Shown here one piece after another: positions 1-64,000 of a stretch of DNA of 64,000 nt (position 1 is its first letter; the number at the start of each line of letters is the position of its first letter). Below the pieces are notes generated by a model. It saw nothing but the letters and a program-made list of their open reading frames with translations, was not told the DNA's origin and searched no databases. The position numbers and the translations under genes are program-made. The stretch comes from Romanomermis culicivorax (lineage: Eukaryota; Nematoda; Enoplea; Mermithida; Mermithidae), in assembly GCA_963922205.1 (NCBI GenBank), contig CAWUHX010000044.1, positions 1 through 64,000 on the forward strand, written 5' to 3'.

Positions 1-16
1 CACACTCTATCAGATT

Positions 17-42
17 AAGCAGTGGTATCAACGCAGAGTACT
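17..42 (+). other. SMART / ultra-low-input amplification adapter
   Basis: The 26 bases starting AAGCAGTGGTATCAACGC match the common SMART PCR adapter, which is also used in ultra-low-input long-read library kits. It lies 16 bases from the window edge. That is where untrimmed adapter remains in an assembly contig, so this is a technical sequence and not biology. It suggests amplified DNA from a small animal. The match is from memory of the adapter and was not searched. Confidence 0.88.
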
Positions 43-421
43 CTACTATACATCCAACGCAAATTATAAAATACATACAGCAAGAAAAAGCGTAATATTA
101 TGTAGGAAACAGGGAAATGAAACTCAATCAATATTCAACAAATGCATTACACTGTTAGACATGCAAATTTTATTATAAATATAATATTTGTACCTTTAAC
201 CCTTCATTTTTATGATTCAATAAAGAGATAGAAAAAAAATTCACAGGTGCCAAGAGTAGTCACTTGTTCACATGCATGCGCTTGATCAGTTACACTAAAA
301 ATTTTTTCGGATTTCATTTCAGGGGGAATTCCCCCTATTCCCCTAGTTATGGGCCTGATCAGAATGATTATCAGAATGCTTGAAAAAGCTCAAAAACACT
401 CAAATAAAGTGTTTATGAGCA
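43..421. other. AT-rich intergenic DNA, no gene seen
   Basis: AT-rich sequence with no plausible coding frame. A small inverted pair (GCTTGAAAAAGC near 378 and GCATTTTCAAGC near 419) sits next to the first MITE. Confidence 0.5.
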
Positions 422-429
422 TTTTCAAG

Positions 430-871
430 CATACATGTAACGGAGCTCCGAGGTCTGGCGGGGGGGGGGGGGGTTGGAGCACTTTTTTGGGGCCGGGGCA
501 AATTTTGGGGGGAGGGGTCCCTGAAGGAAAAAAAATTCGATTTTTTCCATGAAAAATGTCCGAAAACGGTTTAAAAAGTAGTAATTTTTGTCTAAAAAAT
601 GATAAAATATGTACTTATGGCGCGAAGCGCCGAGAAAATTGACGTTTTTGACCATTTTTTGTTCAAAAATTGACATTTTTCATAGAAAAAATGACATTTT
701 TCAGTATTTTTCGACTAAAACTATGGGGGTCCCTAGGGCTACCATATGGCTAGCCATAGGATTGGAAAATCCTGGAGGGGGGCGGTCGCCCAATGGCTAG
801 CCATATGGTCGATGATTTCTGGGGGGGGGGGGGGGGGGTTCCCATAGCACTTCCCCCCAATTACATGTATG
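430..871. mobile_element. MITE family 1, copy A (CATACATGTAA termini)
   Basis: A 442-bp non-autonomous element begins CATACATGTAAC and ends TTACATGTATG, giving 11-bp terminal inverted repeats around the palindrome ACATGT. It is flanked by a perfect 8-bp duplication TTTTCAAG at 422-429 and 872-879. Inside are AATTTTTG/GAAAAATGTC motifs, a GGCGCGAAGCGCC hairpin at 619-631, CCATATGGCTAGCCAT palindromes, and two long G runs (460-473 and 821-838). It has no coding capacity. Copies B (6707) and C (14682) share the ends and core. The superfamily is uncertain: 8-bp duplications fit hAT or similar cut-and-paste transposases. Confidence 0.85.
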
Positions 872-989
872 TTTTCAAGTGGAAGATGGGGATTTTGAGA
901 TGAAAAAAATTTTTCCACATGTGGAAAAAAATTTGACCTCTTTCCACATTCGTGGAAAAAACAGTCTTTGGGCACTGTCATGGTCCTCA

Positions 990-1160
990 AGACGTACCTG
1001 TAGTTGGGGTGGGGGAGCCCCTCCCAACTTGGCCAACCCTATACCCAACCTCCACCCAAAATTGGAAAAAAAGTATTTTTCGGCCTTTTTCGGGAAAATT
1101 TTCGGCTTTTTTTCGATTCCCCCCAAAATTGTTGGGTTTTACTCTCATAGGTATTATCGT
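990..1160. mobile_element. MITE family 2 fragment (degenerate)
   Basis: CGTACCTGTAGTTGGGG at about 993 resembles the terminal sequence of the clean family 2 copy at 27429-27634, read from its right end (CCATACCTGTACTTGGGG). The core TTTTTCGGGAAAATTTTCGGC matches in style. The right end near 1155 (ATAGGTATT) is decayed and no target duplication is clear. Confidence 0.45.
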
Positions 1161-2277
1161 TCCTCTCATCATAGGTATCATGAGGAATACATACATGTTG
1201 GGGGACGGTCTTCACAGAATTTCCAATCGTATAGACAGTTGTCGACGACTCTCTCCTCCTACTTTCAGTTGTCGACTCGACAGCTGCCCCCTTCAGCTGT
1301 ATATCGACCAAAAATAGGTATTTTTTGGTCAGAAACAGCGATCTTTGTGTGAAACACAAAAATTTGAAATCAGCGTTTTGCCATTCGTACAAAAATTTTT
1401 TACTGGTTTGACATTTTTTTAGTCATTTAGGGGTTAAAAACATTAAATTTTCCCGGCATTTCGCGCCAAGTAAATGAATATGTATTACATACTCATATTT
1501 AGCCTGAATGCAAACGAATTCTCTTCAGATAGTTTATTTGCGTCATCGCAGCAAACTTTATATTCTGTCAATGATTGATGAATGAATAGAAATTCTGAAT
1601 TTTTTCTTTTCATTCAGTCGGATTCGTATTTCAACCGAAATTCTAATTTTTCGTGTTTGATGCAAATAAAAAAAAGTCGATATCGTTCGTACAAAGTTTG
1701 GACCAAAAATTTACACAATTTTCGACTTAATTTTCTCTAGAGTCTTTACATCATCGTTGGAGAGATATTTGTAGTCGAAATTGAATTAAATTACAAACTT
1801 CTTGAACCATCCCGTGGAGTTATTTAGATTTTTGCGGCATTTCATTTGTTTTTGAGCCGTAAACCATTTTCATGCGCAGTTTTTTCTTATCTCACTGATG
1901 GGGTTAGCTAAAAAGTAGGTTGGGCACAGTTTCTAGCGTTAAACATAGCTTTAATAAGGTATATTTTTATTAAACTTTGGGCCTAAATTCTTTTCACAGT
2001 TTTCAGTATGTTTCTAACTAGTAACAGAATCTTTTATGCCATTGACGCAAACTTTTCTGGCCTCTTGTACCAATTGTCACAAATATCTGTGCACCAAAAA
2101 AAAAACTCTAATCGAAATAACTTCTCGGAGCCAAATTAGTTTATAAGCAATAATTTTCGGTGCTTGGCGCCGAATCGTCATTAATCACTTTTAAAGTGAA
2201 AATTCATTGATTATAGGCGCATTTGTCCTTTGTTGATGGATCAACACGCATTTTTCAAGCACTTTCTGGCCATACCG
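1161..2277. other. Intergenic DNA with two hairpin motifs, no gene
   Basis: No coding frame is supported. The stretch holds two copies of the dispersed short palindrome, CCCGGCATTTCGCGCC at 1452-1467 and CGGTGCTTGGCGCCG at 2158-2172. Each follows an AAATTTT-type run. Confidence 0.5.
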
Positions 2278-2285
2278 GTAATTGG

Positions 2286-3992
2286 TATGGATAGACTGGT
2301 TTCACTTTTTTGGGTTTTTCGGTTTCAGTTTTAGTTTTGCATGTTTTGAATTTGCCGTTTCAGTTTCAAATTTTTAAAACCGCAGTTCTGGTTTTCACGC
2401 TTTATTTTATAGTTATTGAAACTGATAGATGGAATAGACAAGCAATGTTCTTTTTCTCATTTTGTTGTACAGATGAAAACAGATAATGCCGAGATCTGAG
2501 AAAATTGATGTAGCTATTTGCAAATGATTGCTGTTGATGATCAACTTTGTAGTGTTGTTGAAAATCCAGTTTTCATCAACTTGATCAGAAAAGTGATAAA
2601 GGGATAATGAGTGATAAAAACTATGAGTGAGGCAAGTTGAATCAAGGTGCTGATGAATTTTTTCAACAAATTTTAGCTCTCGACATATCAGCTCAAAGCA
2701 AGAAAATTTTTATAACAGGCTGATTTGGAAGCAATATGATGATCTTAAAAATTGGTCAAAATTAATTATAAAAATGCTTCAACTACTGATTTATGGTGCA
2801 ATGAGAAAGTAGGCTTAATAAGATAAGAGAACCTTTGCACCACGAATATTGAATACATACAGAAACCTAACTTGCTAATGTAAAACACATCTAAAGGAAA
2901 AACAGGCATCCCATGGCATGGATCCACTTTAATGGTGGGAAATCAAAAGATGTACCCAACTTTGGCAAAACTTGCAAAGCCTTACCTCTGTGCACAGCCA
3001 TGATTGTGCCTTCAGAACAGCTATTCAGTGGTGCGGGAATCATCTTTCAACCATTAAAAAATCGTATTTCAGGTGAATCAGTGGAGAAACTTTTTATTTT
3101 GGAATATAGTTTCATTGAATTTTTCAAATATAGTACAAATTTTGGATTTTGCGTGTAGGGATTAATTCTGGGGGTATCAAAATTGTGGTGAAAAATCAAA
3201 AATCACCATTCTCATGAATAACAACTTTGTCAATATCCATATTTTTTTCATTACTTTTGCATGGTGAACGACTGTGGCCCGAATCTGGATTCGCTTGGGC
3301 TCTAACCTCTGGACACTACATAGGTAATTTGAAAACAGATGTTTTGACATATGCTGAAGTTTAGGCAAATCAGTAATAGTGTGTAGCAAATATAATTAAT
3401 TGTACGTTTTCAGAAAAAATCAATCAAGAACCTGTATTGAAGTTGAAGTGCAGTTCCACATATGATGAAAAGGTGTAGACTTTTATCCAAACAGGACATG
3501 AATTTAGGGATTCCTAAAAAAATTACTGTCAAACTAACTAACTGAATATTTACGTTTAGGTGGACTAATCAAGTACATAACATAAAAATGAGCTGATTTA
3601 ATTAGAATCAGATGAGAGTCTTATTCCTTTTAAGAGTACCAATATCAGGCATGGCTTCATGGATTGATAAAACAATAAATGCAGGCTATCAGAATTGACA
3701 AACACGTACATCAGTTTGACACCAACAAAGCAACATTTTTCACCAGTGCTAACTGTATTAATGGAATATTTTTCATGGGCATGAATGCTAATGGTACTCG
3801 TGCTAAAAAACCTGACTCTTATACTTACTTTTGAAACTATGTATGCAGATAACTGCGAAAACCATTAAATTCACCCTCAAAATTCTGGTTTCGGTTTTGA
3901 TTTTGGTTTTCCAATTTTAAGATTTATGGTTTCGGTTTTGGAAAAAACGGACGGTTCCCACAACTCCGTTTCACTTAACCGAAACATCCCTA
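2286..3992. mobile_element. hAT-superfamily DNA transposon, decayed
   Basis: The left end reads TATGGATAGACTGGTTTCAC. The right end reads TAACCGAAACATCCCTA, whose reverse complement is TAGGGATGTTTCGGTTAAG. These are imperfect inverted termini of the TAGGGATG type typical of hAT. Flanks are GTAATTGG (2278-2285) and GTAATTGA (3993-4000), an 8-bp target duplication with one mismatch. Subterminal regions carry repeated TTTTGGTTTTCGGTTTC-like blocks. The only coding trace is the dimerisation-domain fragment at 2913-3158, so the 1.7-kb copy is non-autonomous. Confidence 0.8.
2913..3158 (+). pseudogene. hAT transposase C-terminal dimerisation domain remnant
   Basis: This 81-codon frame lies inside the hAT element. 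It contains LCTAMIVPSEQLFSGAG, then LKNRIS and VEKLFILEY, a pattern that fits the hAT C-terminal dimerisation region (small residues, PSE-x-x-FS-x-AG, then N/SRL-x-x-x-x-VEKL). The family needs several hundred upstream residues with the RNase H-like catalytic core, and none of these can be read here. It is a fragment and cannot be functional alone. Assignment rests on motif recognition, not a search. Confidence 0.75.
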
Positions 3993-4009
3993 GTAATTGA
4001 GTGTAGGGT

Positions 4010-4387
4010 TGGGGCCTTCAGATCGGTCAGACCTAGGTACCAAAATTTTGGAAATCTTTCCCATTCCAACTTGGAAAAATAGACCAAAAATCTGACTTAT
4101 TTTGTTAAAATTTTCTAAATGTTTGGCAATTTTTGGACTATTTGGGACCCTTAATATTTTGTAAAAAATTTTGGCCATTTTCCGAATATTTTGAGACTCT
4201 CATGATTTTGAGAAAATTGGGTACCCCCCTAACACACATTTGGATTTTACTCTCCCTCAGAACCAGCTGGAGATCTTACAGTTATGTTGCTGACCCCCTA
4301 TCACAGAACTTTACAAAGTTTACTACTCACTCTACTTAAAATGGCTTTTATAGTGTACCCAACTGGTCGGACACCTTACAGGTATGT
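4010..4387. mobile_element. MITE family 2 remnants, two adjacent ends
   Basis: Two right-type termini of family 2 are present. One ends at 4387 (reverse complement CATACCTGTAAGGTGTCCGA, then CCAGTTGGG). The other ends at about 4283 (CATAACTGTAAGATCTCC, then AGCTGGTT). Both match the left terminus of the clean copy at 27429. Between 4010 and 4250 lie degenerate core blocks rich in AAAATTTTGG. This looks like nested or tandem, decayed insertions. Confidence 0.55.
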
Positions 4388-4435
4388 CAGGCAAACAAGA
4401 CTCATGTTTTGTGTGTGAACCGATTTTAACAGCAA

Positions 4436-5125
4436 AAATGGGATAGAGAACTCGGAGATAAATCATCAACCACTAAAAACTAGATAATCAATCAACTAAT
4501 CAATAAACCAACCAATCAACTTGTCATGGAACAGTCCATCAATCAACCAAGCAATCGGGTTATCAACCTACCAAACCAAGAGAAAAATCAGTGAACAAAC
4601 AAACCAGGAAAGTAACCATTAATCAGGGAGTCAAGCAAGCACTGGTTGCTTTGATGAATCAGCCAGAGAATCAGAGAAACAACCAAGTAACCAGGGAATC
4701 AACCAACCACAAACCAACTAATTAGCTAACCAACCATTGAATCAGGAAATTTACCCACCATAGTCAGGGAATTAGCGAGACAATCGATTAGGCAAACAAC
4801 CTACCAACCATTGAATCAGAGAATCAACCAGCTAAACAGGCAATCAATGAACGAATTGATCGTGAAACAAACCAACCACTCAATCCAAGCATGGAATCAA
4901 CACACCAATCAGGAAATCAACCAATCGATGCAGGTATCAACCAGCAAATTAGGGAATGATGAACCTACCACGAAATCAATCAACCAGCAAATCTAACCAG
5001 GGAATCATCCCATTAATCAGCAAATCAACTAACCAATCAGAGAATCTATCAACTAGCAGGAAATCAACCAATGATCCAACCCAACCATGGAGTCAACATA
5101 TCAAAATCAACCAGAGAATCAATGA
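4436..5125. repeat. Degenerate AATCAACC-like tandem array
   Basis: About 690 bp are built from variants of AATCAACCAACC, AATCAATC and AACCAATCAACT with frequent GGGAATCA breaks. The composition is strongly A/C on the plus strand and no fixed long period is obvious. It is low-complexity satellite-like DNA. Short open frames across it are artefacts of the repeat. Confidence 0.8.
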
Positions 5126-6214
5126 ATGCGGTGCTCTAGAAAATTCTGAGATTTTGACTTTCTAAAATGCACCAAAATAATTTTTTTTCAAATATCCAAC
5201 TTTTCACGGTTCCAGGCATAATCTTTTTCCCTGACCTTCCAGGTTTTCTAGATACACTGGCACGTCCTAAAAAGTGCACACACTCTGAAATAAGCTCGAA
5301 AATCAACTTTGACTTCATTCCGTCTATTTTGTACAAGGTAAATGTACTATACATTTGGTTTGCTTCCCCTGTTTAGCTTGACAACCACTGAAACGATTCT
5401 GCAACCAACCAAGTTTTTGGGCTGGCTAGTTCCAGATGAACTAAAAGGGTTTGTCCAAGCATAGTATTAACTATGTCAGAACTTAGGACTTGGGGTTTAA
5501 GAGTTATGGAATTTTTTTCAACATTTCGTGAAATATGCATATTTTCAGCTAAAATGAAGATGTTGATTCACTGATTTTTCTCACCAGATGTGACCACGCC
5601 ACTTTTTCCTCGTGTGGCGTATGTTGAGGAAAAAATTTGACTATATGGGAAAAATTATGAGCATTGTCCTCACAGAAGAAAAATATTTTTTGGGAGTTCG
5701 AGACCAAGGAAAATATGCATAGGAAAAATCTCACAATTTTCCGGCGGAGGTCATTAGTTTCAATTAATCTCAGATTTTGGCATATCAACTTCCACTAACC
5801 AATTAGCTTCTAACAGTCCTATCGATTGAGTGTCTCATCTATTTCAGTATTTTGCCAAAAATGAAGATTTTTGTTACCAATCTTCACAAATATTTTCTCT
5901 CTTGGTGTTTTCCAAACATTTTGAATGTGAATTTTGGCAGAAAATGGTAAAAACGTAATTCCAGATTGTGAATTTAGAACTTATATTCAGGAACAGTTCC
6001 TACAAAGACATTTTACAGTGTATAAAAATATAAAAATCTTAAAATTTTTCTGGCTCTGCACACTGGAATGAAGAGGAACTTCGAATCTTCAAGTTATGAA
6101 GTAAAATATATGTCTAATGAGAATCACATAAATGTCAGTAGTGGTTGAATTCTGGAAAAATCTATCGTCATTTTGCATACACCTGTAAATCCACAGGTCG
6201 ACTAGTGTAGGTGG
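5126..6214. other. AT-rich intergenic DNA, no gene
   Basis: Nothing coding is supported. A block at about 5600-5640 (GTGTGGCGTATGTTGAGG, then AAAAAATTTGAC) resembles blocks near 905-950 and 11250-11305. This suggests shared old repeat sequence. Confidence 0.4.
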
Positions 6215-6330
6215 TAGAGATGCTGTGTTTTCACTTTTTTGAGTTTCCAGGCTTTGGTTTTATTATTTTTGAATCCACAGTTTTTGTTCTGGTCTTTCCG
6301 TGAAAAAAATAAAGCATTTTTTGTATGCAA
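6215..6330. mobile_element. hAT terminal fragment related to the element at 2286
   Basis: TAGAGATGCTGTGTTTTCAC is followed by TTTTTTGAGTTTCCAGG and GGTTTT runs. It aligns by eye with the left end of the hAT copy at 2286 (TATGGATAGACTGGTTTCAC then TTTTTTGGGTTTTTCGG). No matching right end was found, so it is a truncated end. Confidence 0.45.
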
Positions 6331-6706
6331 ATCTGTTACCTAGTCAAAAACAGTTTTCCTTGTGAATAACAATAACATATCAAGTTTGTGATGCTAAAAG
6401 TTAGATCGTTTGCATGAGTCAGCACTTCAAAAATTTTCTGAGAATCTAAGTTTTTTGAAATAGTTTACTTCTCCTATTGTTTTAAATTTTTGCTCGTCTT
6501 CTGGGTCTTCAAGCAGTTCTTAATTCTTATCTTACCGAAGCTGTTGTACTGCACAGGCTGAGGCCGTATTTAGGGAGTGGGTGAGGCTGACGGTACTCCC
6601 TTGGGACTTTGTCATTCTTTCAAAATCATAAGTAATGTCAATCTGGTGTATATCACTGAAAAAAATCCGAAAGTTTTTTACTCTCTGTGCCAGTCATGAG
6701 CATAAC

Positions 6707-8200
6707 CATACATGTAATGAGGCCTCAAGTTCTGGGTGTAGAGGGAATCGGACAAACATTTTGGGCCTTGGGTCAGGGATTCCCCAAAATTTTAGGGGAG
6801 GGTTCTCTGAAGGAAAAAAATCGATTTTTCCACAAAAAAGGTCAGCAAAACGAAAAAAAACAAAAAAATAGTATTTTCTGTCTAAAAAACCTTTAAAAAA
6901 GTATTCATGGCGCATAGTGCCATGAAAATTAGCATGTTTTTACTATTTCTGTTCAAAAATTGGCATTTTTAACCGAAAAATTGATATTTTCGCTATTTTT
7001 CTGACTGAAAATATGGGTGTCCAATCCCTATGACTACTAGTGATAGGACGAAATCAGTTTTATGTAGTTTCCGAATATGAATCCAGGAAATTAGTAAGTA
7101 CCGAATCCGAATCTTACATTTAGGATTCAGGCGAATCCGAATCCTATATTAATTTTTATTAAATCAAAAGGCACCATTTATTAATGACATTTTGTGTAGG
7201 TTAATGTAATTATTTTACTCTAACATATTTATTTTATAGAAGCAGGGTTTCTCCGCTCCTAGCAGACTATTAAAGGTTGTAGCAGAAATTGTTTTGATGC
7301 TTTAAAGGTTTTTTATGCTTTAAAAGTCTGAGCAACAGCATTTACCCATATATGGTTTTTTATACATCTCGACCTAAAGTAATGCAGCTATGCATCAAGT
7401 TACAAAGATGTATAGGTGCAACAAAAGTCTGAGCAACAGCATCTACATGTATATTATAATATTATGGTGTTGGTGGGTTGCTGCCACCTGGATGGAATGA
7501 TAAAAGACAAGCATGGAATATACCTATGCTTAAAATAATATAAGGTGTATTTAGTAGAGACGGGATGGACCTGGATTTTTCGTGCAGTCAGACTCAGACC
7601 TGAAATTTCTGACAGGTTGGACTCGGACTCAGACTTAGAATTTTGATTTCGATTGTTCAACATCTGTCTAGTATTTTTGCATTGGGTAAACTATTGCCTA
7701 CTTTGTTTCATATACTAGGTATTGATATTACTAACCTTTGATGAGACTATTCTTCATTCATCCTCAACTGGGGTTGAGGTATAGGGAGCCAGACCTTGGA
7801 TGGAATGAGTGGAGTTCTAGTAATGTCAACTGTGATGCCCTGTTTGGCACGACTATTCTCCATTTGTCCTTAACTGGGGGTGAGATATAGGCAGCCAGAA
7901 TTATAGAAATATAATGTGCCATTGGTGAATTTCAAATATTTTGAAGATGCTTTCGTATTAAATAATTCATATGAAGGAGATCCAAAGTCATTTTTACCAA
8001 CATACCTCAAATTAAGAATGGATTCGGATTCGGTCTAAAATTTAAAGCTAGACTACCGAATCAGAATCTGGAAAATCAGTGAAGTCGAATCTGAATCTGG
8101 GATTCATCCCATCCCTAATGACTACCATATGGCTAGACATTGGATTGGAAAATGTACGATTCCTTGGGGGGTTCCTATAGCACTTTCCCCTACATGTATG
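6707..8200. mobile_element. MITE family 1, copy B, interrupted by a hAT MITE
   Basis: The left end CATACATGTAATG is at 6707 and the right end CTACATGTATG finishes at 8200. The core matches copy A, including the hairpin CATGGCGCATAGTGCCATG at 6906-6924 and the CCATATGGCTAG block at 8125-8135. The flanks AGCATAAC (6699-6706) and ATTATAAC (8201-8208) look like a mutated 8-bp target duplication. Removing the nested element at 7038-8117 and one copy of its duplication leaves about 400 bp, close to copy A. Confidence 0.75.
7038..8117. mobile_element. hAT MITE nested in MITE family 1 copy B
   Basis: It is flanked by a perfect 8-bp duplication ATGACTAC (7030-7037 and 8118-8125). The left end TAGTGATAGGACGAA pairs with the reverse complement of the right end, TAGGGATGGGATGAA. 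Both subterminal regions carry GAATCCGAATC / GATTCGGATTC repeats. The 1080 bp have no transposase frame. The TAGGGATG-type terminus and 8-bp duplication place it in hAT. Confidence 0.87.
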
Positions 8201-8722
8201 ATTATAACAGTCATTGTTTTCTATCAGGCGCGACCGTTAGCATATCTACTTCCACTTACTGATCATCCTTCAACAGTTTCTATCAATGGAATTACATTGT
8301 CTCTTTTTCATGGTAGCTAGAAGTCAATATTTTGCAGATAATTGACATTTTTCATCAATCTTTACCATTTTTGTATCATATCGCTTGGAACTAACTAAAC
8401 ATGAACTATCACATTTAGAACGATAAAAACACCATTCTTGGACTGAAAATTTAGACATTTTATCCGAGAGTAATTGCTGAAAACATTCATGCCTTATGAA
8501 CAAAAAAATCCAAAAAATTTTCTGGTGCTTTGCCCCAGAATAACAAAGATATTAGAATCCAATAGTTTGATTCCAGTTATTGTTCATTGTTATGGAAATT
8601 AATTTTCAGCCTTTTAGAATGTGAAAATCTGAAAATTTTCCCCGCACTCAATAACTAATCAGAATGGTTGAAATTATCAGGAATCAATTTTTCTTTTCCA
8701 TGCTGATGATAAGTTTTGCTTT
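8201..8722. other. Intergenic DNA with one hairpin motif
   Basis: No gene. TCTGGTGCTTTGCCCCAGA at 8521-8539 is a variant of the dispersed palindrome. Sequence near 8225-8290 resembles 10680-10740 (GCGCAGGCGCAGCTTCTAGC region), so this stretch probably derives from the same old repeat. Confidence 0.4.
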
Positions 8723-9925
8723 TGTTGTGCAGGTCTTTCCTTAGGATCAAGAAAACATAGACTCTTGTCTGAACAGACTTGTTAGAGCTAATTCCTTGGC
8801 TAGGCCTCAGAGATTGCACAACAGGTCTGTTCCCCAGACTGGGCAATAACAATAATGAACTTACTTTCAGTTGAGGGGCCTCACAACAGACCCTCACAAT
8901 CTCCTAGGAGAGAAAGTTTCGGCCTCAGGAATGAACTTATTTGCAGAATCCCTGTAAAGGTCTTCCTGTCGCTTGGGGTCATCAAGCAGTGTGCATGGGC
9001 CTTGGGCCCTTCGCTCCAGACCCGAAATATTGGTTCTAAATAAATAAAGTATTAATAAAATGTATCCAATATTAAGAAGAATGTGGGTACACCACTAATA
9101 ATTTATGCAAATTAATTACTAAATTGCTGGTGAAAGGTTTATTGGACGCCAGCACTATGTTATCAAAAATATAATAAAAGTTGACAATGAATTATCATTA
9201 TCATTTCCTCTTTCTATGGCACTCCACTTCTATGCAAATGTTTGCACCGCTGGTTGTCCAATTCCTCGATTTGCATGTCGATTTCCCATGGCAACTTGCC
9301 AGCAAATGCAGGGTTCATACACAACCTGGAAAACCTGGAAAACCTGGAAAACACAGGGAATTTTTTTTCAGGTCTGGAAAACCTGGAAAACACAGGGAAT
9401 TTTGTGGAAAAATAATTATTTTGTGTTGAAAAGTAGAGGAAAATCGTCAAATTTTTTCGCCCCGCTGCAGCGAGTTTTCTTATTCGACTATGCACATTGA
9501 AAGTGAAATTGCTTAAAATCATCGAGTATTTGAGATTGTTTTTTTTAGGTTTTCAACTTCAACTTTTAATTTAGCCTTTAAATTATTACGTCAAAGTCAG
9601 CGTTTCAATTGGATTGTAAGGGTAATATTTGAGAAAACATTCAAACTCCTCATTTATGCCAGAAAATTGGAGACTAATCAATAAAATGTTTTCGGCTATA
9701 TAGAGCATTCATATTTGCGAGCGAAAAAAAATCGAGTCTGGTCAGGGTGTTTTAAGGTTAATTAGGAGCCATGGCTTCTAAAAACTCTGAGTGATTCCTA
9801 AAAATTTAGGGGCACAAGCCAACATGGCTTATAAAAATTAGACACTAACGACCCTTTTGATTGGGTGAGTTTCCTGTCCGGAGATGCATTCTTATGCGTT
9901 TTTAAGAAAACATATCGAAAATTTT

Positions 9926-9942
9926 CCGGCGCTCCGCGCCGG
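9926..9942. repeat. Dispersed short palindrome (type copy)
   Basis: CCGGCGCTCCGCGCCGG has 7-bp arms around a 3-base loop and follows GAAAATTTT. Near-identical copies are at 10626-10642, 11122-11138 and 20260-20275. Weaker ones lie at 619, 1452, 2158, 6906, 8521, 10384, 11607, 14906, 15086 and 16464. Confidence 0.8.
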
Positions 9943-10465
9943 ATTTCAAGTCACTTATGATTCTTGTTATCATTTCTGTTGTGCGGTTGGAAAATGTCGG
10001 CCTAGCTTACGCTGGCTTATAGCTTTTAAACATCAGCATGTTATGGATGAATGTTTGACCTTGTATTGTTTTTTCAGATATTTGACTAAAACCTAGATTT
10101 TTCTAGATTATTTCCACAAAATCATTTTGTGGTTCCTTAGAATTTTCGACTTTCGTGAAGATAACTTTTTGCATTGGGAAAATGATTAAGCGTGGGACAA
10201 TAGCAGAGGATCTTCTGTCTGAAAAAGTCATTCAATTCATTGCTGCTTGCTTAATTTTTGAATTTTAGTTTGCCTGACTGAAAACATGTTGAATTCAATG
10301 AAAAATTAAACTTGTCAGGCAGGAAATAGATATTAAAAATGGTCATTTTCCAACAATATAGAATATCAAAATCCAAATTTTTTCTGATGCTCTGCACCGC
10401 ATTAATTACCGATCGATATCCGAGTCCGAAGTAAAATATCTATCACACTTTTTCATGGTTTATAC

Positions 10466-11404
10466 CAGTGTTTTTTTGCACTGTGCAAAGCTTTTTCCGC
10501 TCGTGCAAAACTCAGATTTTTTGCACCGTGCAAAAAATATTTATTAAGTGTGAAAAAAATTTGGTGTTTTCATATAGAAAAGATGGAATTCGGTGCATTT
10601 TAGTAGGTGCAAATCTCAAAATTTTCCGGCGCTTCGCGCCGGTTATAACTTTAATAAGCATTATTATTTATTTCCTAGCGCAGGCGCAGCTTCTAGCATG
10701 TCTATACCTTCACTTATTACTTAATCTATTTTCATCATCCTAAACGTATTATCTCATGTTTTAATTGGTAATCTTCAATATTTTATCTTGATATTTAATG
10801 AAGATTCACATTTTTCCTTGACACATTTTTTGGGAAGGATCAATACATAACTTTTTGAAGCGATTATTCCTTTCTTAACGTAAAATCAATTCGGAAGCTT
10901 CATGGAAGAAGTTTTCGGAAATTTCTACTCTTTCCTTCATATATATCTTTTCGGCCAAGTTCATGAGAGTTAACGAATAAATTACTGGTTTGAAAATTTT
11001 TCAAATAATTAAATTCTAAAAATTACGACTTTGAACACTGAATTCAAATCTAATTCTTGAAATAAATGTTCAGAAAATTGATTTTCTAGTGTCGCTGAAT
11101 GTCAATACCGAAAAAATTTTTCCGGCGCTTGGCGCCGGAAACATTACTATCTTTTTTGGGCTCTCACTTGTCATCAAGAGGACTTAACCGTCAATTTCTC
11201 GTGTAATTCAAAGTCATTATGTGCGAAAGCCCAGTGACGAGAAAAACACTGATGTGGAAAAAAATTTGACTTCTTTATTTGTGGAAGAAAAGTTTGTGGA
11301 AAAATGTGACTATTTATTTAGCGTACAAAAAATTTTTTGGCGTGCAAAACTTTTTTGGTGATTTTTTTGCACCGTGCAAAACAGCTCGTGCAAAAAAAAC
11401 ACTG
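10466..11404. mobile_element. hAT MITE nested in the 2.5-kb transposon
   Basis: It starts CAGTGTTTTTTTGCAC and ends GTGCAAAAAAAACACTG, inverted termini of 16-17 bp with one indel. A perfect 8-bp duplication GTTTATAC flanks it at 10458-10465 and 11405-11412. CAGTG ends with 8-bp duplications are diagnostic of hAT. Subterminal GTGCAAAA repeats occur in both arms. It has no coding capacity. Confidence 0.9.
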
Positions 11405-11834
11405 GTTTATACGTTGGTTTATATATATCATAAATAATTATGATTGGTAAATTACTGGCTCTTGATATACGAAAAGGTTAGAAAAATGTATTAACGCTTC
11501 CACCAATCAAATGGTGAAAAGATCACGATTGATCATCGGTAGCTGCATAAGAATGTGCTGAAAAATTGATTTTCCAACGTTTTAGAGACCTCGGAATCAG
11601 AATTTTTCGGCGCTAGGTTGCGCAATAATTTGAAATAAATTTTTGATTTAGTACTCTATTTTTGATTATACTTTAGCTCACACATATTTCTATTATTCAG
11701 TATTTTTCTTCAGGATAGTATATTTCATCATAATAAAAACCTGGAAAAATTGTATTTGTCAACCTGGAAAACCTGGAAAACATAGGGAATTTTTTTTCTC
11801 CAACTTTGTATGAACCCTGAATGGGTGCCCAACA

Positions 11835-12530
11835 TCCCTCATGCGTCAAAACCAACCTATGGGAGGTAGAAGAAAAACTTTGGGCCGTGTTACCCCGGCA
11901 TTACCAAAAATGTCTACCCTTTGGCCAACTCCCAGTTTCCCAGTCTTTCTTGGCTCAAACTCCCATAATGGTCATTGTACACAACAAATACCAAGGAATG
12001 TGCTGCAATGGCTGGCAAGTGACGCCCATTTTAACCTCGGCTTTGGTGGAAAGACCTCCTGTCCTAAGGAGTTTGATGTTGCCGTCAGTGCCGAATTGGG
12101 TCGATTTCAGGTTCAGTCGTACAGTCTGCATGTTGTGGCAAGCTGTTGATCAACAGTCTAATCTATCATGCAAATCTCTTTCCCGGGTCTCTATTTCTCC
12201 TAAAATAAACTAAAATATGAGATTATATTCAATGATACAAAAAGATGATGCGGGAATGTACAAGTATCACAAAATTTTTAAGATGGCCTAAAAAATTGAG
12301 CAAAAAATGTGGCAAAAAATTTGAAAAAGATTTTGCTGTTGATTTTGGACCATTTTGTCAAAAGAGAAGATTTTTGTAGGCCAGCAGCACTGAAATTAAA
12401 GTAATTTTTAATTTTGATTTTGTGTTTTTATCATTTTTTGGTTTTTTGTGATTTTATTAGGATTTTTAGGTTTTGTATTTTATGAAATTAGTAAAATAAT
12501 ATGCAAAAAAGAAGGATTTTTAGGCCAAAA
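11835..12530 (-). other. 3' untranslated region of the old element-1 copy
   Basis: The sequence from CATCCCTCATGCGTC onwards parallels the interval 34585-35330 of intact element 1, including the TGGCAAGTGACGCCCATTTT and GGCCAGCAGCAC blocks. No coding frame in it is credible. The open frames at 11821-12213 are incidental. Confidence 0.7.
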
Positions 12531-14681
12531 TTACTGGGCTATTTACTGCTGCTGCCCGCCACCTCTATAGCCTCCTCAAGGCCTTCCTCGATAATATCCC
12601 CTCTGGCCTTAGCCTCCCTATTGGCCTTGGCTTTGGCCTCTTTGGCTCCAATTGCGTCTGCCAAGGGGTTCAAAAGTCAGATTATGAAATTGCGCATCTG
12701 GGTCTTGGCCTTGGCATTGCCAGTTTCCTCTGCCTCTATAGGGTCCCTGAGGGTATCCTCAAAAACCTCCTCTGATTCGGCCTCGGCCATACTCTGGTCT
12801 AGCTCAGTATGGGGCAGGGTTTGAGAAGGCATCATCTCTTCCCTGTTGCCTCCCCACTGATCCACTGCTTGTGGAGCTGCTATACCATTGATTTGGTTGC
12901 CTGAAAGTTGAATTTAAAGATTTTGAAGGTGATGATTGAGATTTGGGAAGTGGACTTTTGTATGAAGAAGTAACCGCTCCCACATATGACTTCTGGCTGA
13001 TCGACAGTGATGATTTCTGCAACTGGTGCTGTTGTTTCTTAGCCGGAGGAAGCCTAGGCACCTTGAACTTACCTGGGCTCTTGACATATGTGCATTGATA
13101 TTTATCAGACCATGCTCAGTTATCACCAGGTGCCTTCCTTTTCACACCCATTTGGTTAAACCTTTGCGAGCCCATTCTTATACTTGGCAGTATAGCTTAT
13201 GGGGACCAACATAGATTTGCCAGATTTTTTACTAACCTTTCTGCCAGTTTTCCATACTGTTTGCATCTGAGAGTATGTTGCAGTCGAAGTAGTAGGCTTA
13301 TTCGATGTTGTTTGACTCTTGGAGGTCTCAGATTTCAACTTTTGAGTCCTCCTGACGTCTGGGGTTGTTGTTTCCTTGGCTGTGTCATAAGTGTCATTTT
13401 TGGAACCTTGCGGTTGTTGTTGAGCCACTTGTCTAGGTTGATGCGCTTTACTCAATCAGACACCGCGTTTTAACTTTTCTTTGGCTAATTGCCGAATAAA
13501 CCTTTTGGACGTTCCTTCAGCCAACATTTGCTGAACTTTTTCAGTAGAATAAAGTTCTGGGATTCCTTCTTCATGGAGTCTACCCCTTTTCACCAATTCC
13601 ATTGCAGCAATGGCTGAATCTGAGCCATCACCAGAATATGACTGCTCCTTCATCTTTTTCTGCATAGCCCCCTGGCGCAGGAATTCCTGCTGCTCCAGGT
13701 GTTTCTGCTCCTGAATCTTGGCCTGAAGAGCCTCACGTTTAGCTTGCAGGTCATGTGCCTTAGCATCTTTAGGCTGGACAGTAATCTGTTGAGATGTTTC
13801 CTGCATCTTGTCCAGTCTAACATCAATTCCTGATATTTTAGTGGCTGTTTCATCTATCAGAGTTTGAAATTTTTCCTCCTCTATTTCCTGTTGCTGCGTC
13901 TTAGCCTTCATGGAGTCCTTTTCCTCCAATGACTGGCTCACAGGTTCCAGAATCTCACCTTCTTCATCCTCCGAACTGGACTCCGAGTCTGAATTCTGTA
14001 TCTTCGGCAAAAGTTGTTAAACTTTAGCTGGCAAAACAGCTGGAGCCAGAAGCAGGGATTGCATAATGGTGACCACTTCTGGTTCTGCCTCTGCTGGTGC
14101 TTGAGGTTGAGGTACAGCAACCTGTTGCACTGCCACTGGTTGAGTTTGCAGCGGTGTTACTACTATAACTGCAGCTGCCTGTGCAGCTCCAGTGGCAACT
14201 GCTGGCTGTTGCATTTTGACCACTGGTACTGGTGCTTGCTGCTGTGTTTTAACCTGTCCTAACCATCTGGGATGTGGAAGGATGGTTTAATGGTACTTTT
14301 GAAACCAACTCACCAGCTGGGGTATACATTAAGGTATACCCAGGCATGTTGGAGGCCAAAGTTCTCTCCCAGAAACTTTTGGTGACAAATTCTGGTCTGA
14401 CTTCGAGTGGGTTGCGCGCTGTGTATGCCGTAGAATAATCCATTAGATTTGTGTCTTCCATCATAAGGTACCAATCCCGGTGTCAAAGTCTCCAAGCCTA
14501 TATAGTAAAAGATTACATAATAGTATGAGTTTACCTTATAGGCTTTGTCCTTCAAAATGGATTTATAATTGTCAACTTCGAGTTTTGCTTCTAATTCTCT
14601 GAATTGCAGCGGGACCAATCAGAATCAATTTTTCCAGGTGACACCCCGATCTTCAGTGGATCCTAGGGTTCTGATAGTGGC
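12530..14681 (-). pseudogene. Old element-1 ORF3 remnant
   Basis: Minus-strand fragments in several frames match the intact ORF3 at 35331-40660. From the 3' end they are: an RGG-tail region eroded into other frames (12530-12870); fragments carrying the KKQ, SYKSPL and FSNPAPY motifs (12804-13061); a Thr/Ser-rich block (13156-13455); the acidic Ser-rich stretch [14 protein letters not shown] and following coiled-coil region (13456-14010); a Pro/Gln/Ala linker (14017-14223); and the segment after the exonuclease domain (14249-14618). The exonuclease domain is absent, lost in the deletion marked by the MITE at 14682. Frameshifts and stops show it is dead. It documents an older round of activity of this family. 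Confidence 0.85.
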
Positions 14682-15287
14682 CATACATGTAATTGGGGGG
14701 GAAGTGCTATGGGAACCCCCTCAGAAATCATCGACCGTATGGCTAGCCATTGGGCGACCCTCCAGGATTTTCCAATCCTATGGCTAGCCATATGGTAGCC
14801 CTAGGGACACCCATAGTTTTAGTCGGAAAAATACTGAAAAATGTCATTTTTTCCATGAAAAATGTCAATTTTTGAACAAAAAATGGTCAAGAACGTCAAT
14901 TTTCTCAGCGCTTCGTGCCATAAGTACATATTTTATTATTTTTTAGACAAAAATTAGTAATTTTTAAACCGTTTTTCAGACATTTTTCAAGGAAGACCCT
15001 CATACTTTTGGTCCGAAAAATGTCAATTTTCTGATGAAAAATGTCAATTTTTGAACAACAAATTGGTCAAAAATGTCAATTTTCTCAGGGCTTGGCGCCT
15101 TAAATACATTTTTTATCATTTTTCAGACAAAAATTACTATTTTTTTGAACTGTTTTTTGGACTTTTTCCGTGAAAAAATTGAATTTTTTTTCTTTCGGAG
15201 ACCCCTCCCCCAAAAATTTTCGGAATTACTGACCCCCGGCCCCAAAAAGTGGTTCCCCCCAGACCTCGGGGCTCCATTACATGTATG
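14682..15287. mobile_element. MITE family 1, copy C, hybrid with internal duplication
   Basis: It starts CATACATGTAATTGG and ends CCATTACATGTATG. It is 606 bp against 442 bp for copy A. The extra 164 bp is a second copy of the core block: ATGAAAAATGTCAATTTTTG through the hairpin and GACAAAAATTA appears twice, from about 14850 and 15035. Flanks do not match (ATAGTGGC left, ATCATAAC right) and belong to distant parts of the host Gypsy element: ORF3 on the left, integrase on the right. This fits recombination between two MITEs. Confidence 0.82.
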
Positions 15288-15289
15288 AT

Positions 15290-16315
15290 CATAACAGCAC
15301 TGTGGTACTGGTGCAAAGTATTGTCTTTTAGACAGGTTCGAACAACCACTTGATCATCAGCTCCTTGCCCAGCTTCTCAGTATAACACATCATTCTGGAT
15401 CTAAAATCCACTGTAATACTTGGTTGTCCCAATCGGACCCAATCTATCAAAATAAGGTTTTAATACCCCATCTTTTCTCTGCAAGAGGGCCATGAGATCA
15501 TCTCTAATTAGCCCGTTCGGCAACTCATCTTCCTTTGGGTCTGCCAAATTAAATTCCAGCTGTTTTTCTGGGTATAACCAGGTAACTCTTTTTTCCTTAC
15601 CTTTTTTCTGGTTACCTTCTTCTCCTCTTACCTGCCCTTGATTGCCATCAAGCTGAGCTTGAGCCTGATCTTTCTTTTCCACTTCCTTCGCCATGCTCCT
15701 TGTAGTGACAGCATTTAACAAGCTTGCAGGCGAAATGGATTCTGGATCACCCTCAGAATCTTCAGGATATATTTGGGTGAATTTTAAATTTGGGTTAATT
15801 CTTTGACTTTCCCACATTTGATCTTCGCTTTTCAGCTCTGGATATAATGGAGTACCATCTTCAGGATTCTGATCTGTCAAAATTCTGAATCTCTTAACCA
15901 AATTGAGATGTGTCTCCTCAATTTTCTGTGCTTCTTGATGTTTCAGATTTGACTCTTGTCGATCCTCTAAGAACATATGTTCCCATTTTGGCGGTATCTT
16001 CTCAGTTTGATTGTCTGGTTCGTTCATCCTTGAAAGGAAGTCTGCCATGGCATTTTGTTTTCCAGGCACATACTCTAGTTTGTAAATTGAACTGAGAGAT
16101 GAAGGAATACCATCTCTTCAACTTACCATTCGTCATTGCTTTGACCTTCATTGAGAGTAAAGGTTTGTGATCTGTTCTAATGATCACTCTATGACCTACT
16201 AGATAGTGCTTGTATAACTTCAAGCGATACACTATGGTTAGACATTCTCTCTCTGTGGCTGACCATTTCTTTCCATCCGCCTATAAAATTCTGCTGTTGC
16301 AAGCTATTACCCAGT
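15290..16315 (-). pseudogene. Old element-1 pol remnant (RNase H to integrase N-terminus)
   Basis: Minus-strand fragments match intact element-1 pol at 42245-43255. Present are the RNase H segment with [19 protein letters not shown] (16002-16232), the [13 protein letters not shown] motif, and a 200-residue linker with [19 protein letters not shown] and [10 protein letters not shown] (15401-16069). The start of the integrase region near 15290-15400 includes ALLQRKDGVLKPYFDRLG. Protease, most of reverse transcriptase and the integrase catalytic core are missing. The copy ends at about 16315, where element similarity stops. Confidence 0.88.
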
Positions 16316-17917
16316 GGTCGCATGTTTTCAATGTGATTTTTTGCATTTTTCCCAACTGGAAAACAATTAAATGACTGAAAAATTAGACTTTATAGCATTG
16401 AAATAAATGCTGAAAAGATTCTTGTTTCGCTGTTCTTGAATATCAAAATTCAGAAGCTTTTTCTGGCACTTTGCGCCAAAATTAATGATATTTGAATTCA
16501 AGATAAGGTGCTTGCACTTTGCAGCCAAATTTTTCCGGAATTGGCGTATTGAAGCTTTAGATAATTTGAAAGTCATCATTTGAAGAACAAAAAAACAAAA
16601 AATTACTTGATTTTTTGTTACCATTATCTGAACAAGAAAACAAAAAAAAGTTAATTTTTCCTAATTTTTAGTTTCCTCTGAAACAATTAAAATGTTCAAA
16701 CTCCAAGAATCTTAAATGAAGGGAGTTTCGGCATTTTTGAGTAAAAAATGTGACTTGAGGGAAACGGCTAAAACAATTTTGAAATGGTGAAAGATCCTTG
16801 CAAAAAAAACCAAAAATGCATTATCTCCATTTCTAATGTCTAATCAAAAAATTTGACTAGAAGAGGTGCATGCTGGTAACAGGACTTTTCAAATCTGTCA
16901 GAATGCTAAACAGTATTGCTGAATGGTTAACCCTGCATCTGAAATAAATAGTAATTATGCTGATGATAACATTTGAATGATTAAATACACACTAGCCGAG
17001 GTTTTTAATGCTTGCTTGGCTTTGTACATGTATATAAAAGGCTCCAAAATTTTATTGTTCAAATCAGATTTTTTATTTGTTCAATTCAAATTAAATATAG
17101 TTTATAGAATTTAGATGTATTCAAATACAATGTTCATTTGGTGAGTAATATATTGCAAAAGTAATAAAAATGATGCTACGTAAACTATTATTATCAGTAA
17201 ATAGACGCTAAAAATTTCGCGAAAAATTCATGTTCATTGTACAAAAACTCCAAAAAAAATCCTTGTTCGTGGCCGAAAAAGTTTGTCTTGTACATAAAAA
17301 AAAATAACGAACTAGCAGTAAATTTCTATCAAATTTCGAATTAAGAAACATACAGTAAATGGACGTGTGTCTGAAGTTCACTTGCTAACGTATATAGTTG
17401 CTCAAGTTTTCGGGCTTACCGTCCGCCTCGACCCGACAATATTTTTCCAAGGCCCGAAGCCCGGCCCGTGGAGGTCCCTATGTACTTCCCATTGGGAAGT
17501 ACAGAAATGCGTATACATAAACAACAATCTTTACTCAAACTTACACGCGTCTACTTTATTAGCTAGATACACATATCGTTTACATATTTCATCCATTTTA
17601 CTTTAAACGCCTACAAGTTCCGTGTAAGTCTAGATGGGTCTAAAGTCCGCTCAACTTCGACAAGTCTTAAGTTATACGCGTATAACTTTAGACGTTTTTT
17701 GAGAAATCGGCCTTAGTTGTTTTAGTAAATCTTGTCGAAAAGATGATCGTGTTTCATAATCAAACACGTGAGCAAAGTAGATTTCATGAGGTAAACCTTG
17801 ACAAAGCACCGTAATTTATCAGGAGTAGTTGATTGTCGACCCTTTCTAATCGTATGTCGTGACTATATTTTTCATTTTTTAGCATTTTTGTTTTTTAACC
17901 TTCCTTCGTATTTGTAT
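16316..17917. other. AT-rich intergenic DNA upstream of CSN1
   Basis: No gene is supported. TGGCACTTTGCGCCA at 16464-16478 is a variant of the dispersed palindrome. Around 17410-17480 a GC-rich stretch (GGCCCGAAGCCCGGCCCGTG, then GAGGTCCCTA) reads in reverse as TAGGGACCTCCACGGGCCGG. This resembles a hAT terminus, but no partner end was found. The CSN1 promoter must lie in the last few hundred bases; no element is clear enough to call. Confidence 0.4.
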
Positions 17918-19197
17918 ATGCCAATCCAAGTACCCTCCGCCGCGCTAAGTAGCGCGATGACGTCGGTCGCCGTTGCCGAACCGATGGATTTTTGCTCTGG
18001 AGATTTGGGCGGTTATTATAACGGCGATCGAGAATACACCGATAATGATCAAGTTGTCATTAATCCAACGTTGGTAACTCTAGTACTATGTATATTACAT
18101 ATTCATCTGTCCACTAATTATATGTATACGTTGATGATTATCTCTATGATGAAGACTCGAAACGTTGTTGACAAAATCTTCGTCTGAATTAGCGAGAAAC
18201 TTTGAAAAAACATTAGTTGTTTTCTGCATTGTTGGCATGTAATGTTTCCTGTGTAAAGAATGCATTTTTCCGTTCAGGATCTTGAAGCTTACGCCAACAA
18301 CTATAAAGGTTTGGCTAAAATCAACCGCCTCCTCTTCATCGCCGATCGCTGCCCTCCGTTAAGAAACGACGCTTTGCAAATTGCTTTGACATACGTGCAA
18401 CAGAATACGCTAAATTGGGCTGTTTATCAAAAAATTCATCAAAAGATGATTCAACATTGTGGAAAGTATGTGCTGAAAACAATGAATTGAATCATAATCG
18501 AATTCTAGTCAAGTTTTCGTTTTGTTAGAAGTATGATAGACGAAAATTAGTATATTAAATCTATTGAAATACAAAATACCTAAAATTCAAACTAATTTCC
18601 AAATGTTCTCTAGCAAAGCCAGAAGCGTTGTAAAATATCTTTATAGGTACGTAAAAGCATGCTAATTGTTTAGTTTTTCCGGCGCTCCCGACGTCGCAAG
18701 CGACGCTCAAAAATCCGGGACTTTTAACGGTTTGTCACTTCAGTACGATCAAACGTGGGTTGATCAAACTATGAAAAAAGGAGTTATGAAAACAGAAAAA
18801 CTGGACACCGATTTGAAGCATTACAAAAGCAATAGTATAAAGGAATCGATTAGGTGAAAAATTCAGAATCTAAGTTTTGGAATGCTTACTCTAGAAAATT
18901 ATTTCTAAATTTTGATATCAGACGCGGTCAAGACGATTTGGGTGAACATTATTTAGATATGGGTGACGTCATAAACGCCCTAAAGTGTTTTTCGCGCGCA
19001 AGGGATTATTGTACGACGAACAAACATATTATTCAAATGTGCTTCAATGTGATAAAAGTGAGCCTTTTTTATTTACTTTTTTTACAAATATCCAGTCTAA
19101 TTATTCTCAATTTTTTAAGGTTAGCGCTTACGCTTCGAATTGGGCTCTGGTGACTACATATGTTAATAGGGCAGAAGCCACACCTGAACTTTCACAG
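17918..19197 (+). CDS. CSN1: COP9 signalosome subunit 1, 5' part (exons 1-6)
   Basis: CSN1 (GPS1) is a scaffold subunit of the COP9 signalosome, which removes NEDD8 from cullin-RING ubiquitin ligases. Exons are 17918-18073, 18278-18465, 18614-18646, 18674-18853, 18922-19057 and 19120-19197. All have GT-AG borders, phases agree, and they total 771 nt (257 codons). Conserved family segments can be read: the N-terminal [17 protein letters not shown] with [41 protein letters not shown] with [13 protein letters not shown], and [13 protein letters not shown]. These form the helical-repeat half of the protein. The ATG at 17918 was chosen because MPIQV resembles known CSN1 starts. A donor GTAGTT follows exon 6, but the exons for the PCI domain (roughly 230 more residues) were not found downstream. 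The gene may continue through a very long repeat-filled intron, be interrupted, or be a fragment. Exon 3 (33 nt) is the least certain. Confidence 0.87.
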
Positions 19198-20904
19198 GTA
19201 GTTTGCAATTGTGCTTTAATGACCATGCTTTTCTAGTATCATCAAGCAAGTAATTGGGAAATGCGGAAAATTGGCCTCCAGTAATGGCCCCTATTGCAGC
19301 TCGTCCCCGTACAATGCGCCTCCAACACAATTTGCCCCCAGTAATCCATTGATTTTTTAATTACAAAATTCAGATTTAAAATTAATTCCACTTAGTTGCC
19401 AGCAGTTATGTAATACGCAACGCATCCATTAGATTTTTCCCAGCCGAAATAGCTTTTTCATTCAAACTTCATGAATTCTGCAGGCAGAGTGCAAGTATTA
19501 TGTACAAGAAGAGAAAAACCTACAGCGATGTTCCAAATAAAGGTCCACAAACAAATTTTAAAATTTTCTCCAAATATAATTTTTTTTTATTCGTACAGTC
19601 AATACTAAGTCAGTGTAAGCCCTTTTTACGCGTACAGTCAACAATACAAGCGTTTGAGCAATTATTTCTCCGGAATTAAAGTGGCTGGTTGTTTTTGTTT
19701 TTTCCACTTGACACAAAGTGTTTGACGTCGAGTTCAAAACGAAGACTTGCAGGTATCCAAAGTTTAACTGGCTGAAAATGATCAATTCCGACAAAAATGT
19801 GTGAAAAACGTCAACATTGGCACTTTGAAAATTCATATTTTTCGTAAGTTTGTAAAATGTCCGGAAATATATTACATAACATAGCATGGAGTTGCTCTTG
19901 AATCTAAAACCTTGTTAAGATATAAGTACCATAGGCGAATTGTGCTGGGGGCGAACTGCATGAATTGTCCTAGAACCAGTAATTGGCCGCTTTTAACGTT
20001 TTAAAACAAGATAAATTCTTTAACTCCATCAGTCGTTGTTATGAACTAGAACTTCCTTTACAGAAAAATTAGGCCAAATGATGAGAATTCCGTCTGTCAT
20101 GAATTTTTTCAGTTCATTTTTGATGTCATACGCTGGGCAGGGAAAAAATCTTTACCTGGAAAACTCGGGATAATTTCGACTAGGATTGTTATAATGTAGT
20201 TAGTTTTATTGCAAGATAAGCCCGAATTATTGAATGATAGTTCATAACCTCTAAATTTTCCGGCGCTCCTCGCCGATTTTAAATAGCAGTATCATTATTC
20301 CCTTAGGTTAGGCTTAAATGTAGTTCTTAGGAAGTCTAGTACCTTTACTCAATTAGCATTTGATTTTTGTTGTGCATTAGTGGTTCTATTTCATCTCTAA
20401 CTATCGATATTTAATATTTTTCCAAGAGATAGGATTTCAACCTTTGTGTTGATATTAATATGTTTGCTAACTTGATGATTGTCGTGAGTTATAATCTTAT
20501 CATTGATAAACGCCAGAAAATATTTTAAAAGCCCATCTCTAATTACGATGTCCAGATACTCAGCTAGTAAATGCAGTGCGATTTATTGTTCTGATCGAAG
20601 AATTGCGAAAGCATAATACTCTTATGAGCGACGTTTTGTTTTGTACAACATGTATTTCTTTTTACATTACGAAATTAGAATGACTTTCAGAAAATTTAAT
20701 TTTCTTCAGTTGTGAGAATTTACCATGTGAGCAACAGTGCACTTCAAAAATGCGTTCACGAATTGAAACAGTAATTTTAGTTGCAGCATCATCACAAGGC
20801 GGAAAACAGAAATATAGGTAAAAGACATAAAAACGCCAATAGTGAGTGGTTTGCAAATGAATCAGATACTATAAATGCCAAATCAGAGTTCTACATTTTG
20901 TGTT
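19198..20904. other. Presumed CSN1 intron or flank with inverted-repeat element
   Basis: No further CSN1 exon is recognisable. Arms at 19295-19320 (TGCAGCTCGTCCCCGTACAA then TGCGCC) and 19933-19960 (reverse complement TGCAGTTCGCCCCCAGCACA then ATTCGCC) form an inverted repeat. Less regular flanking similarity reaches about 19260 and 19985, which suggests a MITE of about 0.7 kb. CCGGCGCTCCTCGCCG at 20260-20275 is a copy of the dispersed palindrome. A fragment CTTTACCTGGAAAACTCGGGA near 20150 recalls the subterminal units of the transposon at 9309. Confidence 0.45.
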
Positions 20905-21191
20905 GCATACTCAAACTATTCTCCAAATAGTTTGACTTAACCTAGAACACACTTTCTTCACACAATTTACCAATATACAAATTGCCGCCTCACACTCTCT
21001 CCAGACAAACAAGAAAACACAACCGTCTGGGCTACAGTACAAACGAGTTCTAATCAAAACATTTTCATAATTTCTTCACATCATAGCCACGCCTCTCCGC
21101 GGGTATTGTCAAGATCCTTCTTTCTCAAACTTGCCGATCTTTTCTCAAACCCAACACAAGCTTTACAAATACGTCCAATCGCTCCACAACA
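20905..21191 (-). repeat. Element 2 3' LTR
   Basis: It runs from GCATACTCAAACTATT to CGCTCCACAACA and matches 32551-32834 at most positions (single-base and short indel differences). On the minus strand it begins TGTTGTGGAGCG. The expected closing CA is not clean at the other border, so that border is approximate by a few bases. Confidence 0.85.
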
Positions 21192-21548
21192 CTCCTCCCC
21201 CTTTCGATGTAAATTGCCTTAAGCAATTTCGACATGTCGTGGTGAGTTGACGTTTTTGATCGCATGAGAGCATTTAGTTCGTTTTTTCGCAAGTTTCTTT
21301 CTACAGTTTGTCTCTTTCGTACTTCTATGTTGCGGCATAAACTACACAAAGAAATAAACAAAGAAAATATTAACGATGTTATCACAAATGTTACGGCACC
21401 AAGCGATGAGCAAATTGAAACTAGTATTTTATACCGAGAAGTTTAAAATTTTAGAGATTTTGAAAAAGAAAAGATTCTAGTGGAAAAAACAATAAACTAG
21501 TGAAAGAAAAGAGATGCGTTTAGCATCCTGATACTCATCCTTTCCGAA

Positions 21549-24500
21549 TTATTTCCGCAGGAATCCGCATCCTTTCGGCAAAACTTTGGTTGGAGTTTTG
21601 CTCATTTTCAAAATGCCGGGTGGAGGCATCTGTACTGATTGACTCATAGTCGGCGCTCGTGGGGCTAAAGCTCGTTGCGCAGCTCCCAATGATGTTCGAA
21701 TTCCAACAGCTGGTGGTTGGGTTGTCCCGGTTGTAGTCATGGTGATGATGGGAGCCGGCGTCATTTGATACTTCCGAGGTATGCTCGCTTTCAACGATGC
21801 TATCTCGTCTTTTCGCTTCTTTTCTTCGGCTCTTTTGTCCATTTCGATTTGGTATTCGCGATGGATTTTTCGAATGATAGCTTTTCTTTCTTCGGTGGCC
21901 GGATAATTCGGAGCTCTTGTATCAGTCAAACATTGTAAAATGTAGCGCAGAGCCATCGAATACGAATTATCAGTCATTTTGTAGTCATAAGCTTGTCGGG
22001 CATGGAAGAGAAACAGCGTAAGCTGTGTTATGACGATGGCATTTTCAGGGCCATAGTACTTGTAGTAATTGCACATCCAGCTTAGGAGAACTGCAGTGAG
22101 TTCCTCCGTACAATGTGGATCTCGACGCAAGTATCGTGCTTGGAAATAGTCAGGGAAATCCTGAGCTATTTGTTGCGAAGCCGCGGTGGCCTGACACAGA
22201 ATCATTAGATCGAAATTGAGATGGGCGCGACTGAAGTAATTAACGATAATTACTTCATCGGTTGTTCTAGGTTGAATTTGGGCCGTTATAGGCGCAGTAG
22301 GTACGCTAGGGTACCATTCTTCAGGTGGTGTACATTGTCTAGCAAATTGGTGATGCGGAATTTTGTATTCTCAAACGATTCGCTGTGGCTTTTGTTGATC
22401 GCTAGCCACTTCCACTTGTTGTGACGTCATTGGTTCGTCCATCATTTTCTCGGAGTCAGCCGTCAGAGGCTGTTGACACTCTAATTCCTCTTTTCGCAAC
22501 TGATCTCGTTTTAAGGCGCTGGCCCATTCGATTCTCTTTTGATGATCCTTTGAATAGCTGGGATGTTCTCATCTATAGTCACGATCACGATGATATTTTC
22601 TCAGTCGTTCATTCGATGCCTATTCTCCATGACGATACTTTCGACTATCCTAATCCTCACTTTCTTTTCATGCAATAGACTGTGAAGGTCGTTCTCGTGT
22701 TTGCGAGTCAGTTTCTTTTTGTTCTCTACTTCGCGTATCTTCTCGCGAATCACGACGTTTCTTGGATGGTGGCACATAGTTTGGATCTTCCGGATGAGAC
22801 TCCAGATAGTCCTGAATAGTGCGCAATTGCCTATCGATCGCATTCCGTCTTCGAAACAGTGAAAACTAATACGCTCTAACATCGCAAATCGGTTCGCCCT
22901 GTTTGTCGCATAGTCGATCTTTTTTAACATCCAAAACAGGAGTCGTACTTTCGGTACTGACAAGTGTAGAGGTGTCTACCTCGTTTTTCTTCAGTATTCT
23001 ATGTCGCGTAGGAATTATTCGCGGCGGTATCATTTTGGAATCATCGTCATCTTCTCCTTTCATTTGAGATATGTCTCTCATCGACGTAGTTTTTACCAAC
23101 GTGGCTCTTTCTCCATAATCCTCTCCTTTATCCCAATCTATGTCATACTGACTGTACCATAGATTTTTGGATAATGGTGCTAGCGAGGATGTAGTTTTAG
23201 CTGTTGTCATTGGCGCGGTAGTATCCGTTCTTGATACGTCTTCTTCTTCGCTATCGATTTGTATAACATCAGTTTCTGTAGGGATTTCCGTTTTTACTGT
23301 GAACAATTCTTTGGCGGTTTGTTTTATTAAGGATTCGACGGCCATTGTCGTTTTTGTATCCAGTTCAGTTTCCGCGGAAGTTTGTGTAGGAGCCTGGGTA
23401 GGCGTTTTTGTCGGACTTTCTCCCATCAATGTAGTGCCCAGATGCACGGGTAGATTCGAACTCATTGTTAAAATGTGGTCGGGCCGAAAACAAATGAGTC
23501 GTTCACATTTTCGTGACGTCAAAATTGGTGAGTTATACCAAAAATAGTAATAAGGATTTTCCTTGTACTTCTTTTTTGTTACTAGATCGGTTTCGCTAGA
23601 GACAGGAAAACTGTCGTTTCGGAATATGATAGGTCCCAAAAAATATCGGTTTGCAAATATCGGTTGTTTGTTATCGCTACGATTCTTTTGGTTAAATGGC
23701 ATACAATTAGCCCATTCAATCAGTTCTAATTCGAACGCTCGGTCTCGTTTTATCCAATTTTGTTCCCATATGAGATCAATTTCGATGCTATCGCTTTTCA
23801 ACATTAGTTTTGGAATCTTGTTTTTGATTATTGCTCGCAATTCCGTTTCGGAATGTGGGGAGCATACGTGTGCGACTAACAGCATGGTTCCCCAAACAGC
23901 GTTCATCCATTCGTGATGATTAGGGAGCGAGTATAGCGGCGTTAGAGCCAGCATTTCGGCGATTTGATGATCGAATTTCATTTCGTATATCGGCCAAGTT
24001 TCGGGAGGGCCGTACATTGAAAACAGATCGTTTACGACTAGATTGAAGTTTGTTTGTTTCACTTCATCACTCATGACCATATTTTGGTCTATTTTGGACA
24101 GAAATAGGAGCGACATAGGCGCACCGACAGCGTGATGAATGCTGGTTATGTCGTTAGAGCCTAAAGCTCTGTCTATAACACTAGCACATATAGTGGCGTC
24201 ATCGTACGGTTCGACTTTTCTGTCATCTGTCAAAGATGACGTATTTTGTTTGCTACGCCTTATCAACAGTAGTTTCGATGGGTGCATTTTTAGGCCCAAT
24301 GATTTAGCAGAGTGTTCCACGTTAACGTGATTGTACAAACAATATCACATATTCTGAACCTTATAATCATAGAATATGATTTGGTTCAACACCAATATTT
24401 CGTCGCGCATGATCGCGTGCAACATGCTTTTCGAAAGCATCGGGTCTTTGACGCCGAATGCCCCTTTTTCATCGCCTTCGCAGTCAACGTTCGCGTTATC

Positions 24501-25507
24501 ATAAAGGTTTTGCGTCGCAGTATGTATGTATGCGGGCGGTAGAAAATCATGAAGAAAGATTTGTATGGTATCGTATACGCTATCGACAAAACTGTAGCGC
24601 CCATACACGAAAAACATCAAAATTGGATAATACGCGTCCAATATCGAGTAGGTTAGGACCTGCTCATCGGGTTTCCCAGCTTGGGCGATTTGGTCGTTCG
24701 CTTGGGGGAAGTACAGTGTAAAATGCTCTACATTTAGCGCGAACATGTTGGTGACTATTCCTTTTAATTTTTTGTTTTCGGGACAAAGGCCGATTAGATG
24801 TGCCCTTTCCCATTTTTCAGGCGAGCGTTCGATGTTCTCTAGTATGATCTGGACATCGACCAGTATACTAGGGGCAAGCACGGTGAAGTGCGTTTTGCGA
24901 GCGTCAGGCGAATAGTATTCGCGTCCATGCGTGTCCTTCAGACATTTCCAGCCGTCGGCCTGATCAAAACTGATAACAATGGTTTTGGGAGCTGATACGA
25001 ATTCGTAAAATGCCGTCAATCTTCGGGAGTAGCCGCTAGGGCGTCAAACATTATGGTGTATCCAGTTGGGAAGCCCAACTGGACGAACCGAGCGACGTGA
25101 GTCGCGTTTTGGTTCACTATATTCATTTTTGTCTTCTCATGAATGTACAATTGATTCGTCGAAATCTTTTTGACGTCAAACCCGACCAATAAGTGGCCTC
25201 GAATATTCGGTTTCAAATGTGCTGACAATGCACTTTTCAATTCAATGTATCATGGATCGCCCAGGACATTGAGGGGCCTGGCGTAAACCGTTTCGAACCA
25301 TCGCTTGAACTCTGTGATTCTTATCATGTGTTTGATGTTATATTTGTCCGCAAAAAAGAATCTATCGTCCTGGCGATATTGTTTCTTTTGATACGATATG
25401 TATCTATCTTGATTGTTGAAATATTTCTTGGAAATCAGTGGCGGATTGATCAATGATGTTGATATCGCCGAACTTTGCAATGTTGTCGCTTCGGACTCGC
25501 TGGTCAT
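21549..25507 (-). pseudogene. Element 2 ORF3: exonuclease-like third gene, broken
   Basis: This is the homologue of element 1 ORF3. It starts near 25507 with a polar segment ending QYRQDDRFFFADKYNIKH, which matches the element 1 splice junction region but is uninterrupted here. A TGA at 25252-25250 breaks the frame. Next come GHLLVGFDVKKI (exonuclease motif I, with Lys where element 1 has Glu), a frameshift near 25018, [12 protein letters not shown] (probable motif II) and LKGIVTNMF leading to [16 protein letters not shown] (motif III, Y-x3-D). A TGA at 24347-24345 precedes a Thr-rich disordered region (24338-22866). The last 218 codons (22205-21549) contain the C-terminal helical domain. Several breaks make it a pseudogene, and the motif-I substitution suggests catalysis may already have been lost. 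Confidence 0.8.
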
Positions 25508-26011
25508 CTTTCATTTATCAAATTTGATTTGTCGTTATCGAGCAATTGATTCGATCCGACCGTTCACTGAGCTTTCAATTTATCAAAATGAGAAAAAAGA
25601 GCGAAGGATCTTGCTAAAAAGATGAAGGTGTAAAGTGGAGAGTTGTTAACCACAAATTCAAATTTTCATGCACATGGCAAAAAATGTAAAGTTCAGATTG
25701 GGTGGGACCGAAGGAAGATATTTCTACAGCGCACGCTTTTAGCTTCATTTTTCTTTTTTGCGCTACTACTTAAGGAAGGTCAATTTCTTCGAAATGGTCG
25801 TGAATATACACAAAACTACGCGACAGTATCACACATATTTCTTTCACTCATTCCACACCGAATCTCTATTAGCGCGTTGAGCGCGTTTTGATAACGAAAA
25901 CTTTATACTCATCGCCTTGCTTACGATTATAAAATAATTAGAATTTTATTAACAAAGTTAAAGTTAGTGTTAGTTAAAATATTATGAAAAATTTACAATT
26001 TTTAATTTTTT

Positions 26012-27343
26012 TCAAAGTCTCGGAGGACCACTGTCTTCCGACTCTAGAATTGCCAATGCCGTACGAGGCATGTATGGCTTTACGCGAGAAAGTGAGACTT
26101 TCTGAGATTGTCTGGGACAATCTAAACTATTGATTGTTATGACGTTCATCAAAATTTCGGAATTTTCGACCACTACGAAGGGTCTAATATAGTCTTTATC
26201 GATTTTAGTCATTTTTTTTGTTGATAATCAAGAGTATGAGATCATTTAGATCGTATTTCTGCTCTTTCGCTTTTTTATCGAAAATGGCTTATGTGATTCT
26301 GACACTTTTTTCAAGTCTTCCGAAACTTCGTTATATAACGTTAGTTGCGCTCGCGTGAAGATATACTGATATGCATCGTAGTTTAGCGGTAATGTTAGAC
26401 TTTTCGCGTAGTCAAAATCTATTGCGATTCTGGGTTCATATCCCCGCAAAAGTCGAAACAGAGAAAAGTGAGTAGCTGTGTGAGGAACAGCATTATAGGC
26501 GAATGTCGCGAAAGGTAAATATTGTTCCCAATTATTGGGATCTTCAGCAGTGAATTTTTTGAGTTGCAAAATCAACGTTTGATTGAATCTTTCTACCATT
26601 CCGTTACATTGAGGATGATACGCGGTGGTGTTGATTTTCTGCACTTTCAGAAGTTTGGCGATGTCTTTCATCAAGTTTGAAGTGAATCCTGAACCCTGAT
26701 CTGATAGTAGATGTTTGGGGCTGCCATGAACCAAAACTACATTGTTTACAAAGCTTTCGACAATAGTTGCTGCTTTTTGATCTGGAATCAAATGAGCGCT
26801 TACCCATTTAGTGAAGTAGTCATGAAATACAATGACGTATGATCTTTTCTCACCCAGAGGGGAAATGTTTATTATGTCGGTCGCAACAATTTCGAATGGA
26901 TATTTTGGCTGTATCGGCATCAAGGGAGGAGGTTTCCGCAACTGCGAAGTTGTTTGTTGACATGTTCTGCATGTTTTGATCCATTTTATTATCAATTCTT
27001 CCATTTTCGGCCACCAGAAATGCTGACGAATCATTGCTGTAGTGCATCTATGACCTTGATGGCACAAAATCTTGGCGCCATGTAATTGATACAAAACGCT
27101 TTCTATCAAAGTTGTTGGAACTACTATCGTGGAAGCTGTATTAGCTTGTTTTGATGTTTGGTAAACTATTTCGTTTTCGGTATGAAAAGCAGATGAAATC
27201 ATAGAGATTTGCTTCTGTTCCAGGATTTTTACCAATTTTGCCATATACGGATCTTTTCTTTGAGCTTCACGAATTTTTTCCGGTGATTCAATTGTTACTA
27301 GCCGTTTCTCAGGCTGTTGGAAGTCTTCTTTGAACGTCGGCAC
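26012..27343 (-). pseudogene. Element 2 integrase
   Basis: The N-terminal zinc-binding region has H-x-H ([12 protein letters not shown]) and C-x2-C (CRTCQQ), with [20 protein letters not shown] between. The catalytic core shows [12 protein letters not shown] (first Asp), [17 protein letters not shown] (second Asp) and [16 protein letters not shown] (Glu). A possible C-terminal segment continues at 26012-26212 (YIRPFVVVENSEI, SQKVSLSRVKPYMPRTA), a GPY/F-like region, in another frame. Together these are a nearly complete Gypsy integrase, which inserts element cDNA into chromosomes. It is separated from RNase H by a MITE, so the polyprotein is broken. Confidence 0.9.
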
Positions 27344-27428
27344 TTTACTTCTTTCTTCTTCCTGCGTCTTTGATCTTGTTATAGCTGCAGGGACAGTCTT
27401 TTTTCCTTCGCCAAATGGTGGTATGAAT

Positions 27429-27634
27429 CATACCTGTAAGACCTCCGACCAGTTGGGGGGGGTAGGAAATAGTCGAAATTTTTCCCAAAAAAGGCCAAAA
27501 AACATACACTTTTTGGCAAATTTTTTTAATTTTTTTCCAACTGGGGGGGGGGGTTTGGGGGGGGAATGATTTTGGGTACTCGGTTGACCAAGTTGGGGGG
27601 GGGTCCCCCCCCAACCCCCCCAAGTACAGGTATG
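27429..27634. mobile_element. MITE family 2, clean copy inside element 2 pol
   Basis: It is a 206-bp element with termini CATACCTGTA and TACAGGTATG. It is flanked by GTATGAAT (27421-27428) and GTCTGAAT (27635-27642), an 8-bp duplication with one mismatch. It carries long G and C runs (27544-27568 and 27594-27618) that can fold back. It is the reference copy for the fragments at about 990 and 4010-4387. Confidence 0.85.
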
Positions 27635-27649
27635 GTCTGAATATTTCAT

Positions 27650-29209
27650 TTGTTACTTCTTCGCTAATCATTGACTTCACTTTAGCGGGAGGCTCGTTTC
27701 ATGATAGAAAATCAGGCAAACATTTTCTTTGCCTTTCACATATTCAACGCAATAGTCGCAGTCTTGAAGCTTTATTGCGAAGTTCTGGAGTCCTGAATTT
27801 CGATGTTTTTCTTCTTTAATCCATTGCAAGGGTTTATGGTCAGTTCTGACTGTTACCTTTTGACCATAGACATAATGTCTGTACCATCAGAAAGCTTCTA
27901 CTATTGCAAGACATTCCCGCTCAGTCGTACTGTAGCAGGTTTCTAGGTCAGAAAGAACTCTACTATTGTACGCGATGACCCATTGATCATTTTCATTTTC
28001 TTGATACAAAATTGCACCGATAGCAGTTGTGCTAGCATAAGTTTGAATAATGAATTTCGATTTTTGGTCATTATAGACAGGATATCGCAAAAAAGGAGTT
28101 GAGGTTAGAGATGTTTTAATCTCATTAAAAGCTGTTCCATGTTCTTCGCTTATTTCATATTTCACGTTTTTTCGTAGTAGTTGATAAAGCAGTGGCGAAA
28201 GAGTGGCAAGATTTGGTATGAATTGTCTACACCATTGAACTAGGCCCAAAAAACTTTGAAGATCTTTTACCGTTTTTGGCATTTCATAGTTTACGATCGC
28301 GGAGACCTTTTCGGGATCAGGCGAAATTCCCTTTTCGCTTAGCAAGTGACCAAGAAATTTTACTTGTTTGGGTACAAAATCGCATTTATCAGGTCTCAGG
28401 GTTAGATTCCCGTCATGTAGAGCATCAAAGATCAGTTGGATATGATTTAGATGATGGTTATACGTTCGCAAAAAAACTATGATATCGTCGATATAGACCA
28501 AACAGATTTTCCAGATGTATGGATGCAGGATCCCTTCCATTAGTCTTTGAAATTCAGCAGGAGCATTTTTCAAGCCAAAAGGTAGAACTTTGAAACGAAA
28601 CAAACCTTCTTGGCTAACGAAAGTAGTTTTATCACGTGAAGCGATGTCTAAAGTGATTTGCCAGTACCCTGCTTTCAAGTCTAGAGTTGAGAAAAATTGT
28701 GCATTTCCTAAAGCATCTAGATAGTCATCGATTCTCGGAATCGGAAATTTATCGCTAGGAGTAACTTCATTTATACCTCTATAGTCGACTACAGGTCGCC
28801 AACTTCCATCTTTTTTGGTTACCAGAAACATAGGCACAGCCCACGGTGATTGGGAAGGTTCGATGAGGCCTTTTTCTAGCATTTCTTGAGTTTTCTGACG
28901 AACCATTGGTCTTTGTTTAATCAGTGCACGATAGTAGTGTTTCATGACTGGTTTTGCATCACTGGTGTCTATAGAGACCGTTAACTCGTGAGTGAGAGTA
29001 GGCTGATCTCCAGGGAGACTGAAAACATCGCGGTATTGCTTGAAGACTTCGATAGCGATTTTTCTATCTTCATCATCAATATTCAACTTTTCAGTCATTT
29101 TTTCGAGAGCGAGTTGAAGTTTTTCTTCTTCTGATATAGTTGACTGATCTTTAACCAACGTTGCTGGTTCATAGTCATCTTCATGATCGCTTAGCAACAT
29201 GACGGTCAT
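27650..29209 (-). pseudogene. Element 2 reverse transcriptase and RNase H
   Basis: Reverse transcriptase motifs can be read in order: [64 protein letters not shown], then the catalytic VYIDDIIVF, followed by VKFLGHLLSEKGI. RNase H follows with IQTYASTTAIGAILYQE, where Tyr replaces the first catalytic Asp of the usual [18 protein letters not shown] is interrupted by TGA at 27889-27887, and TVRTDHKPLQW follows in the same frame. The TGA aligns with a basic residue in element 1. The stop and the RNase H substitution show decay. Confidence 0.92.
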
Positions 29210-29344
29210 TTTTGATTCTTCGAATCGGAATTTAACGTCAGCGATGAGCTGGTTAGGTTGTAGATGGATACCGTTCCCACTATTATTGACGAATAATAGT
29301 GGACATTTGCCTTCAGTTATGTTGATTATCGCTAGTTCGATCGG

Positions 29345-30259
29345 TTATTCACAGTTTTCTTTTCCGAAGTTCACGGGTTGAACTATGATGCTTTTGAAGC
29401 TTTCGTTTGTGAAAGGGAAGATTTTCCCATCAACCCACCTTTGACAATTCGGTTCTACGTAGCATGACGAGTTATTCAAAATCGGTAGGGATCTGTCGAT
29501 TTTCACGATTTGTGTTTGACTTTGTCCCGTAGAAGTATTTGAAAATACTTCATCATAAGGCACTTTTTCAATCCGTTTCAAAACTAGGTTTAGTTCTTGT
29601 TGAACGTCTCTGATTCTGATGAAATTTTCGCGAAAGTTTATTACAGCTCGAATGCTCGGATGCACTAGGAAATCGGTTCCTAGGAGGCATTGCTCTCCTG
29701 CAGTAGGTAGAATCCAGCATCGTACTAGATGCATTCCGAAAGATGAGTTGATTTTGAAGATTATCAGGCCTCGGGCATCGACGATAGCACTATCAGCTAC
29801 TTTTATCTGCGCGGATGTTTCTAACGTATCATAGTCAATCCCCAAAGAGCGTTGAGCTAGACATGAGGAAATGACTGAACATTGAGCACCTGTGTCAATC
29901 AACGCTTTCGTTTTGGTTTTTCCGATTTTGGCATAAATATGAAAAGCACGAGTAGGAGCATATAAGCTCAGAAGTTTGATGTCTTTTTGCAAACATTCTT
30001 CGATTCGACACACGCTAGATCTCGCGATCCACGGTTCAGTAGGTTTTTCGATTGTGAAATCTGTGATTCCAGGAGCAACAAAGAAGTTTGTAGCTTTTGT
30101 TGTTTCTGTCAGTTCAAGCATATTAGCTGTACTAGTTGTCGGCTTCATCGGAACAAAAGGTTTAGGTGGGTTAAACACCGTTTTGGTTTCTGATGGCAAA
30201 ACTTGTTGCGAAGATTTTGGAGAAATTAGCTGAGTCTGTATAGACTGTGAGTTATTCAT
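29345..30259 (-). pseudogene. Element 2 aspartic protease region
   Basis: A 304-codon open frame contains the retropepsin signature [13 protein letters not shown] in the middle and a downstream CLLGTDFLVHPSIRAVI. These correspond to the flap and second hydrophobic block of Gypsy proteases. The enzyme matures Gag-Pol. It sits between gag and reverse transcriptase, as in element 1. The domain itself is intact, but its links to gag and RT are broken by frame changes. Confidence 0.85.
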
Positions 30260-30376
30260 CGGATAGTAGTAATGCTTTTCGATTATGTTTTCTTGTCGGG
30301 ATTCGGAATCGCAGAGAGAGATGTTTGCAACATCTCTCTGATAGTTTCCGTTATTGCGATTGAAAAATTGGTTATT

Positions 30377-31886
30377 TCAGTCGAAATTTTGATTCTGATT
30401 GAGCATGTAGTTATGCGTATTTTGTTGAAAATGAGGACGCCAATTATGGTTATTTTGCCATTGATGATTGGGTTGCTGTTGCCGAGGCTGAGAAGCCTGT
30501 GGTTTCAATTGATAGCATTCGGAGCTGTCATGTTTACACTGACCATGATAGGTGCAGTATTTCACGGGTCGTTCACATGACTGATTTCATTGGAAGTTTT
30601 GATTTTGAGAGAAATCCCCTATAGGAATGTTTTCTCTATTCCGGAAATTGGGACCTATCATGGTCGATCTTCGATTTTTAAAATTGTTAGCATTTTGTGT
30701 TCTTTCTCGGATTCCAAACTTTTCTAGGATTCATTTTACGCTTTCCTCAAACTCTTTAGTCTTCATTTGAGTCGAATTTTCTTGAAACCTCACGCTATTT
30801 CGCTGTCTAGAGTCATATCTGTTTCGGGATTGAGAGATATCTCTGAAACGAGGTTTCGAATCATCTCTGAAGCGCAACTGTGATGGTTGTTCTTCCGACA
30901 GATTTTCGAGTCTGTTAACCAGTATAGGTTGTTCTACTCTCACAGTGGACTGTTTATTGGCTCGCTGGATTTTCTGAACTTTCACGATGGCTATAGCTAA
31001 GTCAGTGATCGTTTCTAGAGTACTCGCTTCAATCAAGACTCTGTAAATTTCCGGAATTTTCCAAAGAAAAGTTGTGATAACTTTTCTATGGCGATACTGA
31101 GCGCTTCTGTCGTAGTACAGTAGATGTACGTAAGTGCTGATTCGAATTTAAGAAAGCTGATGGATCTTCGGTTTCGAACAGAGCGATGGACTGGAGCTCG
31201 CATTGGAGCGTATCTTGGTCGCAATTCGGTGCATTCATACACATTAAAATCTGTTTCGCTTCAACGTAGGATCGGACATCTCGTATGGTGTTCAGGGCAC
31301 CATCGCAAGTCAAGCGACACAATGTGTGAAGTTTCACATACTCAGAGGCATCGAGGCCAAACTGGTTTTCAAGTGCAATGAAGAATTTCATCACTTGTTG
31401 ATTTCGGGTCGAATTATCTAGTTTTTGCAGCGCTATCTTTTTACAGATAGTCTTAATTCTCATTTCGTCATCAGCGAAAGATCTATGCACCTGAGAAAGT
31501 GGGATAGACGGAAAATTTATCTGAGAGTTTAGCGCATTTAGCGCGTTAGAGCGGTCAAACATTTGAGTCGGGATGATTAGATCATCGTCGTCATCGATTA
31601 TACTTCGAAAACTAAGTTGACTTTTTCGATCGCTAGTGACATTTTTCGGTTTATTCAATTTCTGAGACTGAGTGTAAGAGCTCGTAGGTCTCGCGATATT
31701 CTCGATTTCAGGGACGTTCGGTTTTGATAGCTCTTCTTTCTGAGCTCTCATTGCTTCGATTTCAGTTTTAAACTCATCGAGAAGTTTTTGTTGTTGAGTC
31801 ACTATAGTCACTATTTCGCTTAATGCGTTGGTAGCGTCGCCACAAAAATTTATCATTTCGGCATCACATTTTTGCATTACGTCCAT
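30377..31886 (-). pseudogene. Element 2 Gag
   Basis: Fragments in three frames are present. The first (31886-31086) starts with a predicted coiled coil (LSEIVTIVTQQQKLLDEFKT), followed by a capsid-like region aligning with element 1 Gag (QQVMKFFIALENQFGLDASE). A second (31036-30731) is Arg-rich, with RFRDDSKPRFRD. The third (30565-30377) carries a zinc knuckle CTYHGQCKHDSSEC, that is C-x2-H-x4-H-x4-C, and a Gln/Asn-rich tail. Frameshifts near 31170 and 31036 break the protein. It would package element RNA in virus-like particles. Confidence 0.82.
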
Positions 31887-32550
31887 ATAGGCATCATTAT
31901 CGAAGATTTATCGAGAATCAGTCTCTTCCGGTTTCGGTTTTAGAAAGTTGAATTTTCGATTTTCAAAAATTTTCGGAGATAGAGATTGTGAAGTCTTTCA
32001 CGTTTTTAGCAGAGCAGACGTTTCCAGTAAATCAAAATCACGCTTATCTGCTTCGTAGAGAAGCAGTAGATTCGCGTTTTTCGCAGTCAAAATTTTCGAT
32101 TTCTAGATTATCGGGATTCGCTAGTTTCTTATAGAAACCTTTTTCGTAACTTAGCGCTGTAGAGCGAAGCGTGCGGTTTTCCTCCATTTTTTCGGATTTT
32201 CGGTTTTTCACAAATTTTGGCATTTCCTCAACCTTTAGACAAGCTGGTAGGGTCACCAAATTATGTTGTGCGTGAAAATAAGAGTGACGACGAAAGTTTA
32301 AAGCTGTGTAGCTTGATGAGTTATCGCACGTTTTAGAAGAGACGTACGAAACGTAGAAGAGCATGCGGAACGCTAGAAATGGAACACTCGGAGTGTTTGA
32401 CCAATTTACGCAATGATAATCGTACGCAGGAGATTGAGGGGCTCGTAGAGAGCGCTATGTCAATTATCCAGGGATCTTCGCTCAGGTTGTTAAAGGTTTT
32501 TGGATGCCAAAACTCGGGCCGTACTATCTTAACGGCTAGGAGTTTCACCC
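31887..32550 (-). other. Element 2 leader region
   Basis: This lies between the 5' LTR and gag on the minus strand and would hold the primer binding site and packaging sequences. A 106-codon frame at 32044-32364 has no recognised motif. A tRNA primer match directly after the LTR could not be assigned. Confidence 0.4.
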
Positions 32551-32834
32551 GCATACTCAAACTATTTTCCAAATAGTTTGACTCAACCTAGGACACACTT
32601 TTTTCACTCAATTAACTAATATACAATTTGCCGCCTCACACTCTCCAGACAAACAGGAAAACACAACCATCTGGCTACAGTACAAATGATCTCTCTTCAA
32701 AACATTTTCACAATTTCTTCACATTGTAGCCACGCCTCTCCGTGGGTCTCGCCACGATCTTTCTTTCTCGAACTTGCCAATCTTTTCACAAACTGGACAG
32801 AAACTTTACAAATACGTCCAATCGCTCCACAACA
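32551..32834 (-). repeat. Element 2 5' LTR
   Basis: It matches 20905-21191, sharing CTCCAGACAAACAGGAAAAC-like and GTAGCCACGCCTCTCCG-type blocks. Small differences between the two LTRs show the insertion is not recent. Confidence 0.85.
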
Positions 32835-33047
32835 TTGGTTTGTAGTGGTACAAATGAAGCCAAAATTTTTGTTTGTACTCTGGACCGCTTTGTTTGTAAA
32901 GTACAAAAAAATTCTGGTGAGTGAGATGATCCTATTGTCGTATTCAAGTAGTCTCACATAAACTTTAAATCCCTGCTATACTTCGCCGGTTGGCCGTAAA
33001 AGTAGTACACCAGCTCAGAACCGGCGCAGGTTATGGGGGGAGTATTC

Positions 33048-33196
33048 TCATGTAAGCGATTACCAAGTTTGTGATTCTCAAGTGAGTGATTCCCAAGTGG
33101 GCGATTCACAGGTGAACGAATTCCCATGTGAGCGATTCCCAATTGAGCGAATTCCCAAGTGAACGAATTTCCAATTAACCGATTCCAAATGAATGA
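33048..33196. repeat. 15-bp minisatellite
   Basis: About ten degenerate copies of a unit like GTGAGCGATTCCCAA run in tandem, with variants GCGATTCACAGGTGAAC and GCGAATTCCCAAGTGAAC. The unit length is a multiple of three, so an incidental minus-strand frame shows a repeating five-residue pattern. Confidence 0.8.
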
Positions 33197-33293
33197 TCGA
33201 GAATGTAGTAACACTTTCTTCATATTTTCCTTCTTTACCTCATATTTTTCTTGGTATTTATTTCTTTTTTCTTTCGTTTTCTGTGTATTGCTT

Positions 33294-33969
33294 ATGTTTT
33301 CGGTTATGTATGTTTTTACGTTTTCATCTTTTTTCTGTGCTTTCTTTCATTTTTGTCCTTCTTGTCATCTAATTTTTTCTTTTTTTGCTCATGATACAAT
33401 TCATTACAAGTTGTCGTTTTAAATAACCGTAGTCTTTCGTATAATTATTGTACAGTACGACATGCTTGGGTCTTTCATCGTTTTGAGTGTGAAAATCTCC
33501 ATAAAAAATATAAACAAAAGAATGCTAGAAGAAACAAAACATCAAGAGAAAGGAAACTTCAACAAAAATGAGGACAGTAAGGATGAGTCAAAATAGGTGG
33601 AAAAGCATTAGAAAAAGAAAAAAACATGAAAAAGTGACAAGAAAGAAGAAGCAAGATAGAGAAAGCAGCAGGGAAGAAGGAAAAAATAATGCGATAAAAA
33701 GAAGAAAGAAAAAAAAGATGAAGAAGTAAAAGCAAAAAACTAAGATGAAAAGTAGGTAAGAATGAAGAAAAAATCACAAAAGGTGAGATTAAATAGGAAA
33801 TAGAGCATGCCGAATTGTATAAGAATCATATGAGAGACAATGCTTATTAAAAATAACAACTTGCAATGTATTGTTTCATGAGCAAAAAAAAAGTAGATGA
33901 CAAGAAAAAATAAAATGAAAGAAAGCAGAGACAAGATAAAATGCAAAAACATGCGTAAACGAAAGCATA
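33294..33969. mobile_element. Long inverted-repeat element cut by element 1
   Basis: The left arm at about 33294-33475 is pyrimidine-rich and ends with TTTTTGCTCATGATACAATT, then CATTACAAGTTGTCGTTTT. It is complementary to the right arm at about 33800-33969, whose reverse complement contains TTTTTGCTCATGAAACAATA, then CATTGCAAGTTGTTATTTTT. Similarity runs right up to the LTR at 33970, so the element was probably truncated there. The middle is a purine-rich spacer. No transposase is encoded. Confidence 0.65.
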
Positions 33970-34584
33970 TGTTGTGCAGGTCTTTCCTTAAGAGGCGTAA
34001 GAAAAGATTGGGTCTGAACTGACCTGTTAGAACTGATCCCTTGGCTAAGCCTCGGTGATAGTGCAACAGTCCGGTTATCCCCAGACCTACAACAACAAAG
34101 ATAAACTTTGTCCTAAATACGGGGGCCTTACCAAGGACCTCCGCAGTCTCCTAGATGAGACAAGGAATCCCCTCAGGGATAAACTTACTTGGGTATAACC
34201 CGTAAGGGGTTTCCCAAAGCTTACCTGATGTAAGCCGGCGCCTGGGCCTCTGGCCCTCCGCCTTCGTCGATGCGAATAATCTAAATGAATAAACAAATAT
34301 ATTAAACAATAAGTCCGACGAAATATGTAAAAAGAATGTGGGTATACCACAGTAAATAATTTGTGAACAAAACACGTTGCTGGGAAAATTGTATTTGGGG
34401 ATGCCAGCAATATAGCCAAAAATATAATAAAAACAAGAATATAGTGAACAATGATTTTCACTATCACTTTCGGTCTTTCTTTGGCGCTCCATTTCTATGC
34501 AAATGTCTGCGCCGCTGGTCGTCCCTTTCGTCGATTTGCATGTCGATTTCCCCACACGAATTGGCATCAACAGGGTGCCCAACA
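33970..34584 (-). repeat. Element 1 3' LTR
   Basis: 615 bp with 5-bp terminal inverted repeats TGTTG/CAACA. It is virtually the same as 48011-48625. The differences noted include C/T at about 34138 and 34143, T/C at about 34182, G/A at about 34218, and a two-base change near 34412. Confidence 0.95.
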
Positions 34585-35330
34585 TCCCTCGCGCGTCGAA
34601 ACCGACCTACGGGAGGTAGAAAAAAAAACTTTTGGCCGGGTTACCCCGGCATTAAAAAGAATTAATCAAAAAGAAAAAATCTACAATTCCGGCTGACTCC
34701 TGATAAACAGTTTGTCTCACTCGGACTCCCGTTTCACAGTCTGTCCTAATCGGACTCCTGTGCTGGTCGTTGGACACAACGAATACCAAGGGCTTCGCCG
34801 CAATGGCTGGCAAGTGACGCCCATTTTGACCTCGGCGTTGATGGAATAACCTCCTGCCCTAAGGAGTACGACGTAGACGTCGGTGCCGAATGTGGCCGGT
34901 TTCGGGCTCGGCCGCTCGGTCTGCATGCTGTGTCAATTCGTTGGCCGTGGGTCTAACCGCATGCAAATCGATTTCCCGCGTCTCTATTTTTTCTAAATTA
35001 AACTAAAATACGAGATTATATTACGATACAAAAAGACGACGCGGGAATGTACGAGTATCACAAAAATTTAAAATGCGCTAAAAATTTGAGCAAAAAATGT
35101 GGCCAAAAGTTAAAAATATTTTTGCGGTTGCGTTTTGCACTGGTTTGTCGAAAAGAAAATTTTTGTTGGCCAGCAGCACCGAAATTTAAATAATATTTTT
35201 GGATTTTATGTTTTTTGATTTTTTTTTGGATTTTTTGTGATTTTATTAGTGTTTTTGGATTTTGTATTTTATGAAATTAATAAAAATATATGCGAAAAGA
35301 TAAATTTTGGGCCAAAATTTGTGCGGCTTA
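34585..35330 (-). other. Element 1 3' untranslated region
   Basis: About 750 bp lie between ORF3 and the 3' LTR, with no supported frame. They align with 11835-12530 in the old copy, so the spacer is a stable part of the element. Confidence 0.7.
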
Positions 35331-38300
35331 TTACTGCTGCTGCCCGCCGCCTCGGTAACCTCCTCGAGGTCTACCTCGATAGTATCCCCTCTGACCTGGT
35401 TGGCCTCGGGTCTGACCTCCATCGTGGCCTTGATTTTGGCCTTGCTGACTTCCGCCGCGTCTACCAAGCGGCATGAAGTTCGGATTGTGGAACTGCGCAT
35501 CCGGGTCTTGACCTTGGTGTTGCCAGGTTCCTCGGCCTCTGTAAGGTCGCTGAGGGCGCCCTCTGAAGCCTCCTCTGGGTTGACCTTGGTCATACCCCGG
35601 TCTAGCCCTGTACGGGGCCGGGTTTGAGAACATATCGTCTCTCCCCTGCTGCCTTTGACCACTGCTAGTGGAGCTGCTGCGTTGTGGTTTTTGAGTCCGG
35701 AAAGTTGAGTTGAGAGATTTTGATGAAATTGATTTTGACCGAGAAAGCGGACTTTTGTAGGAAGTGCTAGCAGCTTCACTATATGACCTCTGGCTGGTCG
35801 TAGCCGATGATTGTTGTATCGTCGGCGGTTGTTTCTTAGCCGGAGGGAGTCTAGGCACTTTAAACTTACTTGGGCTCTTGGCAGCCGTTCGCTGATATTT
35901 ATCAGCTTGCGACCTGTCATCGCCTGGTGCCTTCCTCTTAACACCCATCTGGTTTAACCTTTGCGAGCCCATAAAAATATATTGATTAAAGGCTGCAATG
36001 TAGACATCGTCTACGCGGTTTCCCTGGGCCTCAATGACTAGTTGTCTGTTCGCAAACGAACACACCTGGGCATACCACCTACCAATTGCCGTTGGCGTGA
36101 TCGGAGCGAAGTCCAACTGTAGAAAGATCATTAGGGTCACATACCTAATGGCCGTAAAGACGTCTGAGGCATCGTAGTCCTGAAGCCATCTGGGAATAAG
36201 AATTAAGATGATCCATTCCCAGATTTCCTCAGGGATGCGCTCTCCGTCAAACATAAATCCGCCCTGCATTTCAAATTGCTGGCGGTAATTTTCATGAATT
36301 TCGGCCATAGCGTCATTGACCATTCTGTAAATGATCGGCCGTTCTTGGCGATCAAAGGCGAAATAATTGGCGACCTCTGGATTTTCGAATGAGATCGGCC
36401 CAATTAAGCGCCTTTGTTCCCATTGCCACTCCCAATAATCAATCAGAGTTTCGGCTAATTGACCAGGAGTGACAAACTGCTGTGGTTCCCTTTCGGGTCT
36501 ATTAGCTACCACATTCAGTTTGACCTTCTTGATCAATTTTTCCTCCGATTCAAGATCGGGCTTCACCAATACGCTTCCCGCAGGTTTGCTACTTCTTGCG
36601 GTATAGCTGGAGGGCACGGATTTGCTTTTGCCAGATGAAGTACTAACCTCTCCGCCGGTTTTCGATACCGTTCGCGTCTGAGTGTACGAAATTGTTGCAG
36701 TGGACCCTGTTGTCCTATCCGATTTCGTCTGGCCTTTGGAGGTCTCCGTTCGCGTCTGACTTTTTGCAGTCTCCGTCCTCGTCTGACTTTTCGAAGTCTC
36801 CGTTCTCGACTTTTGACTCGTCGAATATTGTGGGGTCGTGGTTTCCTCGGCCGTATCGTAGGCGTCGTTCTCGGAACCGGTGGCGGCCGCTCCTTGTTGC
36901 TGCTGATCTTGAGCTGCAAGTCTGCGTCGTCTGGCCTTACCTATCCTCTTTCTGCGCCTTACCTTTTCCTTGGCCAAGTGTCGGATAAATTTTTCCGACA
37001 TACCTTCAGCTAACATCTGCTGAACCTTATCTGGGGAATAAATTCCAGGAATACCTTCCTCGGCAATTCTTCCCCTCTTCATCAGCTCTGTCGCTGCAAT
37101 AGCTGAATCTGAGCTGTCATCGGCTAGTGCCTGCTCCTTCAGCTTCCTTTGGATTGCCCTCTGACGCAGGAATTCCTGCTGCGTCAGCCTTTTCTGTTCT
37201 TGGATTTTGGCCTGTAGGGCCTCGTGCTTCGCTTGTCGGTCGTGATCCTTAGGATCTTTGGCCTTCACAGGTATCTCCTGGGATGCTTCCTGCATCTTCT
37301 CCAGTCTGACATCGATTCCCGACATTTTAGTAACTGCTTCATCAATTTGAGTCTGGATTTTCTCCTCCTCAATAGCCTGTTTCTGAGTCTTGGCCTCCAT
37401 CGCATCCTTATTTTCTGATGTCTGGCCCTCAGATTCCAGAATTTCACCCTCTTCTTCTTCTTCAACATCCTCCTCTGAACTGGACTCAGAGTCTGAATTT
37501 CGTATCTTCGGCAAGAGCTGTTTTACTTTAGCTGGTAACACAGCTGGTGCCGGAGGTACAGACTGCATAATGGTGACAACCTCTGGCTCAGGCTCGGCCG
37601 GTTGCTGTATTTGAGGTACTTGAGTCGGCTGTGCCACCGCTGGTTGCGTTGGCCGCGGCACCACGACTATTACTGCAGCTGCCTGCGTAGCAGCAGTGTC
37701 CAAAGCTGGTGTAGCTTTGACCACTGGCGCTGGCGCTTGCGGCTGCGTTTTAACTTGTCCCGTCCCTCCGGCTTGCGCCGTTTGGGAAGTAGAGGGACGA
37801 TTTACCGGTACCTTAGATATTAACTCACTGGCTGGGGTATATGTTAGTGTATACCCGGGCATCTCCGAAGCAATTGTTCTCTCCCGGAAGCTTTTGCTAA
37901 CAAACTCCGGTCTGAGCTCGAGCGGATTTCTCGGTGCGTACATAATTGGGTAATCGGTCGGCGATGCGTCTTCCGTCATCGGATACCGCAGTCCCGGCGT
38001 CAAAGTCTCGAAGCCTACGTAGTAAAAAGTTACATAAAAGTAAGGGTTTACCTTGTAGGCTCCGTCCTTCAATAACGATTTGTCGTCGCCGATTTGCAAA
38101 ATTTCCTCGGCTTCTCGAAATCGTAAGGGGACAAATCCGAACCAATTTTGCCACGCGTATACCCCTTTTTTAGATGGAAAGCGGGGTTCCGACGGCGGTA
38201 GCGTTGCTGCTAACTCTAAATAATAAGCCAGGCGGTCGCCTGACTTCCAGGACATTCGCTTTATCATCTCCTGTCCTTCTCTGGTATAACTGTTTAAGAA

Positions 38301-40660
38301 GTTATAGTTCAGCAAAGCGCTAGTTTCGTAATCGCACTCCGCTCTCGAGTGCGGCCATGCCAAATGATAAGCCAATGGCATAAATTTACAGATGACCTCT
38401 AACTCCGCAAAGTTTCGCTCATCTAACATACCTGAAATTTTTGCCAAGTTTGGCGTATAAAAATTGGTCTTGTAGGCCTGTCTATGACCTTCGATACCCA
38501 CTGGGTAGTGGTTGTTTGTGGAAAACACCTCTTCAGGTATTTGATCGGGCTTCCCGGCCTGTTGCCAGTATAGCTTGGCGTTTTCGTATAAAGTCAAAGA
38601 AATTTTCCCGTCTAAATCCCAATAGGTTCCACCTGACTTGAGATTTTCCAGGATATCTTTTGAAATATTAACCCAGTCTGGTATCTGGACGTCCTGGATT
38701 TCGTCGGGATCACTATCTGTAGTGTATCCATCGTCCTTCATCGGTTTGTTATCTCTTGGGAGCAGTGGATAGAAGCCACTTGGCAGTTGAACTCCCTGAG
38801 GACGAACTGGATTACACTCCGTGGGCGCGGTATAATAACCGGTGTTATTTCCCTGCATCTGTACAGCCCAACGGTTATACATTTCACATTTCATCATGTG
38901 ATAGACCATATTCGGCTGTACCTGATCGGTTTCCATGACTGGGGTACCTAGCCCCATTTCTCTATTCACGTTGCCCGGAATCATTAAGTATTGTTGATAA
39001 AAATGTAGGGCAACTGTGTTGATCTGTTTGGGATCAACCTTGTCATGGTCGAAAATCTGCATTTGCATAAGCAGTTGATCGGCCATGCCATAGTGAATCG
39101 CGGCAAACATGACCAATAAGGAGTAGTATGCGTCTAGAGCGGCGTACCTAAGCTCTTCCGGCAATATACCTCTTTTGGCAAACCGATCACGGTTCGCCTT
39201 TAATGAAAAGTCATACTGATAGGGGCCCACGTCTATCAGGTAGAATTCCGTGAACAGTCCCTTTAACCGAAAGGTTTCGGGACAGATACCTGTCTGAAAA
39301 CATTTTTTCTCCAGGTTTACCCCTACCATGGTTAGAGCGAAACGGTCTAAATCAAAGTATCGACCCTTGGTCTTTCTAAGAAATTCCCGTAAGGGCACAG
39401 TTTTGTCCCTGTCCTTATTGTCTCGCCCTGCACCACATACGTTATAGATACTTACCAGGTCCTCCAATACGGAATATCCGGCGAAGAGCATGTCGGAATT
39501 CAAAAAGTCGTGGAGGCTGGTCCATTCTTTGAGCATCATCGACGTCGTATCAAGAACGTAGGTTTGACCATTTGTTAACGCGAAGCTCACGTATCGGGCA
39601 AACTGCTTTCCCATAGGATTGTCGACCTCTCTCGTTTTAAACAAGGCGGCGACTTTATCCTGGTTGACTTTTTCGACATCGAATCCACAAACTGGTTGTC
39701 CTCTGAAGATTGATACTTCTCGGATAAAGTGGAGTGTCTGGCTGACTTTCCCGATGTCTACCAATTTTGGTTCCTTGGGATTAGCCGGCCAGTACCCAAA
39801 TGTGGCTTTAAACCACTGATCCAGTTCATGGATTCGCACGGCCCTTTTGACGTTATAATCTAAACATAAGATACTATTAATTTTAGTGTTTATTCCCCTT
39901 TTTTCAGCGCATTTTCGGGTCTATACTACACCAGCACCACAACACCAAGCGGGTTAAGTTTCGCAGAAATTAAATTTAGTGCAGGTTGTTAGGTGAGCCA
40001 CTGATATACAAACATTGAGCTGGTAGGCAACTAACACCTTACCAAATCTTACCCTTGCTACCTCTATATGTTGGGGAGGGTAGACCTGATCCGATTGTCC
40101 ACCACTTGATCGGACACCAATCTCTGACCAGCTGCTTGAGCGACCAACTACGCTCCATTTATGGCGCTGTATTTACAATTTTTATAGTGCTCGAAATTGA
40201 TAATTTTTAATGAATTTGGTATCGAAAAAGTGATATGATTTGATTTGATTTGAAAATAAATAATTTTTTGATAAATTTTTGATGATAAAACTTTGAACGG
40301 GCTGAACCCAAGGTTCTAGGTTTCCCTTGAATCGTATAGCTCTCGGTGGTATCAGGTATATTTCCAAATTGGAAATTCCCTGCTTGGCTTCGAGCTTCCG
40401 CTTCTCAGTACTCCCATTTTTCGTTCCCTCTAAGTTCTAACCTCGTCTGCCCTTTGGGGCGCCGAGCTGGTCTTCCAGTGACTTCTGGGCATTACCTGCG
40501 GTTTCCAAGAATATTTGATAAAATAAGTTCGAAACTTACCGTCGATGAAGAAAAAACGATTATCTTGGCGGTGCTGGGCCCTGCCATATTCGACGTGGCG
40601 CTCTGTGTGCGACCACTCGCGCGTCGGAGCTTGTTGGCGGTTCCGCGCGCCTTTTCCCAT
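35331..40660 (-). CDS. Element 1 ORF3: DEDDy-exonuclease-like protein (spliced)
   Basis: Predicted exons are 40660-40540 (121 nt, starting MGKGARN and ending [10 protein letters not shown]) and 39859-35331, joined across a GTAAGT...TTTAG intron. This gives 1549 residues ending in tandem TAA codons. The junction recreates FFFID-DYNVKRA, matching the uninterrupted FFFADKYNIKH of element 2. Domains in product numbering: residues 80-300 show the DEDDy 3'-5' exonuclease pattern of RNase D, WRN and MUT-7 proteins. Motif I is CGFDVEKV (D101, E103), motif II is [10 protein letters not shown] (D174), [10 protein letters not shown] follows, and motif III is RYAALDAYY (Y279, D283). About 690-810 is Pro/Ala/Thr-rich; 830-960 is acidic then coiled-coil; 1170-1345 is a Trp-rich helical domain. 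The last 100 or so residues are RGG/RG-rich, as in RNA-binding tails. There is no signal peptide, so it is not an envelope gene. Exonuclease activity and role are inferred, not shown. Confidence 0.82.
39860..40539 (-). other. Predicted 680-nt intron in element 1 ORF3
   Basis: The donor GTAAGTTTC at 40539 and acceptor CTTATGTTTAG ending at 39860 keep the reading frame and restore a conserved junction. Like a retroviral env intron, it must stay unspliced in the genomic RNA that is reverse transcribed, because it is present in the inserted copy. Confidence 0.72.
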
Positions 40661-41077
40661 TTCCTTTCGCTTCGAAATGTTTTGTTTCGAATAATAAATT
40701 TATAAAATTTAAAATTTTTGAACGCTGAAAAAGTTTAATATAGCAATTCTGCTAATTTCCTTTTTATCGCGGTTCGGGGAATATTTTACTTCTTCCTTCC
40801 GATGGAAGTTTAGAATTCAGATAAGCGGGGGCAGCTATAGTTTGATTTTGAAAAAATGAAAAATTTGAAAATTAATTTTTTGGAAAAATATCGGAAATAT
40901 TTGGGTTGTCACTTTGGTCTAAAATTCCGAAGAATTTTTCCCAAAGTCTGATATAAATATGAAAAATTTACAAAATTAATATGAATAATACATAAACGCG
41001 ATAAATATTACAAATTAATACATTTTTAATTAAAATTAGTACCTAAGCGCGCGAGATATATACATAATTAAAAAAAA
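40661..41077 (-). other. Spacer between gag-pol and ORF3
   Basis: AT-rich, 417 bp, no supported frame. It could hold the start of a subgenomic mRNA or an upstream splice acceptor for ORF3 exon 1; none is certain. Confidence 0.4.
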
Positions 41078-44000
41078 TCAGCGCGAGATCGCGCATAGAT
41101 TCGCCTTGAGCGAATTTCCAAATGATTTCATTTGGTTTGGCGCTCCAGTCGTAACTGTTTGTGCCATATTGGAAAGTGACGTATTTTCGTCACGTGGCGC
41201 GTCCTGATTGGCTCGCGCTATTCGCGGCAAGACCCTAGTGGTCTCGTAACGAAAATGTTTCAACCTGCTGATTGAAACAGTTTGGCGATTTAGCGGGTTG
41301 TCCCAATGTACAATGGTGACAACATTCTCCGCTTCTCGCGAAATGTCCGTAACTATGAACGGACCGGACCATGGTAGTCCTAATTTTTTCTGCTTGTCTA
41401 CTTTGAGCAGAACCCAGTCCTTTTCTTTAAACCCATTTTGTTTGGACTTTTTATCGAAGTATTTCTTCGATTTTTCAGCAGCACTCTGGATATTTTTGGC
41501 AATATCCTCGTAAAGGTTGACTAAATGATTGGTCAACACAAATTTGTATGCCTCTGCATTGCTGTCCGGCATTACAATATCGTATGCTTTCGATAAGTTT
41601 AACCCGAAGGTTGCCTCGTGACCTCTAAGCAATGAAAATGGGGATTGCCCCGTGGCTGCATGTGGTGTGGCATTATATGCAAACACCACGGCTCTCAAGT
41701 ATCTCGGCCAGTTATCTTTTTCCTCAATGGCCACCTTTCTGAGCTGTTTAATGAGTGTCTGGTTGAACCTTTCTACCATACCATTTCCTTGTGGATGGTA
41801 GGCTGTTGTAAAAATTTTCTGACACTCTAATAACTTGCAGATCTCTTTCATCAGATCTGAGGTAAAACAACCTCCTCTATCGCTGAGTAGTCTCCGTGGA
41901 GTCCCGTGCCTAAATACAATAGCTTGTAGAAAAGTATCTACAACGGTGCTAGCTGACTGATCCGGGATCAGTTCAGCTTCAACCCACTTTGTAAAATAGT
42001 CCTGAAAGACTATGACATACGGTCTCTTCTCACTGAGTGGAGAAATACCCACGATATCCACTGATACTATGTCAAAAGGACCTTGTGGAATAATTGGTAT
42101 CAGTGGCGGAATTTCCGTGTTTCCCTGATTAGCCATTTGACAAACTGGACAAAACTTGATCCAGTGCCTGACATCCTTTTCAATTCCAGGCCACCAGAAC
42201 CGTTTTTTAATCATAGCAAGGGTCCTTTTGAACCCCTGATGAGTCATCATTACGGCACCGTGGTACTGGTGCAAAGTATTGTCCCTAAGGCAGGATGGGA
42301 CGACCACCTGATCATCCGATCCCTGTCCGGCTTCGCGGTATAACACTTCATTCTGGATATAAAATCCACTATGATACTTGGTTGTCCCATTTGGACCCAA
42401 TCTATCAAAGTATGGTCGTAGTACCTCATCTTTTCTCTGCAAGAGGGCCATGAGATCATCTCTAATTAACCCTTTTGGTAATTCATCTTCTTTGGGGTCT
42501 GCCAAAGTAAACTCCTGTTCTTTCTCTGGGTATAACCAGGTAACTCTTTTTTCCTTACTTTTTTCCTGGTTTCCCTTACTTACCTTTTCGTTGACCTGAT
42601 TGCCATCAGGCTGGATCTGAGCCTGATTACTCTTCTCCGCTTCTTTCGCCATGCTCCTTGTAGTTACGGCATTCACCAAGTCTGCAGGCGAGTTTGATTC
42701 TGGATCACCCTCAGAATCTTCTGGATATATCTGGGTGAATCTCGGACTCATATCAGTCCTCTGATTCTTCTTACCTTTTGGCTCCGGATATAACGGAGTA
42801 CCGTCTTCAGGATTCTGATCTGTCAGAATTCTGAATCTCTTTACCAAATTGAGATGCTTTTTCTCAATTAGCTGTGCCTCAAGATCTTTCAGATTTTCAG
42901 ACTCTCGTTTATCCTTTGAGAACATATGTTCCCATTTTGGCGGTATCTTTTCCGCTTGATCGTCTGGTTCATCCATCCTGGACAAAAAGTCTGCCATGGC
43001 ATTTTGTTTTCCAGGCACATACTCTAGTTTATGGTTGAACTGAGAGATGAATGAGTACCATCTCTTCAACTTACCATTGGTCATGGCATTGACCTTCATA
43101 GAAAGTAAAGGCTTGTGATCAGTTCTTATGATCACTCTATGACCTACTAGGTAGTGCTTGTATAACTTTAAGCCATACACTATTGCCAAGCACTCCCTTT
43201 CCGTGGCTGACCACTTCTTTTCATCCACTTTTAAATTTCTGCTATTATAAGCAATTACCCAGCAGTCTGACTTGGTCTCCTGGTAAAGGACTGCTCCTAG
43301 TGCCGTTCCGCTGGCATCTGTCTGAAGGACAAAGTCCGCAGACCCGTCCAAAACCGGATACCTAAGGAATGGCACTGACAATAGTGCTTCTTTCAGGCTC
43401 CTAAAAGCCTGATGGTGAACCTCCGTGATTTCCCAAACACAGTTCTTCCCAGTTAATTTATACAATGGTTCGGCATGTTTAGCCAAACCTGGTATGAACT
43501 TTTTACACCACTGCAACATACCTAAAAACCTTTGCAGTTTACGTTTAGACTCTGGGAATGGGAAATCATTTATAGCTTTGACCTTTTTCGGATCTGGGGA
43601 AACTCCATCCGAATTTAAGATATGTCCTAAAAAATGAACTCTCTCAGGCAGGAATTCACACTTCTCCGGCTTCAAGGTCAAATGAGCCTTTCTTAGAGCT
43701 TGCAGGACTAGCTCTAGATTAACTAGGTGTTCCTCAAACGTATTTGAGAACACAATAATATCGTCTATATAGACTAGACAGATTTTCCAAACATATGGAT
43801 GCAAAACTCTTTCCATCATACGCTGGAATTCGGCTGGCGCATTCTTTAGGCCAAAGGGCATGACTTTAAATTGATAAAGCCCTTCTTGGCATATGAAAGC
43901 AGTTTTTTCTTTGCTTTCTTCATCCATTGGCACTTGCCAATATCCTGATTTGAGATCTAAGGTAGTATAAAACTTGGCTTTACCTAAACAGTCTAGATAG

Positions 44001-47000
44001 TCATCCATTCTAGGAATGGGATACTTATCATCCTTGGTAACATCATTTATACCCCTAAAGTCCACTACTGGTCGCTTGGTACCATCCTTTTTACCTACAA
44101 GGAATAACGGAGCTGCCCAAGGCGACTTTGATGGCTCAATTACACCCTTTTTGAGCATATCTTGCACATGCTCACGAACATGTGGCCGTAAATTTATAGC
44201 AGTCCTGTGGTACCTTTTTGCCACAGGGGCTGCATCACCTGTATTGATTTTACAGGTCAGGTAGGGTGTAGTAGTTGGAGGATCATTGGGCAAGCTGAAC
44301 ACGTCTCTATATTTTGCGAGACATCGTAGAGCTTGTTCCAATTGCTCTGATGGTATGTTGGATTTAGCCAGCATATTGTACAAAGCTTCCTTGAATGCTT
44401 TCTCATCCGATTGAGGAGCTTCAGGTCTAGCTTGAACTGCACAAGTTTGCAGCTTCTCCAGATCCTCAACTATCTTCCCCTTGAGTTGATCTTGGTTATC
44501 AGTATCACACAACACTGAATTAGTATGGCCAATTATTTGATTTCTTTTCAAATGGCATCCTGATCCTGTGTTGTTGGATACCATAACAACAAAATCATCT
44601 TTTGTACCATCTACTATGGTACTATCAATGTGGAACCTTTCTTCATTCTCTTCAGACTCTATTATGATTCCATTAAGGCGATTTTCGCCTACCTTATCCC
44701 AAAGTTTTGCCCTCAGAAGTATATCAGTACCACTAGGTAAGTAGATGGGGTTCACACTCACCACTGGCACCGAAACCTTTAGCAGGCAAATCTTTGGCTG
44801 ATATTGGTCGGCGGCGCTCATTGTGGATTCCGTGGCGCTCGTGGTCATGACCTCTCCACAATTCGATTGGGGCTGGTCCGGCGTCACGTATATCCGTTGT
44901 TGACGGTTGTTGAGCGTCATCGTCCTATTCCTGAAATCTATTATGGCTCCTACCTGAGGATGAGCCAAAAAGTCTGTACCCACAATAACATTTTCACCTG
45001 CTTCAGGAATTACAATTGCTTTAACGGGGAACTGTCCACACAATGTATCCATCCTAAATTGGATATACCCATGGGCTTGGACTGTCTTACCGTTGGCTAC
45101 AGTAACATTTAATATCCTCGGATATTCAGTGTAATCCGGGCCCAAAGTTTCTTTCAGAAACTTAGCCGACATGACAGTGCACTGAGCTCCTGTGTCAATT
45201 AAAGCCATTGTCTTACGACCTCCTATAACAACCTCAATGTGGAATGGGGCTGTTCTGGGGTACGTATCCAGCAAATGTTGTTCCTGAGGACTAGCTGGTG
45301 TGCCTCTCCTTACTACTTGTACTGATGGTACTACAGGTTGTGGTGCAATTGCATTCATTTGCACAATACTACCTAATACAACATTTGGGCAACTCACTCT
45401 CTGATTTACTTCACCTAAAGGACTCATTTGAGATTGCCTTGCAACCATAACACTCGAATAATCCTTCTGAGGTGGCTGATTTGTGAATTGACCCTGTTGA
45501 AGAGTCTGAGTCGGACCCGTAATAGCCTGAGGTGGCTGAGGATGCTGTAGTGCAGCTTGCTGTTGGTATTGCTGCATCTGTTGGAATTGCTTTTGCAGCT
45601 CCTTTTGCTTTTTGAACTCCAGAAACTCATTGTAATCGGAGTTCTGTAGATAACTTTCATGGCTATCCTGATAACCTGAATAGCCTATATTATACGCACC
45701 TCTACCTCTGCTATTAAAGTTGGCATTAGGGTAACCTCCTCTACCTCTATAGTTACCTCTAGCAAAAGTGTTGAAGCCTCCCCTGTTGAAGGTAGGGAAG
45801 CTGGCTCTACCTCTGCTCCTGCGCTCGGACAATACTCTCAATGTCCTGCAGTCTGCAGTATTATGTGTTATGTTCTTGTGGAACTCACACCATGGCTTTG
45901 TCGGATCTCGGGAAACTTGACCTCCCTGACTGGTACTAGGTATGGCCACATCAGACCGATTTTCCGCTTGCCTGTTATCAACCTTTTGCTGGAGCTGGTC
46001 GAACCTTTCGACCAGTTGTACCATCTCTTTAGAAATTTTTAATAGAAGAGATTCTTTCTTACCTTTTTCGGTCTGAGCCCTAGGGGCTTCCCGAACTGGA
46101 ATCTCCTCTATCTCAGGAGAATCACTCCTTGACCTTTGGGTTTGGGCCTGTACCTGATTACCTACAGTTTGATATGGTTGCCGAAACCTTTGCCTCTGGC
46201 CTTGTTGATATCCTTCTGACTGGTTCCTAGCAACTATGGCAATTTTAGGATCATGCCCACTAGGCATACCTACTTCATTAATTACAATAGGATCCTGTTG
46301 TGTACCCTTAGGTCCATATCTCTGAAAGGCATTCCTATATCTACGTTCAATGTCATGAACTTCAACTGCTAGATCATACCAAGTTCTAAAGGTATGTTTT
46401 GAATTCTTGAGTTCAGTCTGGAATGTGGGGTCACTCTTATATATGAAGGTGTCAATGATCAGTCTCTGTTTAGACTGATAGTCCAAATCACCTTTAACTA
46501 GTTCCACTAATATACTGACCCTTTTTAAAAACTCGACGGCCTGTTCATTGGGTCTTTGCAGGATCTCAAATAATTCCCTGGTTAACATTTCCAGGTTACA
46601 TTCAGGTGCAAAGACATTAATAATGGCTCTCCTGGCCTCCCTATAGGTCATGTTGTCTCCTGCAACAGCCTTCGGTCTACCTTTAGAAAGCCTCAGCAGT
46701 GCTTCATACTTAGCTGATTCGGGTGTATCCCTACGGAATTCCCCTTCCAGTGCTGTTAAGAAGCTAAGCACCTGCTGATTTACCATACCCTCATCTAAAA
46801 GTTTGGGTAACACACCTTTAACGATATTCCTGACTACAATCTCTTGTGCCAAAATATTTGATGGCACTTCCCTCTGATCATACGCTGCTGTTAATACTGG
46901 ATCAAGATCAGAGTTCAGGGACTGCAGCATAACCCTATTTGGATCTCGTTGAGGTGGTACACCTCCTTGATATGATGGCATATTGTCTTTGTCGAACCTG

Positions 47001-47914
47001 TAATCCCTATATGGGAAACATGCCAATTGATCTGGTCTAAGGGTATTTGGATCAACTATATTTCCTCTACCATCATAGACCACTCTAGTTAAAGTTGGAT
47101 GCTGCGAAGCTATCTGATTTTGATTCCTGAAGTCTGCTGATTGCTCAGCTCCTTCGAATCGAAGATCTCTAGCTGGACCTCTCCAACTTTTGGGCTCAAA
47201 GTTAAGCCTTTGCCCTTCATCAATATCAGGCCTACTACTAGGCCCTGCGCCTGCACTCATTTCAGCAGTGAGACGGTTGTCTCTTTCTGCACCCCTATTA
47301 CATGATCTAACCTGTCTATCCGGCTCCTGTCGGCGCCTGTCGGCTTCCCTTTTATTGTCCTCTGTGGCAGCATTCGCGATTATGTCGAACAAGGCTTTGA
47401 CGGTCCCTTTCAATTCGCGTAGCTGCGTCACCAACTCTTGATTGGACATCTCGGGAGCTCTTTCCTGCGGTTGGAATCGCTCTTGTTCCTGGGGAATCCT
47501 CTCTAATCGTTGATCGATTTCGGGGTCCCTTTCTTCCAAATTTGATCGAATTTCGGGCGTAACGACGTCCCTTTTCGGTCCTGCTAATTCGACCTTTGGC
47601 GGCGGTGACCTTTTGAAATTTCGCTGCGTTGGTCCATCGGCGTCTGGGTTCGGATTCGCGGGGCCTGCCTCCTGCGGATCGATGGCAATCACTGGTGGTC
47701 GGTCAATTGGTACGCCTGCATCTTGAGGCGTAAAATGCATTGAATTTTGCTGCAATGGTTGAACCCTCGCGGGAGTTTGATCTGGGATCACTGGGTCCCA
47801 AGCAGCATGCCGTTGCTGATCTCCATCTCCCAAATTGACTAGATTCCCAGCACTCGCCACTCTGGGTGGTGATCTATGTAAAGTATTACCTCTTGGTATC
47901 CTTTCATTAGGCAT
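41078..47914 (-). CDS. gag-pol: Element 1 Gag-Pol polyprotein
   Basis: A single 2278-codon frame, with no frameshift or stop between gag and pol, starts at the [13 protein letters not shown]. Order and approximate residues: Gag with a disordered N-terminus and capsid-like helices (1-650); a zinc knuckle [14 protein letters not shown] (C-x2-H-x4-H-x4-C) and an RGG-rich stretch with YRGRGG (about 690-760); aspartic protease [13 protein letters not shown] (about 900). Reverse transcriptase has [32 protein letters not shown] and catalytic YIDDIIVF (about 1380). RNase H has [16 protein letters not shown] (about 1530), and ATERECLAI and RTDHKPL follow. Integrase has an HHCC finger (CPVCQ near 1925) and a D,D,E core in [17 protein letters not shown] and [10 protein letters not shown] (about 1950-2045), then a GPF motif WSGPFIV (about 2180). 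All catalytic residues are present. It makes and inserts the element's cDNA. Confidence 0.97.
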
Positions 47915-48010
47915 TTTGAAACCTGCTATCTTTCGATAGTAGCCTGGAGGATTTTCTTTTCTCCTAGTCTGACTACGAAGTTCCGTGGTAAGGAGTTAAA
48001 AGCCACCACT
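47915..48010 (-). promoter_or_regulatory. Element 1 leader with primer-binding-site candidate
   Basis: The 96 bp between LTR and gag ATG begin, on the minus strand, AG then TGGTGGCTTTTAACTCC at 48008-47992. Starting with TGG two bases after the LTR is normal for a tRNA primer site. The tRNA was not identified. Confidence 0.5.
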
Positions 48011-48625
48011 TGTTGTGCAGGTCTTTCCTTAAGAGGCGTAAGAAAAGATTGGGTCTGAACTGACCTGTTAGAACTGATCCCTTGGCTAAGCCTCGGTGAT
48101 AGTGCAACAGTCCGGTTATCCCCAGACCTACAACAACAAAGATAAACTTTGTCCTAAATACGGGGGCCTTACCAAGGATCTCTGCAGTCTCCTAGATGAG
48201 ACAAGGAATCCCCTCAGGGACAAACTTACTTGGGTATAACCCGTAAGGGGTTTCCCAAAGCTTACCTGATGTAAGCCAGCGCCTGGGCCTCTGGCCCTCC
48301 GCCTTCGTCGATGCGAATAATCTAAATGAATAAACAAATATATTAAACAATATGTCCGACGAAATATGTAAAAAGAATGTGGGTATACCACAGTAAATAA
48401 TTTGTGAACAAAACACGTTGCTGGGAAAATTGTATTTGGGGACGCCAGCAATAATGCCAAAAATATAATAAAAACAAGAATATAGTGAACAATGATTTTC
48501 ACTATCACTTTCGGTCTTTCTTTGGCGCTCCATTTCTATGCAAATGTCTGCGCCGCTGGTCGTCCCTTTCGTCGATTTGCATGTCGATTTCCCCACACGA
48601 ATTGGCATCAACAGGGTGCCCAACA
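48011..48625 (-). repeat. Element 1 5' LTR
   Basis: 615 bp, TGTTG...CAACA, about 99% identical by eye to the 3' LTR. Transcription of the element should start inside it on the minus strand. A 144-codon frame is open in both LTRs but has no recognised motif and is not called as a gene. Confidence 0.95.
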
Positions 48626-50188
48626 AGTGTTAAAAACCTACACCTTCAAAAATGGTCGATTTTTGTGAATTCCTTTAATTTTTCTGTAGAGTACATACCA
48701 GGAAGAGAAAATAAATTTGCAGATTTTCTTAGCCGAAAATATGATGTGGAACAACCAAGCAATGACAAGCAGTCAACTTCGAATCACAATACAACCACGG
48801 ATATAGTCAGTGTTGTTGAAACAAGTGACAAATCCAGGCAAAAACTGGCTACACTGCCACAAAGTGACTTGGAGGTCCCCGAAACGCAGGATGAGAAGCA
48901 AATTGTTGACCCATCCAACTTACCAAACCAACACCAATGGCCTTTCAGGCAAAGCAAATTGCCCACGCCCAAAAATTGGACCCCATGCTTGATCGAACCA
49001 TACATAAAGTCGAAAATCATGTAAAAAGTTTCTATACACTTTATAATATCCTGCACAGAGACGGCTCAAAAGAAGAACCAGATCAAATTGTTTTTCCTCA
49101 GCCTTTACGAAAAATAGCCTTGCACCATTTTGACAGGTCTAATTTGTTTGGCCACCAGGGCATCAATAAAATTACATTTTTGGCCAAAAAACACTTCTGG
49201 TGGCCAGGCATAGAGCAGGACATTCAAAATTGGGTCAAATCTTGCCACATCTGCCAAAAGACCATGAAAGATTGTCAATCACCTCCACCACTATGCCCAA
49301 TCCAACCAATGGCCCCCTTTGATATCCTTGCATCTGATATTGTCAATATTTTCAATTCAATTTCCTATGTAATCGTTTTTCAAGATTATTTTACAGAATA
49401 CATGGAAGCCACCCTCATTCCCGATACCTCCTCCACCAGTATTGTGGACACATTTGTAAGATAAGTTGTGTGTAGATATGGGACACCCAAACAATTATTA
49501 AGTGATTGGGGATCCAAATATACCTCTAAACTGTTGGGAGAGGTGTGTGAATTGTTAAAAGTAAGAAAGATCCAAAGCACAGCTTATCACCCGCAGTGTA
49601 ATGGCATGGTAGTCACACACTAATTGATGGCTTACATAAATTAGCTTTAATTGCACACTAATTGATTGCTTACGTAAATTAGCTTATAATAACACCTAAG
49701 ACTGGCCTAAATTTTTAGATCTTGTGTTGTTCGCTTACAGGACTATCCCCCACAAGACCACCAAGCAAAGCTGGCACAGTCTCCTTTTTGGACATGAACC
49801 TCTCTTAGGCGTAGATGTCACTGCAGCCACAAAGGGACTTCTCATTAAAAACTTTGATACATACCAGTACTTACTTTTCAAGAATCTAAGTTCCATTCAT
49901 AACGAAGTCCTAAAAGAGTTGTGGGTGTCTGAATCAGCATCGAAAAAACAGTTTGATGAAAAGGCGCGTGCTCGCAATTATACTGTAGGAGATCTTGTCT
50001 TGTTAAGTTGTGAAATGAGGAAAAGTAAAACTCATTTTCATTGGAGCAGTCCATTTATTGTCACTTTAATTGATAAACAAGACAAAAACCTAATTAGTAT
50101 CGCTGATGTTGAAAATATTTTGAATTCCCGCGTAAACGCCATTTGCAGGGTTAAAATCTTCCTCAAACGTTTTCCCATGCTAGAGTAG
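48626..50188 (+). pseudogene. Element 3 pol remnant (RNase H end and integrase)
   Basis: It begins with FSVEYIPGRENKFADFLSRK, the RNase H C-terminal motif. The integrase zinc finger region follows (FGHQGINKITFLAKKHFWWP, CHICQK), with DILASDIVNI as the first Asp. A TAA after DTFVR at 49461-49463 breaks the frame, then LLSDWGSKYTSK (second Asp) and YHPQCNGMV occur. The catalytic Glu region is scrambled by a tandem duplication of about 40 bp (49614-49700, CACTAATTGATGGCTTACAT and a near copy). The tail at 49724-50188 has LFAYRTIPHKTTKQSWHSLL and WSSPFIV, the GPY/F-like motif. It is inactive. Confidence 0.9.
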
Positions 50189-51839
50189 CCCATTATCGAT
50201 TTTTAACACATCCATTTCACCAGTGCTAGTCTTATTTTATTATTTTTGAGTAGTTAGTCATATATCACATCTCTCTCTACAAATTATATTGCCAAATTAA
50301 TTTCACAGTATAGGTAATACTTAACCATATTTATGTAAATTTTTCACATTTTTGCCTTATTTGGTGCTATTCATTATTTTTCTGGCATCGCATCACCTTC
50401 CCTTGTGCAGTAACTCGATTTCAACATTTCTACATATTTTTCCCATTATTTGCCAGCATTTGTACAATGAAAATTGGATTTTATATTTTTCGCATAGTAC
50501 AAATTATTTGATTATCGTTCAGAAATTCTTCATTCTCAATTGCAAAATCTAATCCGTAAGTATATGCTTTATTTGTGAGACAACTTCAATTTGACTCTCT
50601 ACCCTAAAACATTTTCAATTTTTTCTTAAACAAATATTATTTATCTCACTTCCCAAATACTTCTCATTTCTCATTCTTGAAAAGTTGAAGTTGTTTAGCC
50701 TGGGTATGCAGTTACAAGCAGGTGCTTCGCCAGGCAGTATGCGCCGTAAACGTTCATACATCGACCCTATCTTACCAACTCATAATCGCACTGCACAGAG
50801 TAATCACCATTATCAGAATGATGGTAAGATACCTAATGTTCCTTGAATGGGAAATATTTTCCCCAATGGGAATTAATTTGGGTTTTTTGTCCTCAACAAT
50901 ATTGTCGGGGATGGACATAGTCTATCTCCAGGTTGCGAAGAAATAGCCAAAGTTGATGCAATTTGTGTCAATGCCAATTTGCATAGACACCCTGCATGAA
51001 AGGGCCGGTTGTTTATGTTTTTGGTCATTCTCATATTTTTGTTTTTATAAAGTAAAAGATCCACAGCCAGATCCACCATTTGTTTATATAATATTATTTT
51101 ATTTTATTGTGTGGAGTTTTACTCACCCAATTACAACATCCCCTGCCTGGACATTTGTTATCGATCTAGCAGCAGAGGGAATGCAGGTTAGACCCTTCAT
51201 CTCAGGAGTACCACCCAGCATGCAAGTCTACATTTGCAACTCAATTCTTGGCCTGCCTTCTAAGTCTGTCCCGGATTTGAAGTTACTTGGGCTCAGAGTG
51301 TTATCTATCTTCTGCGGTTCCTCGGAACAAAAGCAGGTGATCTTTTGTTGAACTGGAGACTGACCGAACCATTGCAGACTTATTCTACCTAAGGTTTCAG
51401 CCTGATTAGGCGAATTAGTGAGTGACTGATTAGGTCTATTTGTGATACTAATCTATTTATTATATTTATCAATCTCAACCCAAGTCTCATTTCAACAATA
51501 TTTTAATATTCAAAAACCATTATTTTCTCATTCCTTCTCCACCAAAATTCATAAATTATACCTTTTGTAAGGTCCTCCATACCACCCTCGTATGTACTTT
51601 ATTTCTTTCATTTAAGTCCACAAAATCTGGACATTATTTGAGAACCTAAGTTATGTGTAGGGTGAAGTGAGTGCACCCGTCTTCAAACCCTAATGCTTTG
51701 GGTAGTGGTGTAAACTAAAAATAACACATAATCTACCTGTCATTTAACAACATTCCCCCTCCTTCTTTTGATTTCTAATATTATTTCTATACTTTCTTTC
51801 TCTTTTAGATGTCAATGGAAAACGAATTACCTGCTTCCT
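50189..51839 (+). other. Element 3 spacer between pol and ORF3, no gene called
   Basis: AT-rich 1.65 kb. A GTAAGTATATG at 50556 is a good splice-donor match, and CTTTCTCTTTTAG at about 51809 is a good acceptor just before ORF3-like sequence, which would parallel the intron of element 1. The 132-codon frame at 50953-51351 has no recognised motif. Confidence 0.45.
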
Positions 51840-54800
51840 TCATTTTGACCTTTATTTGGAAACTATTGCATGGTTTTGACCATTTACATGATTATTTGAG
51901 TAGTTTACCACATGGTCCAAGATGTTATCCACCAGTTACAAGAGTCCCAATTTCGCCAAATTAAAGTTATTGTCATTGATACCAAGCAAGTTTCTGGTTA
52001 TCAATATGCAACTTTCGAAAAAATTGTTCACGCCAAAGCTTTGCCAACCCAGAGCAAGAAAATGTATGCAGGGTTAGTAACTATATCTACCACATCTGGG
52101 TATAACTTTATTTTTGATGCAGCAACTATATCTCCAGCAGCGTGGCACCAAATTGTGGCTGAAATCTTTACGGAAAATTATGTAATTGTTGGGTTCCAAA
52201 TGAAACAAGATATTCAATCCATTCTTAAAACTTTCGAATTTTTCACGACTATTCCAGCGAAACAAACTTTTGAATAGCATATTGATCATTTTATAGCCTC
52301 CATAAAACAGTACTTTATGATCTCAGAACCCAGATTATCGAAAAACAAAAAGAATCCTCCGCCATTTTTGAACAATTGGGAATAATGCCACAAGTTCAAG
52401 GCTTGAAGGGGCTTGCCTCTGAGTTCTTGGGCGTGGACCCCACTCCTTTTGTTGTTAAATTTGATAGTCAAGTAATCAAAAATCAGTTGTTATCACCAGT
52501 TATTCGGAAACATTTAGAACTGTATGCAGAGTTAGACAGTCGCCTTACCTTGAATTTATTTTTCACAATGTTTCATTTCCACTTATGCGACAGTTGACGA
52601 CTATGATATGGATATCTTCAGAGTCCTAGCAAACAAACTTCCCTTTTCATCACGAGCCACTTTTTACATGTTGCAAGAAGCAATCAAACGTTTCATGAAT
52701 CACATTGATCAAAAATCGGCAGGTTCGCATTGCTCCTACTGCAAGATGAACCACGAAATTGTGTTATGGGTTGATCCTTTTCCAACAACATTTTGAAACC
52801 AGATAATGGCTGATCAATCTAGCAAACCGAAACCACCTGTAAGGAATCCAAAAAAGACTAGACAAGAGCTAGAGGAAGAAGAAGATGAAATGTATGCTCA
52901 CATTGATGGAATGGAATGCTGACAGGTAACAGATCCAGACACTTGAAGAGAATATGAAGCCCTGGGAGGGTATTTATCATCAGACCCCCCAGATGTATAA
53001 CCTGTGGTGGCACGAACACCATATGTACCCCCTTTTGTCTGAAATGACAGCATACCTGAACCTACAACATTTCATGACCAAGTTGGACTGTAATATTTGA
53101 AACTTTTCCCATATTTGTTCGATTCCGCGAACATTTAGAATGCCGATTGGGTCGCAAACAAAATGAGCCCGATTTTATATTATTTTTGGCCAAGTACTGT
53201 CGAAGAAGGTCAAAAGTTAAAAGGTAATATCTGCCAACACCTGGAACGTTTGAGAATTGATGACAAAATTATGAAACGAATTATTGGCGATGGCCCTACA
53301 CCTGGGGCCAAACTCAAAAATGATGTAGGACTAGCCACTCTCATCGCACAAGAACCATGTGGGGTTTCAAACAAAATGATTGACTATATGTACAATTGTT
53401 TCAACATCATCCTGATAATTGTTGAAGACTCCAGAGCGAAATGAACAGCTGAGGGAGACAACATCACCATTGATCCAAGATACAACGATGATTGTTGGTT
53501 TTTTGAGACCACTCCGTGTAAGTGGGAAAGCTTATCTTTATGTGAACCCTTCCTTTTGACTACTCATAATGGGGAAACAAATCTTCCAAGCATGCACCCT
53601 TTGGAAGAATCCAATGTCAATTTAGAGATAGCTATCCAACTAAGAGCAGATCAAGAGGCTGAGGATGAAGCGTGACACGACTACACACGAAGACAACAGG
53701 AATTGGAAGCCGCCCAAAGTACTGCACCAGCATTGCCCACAGAACTGCCTAAATCTCAATTGGACAAGTTTTTGGAATCAGTTGCGTCCCAATCCTCCTC
53801 CAATGAATATATCTTGGGCACTGAATTGACCAGTCAGGATGTGTATGGTCCGGTGACCACCACAACTGGTGGTAAAACAACCGAAAATCAAATCACTGAC
53901 ACAACCAAGGAATGAAACTGCCCATGAATAGAAGAAACCAAAAAACCTACAGTGGCGGTTGTGGAAGAAACACCACCACCTCTGCAAACAACTATGGTGG
54001 ATGAAGAAAGCGAAGAAAGGGATCATGTAGTGGAAATAGAGGACAAAATTTCGTCAATCTCAGATGAAGAAGTGGCTATGGAATCTAGACTAGCAGGAAT
54101 TGATCACCTGAAATCCAAACAACTATGGCGAAATCCAGTTCAATGGATATCGAAAGGAACATGATAATTGGGGCGAGCTTTGGGAATGTCAGTCCCACTG
54201 CTGCTGGACAAAGTTCACCAGAAATATCTATATGTTCAACGGCAATGCAACCTTTTCAACCATCACAACTGCAACCAGCACCCACAGGGGTTTGGAGGCC
54301 CATATGCTGTACTCTGCCAGTTCCACAAATTGTTCAACCCATACCACAGTATCAGCCGAAAACACCTCCTTTGAACTGTCAACAATGTGTTCTAGACTTG
54401 CAACTTCAGCAAGAAGTCTGACTTTTGGAGTTAGTGCATGTAAATTTGTCAGTTATGTTAGCCAACCGGCCAGTTTCTCAAGCTCAGCCTGCTATTCAAG
54501 CACCACATCACAAACTTTGTCATCATCCAAATTGACTATAATCCCGCCCACTATAGAAGCAATACTTTTACCGCAACCGCCATTGCAGTTCCAATCACAA
54601 ATGGGAATGCATATGAACACTGAATGTACTCAAAAACGTGGAGAACATAATTATGAAGAGGCAAAAGCTAGAAAAGCTCAAATAGACCGGCAACTAGCCC
54701 TTATTCAGTGACCAGGGACCAGCGGGCAGGCACAAAAAGAAGCTGAAGACAAAATGCAGGATCATGCCATATTAGCCCATTCATATGATCAATGGCCAGG

Positions 54801-55670
54801 ACCTACCTCTTTGCAAACTGTTTTTAGGGGCTGTTATGTTTCCTTTATTGGGTGAACAACTTGCTGAAATTCATCAAGCCATTATTCAAATTTACAACTC
54901 TAACAATTACTGCTTTGAAGTAATGCAATTGTAGCATATCACTTTTGCCAGATATGGTAATTATTCTACGCAAGGTTTAATGAGCAAATTGTGGTTACAT
55001 ATGAAACAGTTTATTCACAATGAGTTCCGCAAATGTCCACCAATGTCAGCATTGACAGGAACAAATTTATTAATGGCACTACTATTACACAAAGTTGCTC
55101 ATGCCGCCCGTACACCCCAGCAAATTTGGTCTAATTATCAACATGCAGAACATTTTATGCCAAATTATCTTAGATCCATTGCCCATAGTTGCAAATATCC
55201 AGTTATTAGATGCAATGGAACAAATTCAGAGCATGCCTCAAAATGAATATTAAAGAATTGTGAATGCCATAAAAGATAGCAACCAAATCATTTTGCTGGA
55301 GAAAACAATGAATCTCCCTGTAGTTAGTGGGGCAGGGGGCAAATGTGCTTCCCGTTATACAATCACTCCATCCCCTAATCAGCAGGCCGGCCAACAATCT
55401 TTGGATCAGCATCATCCAAGTAAAGATCGCCGCACATCCTCTAAAATGCGATACTATGATGACCACAGCTCTCACTATATGCGGCACAAGCATTCTGGCC
55501 AGTCTTCTTCCCCATCCCAGCCGCCACTGCAAATAAAAGTTACCGTTAATCCCTCCTTCTGTAGTAGACTACCGCCGCCGACACCAGTGATATGTGATGA
55601 TATACACGAAAAAAAAATATATATATATATATATTGTAAAGAAGCTGTGCATTTACTTTGTATATGATTT
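51840..55670 (+). pseudogene. Element 3 ORF3: exonuclease-like third gene, broken
   Basis: The frame at 51912-52277 reads IKVIVIDTKQV (motif I, Lys in place of Glu), SGYNFIFDAATI and NYVIVGFQMKQDIQSIL (motif II Asp). After a frameshift near 52300, 52376-52597 reads VQGLKGLASEFLGVD and HLELYAELDSRLTLNLFF (motif III, Y-x3-D), aligning with LKGLFTEF and [15 protein letters not shown] of element 1. A polar, repeatedly interrupted middle (52800-54720) follows. The C-terminal helical region at about 54830-55246 contains LTGTNLLMALLLHKVAHAAR. A His/Ser/Pro-rich tail (55260-55600) follows. It has several stops and is dead, but it shows the same gene plan in a third lineage. Confidence 0.75.
55608..55637. 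repeat. Short A-run and (AT)n microsatellite
   Basis: An A-run followed by about 10 AT units, lying after the ORF3 remnant of element 3. Confidence 0.8.
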
Positions 55671-56695
55671 GTTTCCCGCCTCGTTTTTCTAGTTTTCTAT
55701 ATCAGAAATTCAAGGATCTCATGTATGGTTACGTAGCATTCCAGTTTATTTGCTTTGTGTTGTGATTCTTAGGACATTCCAAAATCTCAAACTTGGTGCC
55801 ACCATATTCTGCTATTTTCAAACGGAAGGATGTGAAGTTGTGATTTTTGCATTAATCATAGCGACCTTATGAAATACAATCTGGACTTGTGCCTTTGATC
55901 GCACATCGATATTGAATGATATTGGTTATGTTACGTTTTGCTTTACTGTAAGGATATGAACTTTATCACATTGTGGAAGCTATGCTATCAGGAGATTATA
56001 TGCATTGTACAAAAATTGTTCCTTTTTCGAAATTGTCAGCAGACAAAGAAACTGTATTTAGTGGAACATTTGATTCCTCACCAATCTTTGCCAGCATCTG
56101 ATATTATTACAGCATATAATGTTTGTTTTTTCCTTTTCTTGTTGTATTTCAAAAAATTTTATTTTTGCATAATTTTCAAATTTAAACTTCCCAAACCAAA
56201 ATCAATATTTTCTCATTGTATTTTCAAAAGTTTAGTATTAAATGTGTGAGGAGTTACTCCTCAAATTGTTCACAGTTTTTTCCACCCAAACATATCAGTT
56301 TAGGGTTTGTAAGTTAGGTACTCAGGGTAACCACATTTTAAATTTTAATTCTCCCTTTTTTTCAAAAACTTTACAACAAAATGTGACTAATGCCCCCTTT
56401 CATTTTTTCCTTTTTCCTTATTTTCCCTTTCTTATTGTCTGTCCAACTTAGGGGCTATCAGCAGACCCTAGGGTCCCTGGCCTTCGGGGTCACTGTGTAG
56501 TGGTGATGAGTCCTGGGGGGTCACCATGGCATAAGTATTTGGTCTGGTGATTCCCCAAAGTCCATTTTTTATCCATCTTTGTGACATCCCCTCTGAACCC
56601 AATTCCCATTCCTCATCCTCCTCTCTCCTTCTCCTTGACCTCCACCTTCATCCTTATTTTTCTTCCTTTTCTGCCTTAGTCACATTTTGTTTCCC
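55671..56695 (+). other. Element 3 3' untranslated region
   Basis: About 1 kb without a supported frame, ending in a C/T-rich stretch (CCTCATCCTCCTCTCTCC, then TTCTCC) just before the polypurine tract. Confidence 0.5.
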
Positions 56696-56709
56696 CCAGA
56701 GGGGAGGGC
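56696..56709 (+). promoter_or_regulatory. Element 3 polypurine tract
   Basis: CCAGAGGGGAGGGC directly precedes TGTAGTATACCACAC. A purine run abutting TG is the standard plus-strand priming site next to a 3' LTR. Confidence 0.75.
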
Positions 56710-57060
56710 TGTAGTATACCACACTTAGCTAAACTGATACTATCCATTTTCAATTATTTATTTACAGTGAACAATGAAATAAAAAACACATTCACCATAA
56801 AAAATCGTTCTTGCATATATTTGCATTCATTTTGTTTATGGTTAATTTTGCATAACCTTTTCGTGTTATAGTTGGGCCATAAGCCCAAGCATTTTTTAGT
56901 CTTAGACTTTTTTTGGTTGATAAATAAAAGGGAATCATTCGCCCACTCGAGGAAAAGGTATGTTGGCCACCTGCCTATTTTTTCGTTATTGATTAATTGT
57001 AACATTTCATTATCACCAGCTACCTGACCTCTGAATCCATCCAAGTTCTGAACTGGTTAC
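56710..57060 (+). repeat. Element 3 3' LTR (end uncertain)
   Basis: It begins TGTAGTATACCACAC after the polypurine tract. Without a second LTR in the window the end cannot be fixed. Confidence 0.5.
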
Positions 57061-57400
57061 TGTAGGAGAAAAACATTTTTTATAGTAGAATAATTAGAGG
57101 AGAATGAGAGGTCAAAAAATCAATGCACGAGGAAGATAGGGTGTTGTTCATATTGAGACTTGTTGCCTTTCATAGTTTTTTCTGTAGGTCTTAGGGTGAA
57201 AAGGTGTGAAATAATTGTTGAGGGTGCTGTAGAAAGGAACACCAGACATGTTTACTATAGTAATTAGAGGAAAGAAATAGATTGAAAGACTAGGTTTAAA
57301 ATAATAGGTAATGCCAAGGGATAGTATGAACACCAAAACTATATATGTTTCTTCTTAATTTAAAAAATTAGAATGGACATGATATAGATATATAGTTGTG

Positions 57401-58785
57401 TTAAATACTATAATCAGTAGAAGCTTCACGATTTTTATCAATCATCACAAGAGAGTCAAATTCTGTGTATATAAGTGCTTCGATAAGGCAATCAGGTATA
57501 TTTTCTCCAAAGTTCATTTGTAAGCTGGTGGTTCCTTCAGGTATGAGTTCCCAAAAATTACTGTCCATACCCCAAGGAGTCAAATGAAAAACAAAAATTG
57601 CACTATGTGTTGTTAAAGCATTTTGAGTAATTTCATTACCCTTATTATCTGTACCAATCCCTACGCCTTCAAATAATTGTACAAAAATATGCAAATATTT
57701 GTCTTCTTTAAAATTTAAAATATAAGGATTAGTAAGCAATGTTGTAGTACTACTAGTTATTTTAATCTCATTTAAGCTAAAATGTTTAAAATTGAAGGGG
57801 GTCTACTGATAATCATTCCTAGCGGCAGCACTATCAACAAGTGCCACAATGAGTCAACAAGGCAATAGACCTGTGAATAGAGAGTTCAGAGGTACTGAGT
57901 GAAGATAAGCTGTTATGTATAGACTTGTAACATGACAGCCCCAAATAGGGTATTTTGCAGTCATATTTTGTAACATAGATTTAATAGCTAAATTAATATT
58001 ATCTGCAACTTCAACTTTTTTGATAATTTAAGACATGCTTTTAACTTCGATCTTGTATGCCTTGTTTCTGCAAAAAAAACATCATCTCTATGTCGGTATA
58101 AATCAATTTCCAAGGTACATTGATTCAATAAAAAGTATTCTTGCATAGATAGATCAGCATGTATAGGAGGCATTAACTCAATGACAGTACTGTTTTCAAA
58201 CATTTGCACTCTTTCCAAAGTACCCTTGTTTTTCTTTATATAAAGAACATTGTCATTTTCAAAAATAAAACCAGCAGCTGTAATGTGTGTCAATTTAGCA
58301 TCACGACTGTTGTTCAATTCCATCTCCTAATAAGCTCAGTCAGCATATCTATCGCTGCTAAAAAATTTAAAATGTAAAAAATATGGGCACATATATACAT
58401 ATAGTTATCAAAAAATTTACCTGCCAGATATCAATTTTCCAGTTAAATAAATTTTGATCTGTTTAGAAAATGTTTTGCTTATTAGATTAATTCATGCTAC
58501 AACATTTCCAGTATGGTTAATGTTGGCATCCAGGTTTAAATTGCAAGCACTGCCATTAGAGTTTGTAATTCAAATAGTAAAATATATAAATTTTTTTGAT
58601 AAATCTAGCATATACGAATCAGGTGAAACAACAAACTCATATGGTCCTTCATTAGTACAAGGATTCTGAAGCTGAATTTCCAACCAAAAACTTATACGAA
58701 TAGCTGCTTGTCTTGGAGGGATGGTAAGTAAATTCAGTTCATTTTTACCAGTAGGAGATGATGCAGCATCAATAAATTTACTCAT
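57401..58785 (-). pseudogene. Virus-like major structural protein (F54H12.2-like), broken
   Basis: Three collinear pieces resemble the F54H12.2-like proteins found in virus-like elements of invertebrate genomes, thought to be capsid-type proteins. The N-terminal piece (58785-58570) has LNLLTIPPRQAAI. The middle (58323-57988) has PIHADLSMQEYFLLNQCTLE. The C-terminal piece (57739-57401) has SLQMNFGENIPDCLIEALIY and ends DSLVMIDKNREASTDYSI. In-frame stops lie at 58572-58570, 58494-58492 and 58338-58336 (all TGA) and 58329-58327 (TAG). A 63-bp GTAAAT...TTTTAG segment at 58420-58358 looks like an intron. The gene is an inactive remnant. The identification is from recalled family patterns, not a search. 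Confidence 0.72.
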
Positions 58786-58892
58786 TTCAAATAAATATCG
58801 TTGAAACCAATTACTCTACCTGGAGTCTTTTAAGAATGAGGAATGTCATTTTTAATGTTTATGTTTATGTTGTTTTAGATGATCAACATTAT

Positions 58893-59300
58893 TCAACTTT
58901 TACTACTCTTTATATGCACTGTAGAATTTATATGCTTATGCTTCCTTAAATGTTTTCCTTTCTGAATGTGGTCACTGGTCTCATGTAATAAGTTGCTTGC
59001 TCCACTTCCTCCATGATTTGCAACACTTTCTTTAAAAGAAAGTCTTTCTACCATATTGCCTGCAATTTTAGAACCTGCAGTAAGTGCCTGTTTTCCTGCT
59101 GACTTTAACAAAGGCATAGCTAGATGCCATAAACTCTTGAAAAAATTACCCAACCATGCACCTTGGTATCTTTAACAAAAAGGGTATGCTGCTCTAAAAC
59201 CTTCCAATGTGCCACTTAGTTGAAATTGATTATCTTGTATGCTATGATGATAAATCTTGACCCAGTAATCAACAGTTTCGGGAACATATATTGTATGCAT
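58893..59300 (-). pseudogene. Virus-like small basic amphipathic protein, broken
   Basis: It starts at ATG 59300 (MHTIYVPETVDYW). It reads on to a TAA at 59174-59172, after which the same frame continues with GNFFKSLWHLAMPLLKSAGK and QALTAGSKIAGNMV and ends in a His/Lys-rich tail. An amphipathic helix followed by a basic tail recalls minor capsid or core proteins that accompany F54H12.2-like genes in virus-like elements. It lies between the major structural gene and the next gene on the same strand, as expected for such clusters. Confidence 0.6.
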
Positions 59301-59384
59301 ATCTTGTTTCATAAATTAAAATAAATAAATAAAACATCTTCTGGCTTTCTTAATATTTTCGGGCATTTCATTGACAAGTCAGTT

Positions 59385-60152
59385 TTATATGACTGACTTA
59401 AGATATCTATGTTTTCCTTGCACATTGACTATACATAAAATTGAGGCTAAACTATTTCCAACAATTTGATCCTCAATGATATCAGAGTACAAATAACAAT
59501 TCTGTATACTGTATAAATTTGTGGGTTGAATCCCTAACATATATATACGTTTATTTCCTGGATCAGCAAGAAAAACAGACGTGGATGGTGGAATATGAGC
59601 ATTAGAATTTCGAGGCTTGTCTCCAACAGTATATAGGTTAATATTGACACTGCTATTTATAAAATCATCAGCAGTTGCATCAGAAGCAGTGTTAGTAGCA
59701 TTAAAGCCTAGAATTTCCATTAAACAATTACTTAGATTGATTCTATGCAAACTTGTACCACTTTTTATTTTTAAATTAACCAATCCTCATCCATGTTCAT
59801 CATGTGGAAACATGATTTCAATGTCTGTTCCAGCAACTGCTGCTCCAATTTTTGCATTCAATTTGTCAATTAAATCAGCTACATTAAAGTAATTTTTTCC
59901 AAAAACTATTAGTTTTATTTCTTTAACAGGTTCAACTTTACTTCCAACACCATCTGTAATTAATATTATTACATTATCACCACCATTCTTGGAAATGGTA
60001 GCCCAGCTATAGGGGTATATTATTTTGCTTAACCCTACTTCCCAATTGCTACCTAGTTTTAAACTGTAGAGTAGATAGGCTGAAAAATCTGAGGGTGTGT
60101 TTCCATATTCGCTATTATATACTAGATAAAGTGATATAAAACTGGTTGTCAT
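59385..60152 (-). pseudogene. Virus-like structural protein, one internal stop
   Basis: The first half (60152-59787) contains YSLKLGSNWEVGLSKIIYPY, a beta-rich opening typical of a second structural protein of F54H12.2-type clusters. A single TGA at 59789-59787 interrupts it. The same frame resumes immediately and ends with YLYSDIIEDQIVGNSLASIL, also a family-like pattern (tyrosine, D-I-x-x-x-Q-I-V-G). Total length is about 255 codons. It is otherwise undamaged, so decay may be fairly recent. Confidence 0.65.
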
Positions 60153-60423
60153 TATTTATAGTGTTAGTTGTCGTTGATATTGTCTTTAGAGAATTTGGAG
60201 AAGGTACTAGTCCTGGTGAAGGGCTAGGTAATAAATATCCTCTACAAGCATACAATAAACCAACCCACAATTGTGTATTATTATTGTAGAGAGACAAATT
60301 TATTATAGCTGTAATGACTACAATGTATATTAGTATGACTTGGGTAAAGAAGACCACTTCGTTTCTAGGTAGACATTTTCCAAAAAACTCCCAAACACTG
60401 ATGCGAGATATTTCTGAAGGCAT
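60115..60423 (-). CDS. Virus-like small membrane protein
   Basis: A 102-codon frame overlaps the next gene by 38 bp. It has one strong membrane segment (VVFFTQVILIYIVVITAIIN) and then LWVGLLYACRGYLLPSPSPG before a Thr/Asn-rich tail. A short protein with one membrane segment and an L-L-P-x-P end accompanies F54H12.2-like structural genes elsewhere, as far as I recall. It is the only gene of the cluster without an internal stop. Its neighbours are broken, so function is unlikely. Confidence 0.55.
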   Translation of the reverse strand: MPSEISRISVWEFFGKCLPRNEVVFFTQVILIYIVVITAIINLSLYNNNTQLWVGLLYACRGYLLPSPSPGLVPSPNSLKTISTTTNTINNDNQFYITLSSI

Positions 60424-63400
60424 GCTTTTACCACTTTCTCATTTCAAAATGAAAATTTTTATTTAACAACTAGCTAATAAGTTAGAAATTTATAAAAAGG
60501 GGAGCTAGTAAAACAACCAATAAAAATTAAACAGACATACACGAAGAAGGTGGAGTTAACTTTTACAAAGGCATATATGATTTATTTGGCAATCGACCAT
60601 TTACAGAAAATTTACAATGAAAAAACTTACAAACTAACCTATCATTAGTAGCAAAACTTGTTTTATTGTAAGGTTTTTGGTATGGGGTTTGTATTACATA
60701 GATTACAGGTTACTGTAGCAGGACTGGAGCGATCAAACGTTTATTTACTGCAGGGCTATTCAAAATGAGAAACTTACCTGCAGTTTTTATTCTGTGAGAA
60801 AATGACAAAGCGATTTCAGAACATGTGTGATTTCAGAATCGAACGAAGCCTATACTCAAGTCTTATGAATCATAGAACCGAGAATGATAGGAAATTGTAA
60901 TGAATATTTGGACTTCGATTGTTTTACTGTAGTCGACTCAAGATGAAACCCAAAAGAGTATTGGACCGATTTGGGTTTTGTAATTTATTGAGGACGTTTA
61001 TATGTAAAACATACCGAAGAGTTTTATAGATGAAATATAAAAAGACAATAGAATATGCAAAAGAATAATGACGTGAAACGAGCAGAAAATATTGGAACGG
61101 GCAGAAATAGGCGGACAGATGGGATAGGGAAAGGGAAAGACAGTGGTTGGTCAAGAAAATGGGAAAAGAAAAGGGAGCGAAGACCGACTGAAAAATTAAC
61201 AAAAAACACAGTTTATATATGGAAAAAGATACATAAAAACTATCATAAAAACTAGTCGCATGATACAATGAAAGCTAGTAATTTGGGGCGGAGGCGGCAA
61301 GATAGAATGGTGAAAGAAAGAAATTGAACGATTATGATTCAGAAAATATTATGATAAAAAAGTAGAATTAAAAAAGAAGAATGCTTTTAGGAAGTTTTAG
61401 GCGTAAAAATATTTGGGAAGATGGAAAGAAATGATAAGACAAAAAAATAGACGTATGACAAAAACAACACAACTAAAGAGAAAATAATGAAAATGGATGC
61501 AAAATGATCGAAGAACTGAGACTTTAAATGAGGTGAAGAGGAAAATTAGTGAAACTACGGTAATGGCCGGTTACATTAATTCCATGATTCTCACACCTTC
61601 CTCTCCTTGAAAAGGAGCTCCCGATCCTTTTGGAAGTAGAATTGAAAAGATGAAAATTCATAAAAAGTTTGAAAAGTTTAAATATTTTGTGCATGAAAGA
61701 GGAGAAAAAAGATCAAGAAAAAATAAAAGAAGCGAAAATAACTCAACTCAGTCAATAAATAAAAAAGTACACTTCTCACATGTGCTCAAATCTTCTTGTT
61801 TCAACATCTGGCTTTCTTAATATTTTCGGCATTTCATTGACAATAATCTTTCTAACAATGACTGGATGGACACAAAGCATGATCAATTGTGATCAAATTC
61901 GGCTGGCAATTTCTCTTTGGTTCAATTTGATTTGGTCGAGGCTTCAACCTTTGCTCAATCGAAGAGATTTGGCATGGATTCGAATGTCGATAGAAATCAT
62001 GTTCAATGTTGATAAGCTTATATTTCGTGCATTTGATAAGTTTAGAATTATGGTCTGGGTTTGATTTTGGGATCGACAGTATGAGAATAGTAGAAATACA
62101 AAGGGAATTCAGACATTGGAAATTCTTGTGACAAGAAAGAATGGAGTTTGCTTGGGGAATTGAATTGAGACAGTAACAGGTAGGATTTATAGAGGGATTT
62201 ATTTACAAGGTAGAATAGCAAGAAGCTTTTTTGGTTAACATGTCTGAACACAGGCAGTAAGTCAATACTATTGTTACGCGAAAATTGATTCTAATGGAAA
62301 TTGTAAGAAATTGCAAGAGCAGAAAAATGAAGATAATTTCTGACTGAGGTTGTACATACAGTCTTCGGGGGTTGACAACTGTCCTCGATTAAAGCTGGCT
62401 TTCACAAAATTGTAAATTAAATAGGCGCCATTGGACCTCAAAAATTAATATGCTGCAGCTAACGTGGTCTGTGGCTCTACGAAAACTTCACCCATAGGAC
62501 AATGAATGAAAAATGTGAGTACGAAACAGTTGAATCGTCGACGATTATGCTACATGGAGCATTCAAAAACGTTTAGGCCAGATTTCCAGTGGGTGGCAGT
62601 GATGGGTTGTCACCATTTTGAAGATCCTTCTCCATCACTCACCAATGCGGCAGGTGAAATCGGTCAGTGGAGGTCATGTAAAATACAATGAGAATTGAGC
62701 CATACAGACTTTGCCAAGGGCCTGGCATTGGAGTTTCAGTTTACAGATCGAAATCATCAGAGATCACAGGATCAGATTGATCTATGATGGTGTCAGTGGT
62801 GGACACATTGAGCTCATTAGCCCTGGCAAAAACAACGAATCAGTCTTTTACAACAATGAAACTCAAGGAGGGCATCCCACAGAGTAACAAGTGTTCAAAA
62901 CATCAAGAGTTTGCATTTTTACTCGAGATGATCCACCTTTTGACGTCTTAAAAGGCAGATTTGATGGACTAGGGAAACAAAGACGTCCAGGCATCGGATA
63001 CTGGGAAAAATGGAAATGCACCATATTTCACCATGGCTAAAAGCAACAATCAATCTATTGGGAATCGTTCTTAGACAGGAGATACAGTTATGGATGTCGA
63101 ATGTGCGCACTTTGTAAGTCACAATCTCAGATAGATTCTCAGGGAAATAATGGTTGTGAACAGATTTATGGTGACATACAATAGCAGACGGTAAAAAGAA
63201 TATGTTCCCTGGCAATAGACCAATGTTTTTCAAGCCTTCTGAGCTCAATTTAAATTTAAAGATATGAGCAAAAATGGAATAGTGTCGCTCTACATTCTCG
63301 ATTTTTAATGATTTTAATTTATATTTTATGTCTCAATAGAAAGGATAAATAGCATCTAAGATTTTCCGAGCATCCAAACTTTTGCAATAAGAAAAATGTG

Positions 63401-64000
63401 TTTGGAAAAAAGTTCAGAGTCATAGATAGATGAGATAGTACATCGAAGTTGTGTCCAAAATGGTTTGGTTGAGTTTCAGTATTGGGTCAGTACATTGCGA
63501 AAAATATGCAGTGAGTTTCCATAAAATTGATCGAAAATAAATTTCAAATCGTGGTCAAGAAGGAAAACGAATAGATGATTATGATTTGTACAGAAGCTAT
63601 GAATTCGATTTTTCGATGGTTTAACGATTGCATTATTTGCAGACTGAAGTGGAAGAAGAAATCTCTGTTGGTGGGGAAACATAAATTTCTGATGTTGAAT
63701 TTATGGATTGATCAAGGTCGTTGGTTGGAAAAGTATTGATCGACAGATTATTTATCTCAGCTCGGCTAGGGAACTGGTATAAAATTTATATTGAGATTTA
63801 CATTCAGTGCATGATAAAGATATTTTTTCGCAACCGAAGATTCGAACTATCAATATATTCATGAGTCTGAGTAGAACTTTAGGTTTTCAACAACGTTTTT
63901 TTATGGGAATAGCACTGACTACATTGATTTTGAATTGATTTTGATTCTGATTTCTGCTAGGACGAACAGTAGTATCACTTTTTTCAATGAGGAATGGGAT
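60424..64000. other. AT-rich intergenic DNA, no convincing gene
   Basis: About 3.6 kb without a supported gene. A purine-rich plus strand at 60980-61780 resembles the spacer of the inverted-repeat element at 33294. A segment of about 36 bp (CTGGCTTTCTTAATATTTTC then GGCATTTCATTGACAA) at 61808-61842 repeats 59341-59376 with one base difference. At 62560-63060 short open stretches in shifting frames look protein-like (for example VSGGHIELISPGKN) but match nothing I recognise. Confidence 0.4.

Follow-up and report, generated by a model that had tools for sequence, protein, structure and literature searches.

A predicted DEDDy-type 3′-5′ exonuclease domain in the third open reading frame of a Gypsy retrotransposon family of Romanomermis culicivorax

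The third open reading frame (ORF3) was analyzed in a Gypsy retrotransposon of Romanomermis culicivorax, a mosquito-parasitic nematode in which this element is very abundant. Sequence comparison marks about 250 N-terminal residues of ORF3 as a DEDDy-type 3′-5′ exonuclease domain (RNase D/WRN/EXD-like), which is divergent yet complete. We consider it fairly probable that ORF3 serves a recently active Gypsy family as an accessory protein and that its N-terminal exonuclease trims 3′ ends of the RNA or cDNA of the element.

The window is a stretch of 64,000 nucleotides (positions 1 to 64,000 of contig CAWUHX010000044.1). Its focal copy (E1) lies on the minus strand, with gag-pol followed by ORF3 between two LTRs. 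The features of E1, and the ORF3 of a second element of the window, are as follows.

48011..48625, minus strand: 5′ LTR (TGTTG...CAACA), 615 bp, 98.7% identical to 33970-34584
47992..48008, minus strand: candidate primer binding site TGGTGGCTTTTAACTCC, adjoining the 5′ LTR; putative role, from sequence
41078..47914, minus strand: gag-pol, one 2278-aa frame with PR, RT, RNase H and integrase
40725..40732, minus strand: candidate 3′ splice site TTTTTCAG for a spliced ORF3 mRNA; putative use, from sequence
40540..40660, minus strand: ORF3 exon 1, 121 nt, with its own ATG at 40660 and in-frame stops upstream
39860..40539, minus strand: predicted ORF3 intron, GT-AG, 680 nt
35331..39859, minus strand: ORF3 exon 2, open throughout; with exon 1 it gives a 1,549-aa protein
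38970..39704, minus strand: predicted DEDDy-type 3′-5′ exonuclease domain, spanning residues 46-290 in the frame starting at 39839 (profile-profile alignment)
39669..39686, minus strand: motif I GFDVEK, from residue 99 of the spliced protein (D101, E103)
39456..39479, minus strand: motif II GYSVLEDL, from residue 168 (D174)
39123..39149, minus strand: motif III RYAALDAYY, from residue 278 (Y279, D283)
37860..38654, minus strand: middle region, some of which is conserved in the second element (487-607, E 1.8e-5)
36525..37859, minus strand: low-complexity region with an acidic stretch and basic RRRKR...RRRR; probably disordered, from composition
35940..36524, minus strand: C-terminal region
35334..35939, minus strand: basic tail with 4 RGG and 10 RG
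34585..34594, minus strand: candidate polypurine tract GCGCGAGGGA; putative role, from sequence
33970..34584, minus strand: 3′ LTR, 615 bp, 8 mismatches against the 5′ LTR
21549..25507, minus strand: frame-broken ORF3 of a second, divergent Gypsy element

The element has the LTRs and the PR-RT-RH-IN order of Ty3/Gypsy elements, and its family is probably recently active. The earlier note had placed ORF3 after gag-pol between intact LTRs, and this holds for the two 615-bp repeats with their 8 mismatches. Not wholly in line with that description, no target-site duplication is present at the window copy, which has CACT on one flank and TATG on the other. Possible causes are that two copies recombined or that the assembly was joined here. 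No tRNA matching the candidate primer binding site was identified, and no dUTPase or chromodomain was matched in gag-pol by hmmscan against Pfam.

The ORF3 protein is probably made from a spliced mRNA. The splice model is supported by the homologous frame in the second element of the window, which is without the intron. Thirteen copies (the window copy and 12 picked for long frames) were checked for the splice sites; exon 1 and the splice donor were kept in all 13 and the acceptor AG in 12 of them.

The motifs DxE, D and YxxxD follow in DEDDy order in the ORF3 N-terminus and the five key residues are complete; the numbering D101, E103, D174, Y279 and D283 given beforehand agrees with the spliced 1,549-residue protein. 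A family profile was built from E1 together with older R. culicivorax copies and the second family, and was compared with 8 known DEDDy sequences by hhalign. The probability was 86-91% (score 44.9); 140 columns were aligned, and motifs I, II and III all lay in register. None of 300 gap-preserving shuffles of the family profile reached this score (shuffle maximum 23.6), and with E1 alone against known DEDDy exonucleases the real score was reached by 0 of 400. Thirteen other 330-residue segments of ORF3 and pol gave a probability of 0.5% or less. The DEDDy domain proposed earlier for this ORF3 is supported, as a divergent but complete one, and a chance motif triad is rejected by the gap-preserving shuffles. 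When motif III was masked the profile match was lost (probability 0.85%), thus much of the signal is located in motif III; with match columns fixed to E1 and the intact copies of the second family left out, the profile probability was just 54%. An earlier plain column shuffling, in which 12 of 300 shuffles equalled or exceeded the real score (maximum 135), was replaced because end gaps become internal in it and presumably the match-state columns were changed too.

The focal ORF3, its middle and C-terminal regions included, has no match in Pfam (hmmscan) and no relevant match in the PDB, and the full-length protein found none at E 0.001 among 5.8 billion proteins (lengths about 826-2628). The N-terminus, searched against proteins of lengths about 308-980, found 11 models, 10 of them labelled R. 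culicivorax and the other one bearing a truncated label. In IMG/VR, 0 of 81 pattern matches encode a relative. AlphaFold2 models from 3-row and 10-row alignments are of low confidence (pLDDT 36.3 and 49.5).

The genome has no fewer than 117 copies of this domain, and 76 of the 117 listed have open frames of more than 1,500 residues. Thirteen copies, 12 of which had been picked for long frames, were compared at the five key residues, and 12 of the 13 have all five intact. The dN/dS of the exonuclease part is 0.02-0.10 (6 pairs, which are not independent), with 65 synonymous against 10 non-synonymous changes in an example pair; as read from these alignments, the pattern is one of strong purifying selection. 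Among the R. culicivorax gene models spanning motif I the aspartate is kept in 2/7 and the glutamate in 7/7, and the motif III aspartate is kept in 2/3 of those spanning that motif.

Two further Gypsy groups with an exonuclease ORF3 were found in the same genome, a divergent relative and a compact type. The divergent relative is the second element of the window (coding parts about 21549-31886), whose LTRs were not located; it is about 30% identical to E1 in the exonuclease domain and has DVK in motif I. Copy L061 has lost both the motif I glutamate and the motif II aspartate. The two copies of this second family examined that have a 1,273-residue frame keep GFDVEK, GFDQADDW and YSILDAYY. The compact type exceeds the Pfam cut-off, with PF01612 (DNA_pol_A_exo1) at up to 50.1 bits (41.7 bits in copy L029). 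Its key residues are unchanged in 18/18 frames of at least 500 residues while neighbouring residues vary, and its dN/dS is 0.05-0.16 (6 pairs). No reverse transcriptase was detectable in the two full compact elements examined. The compact type is linked to the focal family by a score of 51.2, while no shuffle scored above 24.8. Pfam scans miss two of the three ORF3 types.

The most likely function of ORF3 is 3′-end trimming of element RNA or cDNA. The DEDDy domain would be active with two metal ions, and the basic tail, whose RGG repeats the earlier note had rightly described, may bind the RNA of the element. The nuclease would then trim 3′ ends inside the ribonucleoprotein of the element, where the candidate targets are genomic RNA tails and the 3′ termini of cDNA or primer, and such trimming would help replication or stability of the element. 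The long-frame copies, the three ORF3 types, the purifying selection and the type apparently without RT suggest that the exonuclease matters to these elements. We put forward only tentatively that it is a core, selected life-cycle component of several Gypsy groups, the RT-less compact elements still keeping it; the exonuclease might work in cis, or it might be what a satellite-like element brings into a shared replication complex. If this were true, 3′-end trimming would be a retroelement step so far unrecognised. The Romanomermis elements are good material for learning what retroelements use a 3′-5′ exonuclease for.

It is unlikely that the protein is a pseudo-enzyme which keeps the DEDDy fold for RNA binding and handles genomic RNA (export, packaging) in a role comparable to CERV. 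Maelstrom and EXD1 are described as having kept the fold in this way (available text of PMC5408684), and CERV serves the export of unspliced genomic RNA (available text of PMC10309623). ORF3 is likewise spliced, stands after pol and has basic patches and the RGG tail, and the motif I aspartate is missing from 5/7 gene models covering that motif. Counting against it, the five residues are retained in the long-frame copies (12/13), the 2 full-frame copies of the second family and all 18 compact frames, which a fold kept for binding alone would not require.

Quite improbable is an anti-defence nuclease, which would degrade silencing small RNAs or strip the 3′ tails marking element RNA for silencing. 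MUT-7 takes part in nematode silencing. A mut-7-like role was raised by the authors on the rotifer elements (PMC5408684, in part), and RRF-3-type RdRP is retained in clade I nematodes (PMC4323106, in part). The MUT-7-like blunting of small-RNA defence suggested beforehand is nevertheless weakened, as the available text of PMC4323106 reports that R. culicivorax lacks piRNAs and 5′-triphosphate small RNAs and that EGO-1-type RdRPs are absent from clade I nematodes. Without those small RNAs the known MUT-7 pathways would be missing.

Coincidence or convergence of the motif triad in an unrelated fold is very improbable: the lack of Pfam or relevant PDB matches, the low-confidence models, the weight of motif III and the first, flawed shuffle test would speak for it, but the gap-preserving shuffles, the register of the motifs, their retention in the second family and the link to the compact type speak against it. 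An envelope or membrane protein in ORF3 is suggested by the usual third position only and is hardly credible, as the highest 19-residue hydropathy mean is 1.5 (the customary transmembrane limit is about 1.6), with no clear transmembrane segment, and the basic and RGG regions are in keeping with a protein that binds nucleic acids.

The earlier note knew of no Gypsy element with a DEDDy exonuclease, which was mistaken. DEDDy ORF3s were reported in the Juno and Vesta LTR elements of bdelloid rotifers (Rodriguez et al. 2017, PMC5408684) and DEDDy ORFs likewise in Athena/Terminon elements (PMC5408684, PMC6431247); in the available text their benefit is unclear and their activity undemonstrated. Our literature search found DEDDy ORFs in LTR elements for rotifers only, and no title on these Romanomermis elements. 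As described, Juno and Vesta are alike in that an RNase D-like DEDDy ORF3 follows pol and that one genome has it in several element lineages. The Romanomermis element differs in its nematode host, its 1,549-aa ORF3 with an intron, further regions and RGG tail, and the D in fourth position, whereas the rotifer DEDD is changed to DEED (PMC5408684, in part). The dUTPase reported there for three rotifer-specific lineages is also without a match in Romanomermis pol.

CERV of Cer1, a C. elegans Gypsy/Ty3 element, is the product of a spliced mRNA and is needed to export the unspliced genomic RNA (PMC10309623, in part). It resembles ORF3 in the spliced mRNA, the place after pol, the nematode Gypsy/Ty3 element and the several regions. 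It differs in its 517 aa, in its domains H, M and G (the last GTPase-like) and in its N-terminal exons shared with gag; ORF3 exon 1 would start from its own ATG. An exonuclease is unmentioned in the available text on CERV. With cellular DEDDy enzymes (RNase D, WRN, EXD2, EXD3/MUT-7) ORF3 shares motifs I-III and the Y four residues ahead of the last D, but it is only about 19% identical to RNase D over 140 columns, has a longer motif II-III spacing and falls below Pfam detection. In a 15-row tree of the exonuclease domain, for which the program warns of long branches, the transposon domains lie on the WRN/EXD2 side (95/99) and form one group, which is weakly supported (71/83; present in 66% of bootstrap trees). 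New in comparison with these systems are the nematode host, the large spliced architecture, the three ORF3 types in one genome and the selection on the domain.

The N-terminal part of ORF3, the extra gene which follows gag-pol in the Gypsy element E1, resembles the DEDDy 3'-5' exonucleases in sequence and carries their key residues. The features of E1 and of its surroundings in the window are as follows:

48626-50188, plus strand: fragment of a different Gypsy element with RNase H and integrase sequence, immediately next to the E1 5' LTR
48011-48625, minus strand: E1 5' LTR, 615 bp
47914-41078, minus strand: E1 gag and pol in a single frame of 2,278 codons
40660-40540, minus strand: predicted first exon of ORF3, 121 nt
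between the 40660-40540 exon and the 39859-35331 frame, minus strand: predicted GT-AG intron of ORF3, 680 nt
39859-35331, minus strand: ORF3 open frame (exon 2)
33970-34584, minus strand: E1 3' LTR, 615 bp
33040-33197, left of the E1 3' LTR: tandem repeats with unit lengths of 15 and 31 bp (ATTCCCAAGTGAGCGA)
11928-16314, minus strand: decayed copy of the E1 family

The predicted spliced ORF3 protein has 1,549 residues, and D101, E103, D174, Y279 and D283, named as key residues in the earlier note, are all found in it. The splice junction is supported by the ORF3 of the window's second Gypsy element, which runs through the same point without an intron (RFFFADKYNIKHMIRITEFKRWF compared with a stretch of 23 residues). 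Among 13 copies (the window copy and 12 of the 117 listed, selected for long frames), exon 1 and the donor are conserved in all and the acceptor AG is present in 12; the copy L016 has lost both the acceptor AG and the motif I aspartate.

Search with ORF3 gave no Pfam family match and no relevant PDB chain. Single-sequence tools were thus blind to the domain, and the similarity was detected by profile-profile alignment with a set of eight known DEDDy sequences. For E1 by itself the score was 31.7 (31%; maximum of 400 shuffles 25.3), and a profile of E1 and its relatives scored 36.2 (54%; maximum of 400 shuffles 26.5), or 44.6 (86%) under an alternative match-column rule. Addition of three copies of the second, divergent Gypsy family raised the score to 44.9 (85.7%, or 90.9% under the alternative rule), and 300 shuffles reached no more than 23.6. 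In this alignment motifs I, II and III are in register with those of RNase D. Thirteen other ORF3 and pol pieces gave at most 0.5%. Several results speak against the similarity: the match vanished on masking of motif III, and in an earlier shuffle control, which was faultily designed, 12 of 300 scores reached or exceeded the real one. Two AlphaFold2 models of the domain were both of low confidence (pLDDT 36.3 and 49.5).

The LTRs of E1 differ at 8 positions. Comparison of the two flanks of the window copy found no target-site duplication, so it may have arisen by recombination or by a join made in the assembly. Its right flank is foreign Gypsy integrase sequence on the plus strand. The exonuclease part of ORF3 is unmatched in the decayed copy, where a dispersed repeat, of which an inverted copy lies at 500-871, separates the ORF3 and pol matches.

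The E1-type domain has at least 117 copies in the genome at 97-100% identity, this count coming from the 117 candidates scored out of 3,205, and open frames of more than 1,500 residues occur in 76 of the 117 listed. Of the 13 copies compared, 12 have every key residue intact. Across six pairs of long-frame copies, which have members in common and are hence non-independent, dN/dS was 0.05-0.07 for ORF3 and 0.02-0.10 for its exonuclease part; because copies decay after insertion, these values mostly reflect selection on the element protein between transpositions. Searching the protein database found 11 partial homologues, 10 of them labelled Romanomermis culicivorax and one with a truncated label. 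Among the gene models of this worm, 2/7 retain the aspartate of motif I and 7/7 its glutamate, 3/3 the motif II aspartate and 2/3 the motif III aspartate. Gaps of 18-54% and fusions to unrelated stretches hint that these models are old copies in decay, but the losses are a warning.

The second family, to which the window's second element belongs, has at least 150 genome copies (150 scored out of 2,706 candidates), 31 of the 150 listed having an open frame of at least 1,250 without a stop. The window's second element shares 44% identity with E1 across pol residues 881-1650, which span protease, RT and RNase H. Three copies were examined: two with a 1,273-residue frame retain GFDVEK, GFDQADDWKCL and YSILDAYY, and in the third, which is shorter, the glutamate of motif I and the aspartate of motif II are gone. 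Since full-frame copies keep GFDVEK, the DVK of the window's second element is likely decay.

A third, compact type was found by genome search with PF01612, which gave 80 matches, all above the cut-off (best 50.1 bits); a Gypsy integrase lies just upstream at 26 of the 30 loci inspected. The matches at L056-L059 are perhaps host exonuclease exons. The compact ORF3 is open for about 610 residues with motifs GLDAEF, GFASNCDL and EYAALDA, and in 18 frames of at least 500 residues the key residues are invariant and their neighbours variable. Its alignment with the E1 family scored 51.2 (shuffle maximum 24.8), and dN/dS of its exonuclease part was 0.05-0.16 in six pairs, five having dS above 1. Two full elements were delimited:

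L052 4026-9901, continuing in L053 1-1651: compact Gypsy element 1
L054 4206-9901, continuing in L055 1-1252: compact Gypsy element 2

Their LTR identities are 99.8% and 97.5%, and both carry RNase H and/or integrase regions and a DEDDy ORF3; the first also has a CCHC knuckle. No RT was found by tblastn of the interior or by Pfam on the long ORF. Both have the look of non-autonomous elements that moved not long ago. If the LTR of the first is taken to end at TTACA, a GGTGT can be read at either side.

Similarity, key residues, selection pattern and recurrence in several element types, all read from sequence, are consistent with an exonuclease which would be enzymatically active and may trim the 3' ends of element RNA or cDNA, the RGG tail possibly binding RNA. 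The main rival is that ORF3 handles genomic RNA in a CERV-like manner, and both roles could reside in different parts of this large protein. Interference with small-RNA defence is a less likely possibility in R. culicivorax, which is reported to be without piRNAs and 5'-triphosphate small RNAs (PMC4323106).

In a tree of 15 domains, those of the transposons fall on the WRN/EXD2 side (95/99) and group together with weak support (71/83), where the program warns of long branches meeting, so that one or several captures are possible. The earlier note knew of no Gypsy element with such a gene; this is contradicted by the DEDDy ORF3s reported in 2017 in the bdelloid Juno and Vesta elements and in Athena elements (PMC5408684), for which the authors suggested 3'-end processing, with activity unproven, and proposed a pool of DEDDy ORFs drawn on by diverse retroelements. 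Here as there a DEDDy ORF3 is carried by retroelements; what is new is the phylum (a nematode), the large, predicted-spliced ORF3, the occurrence of three kinds of ORF3 within a single genome, and the signs that selection acts on the catalytic domain.
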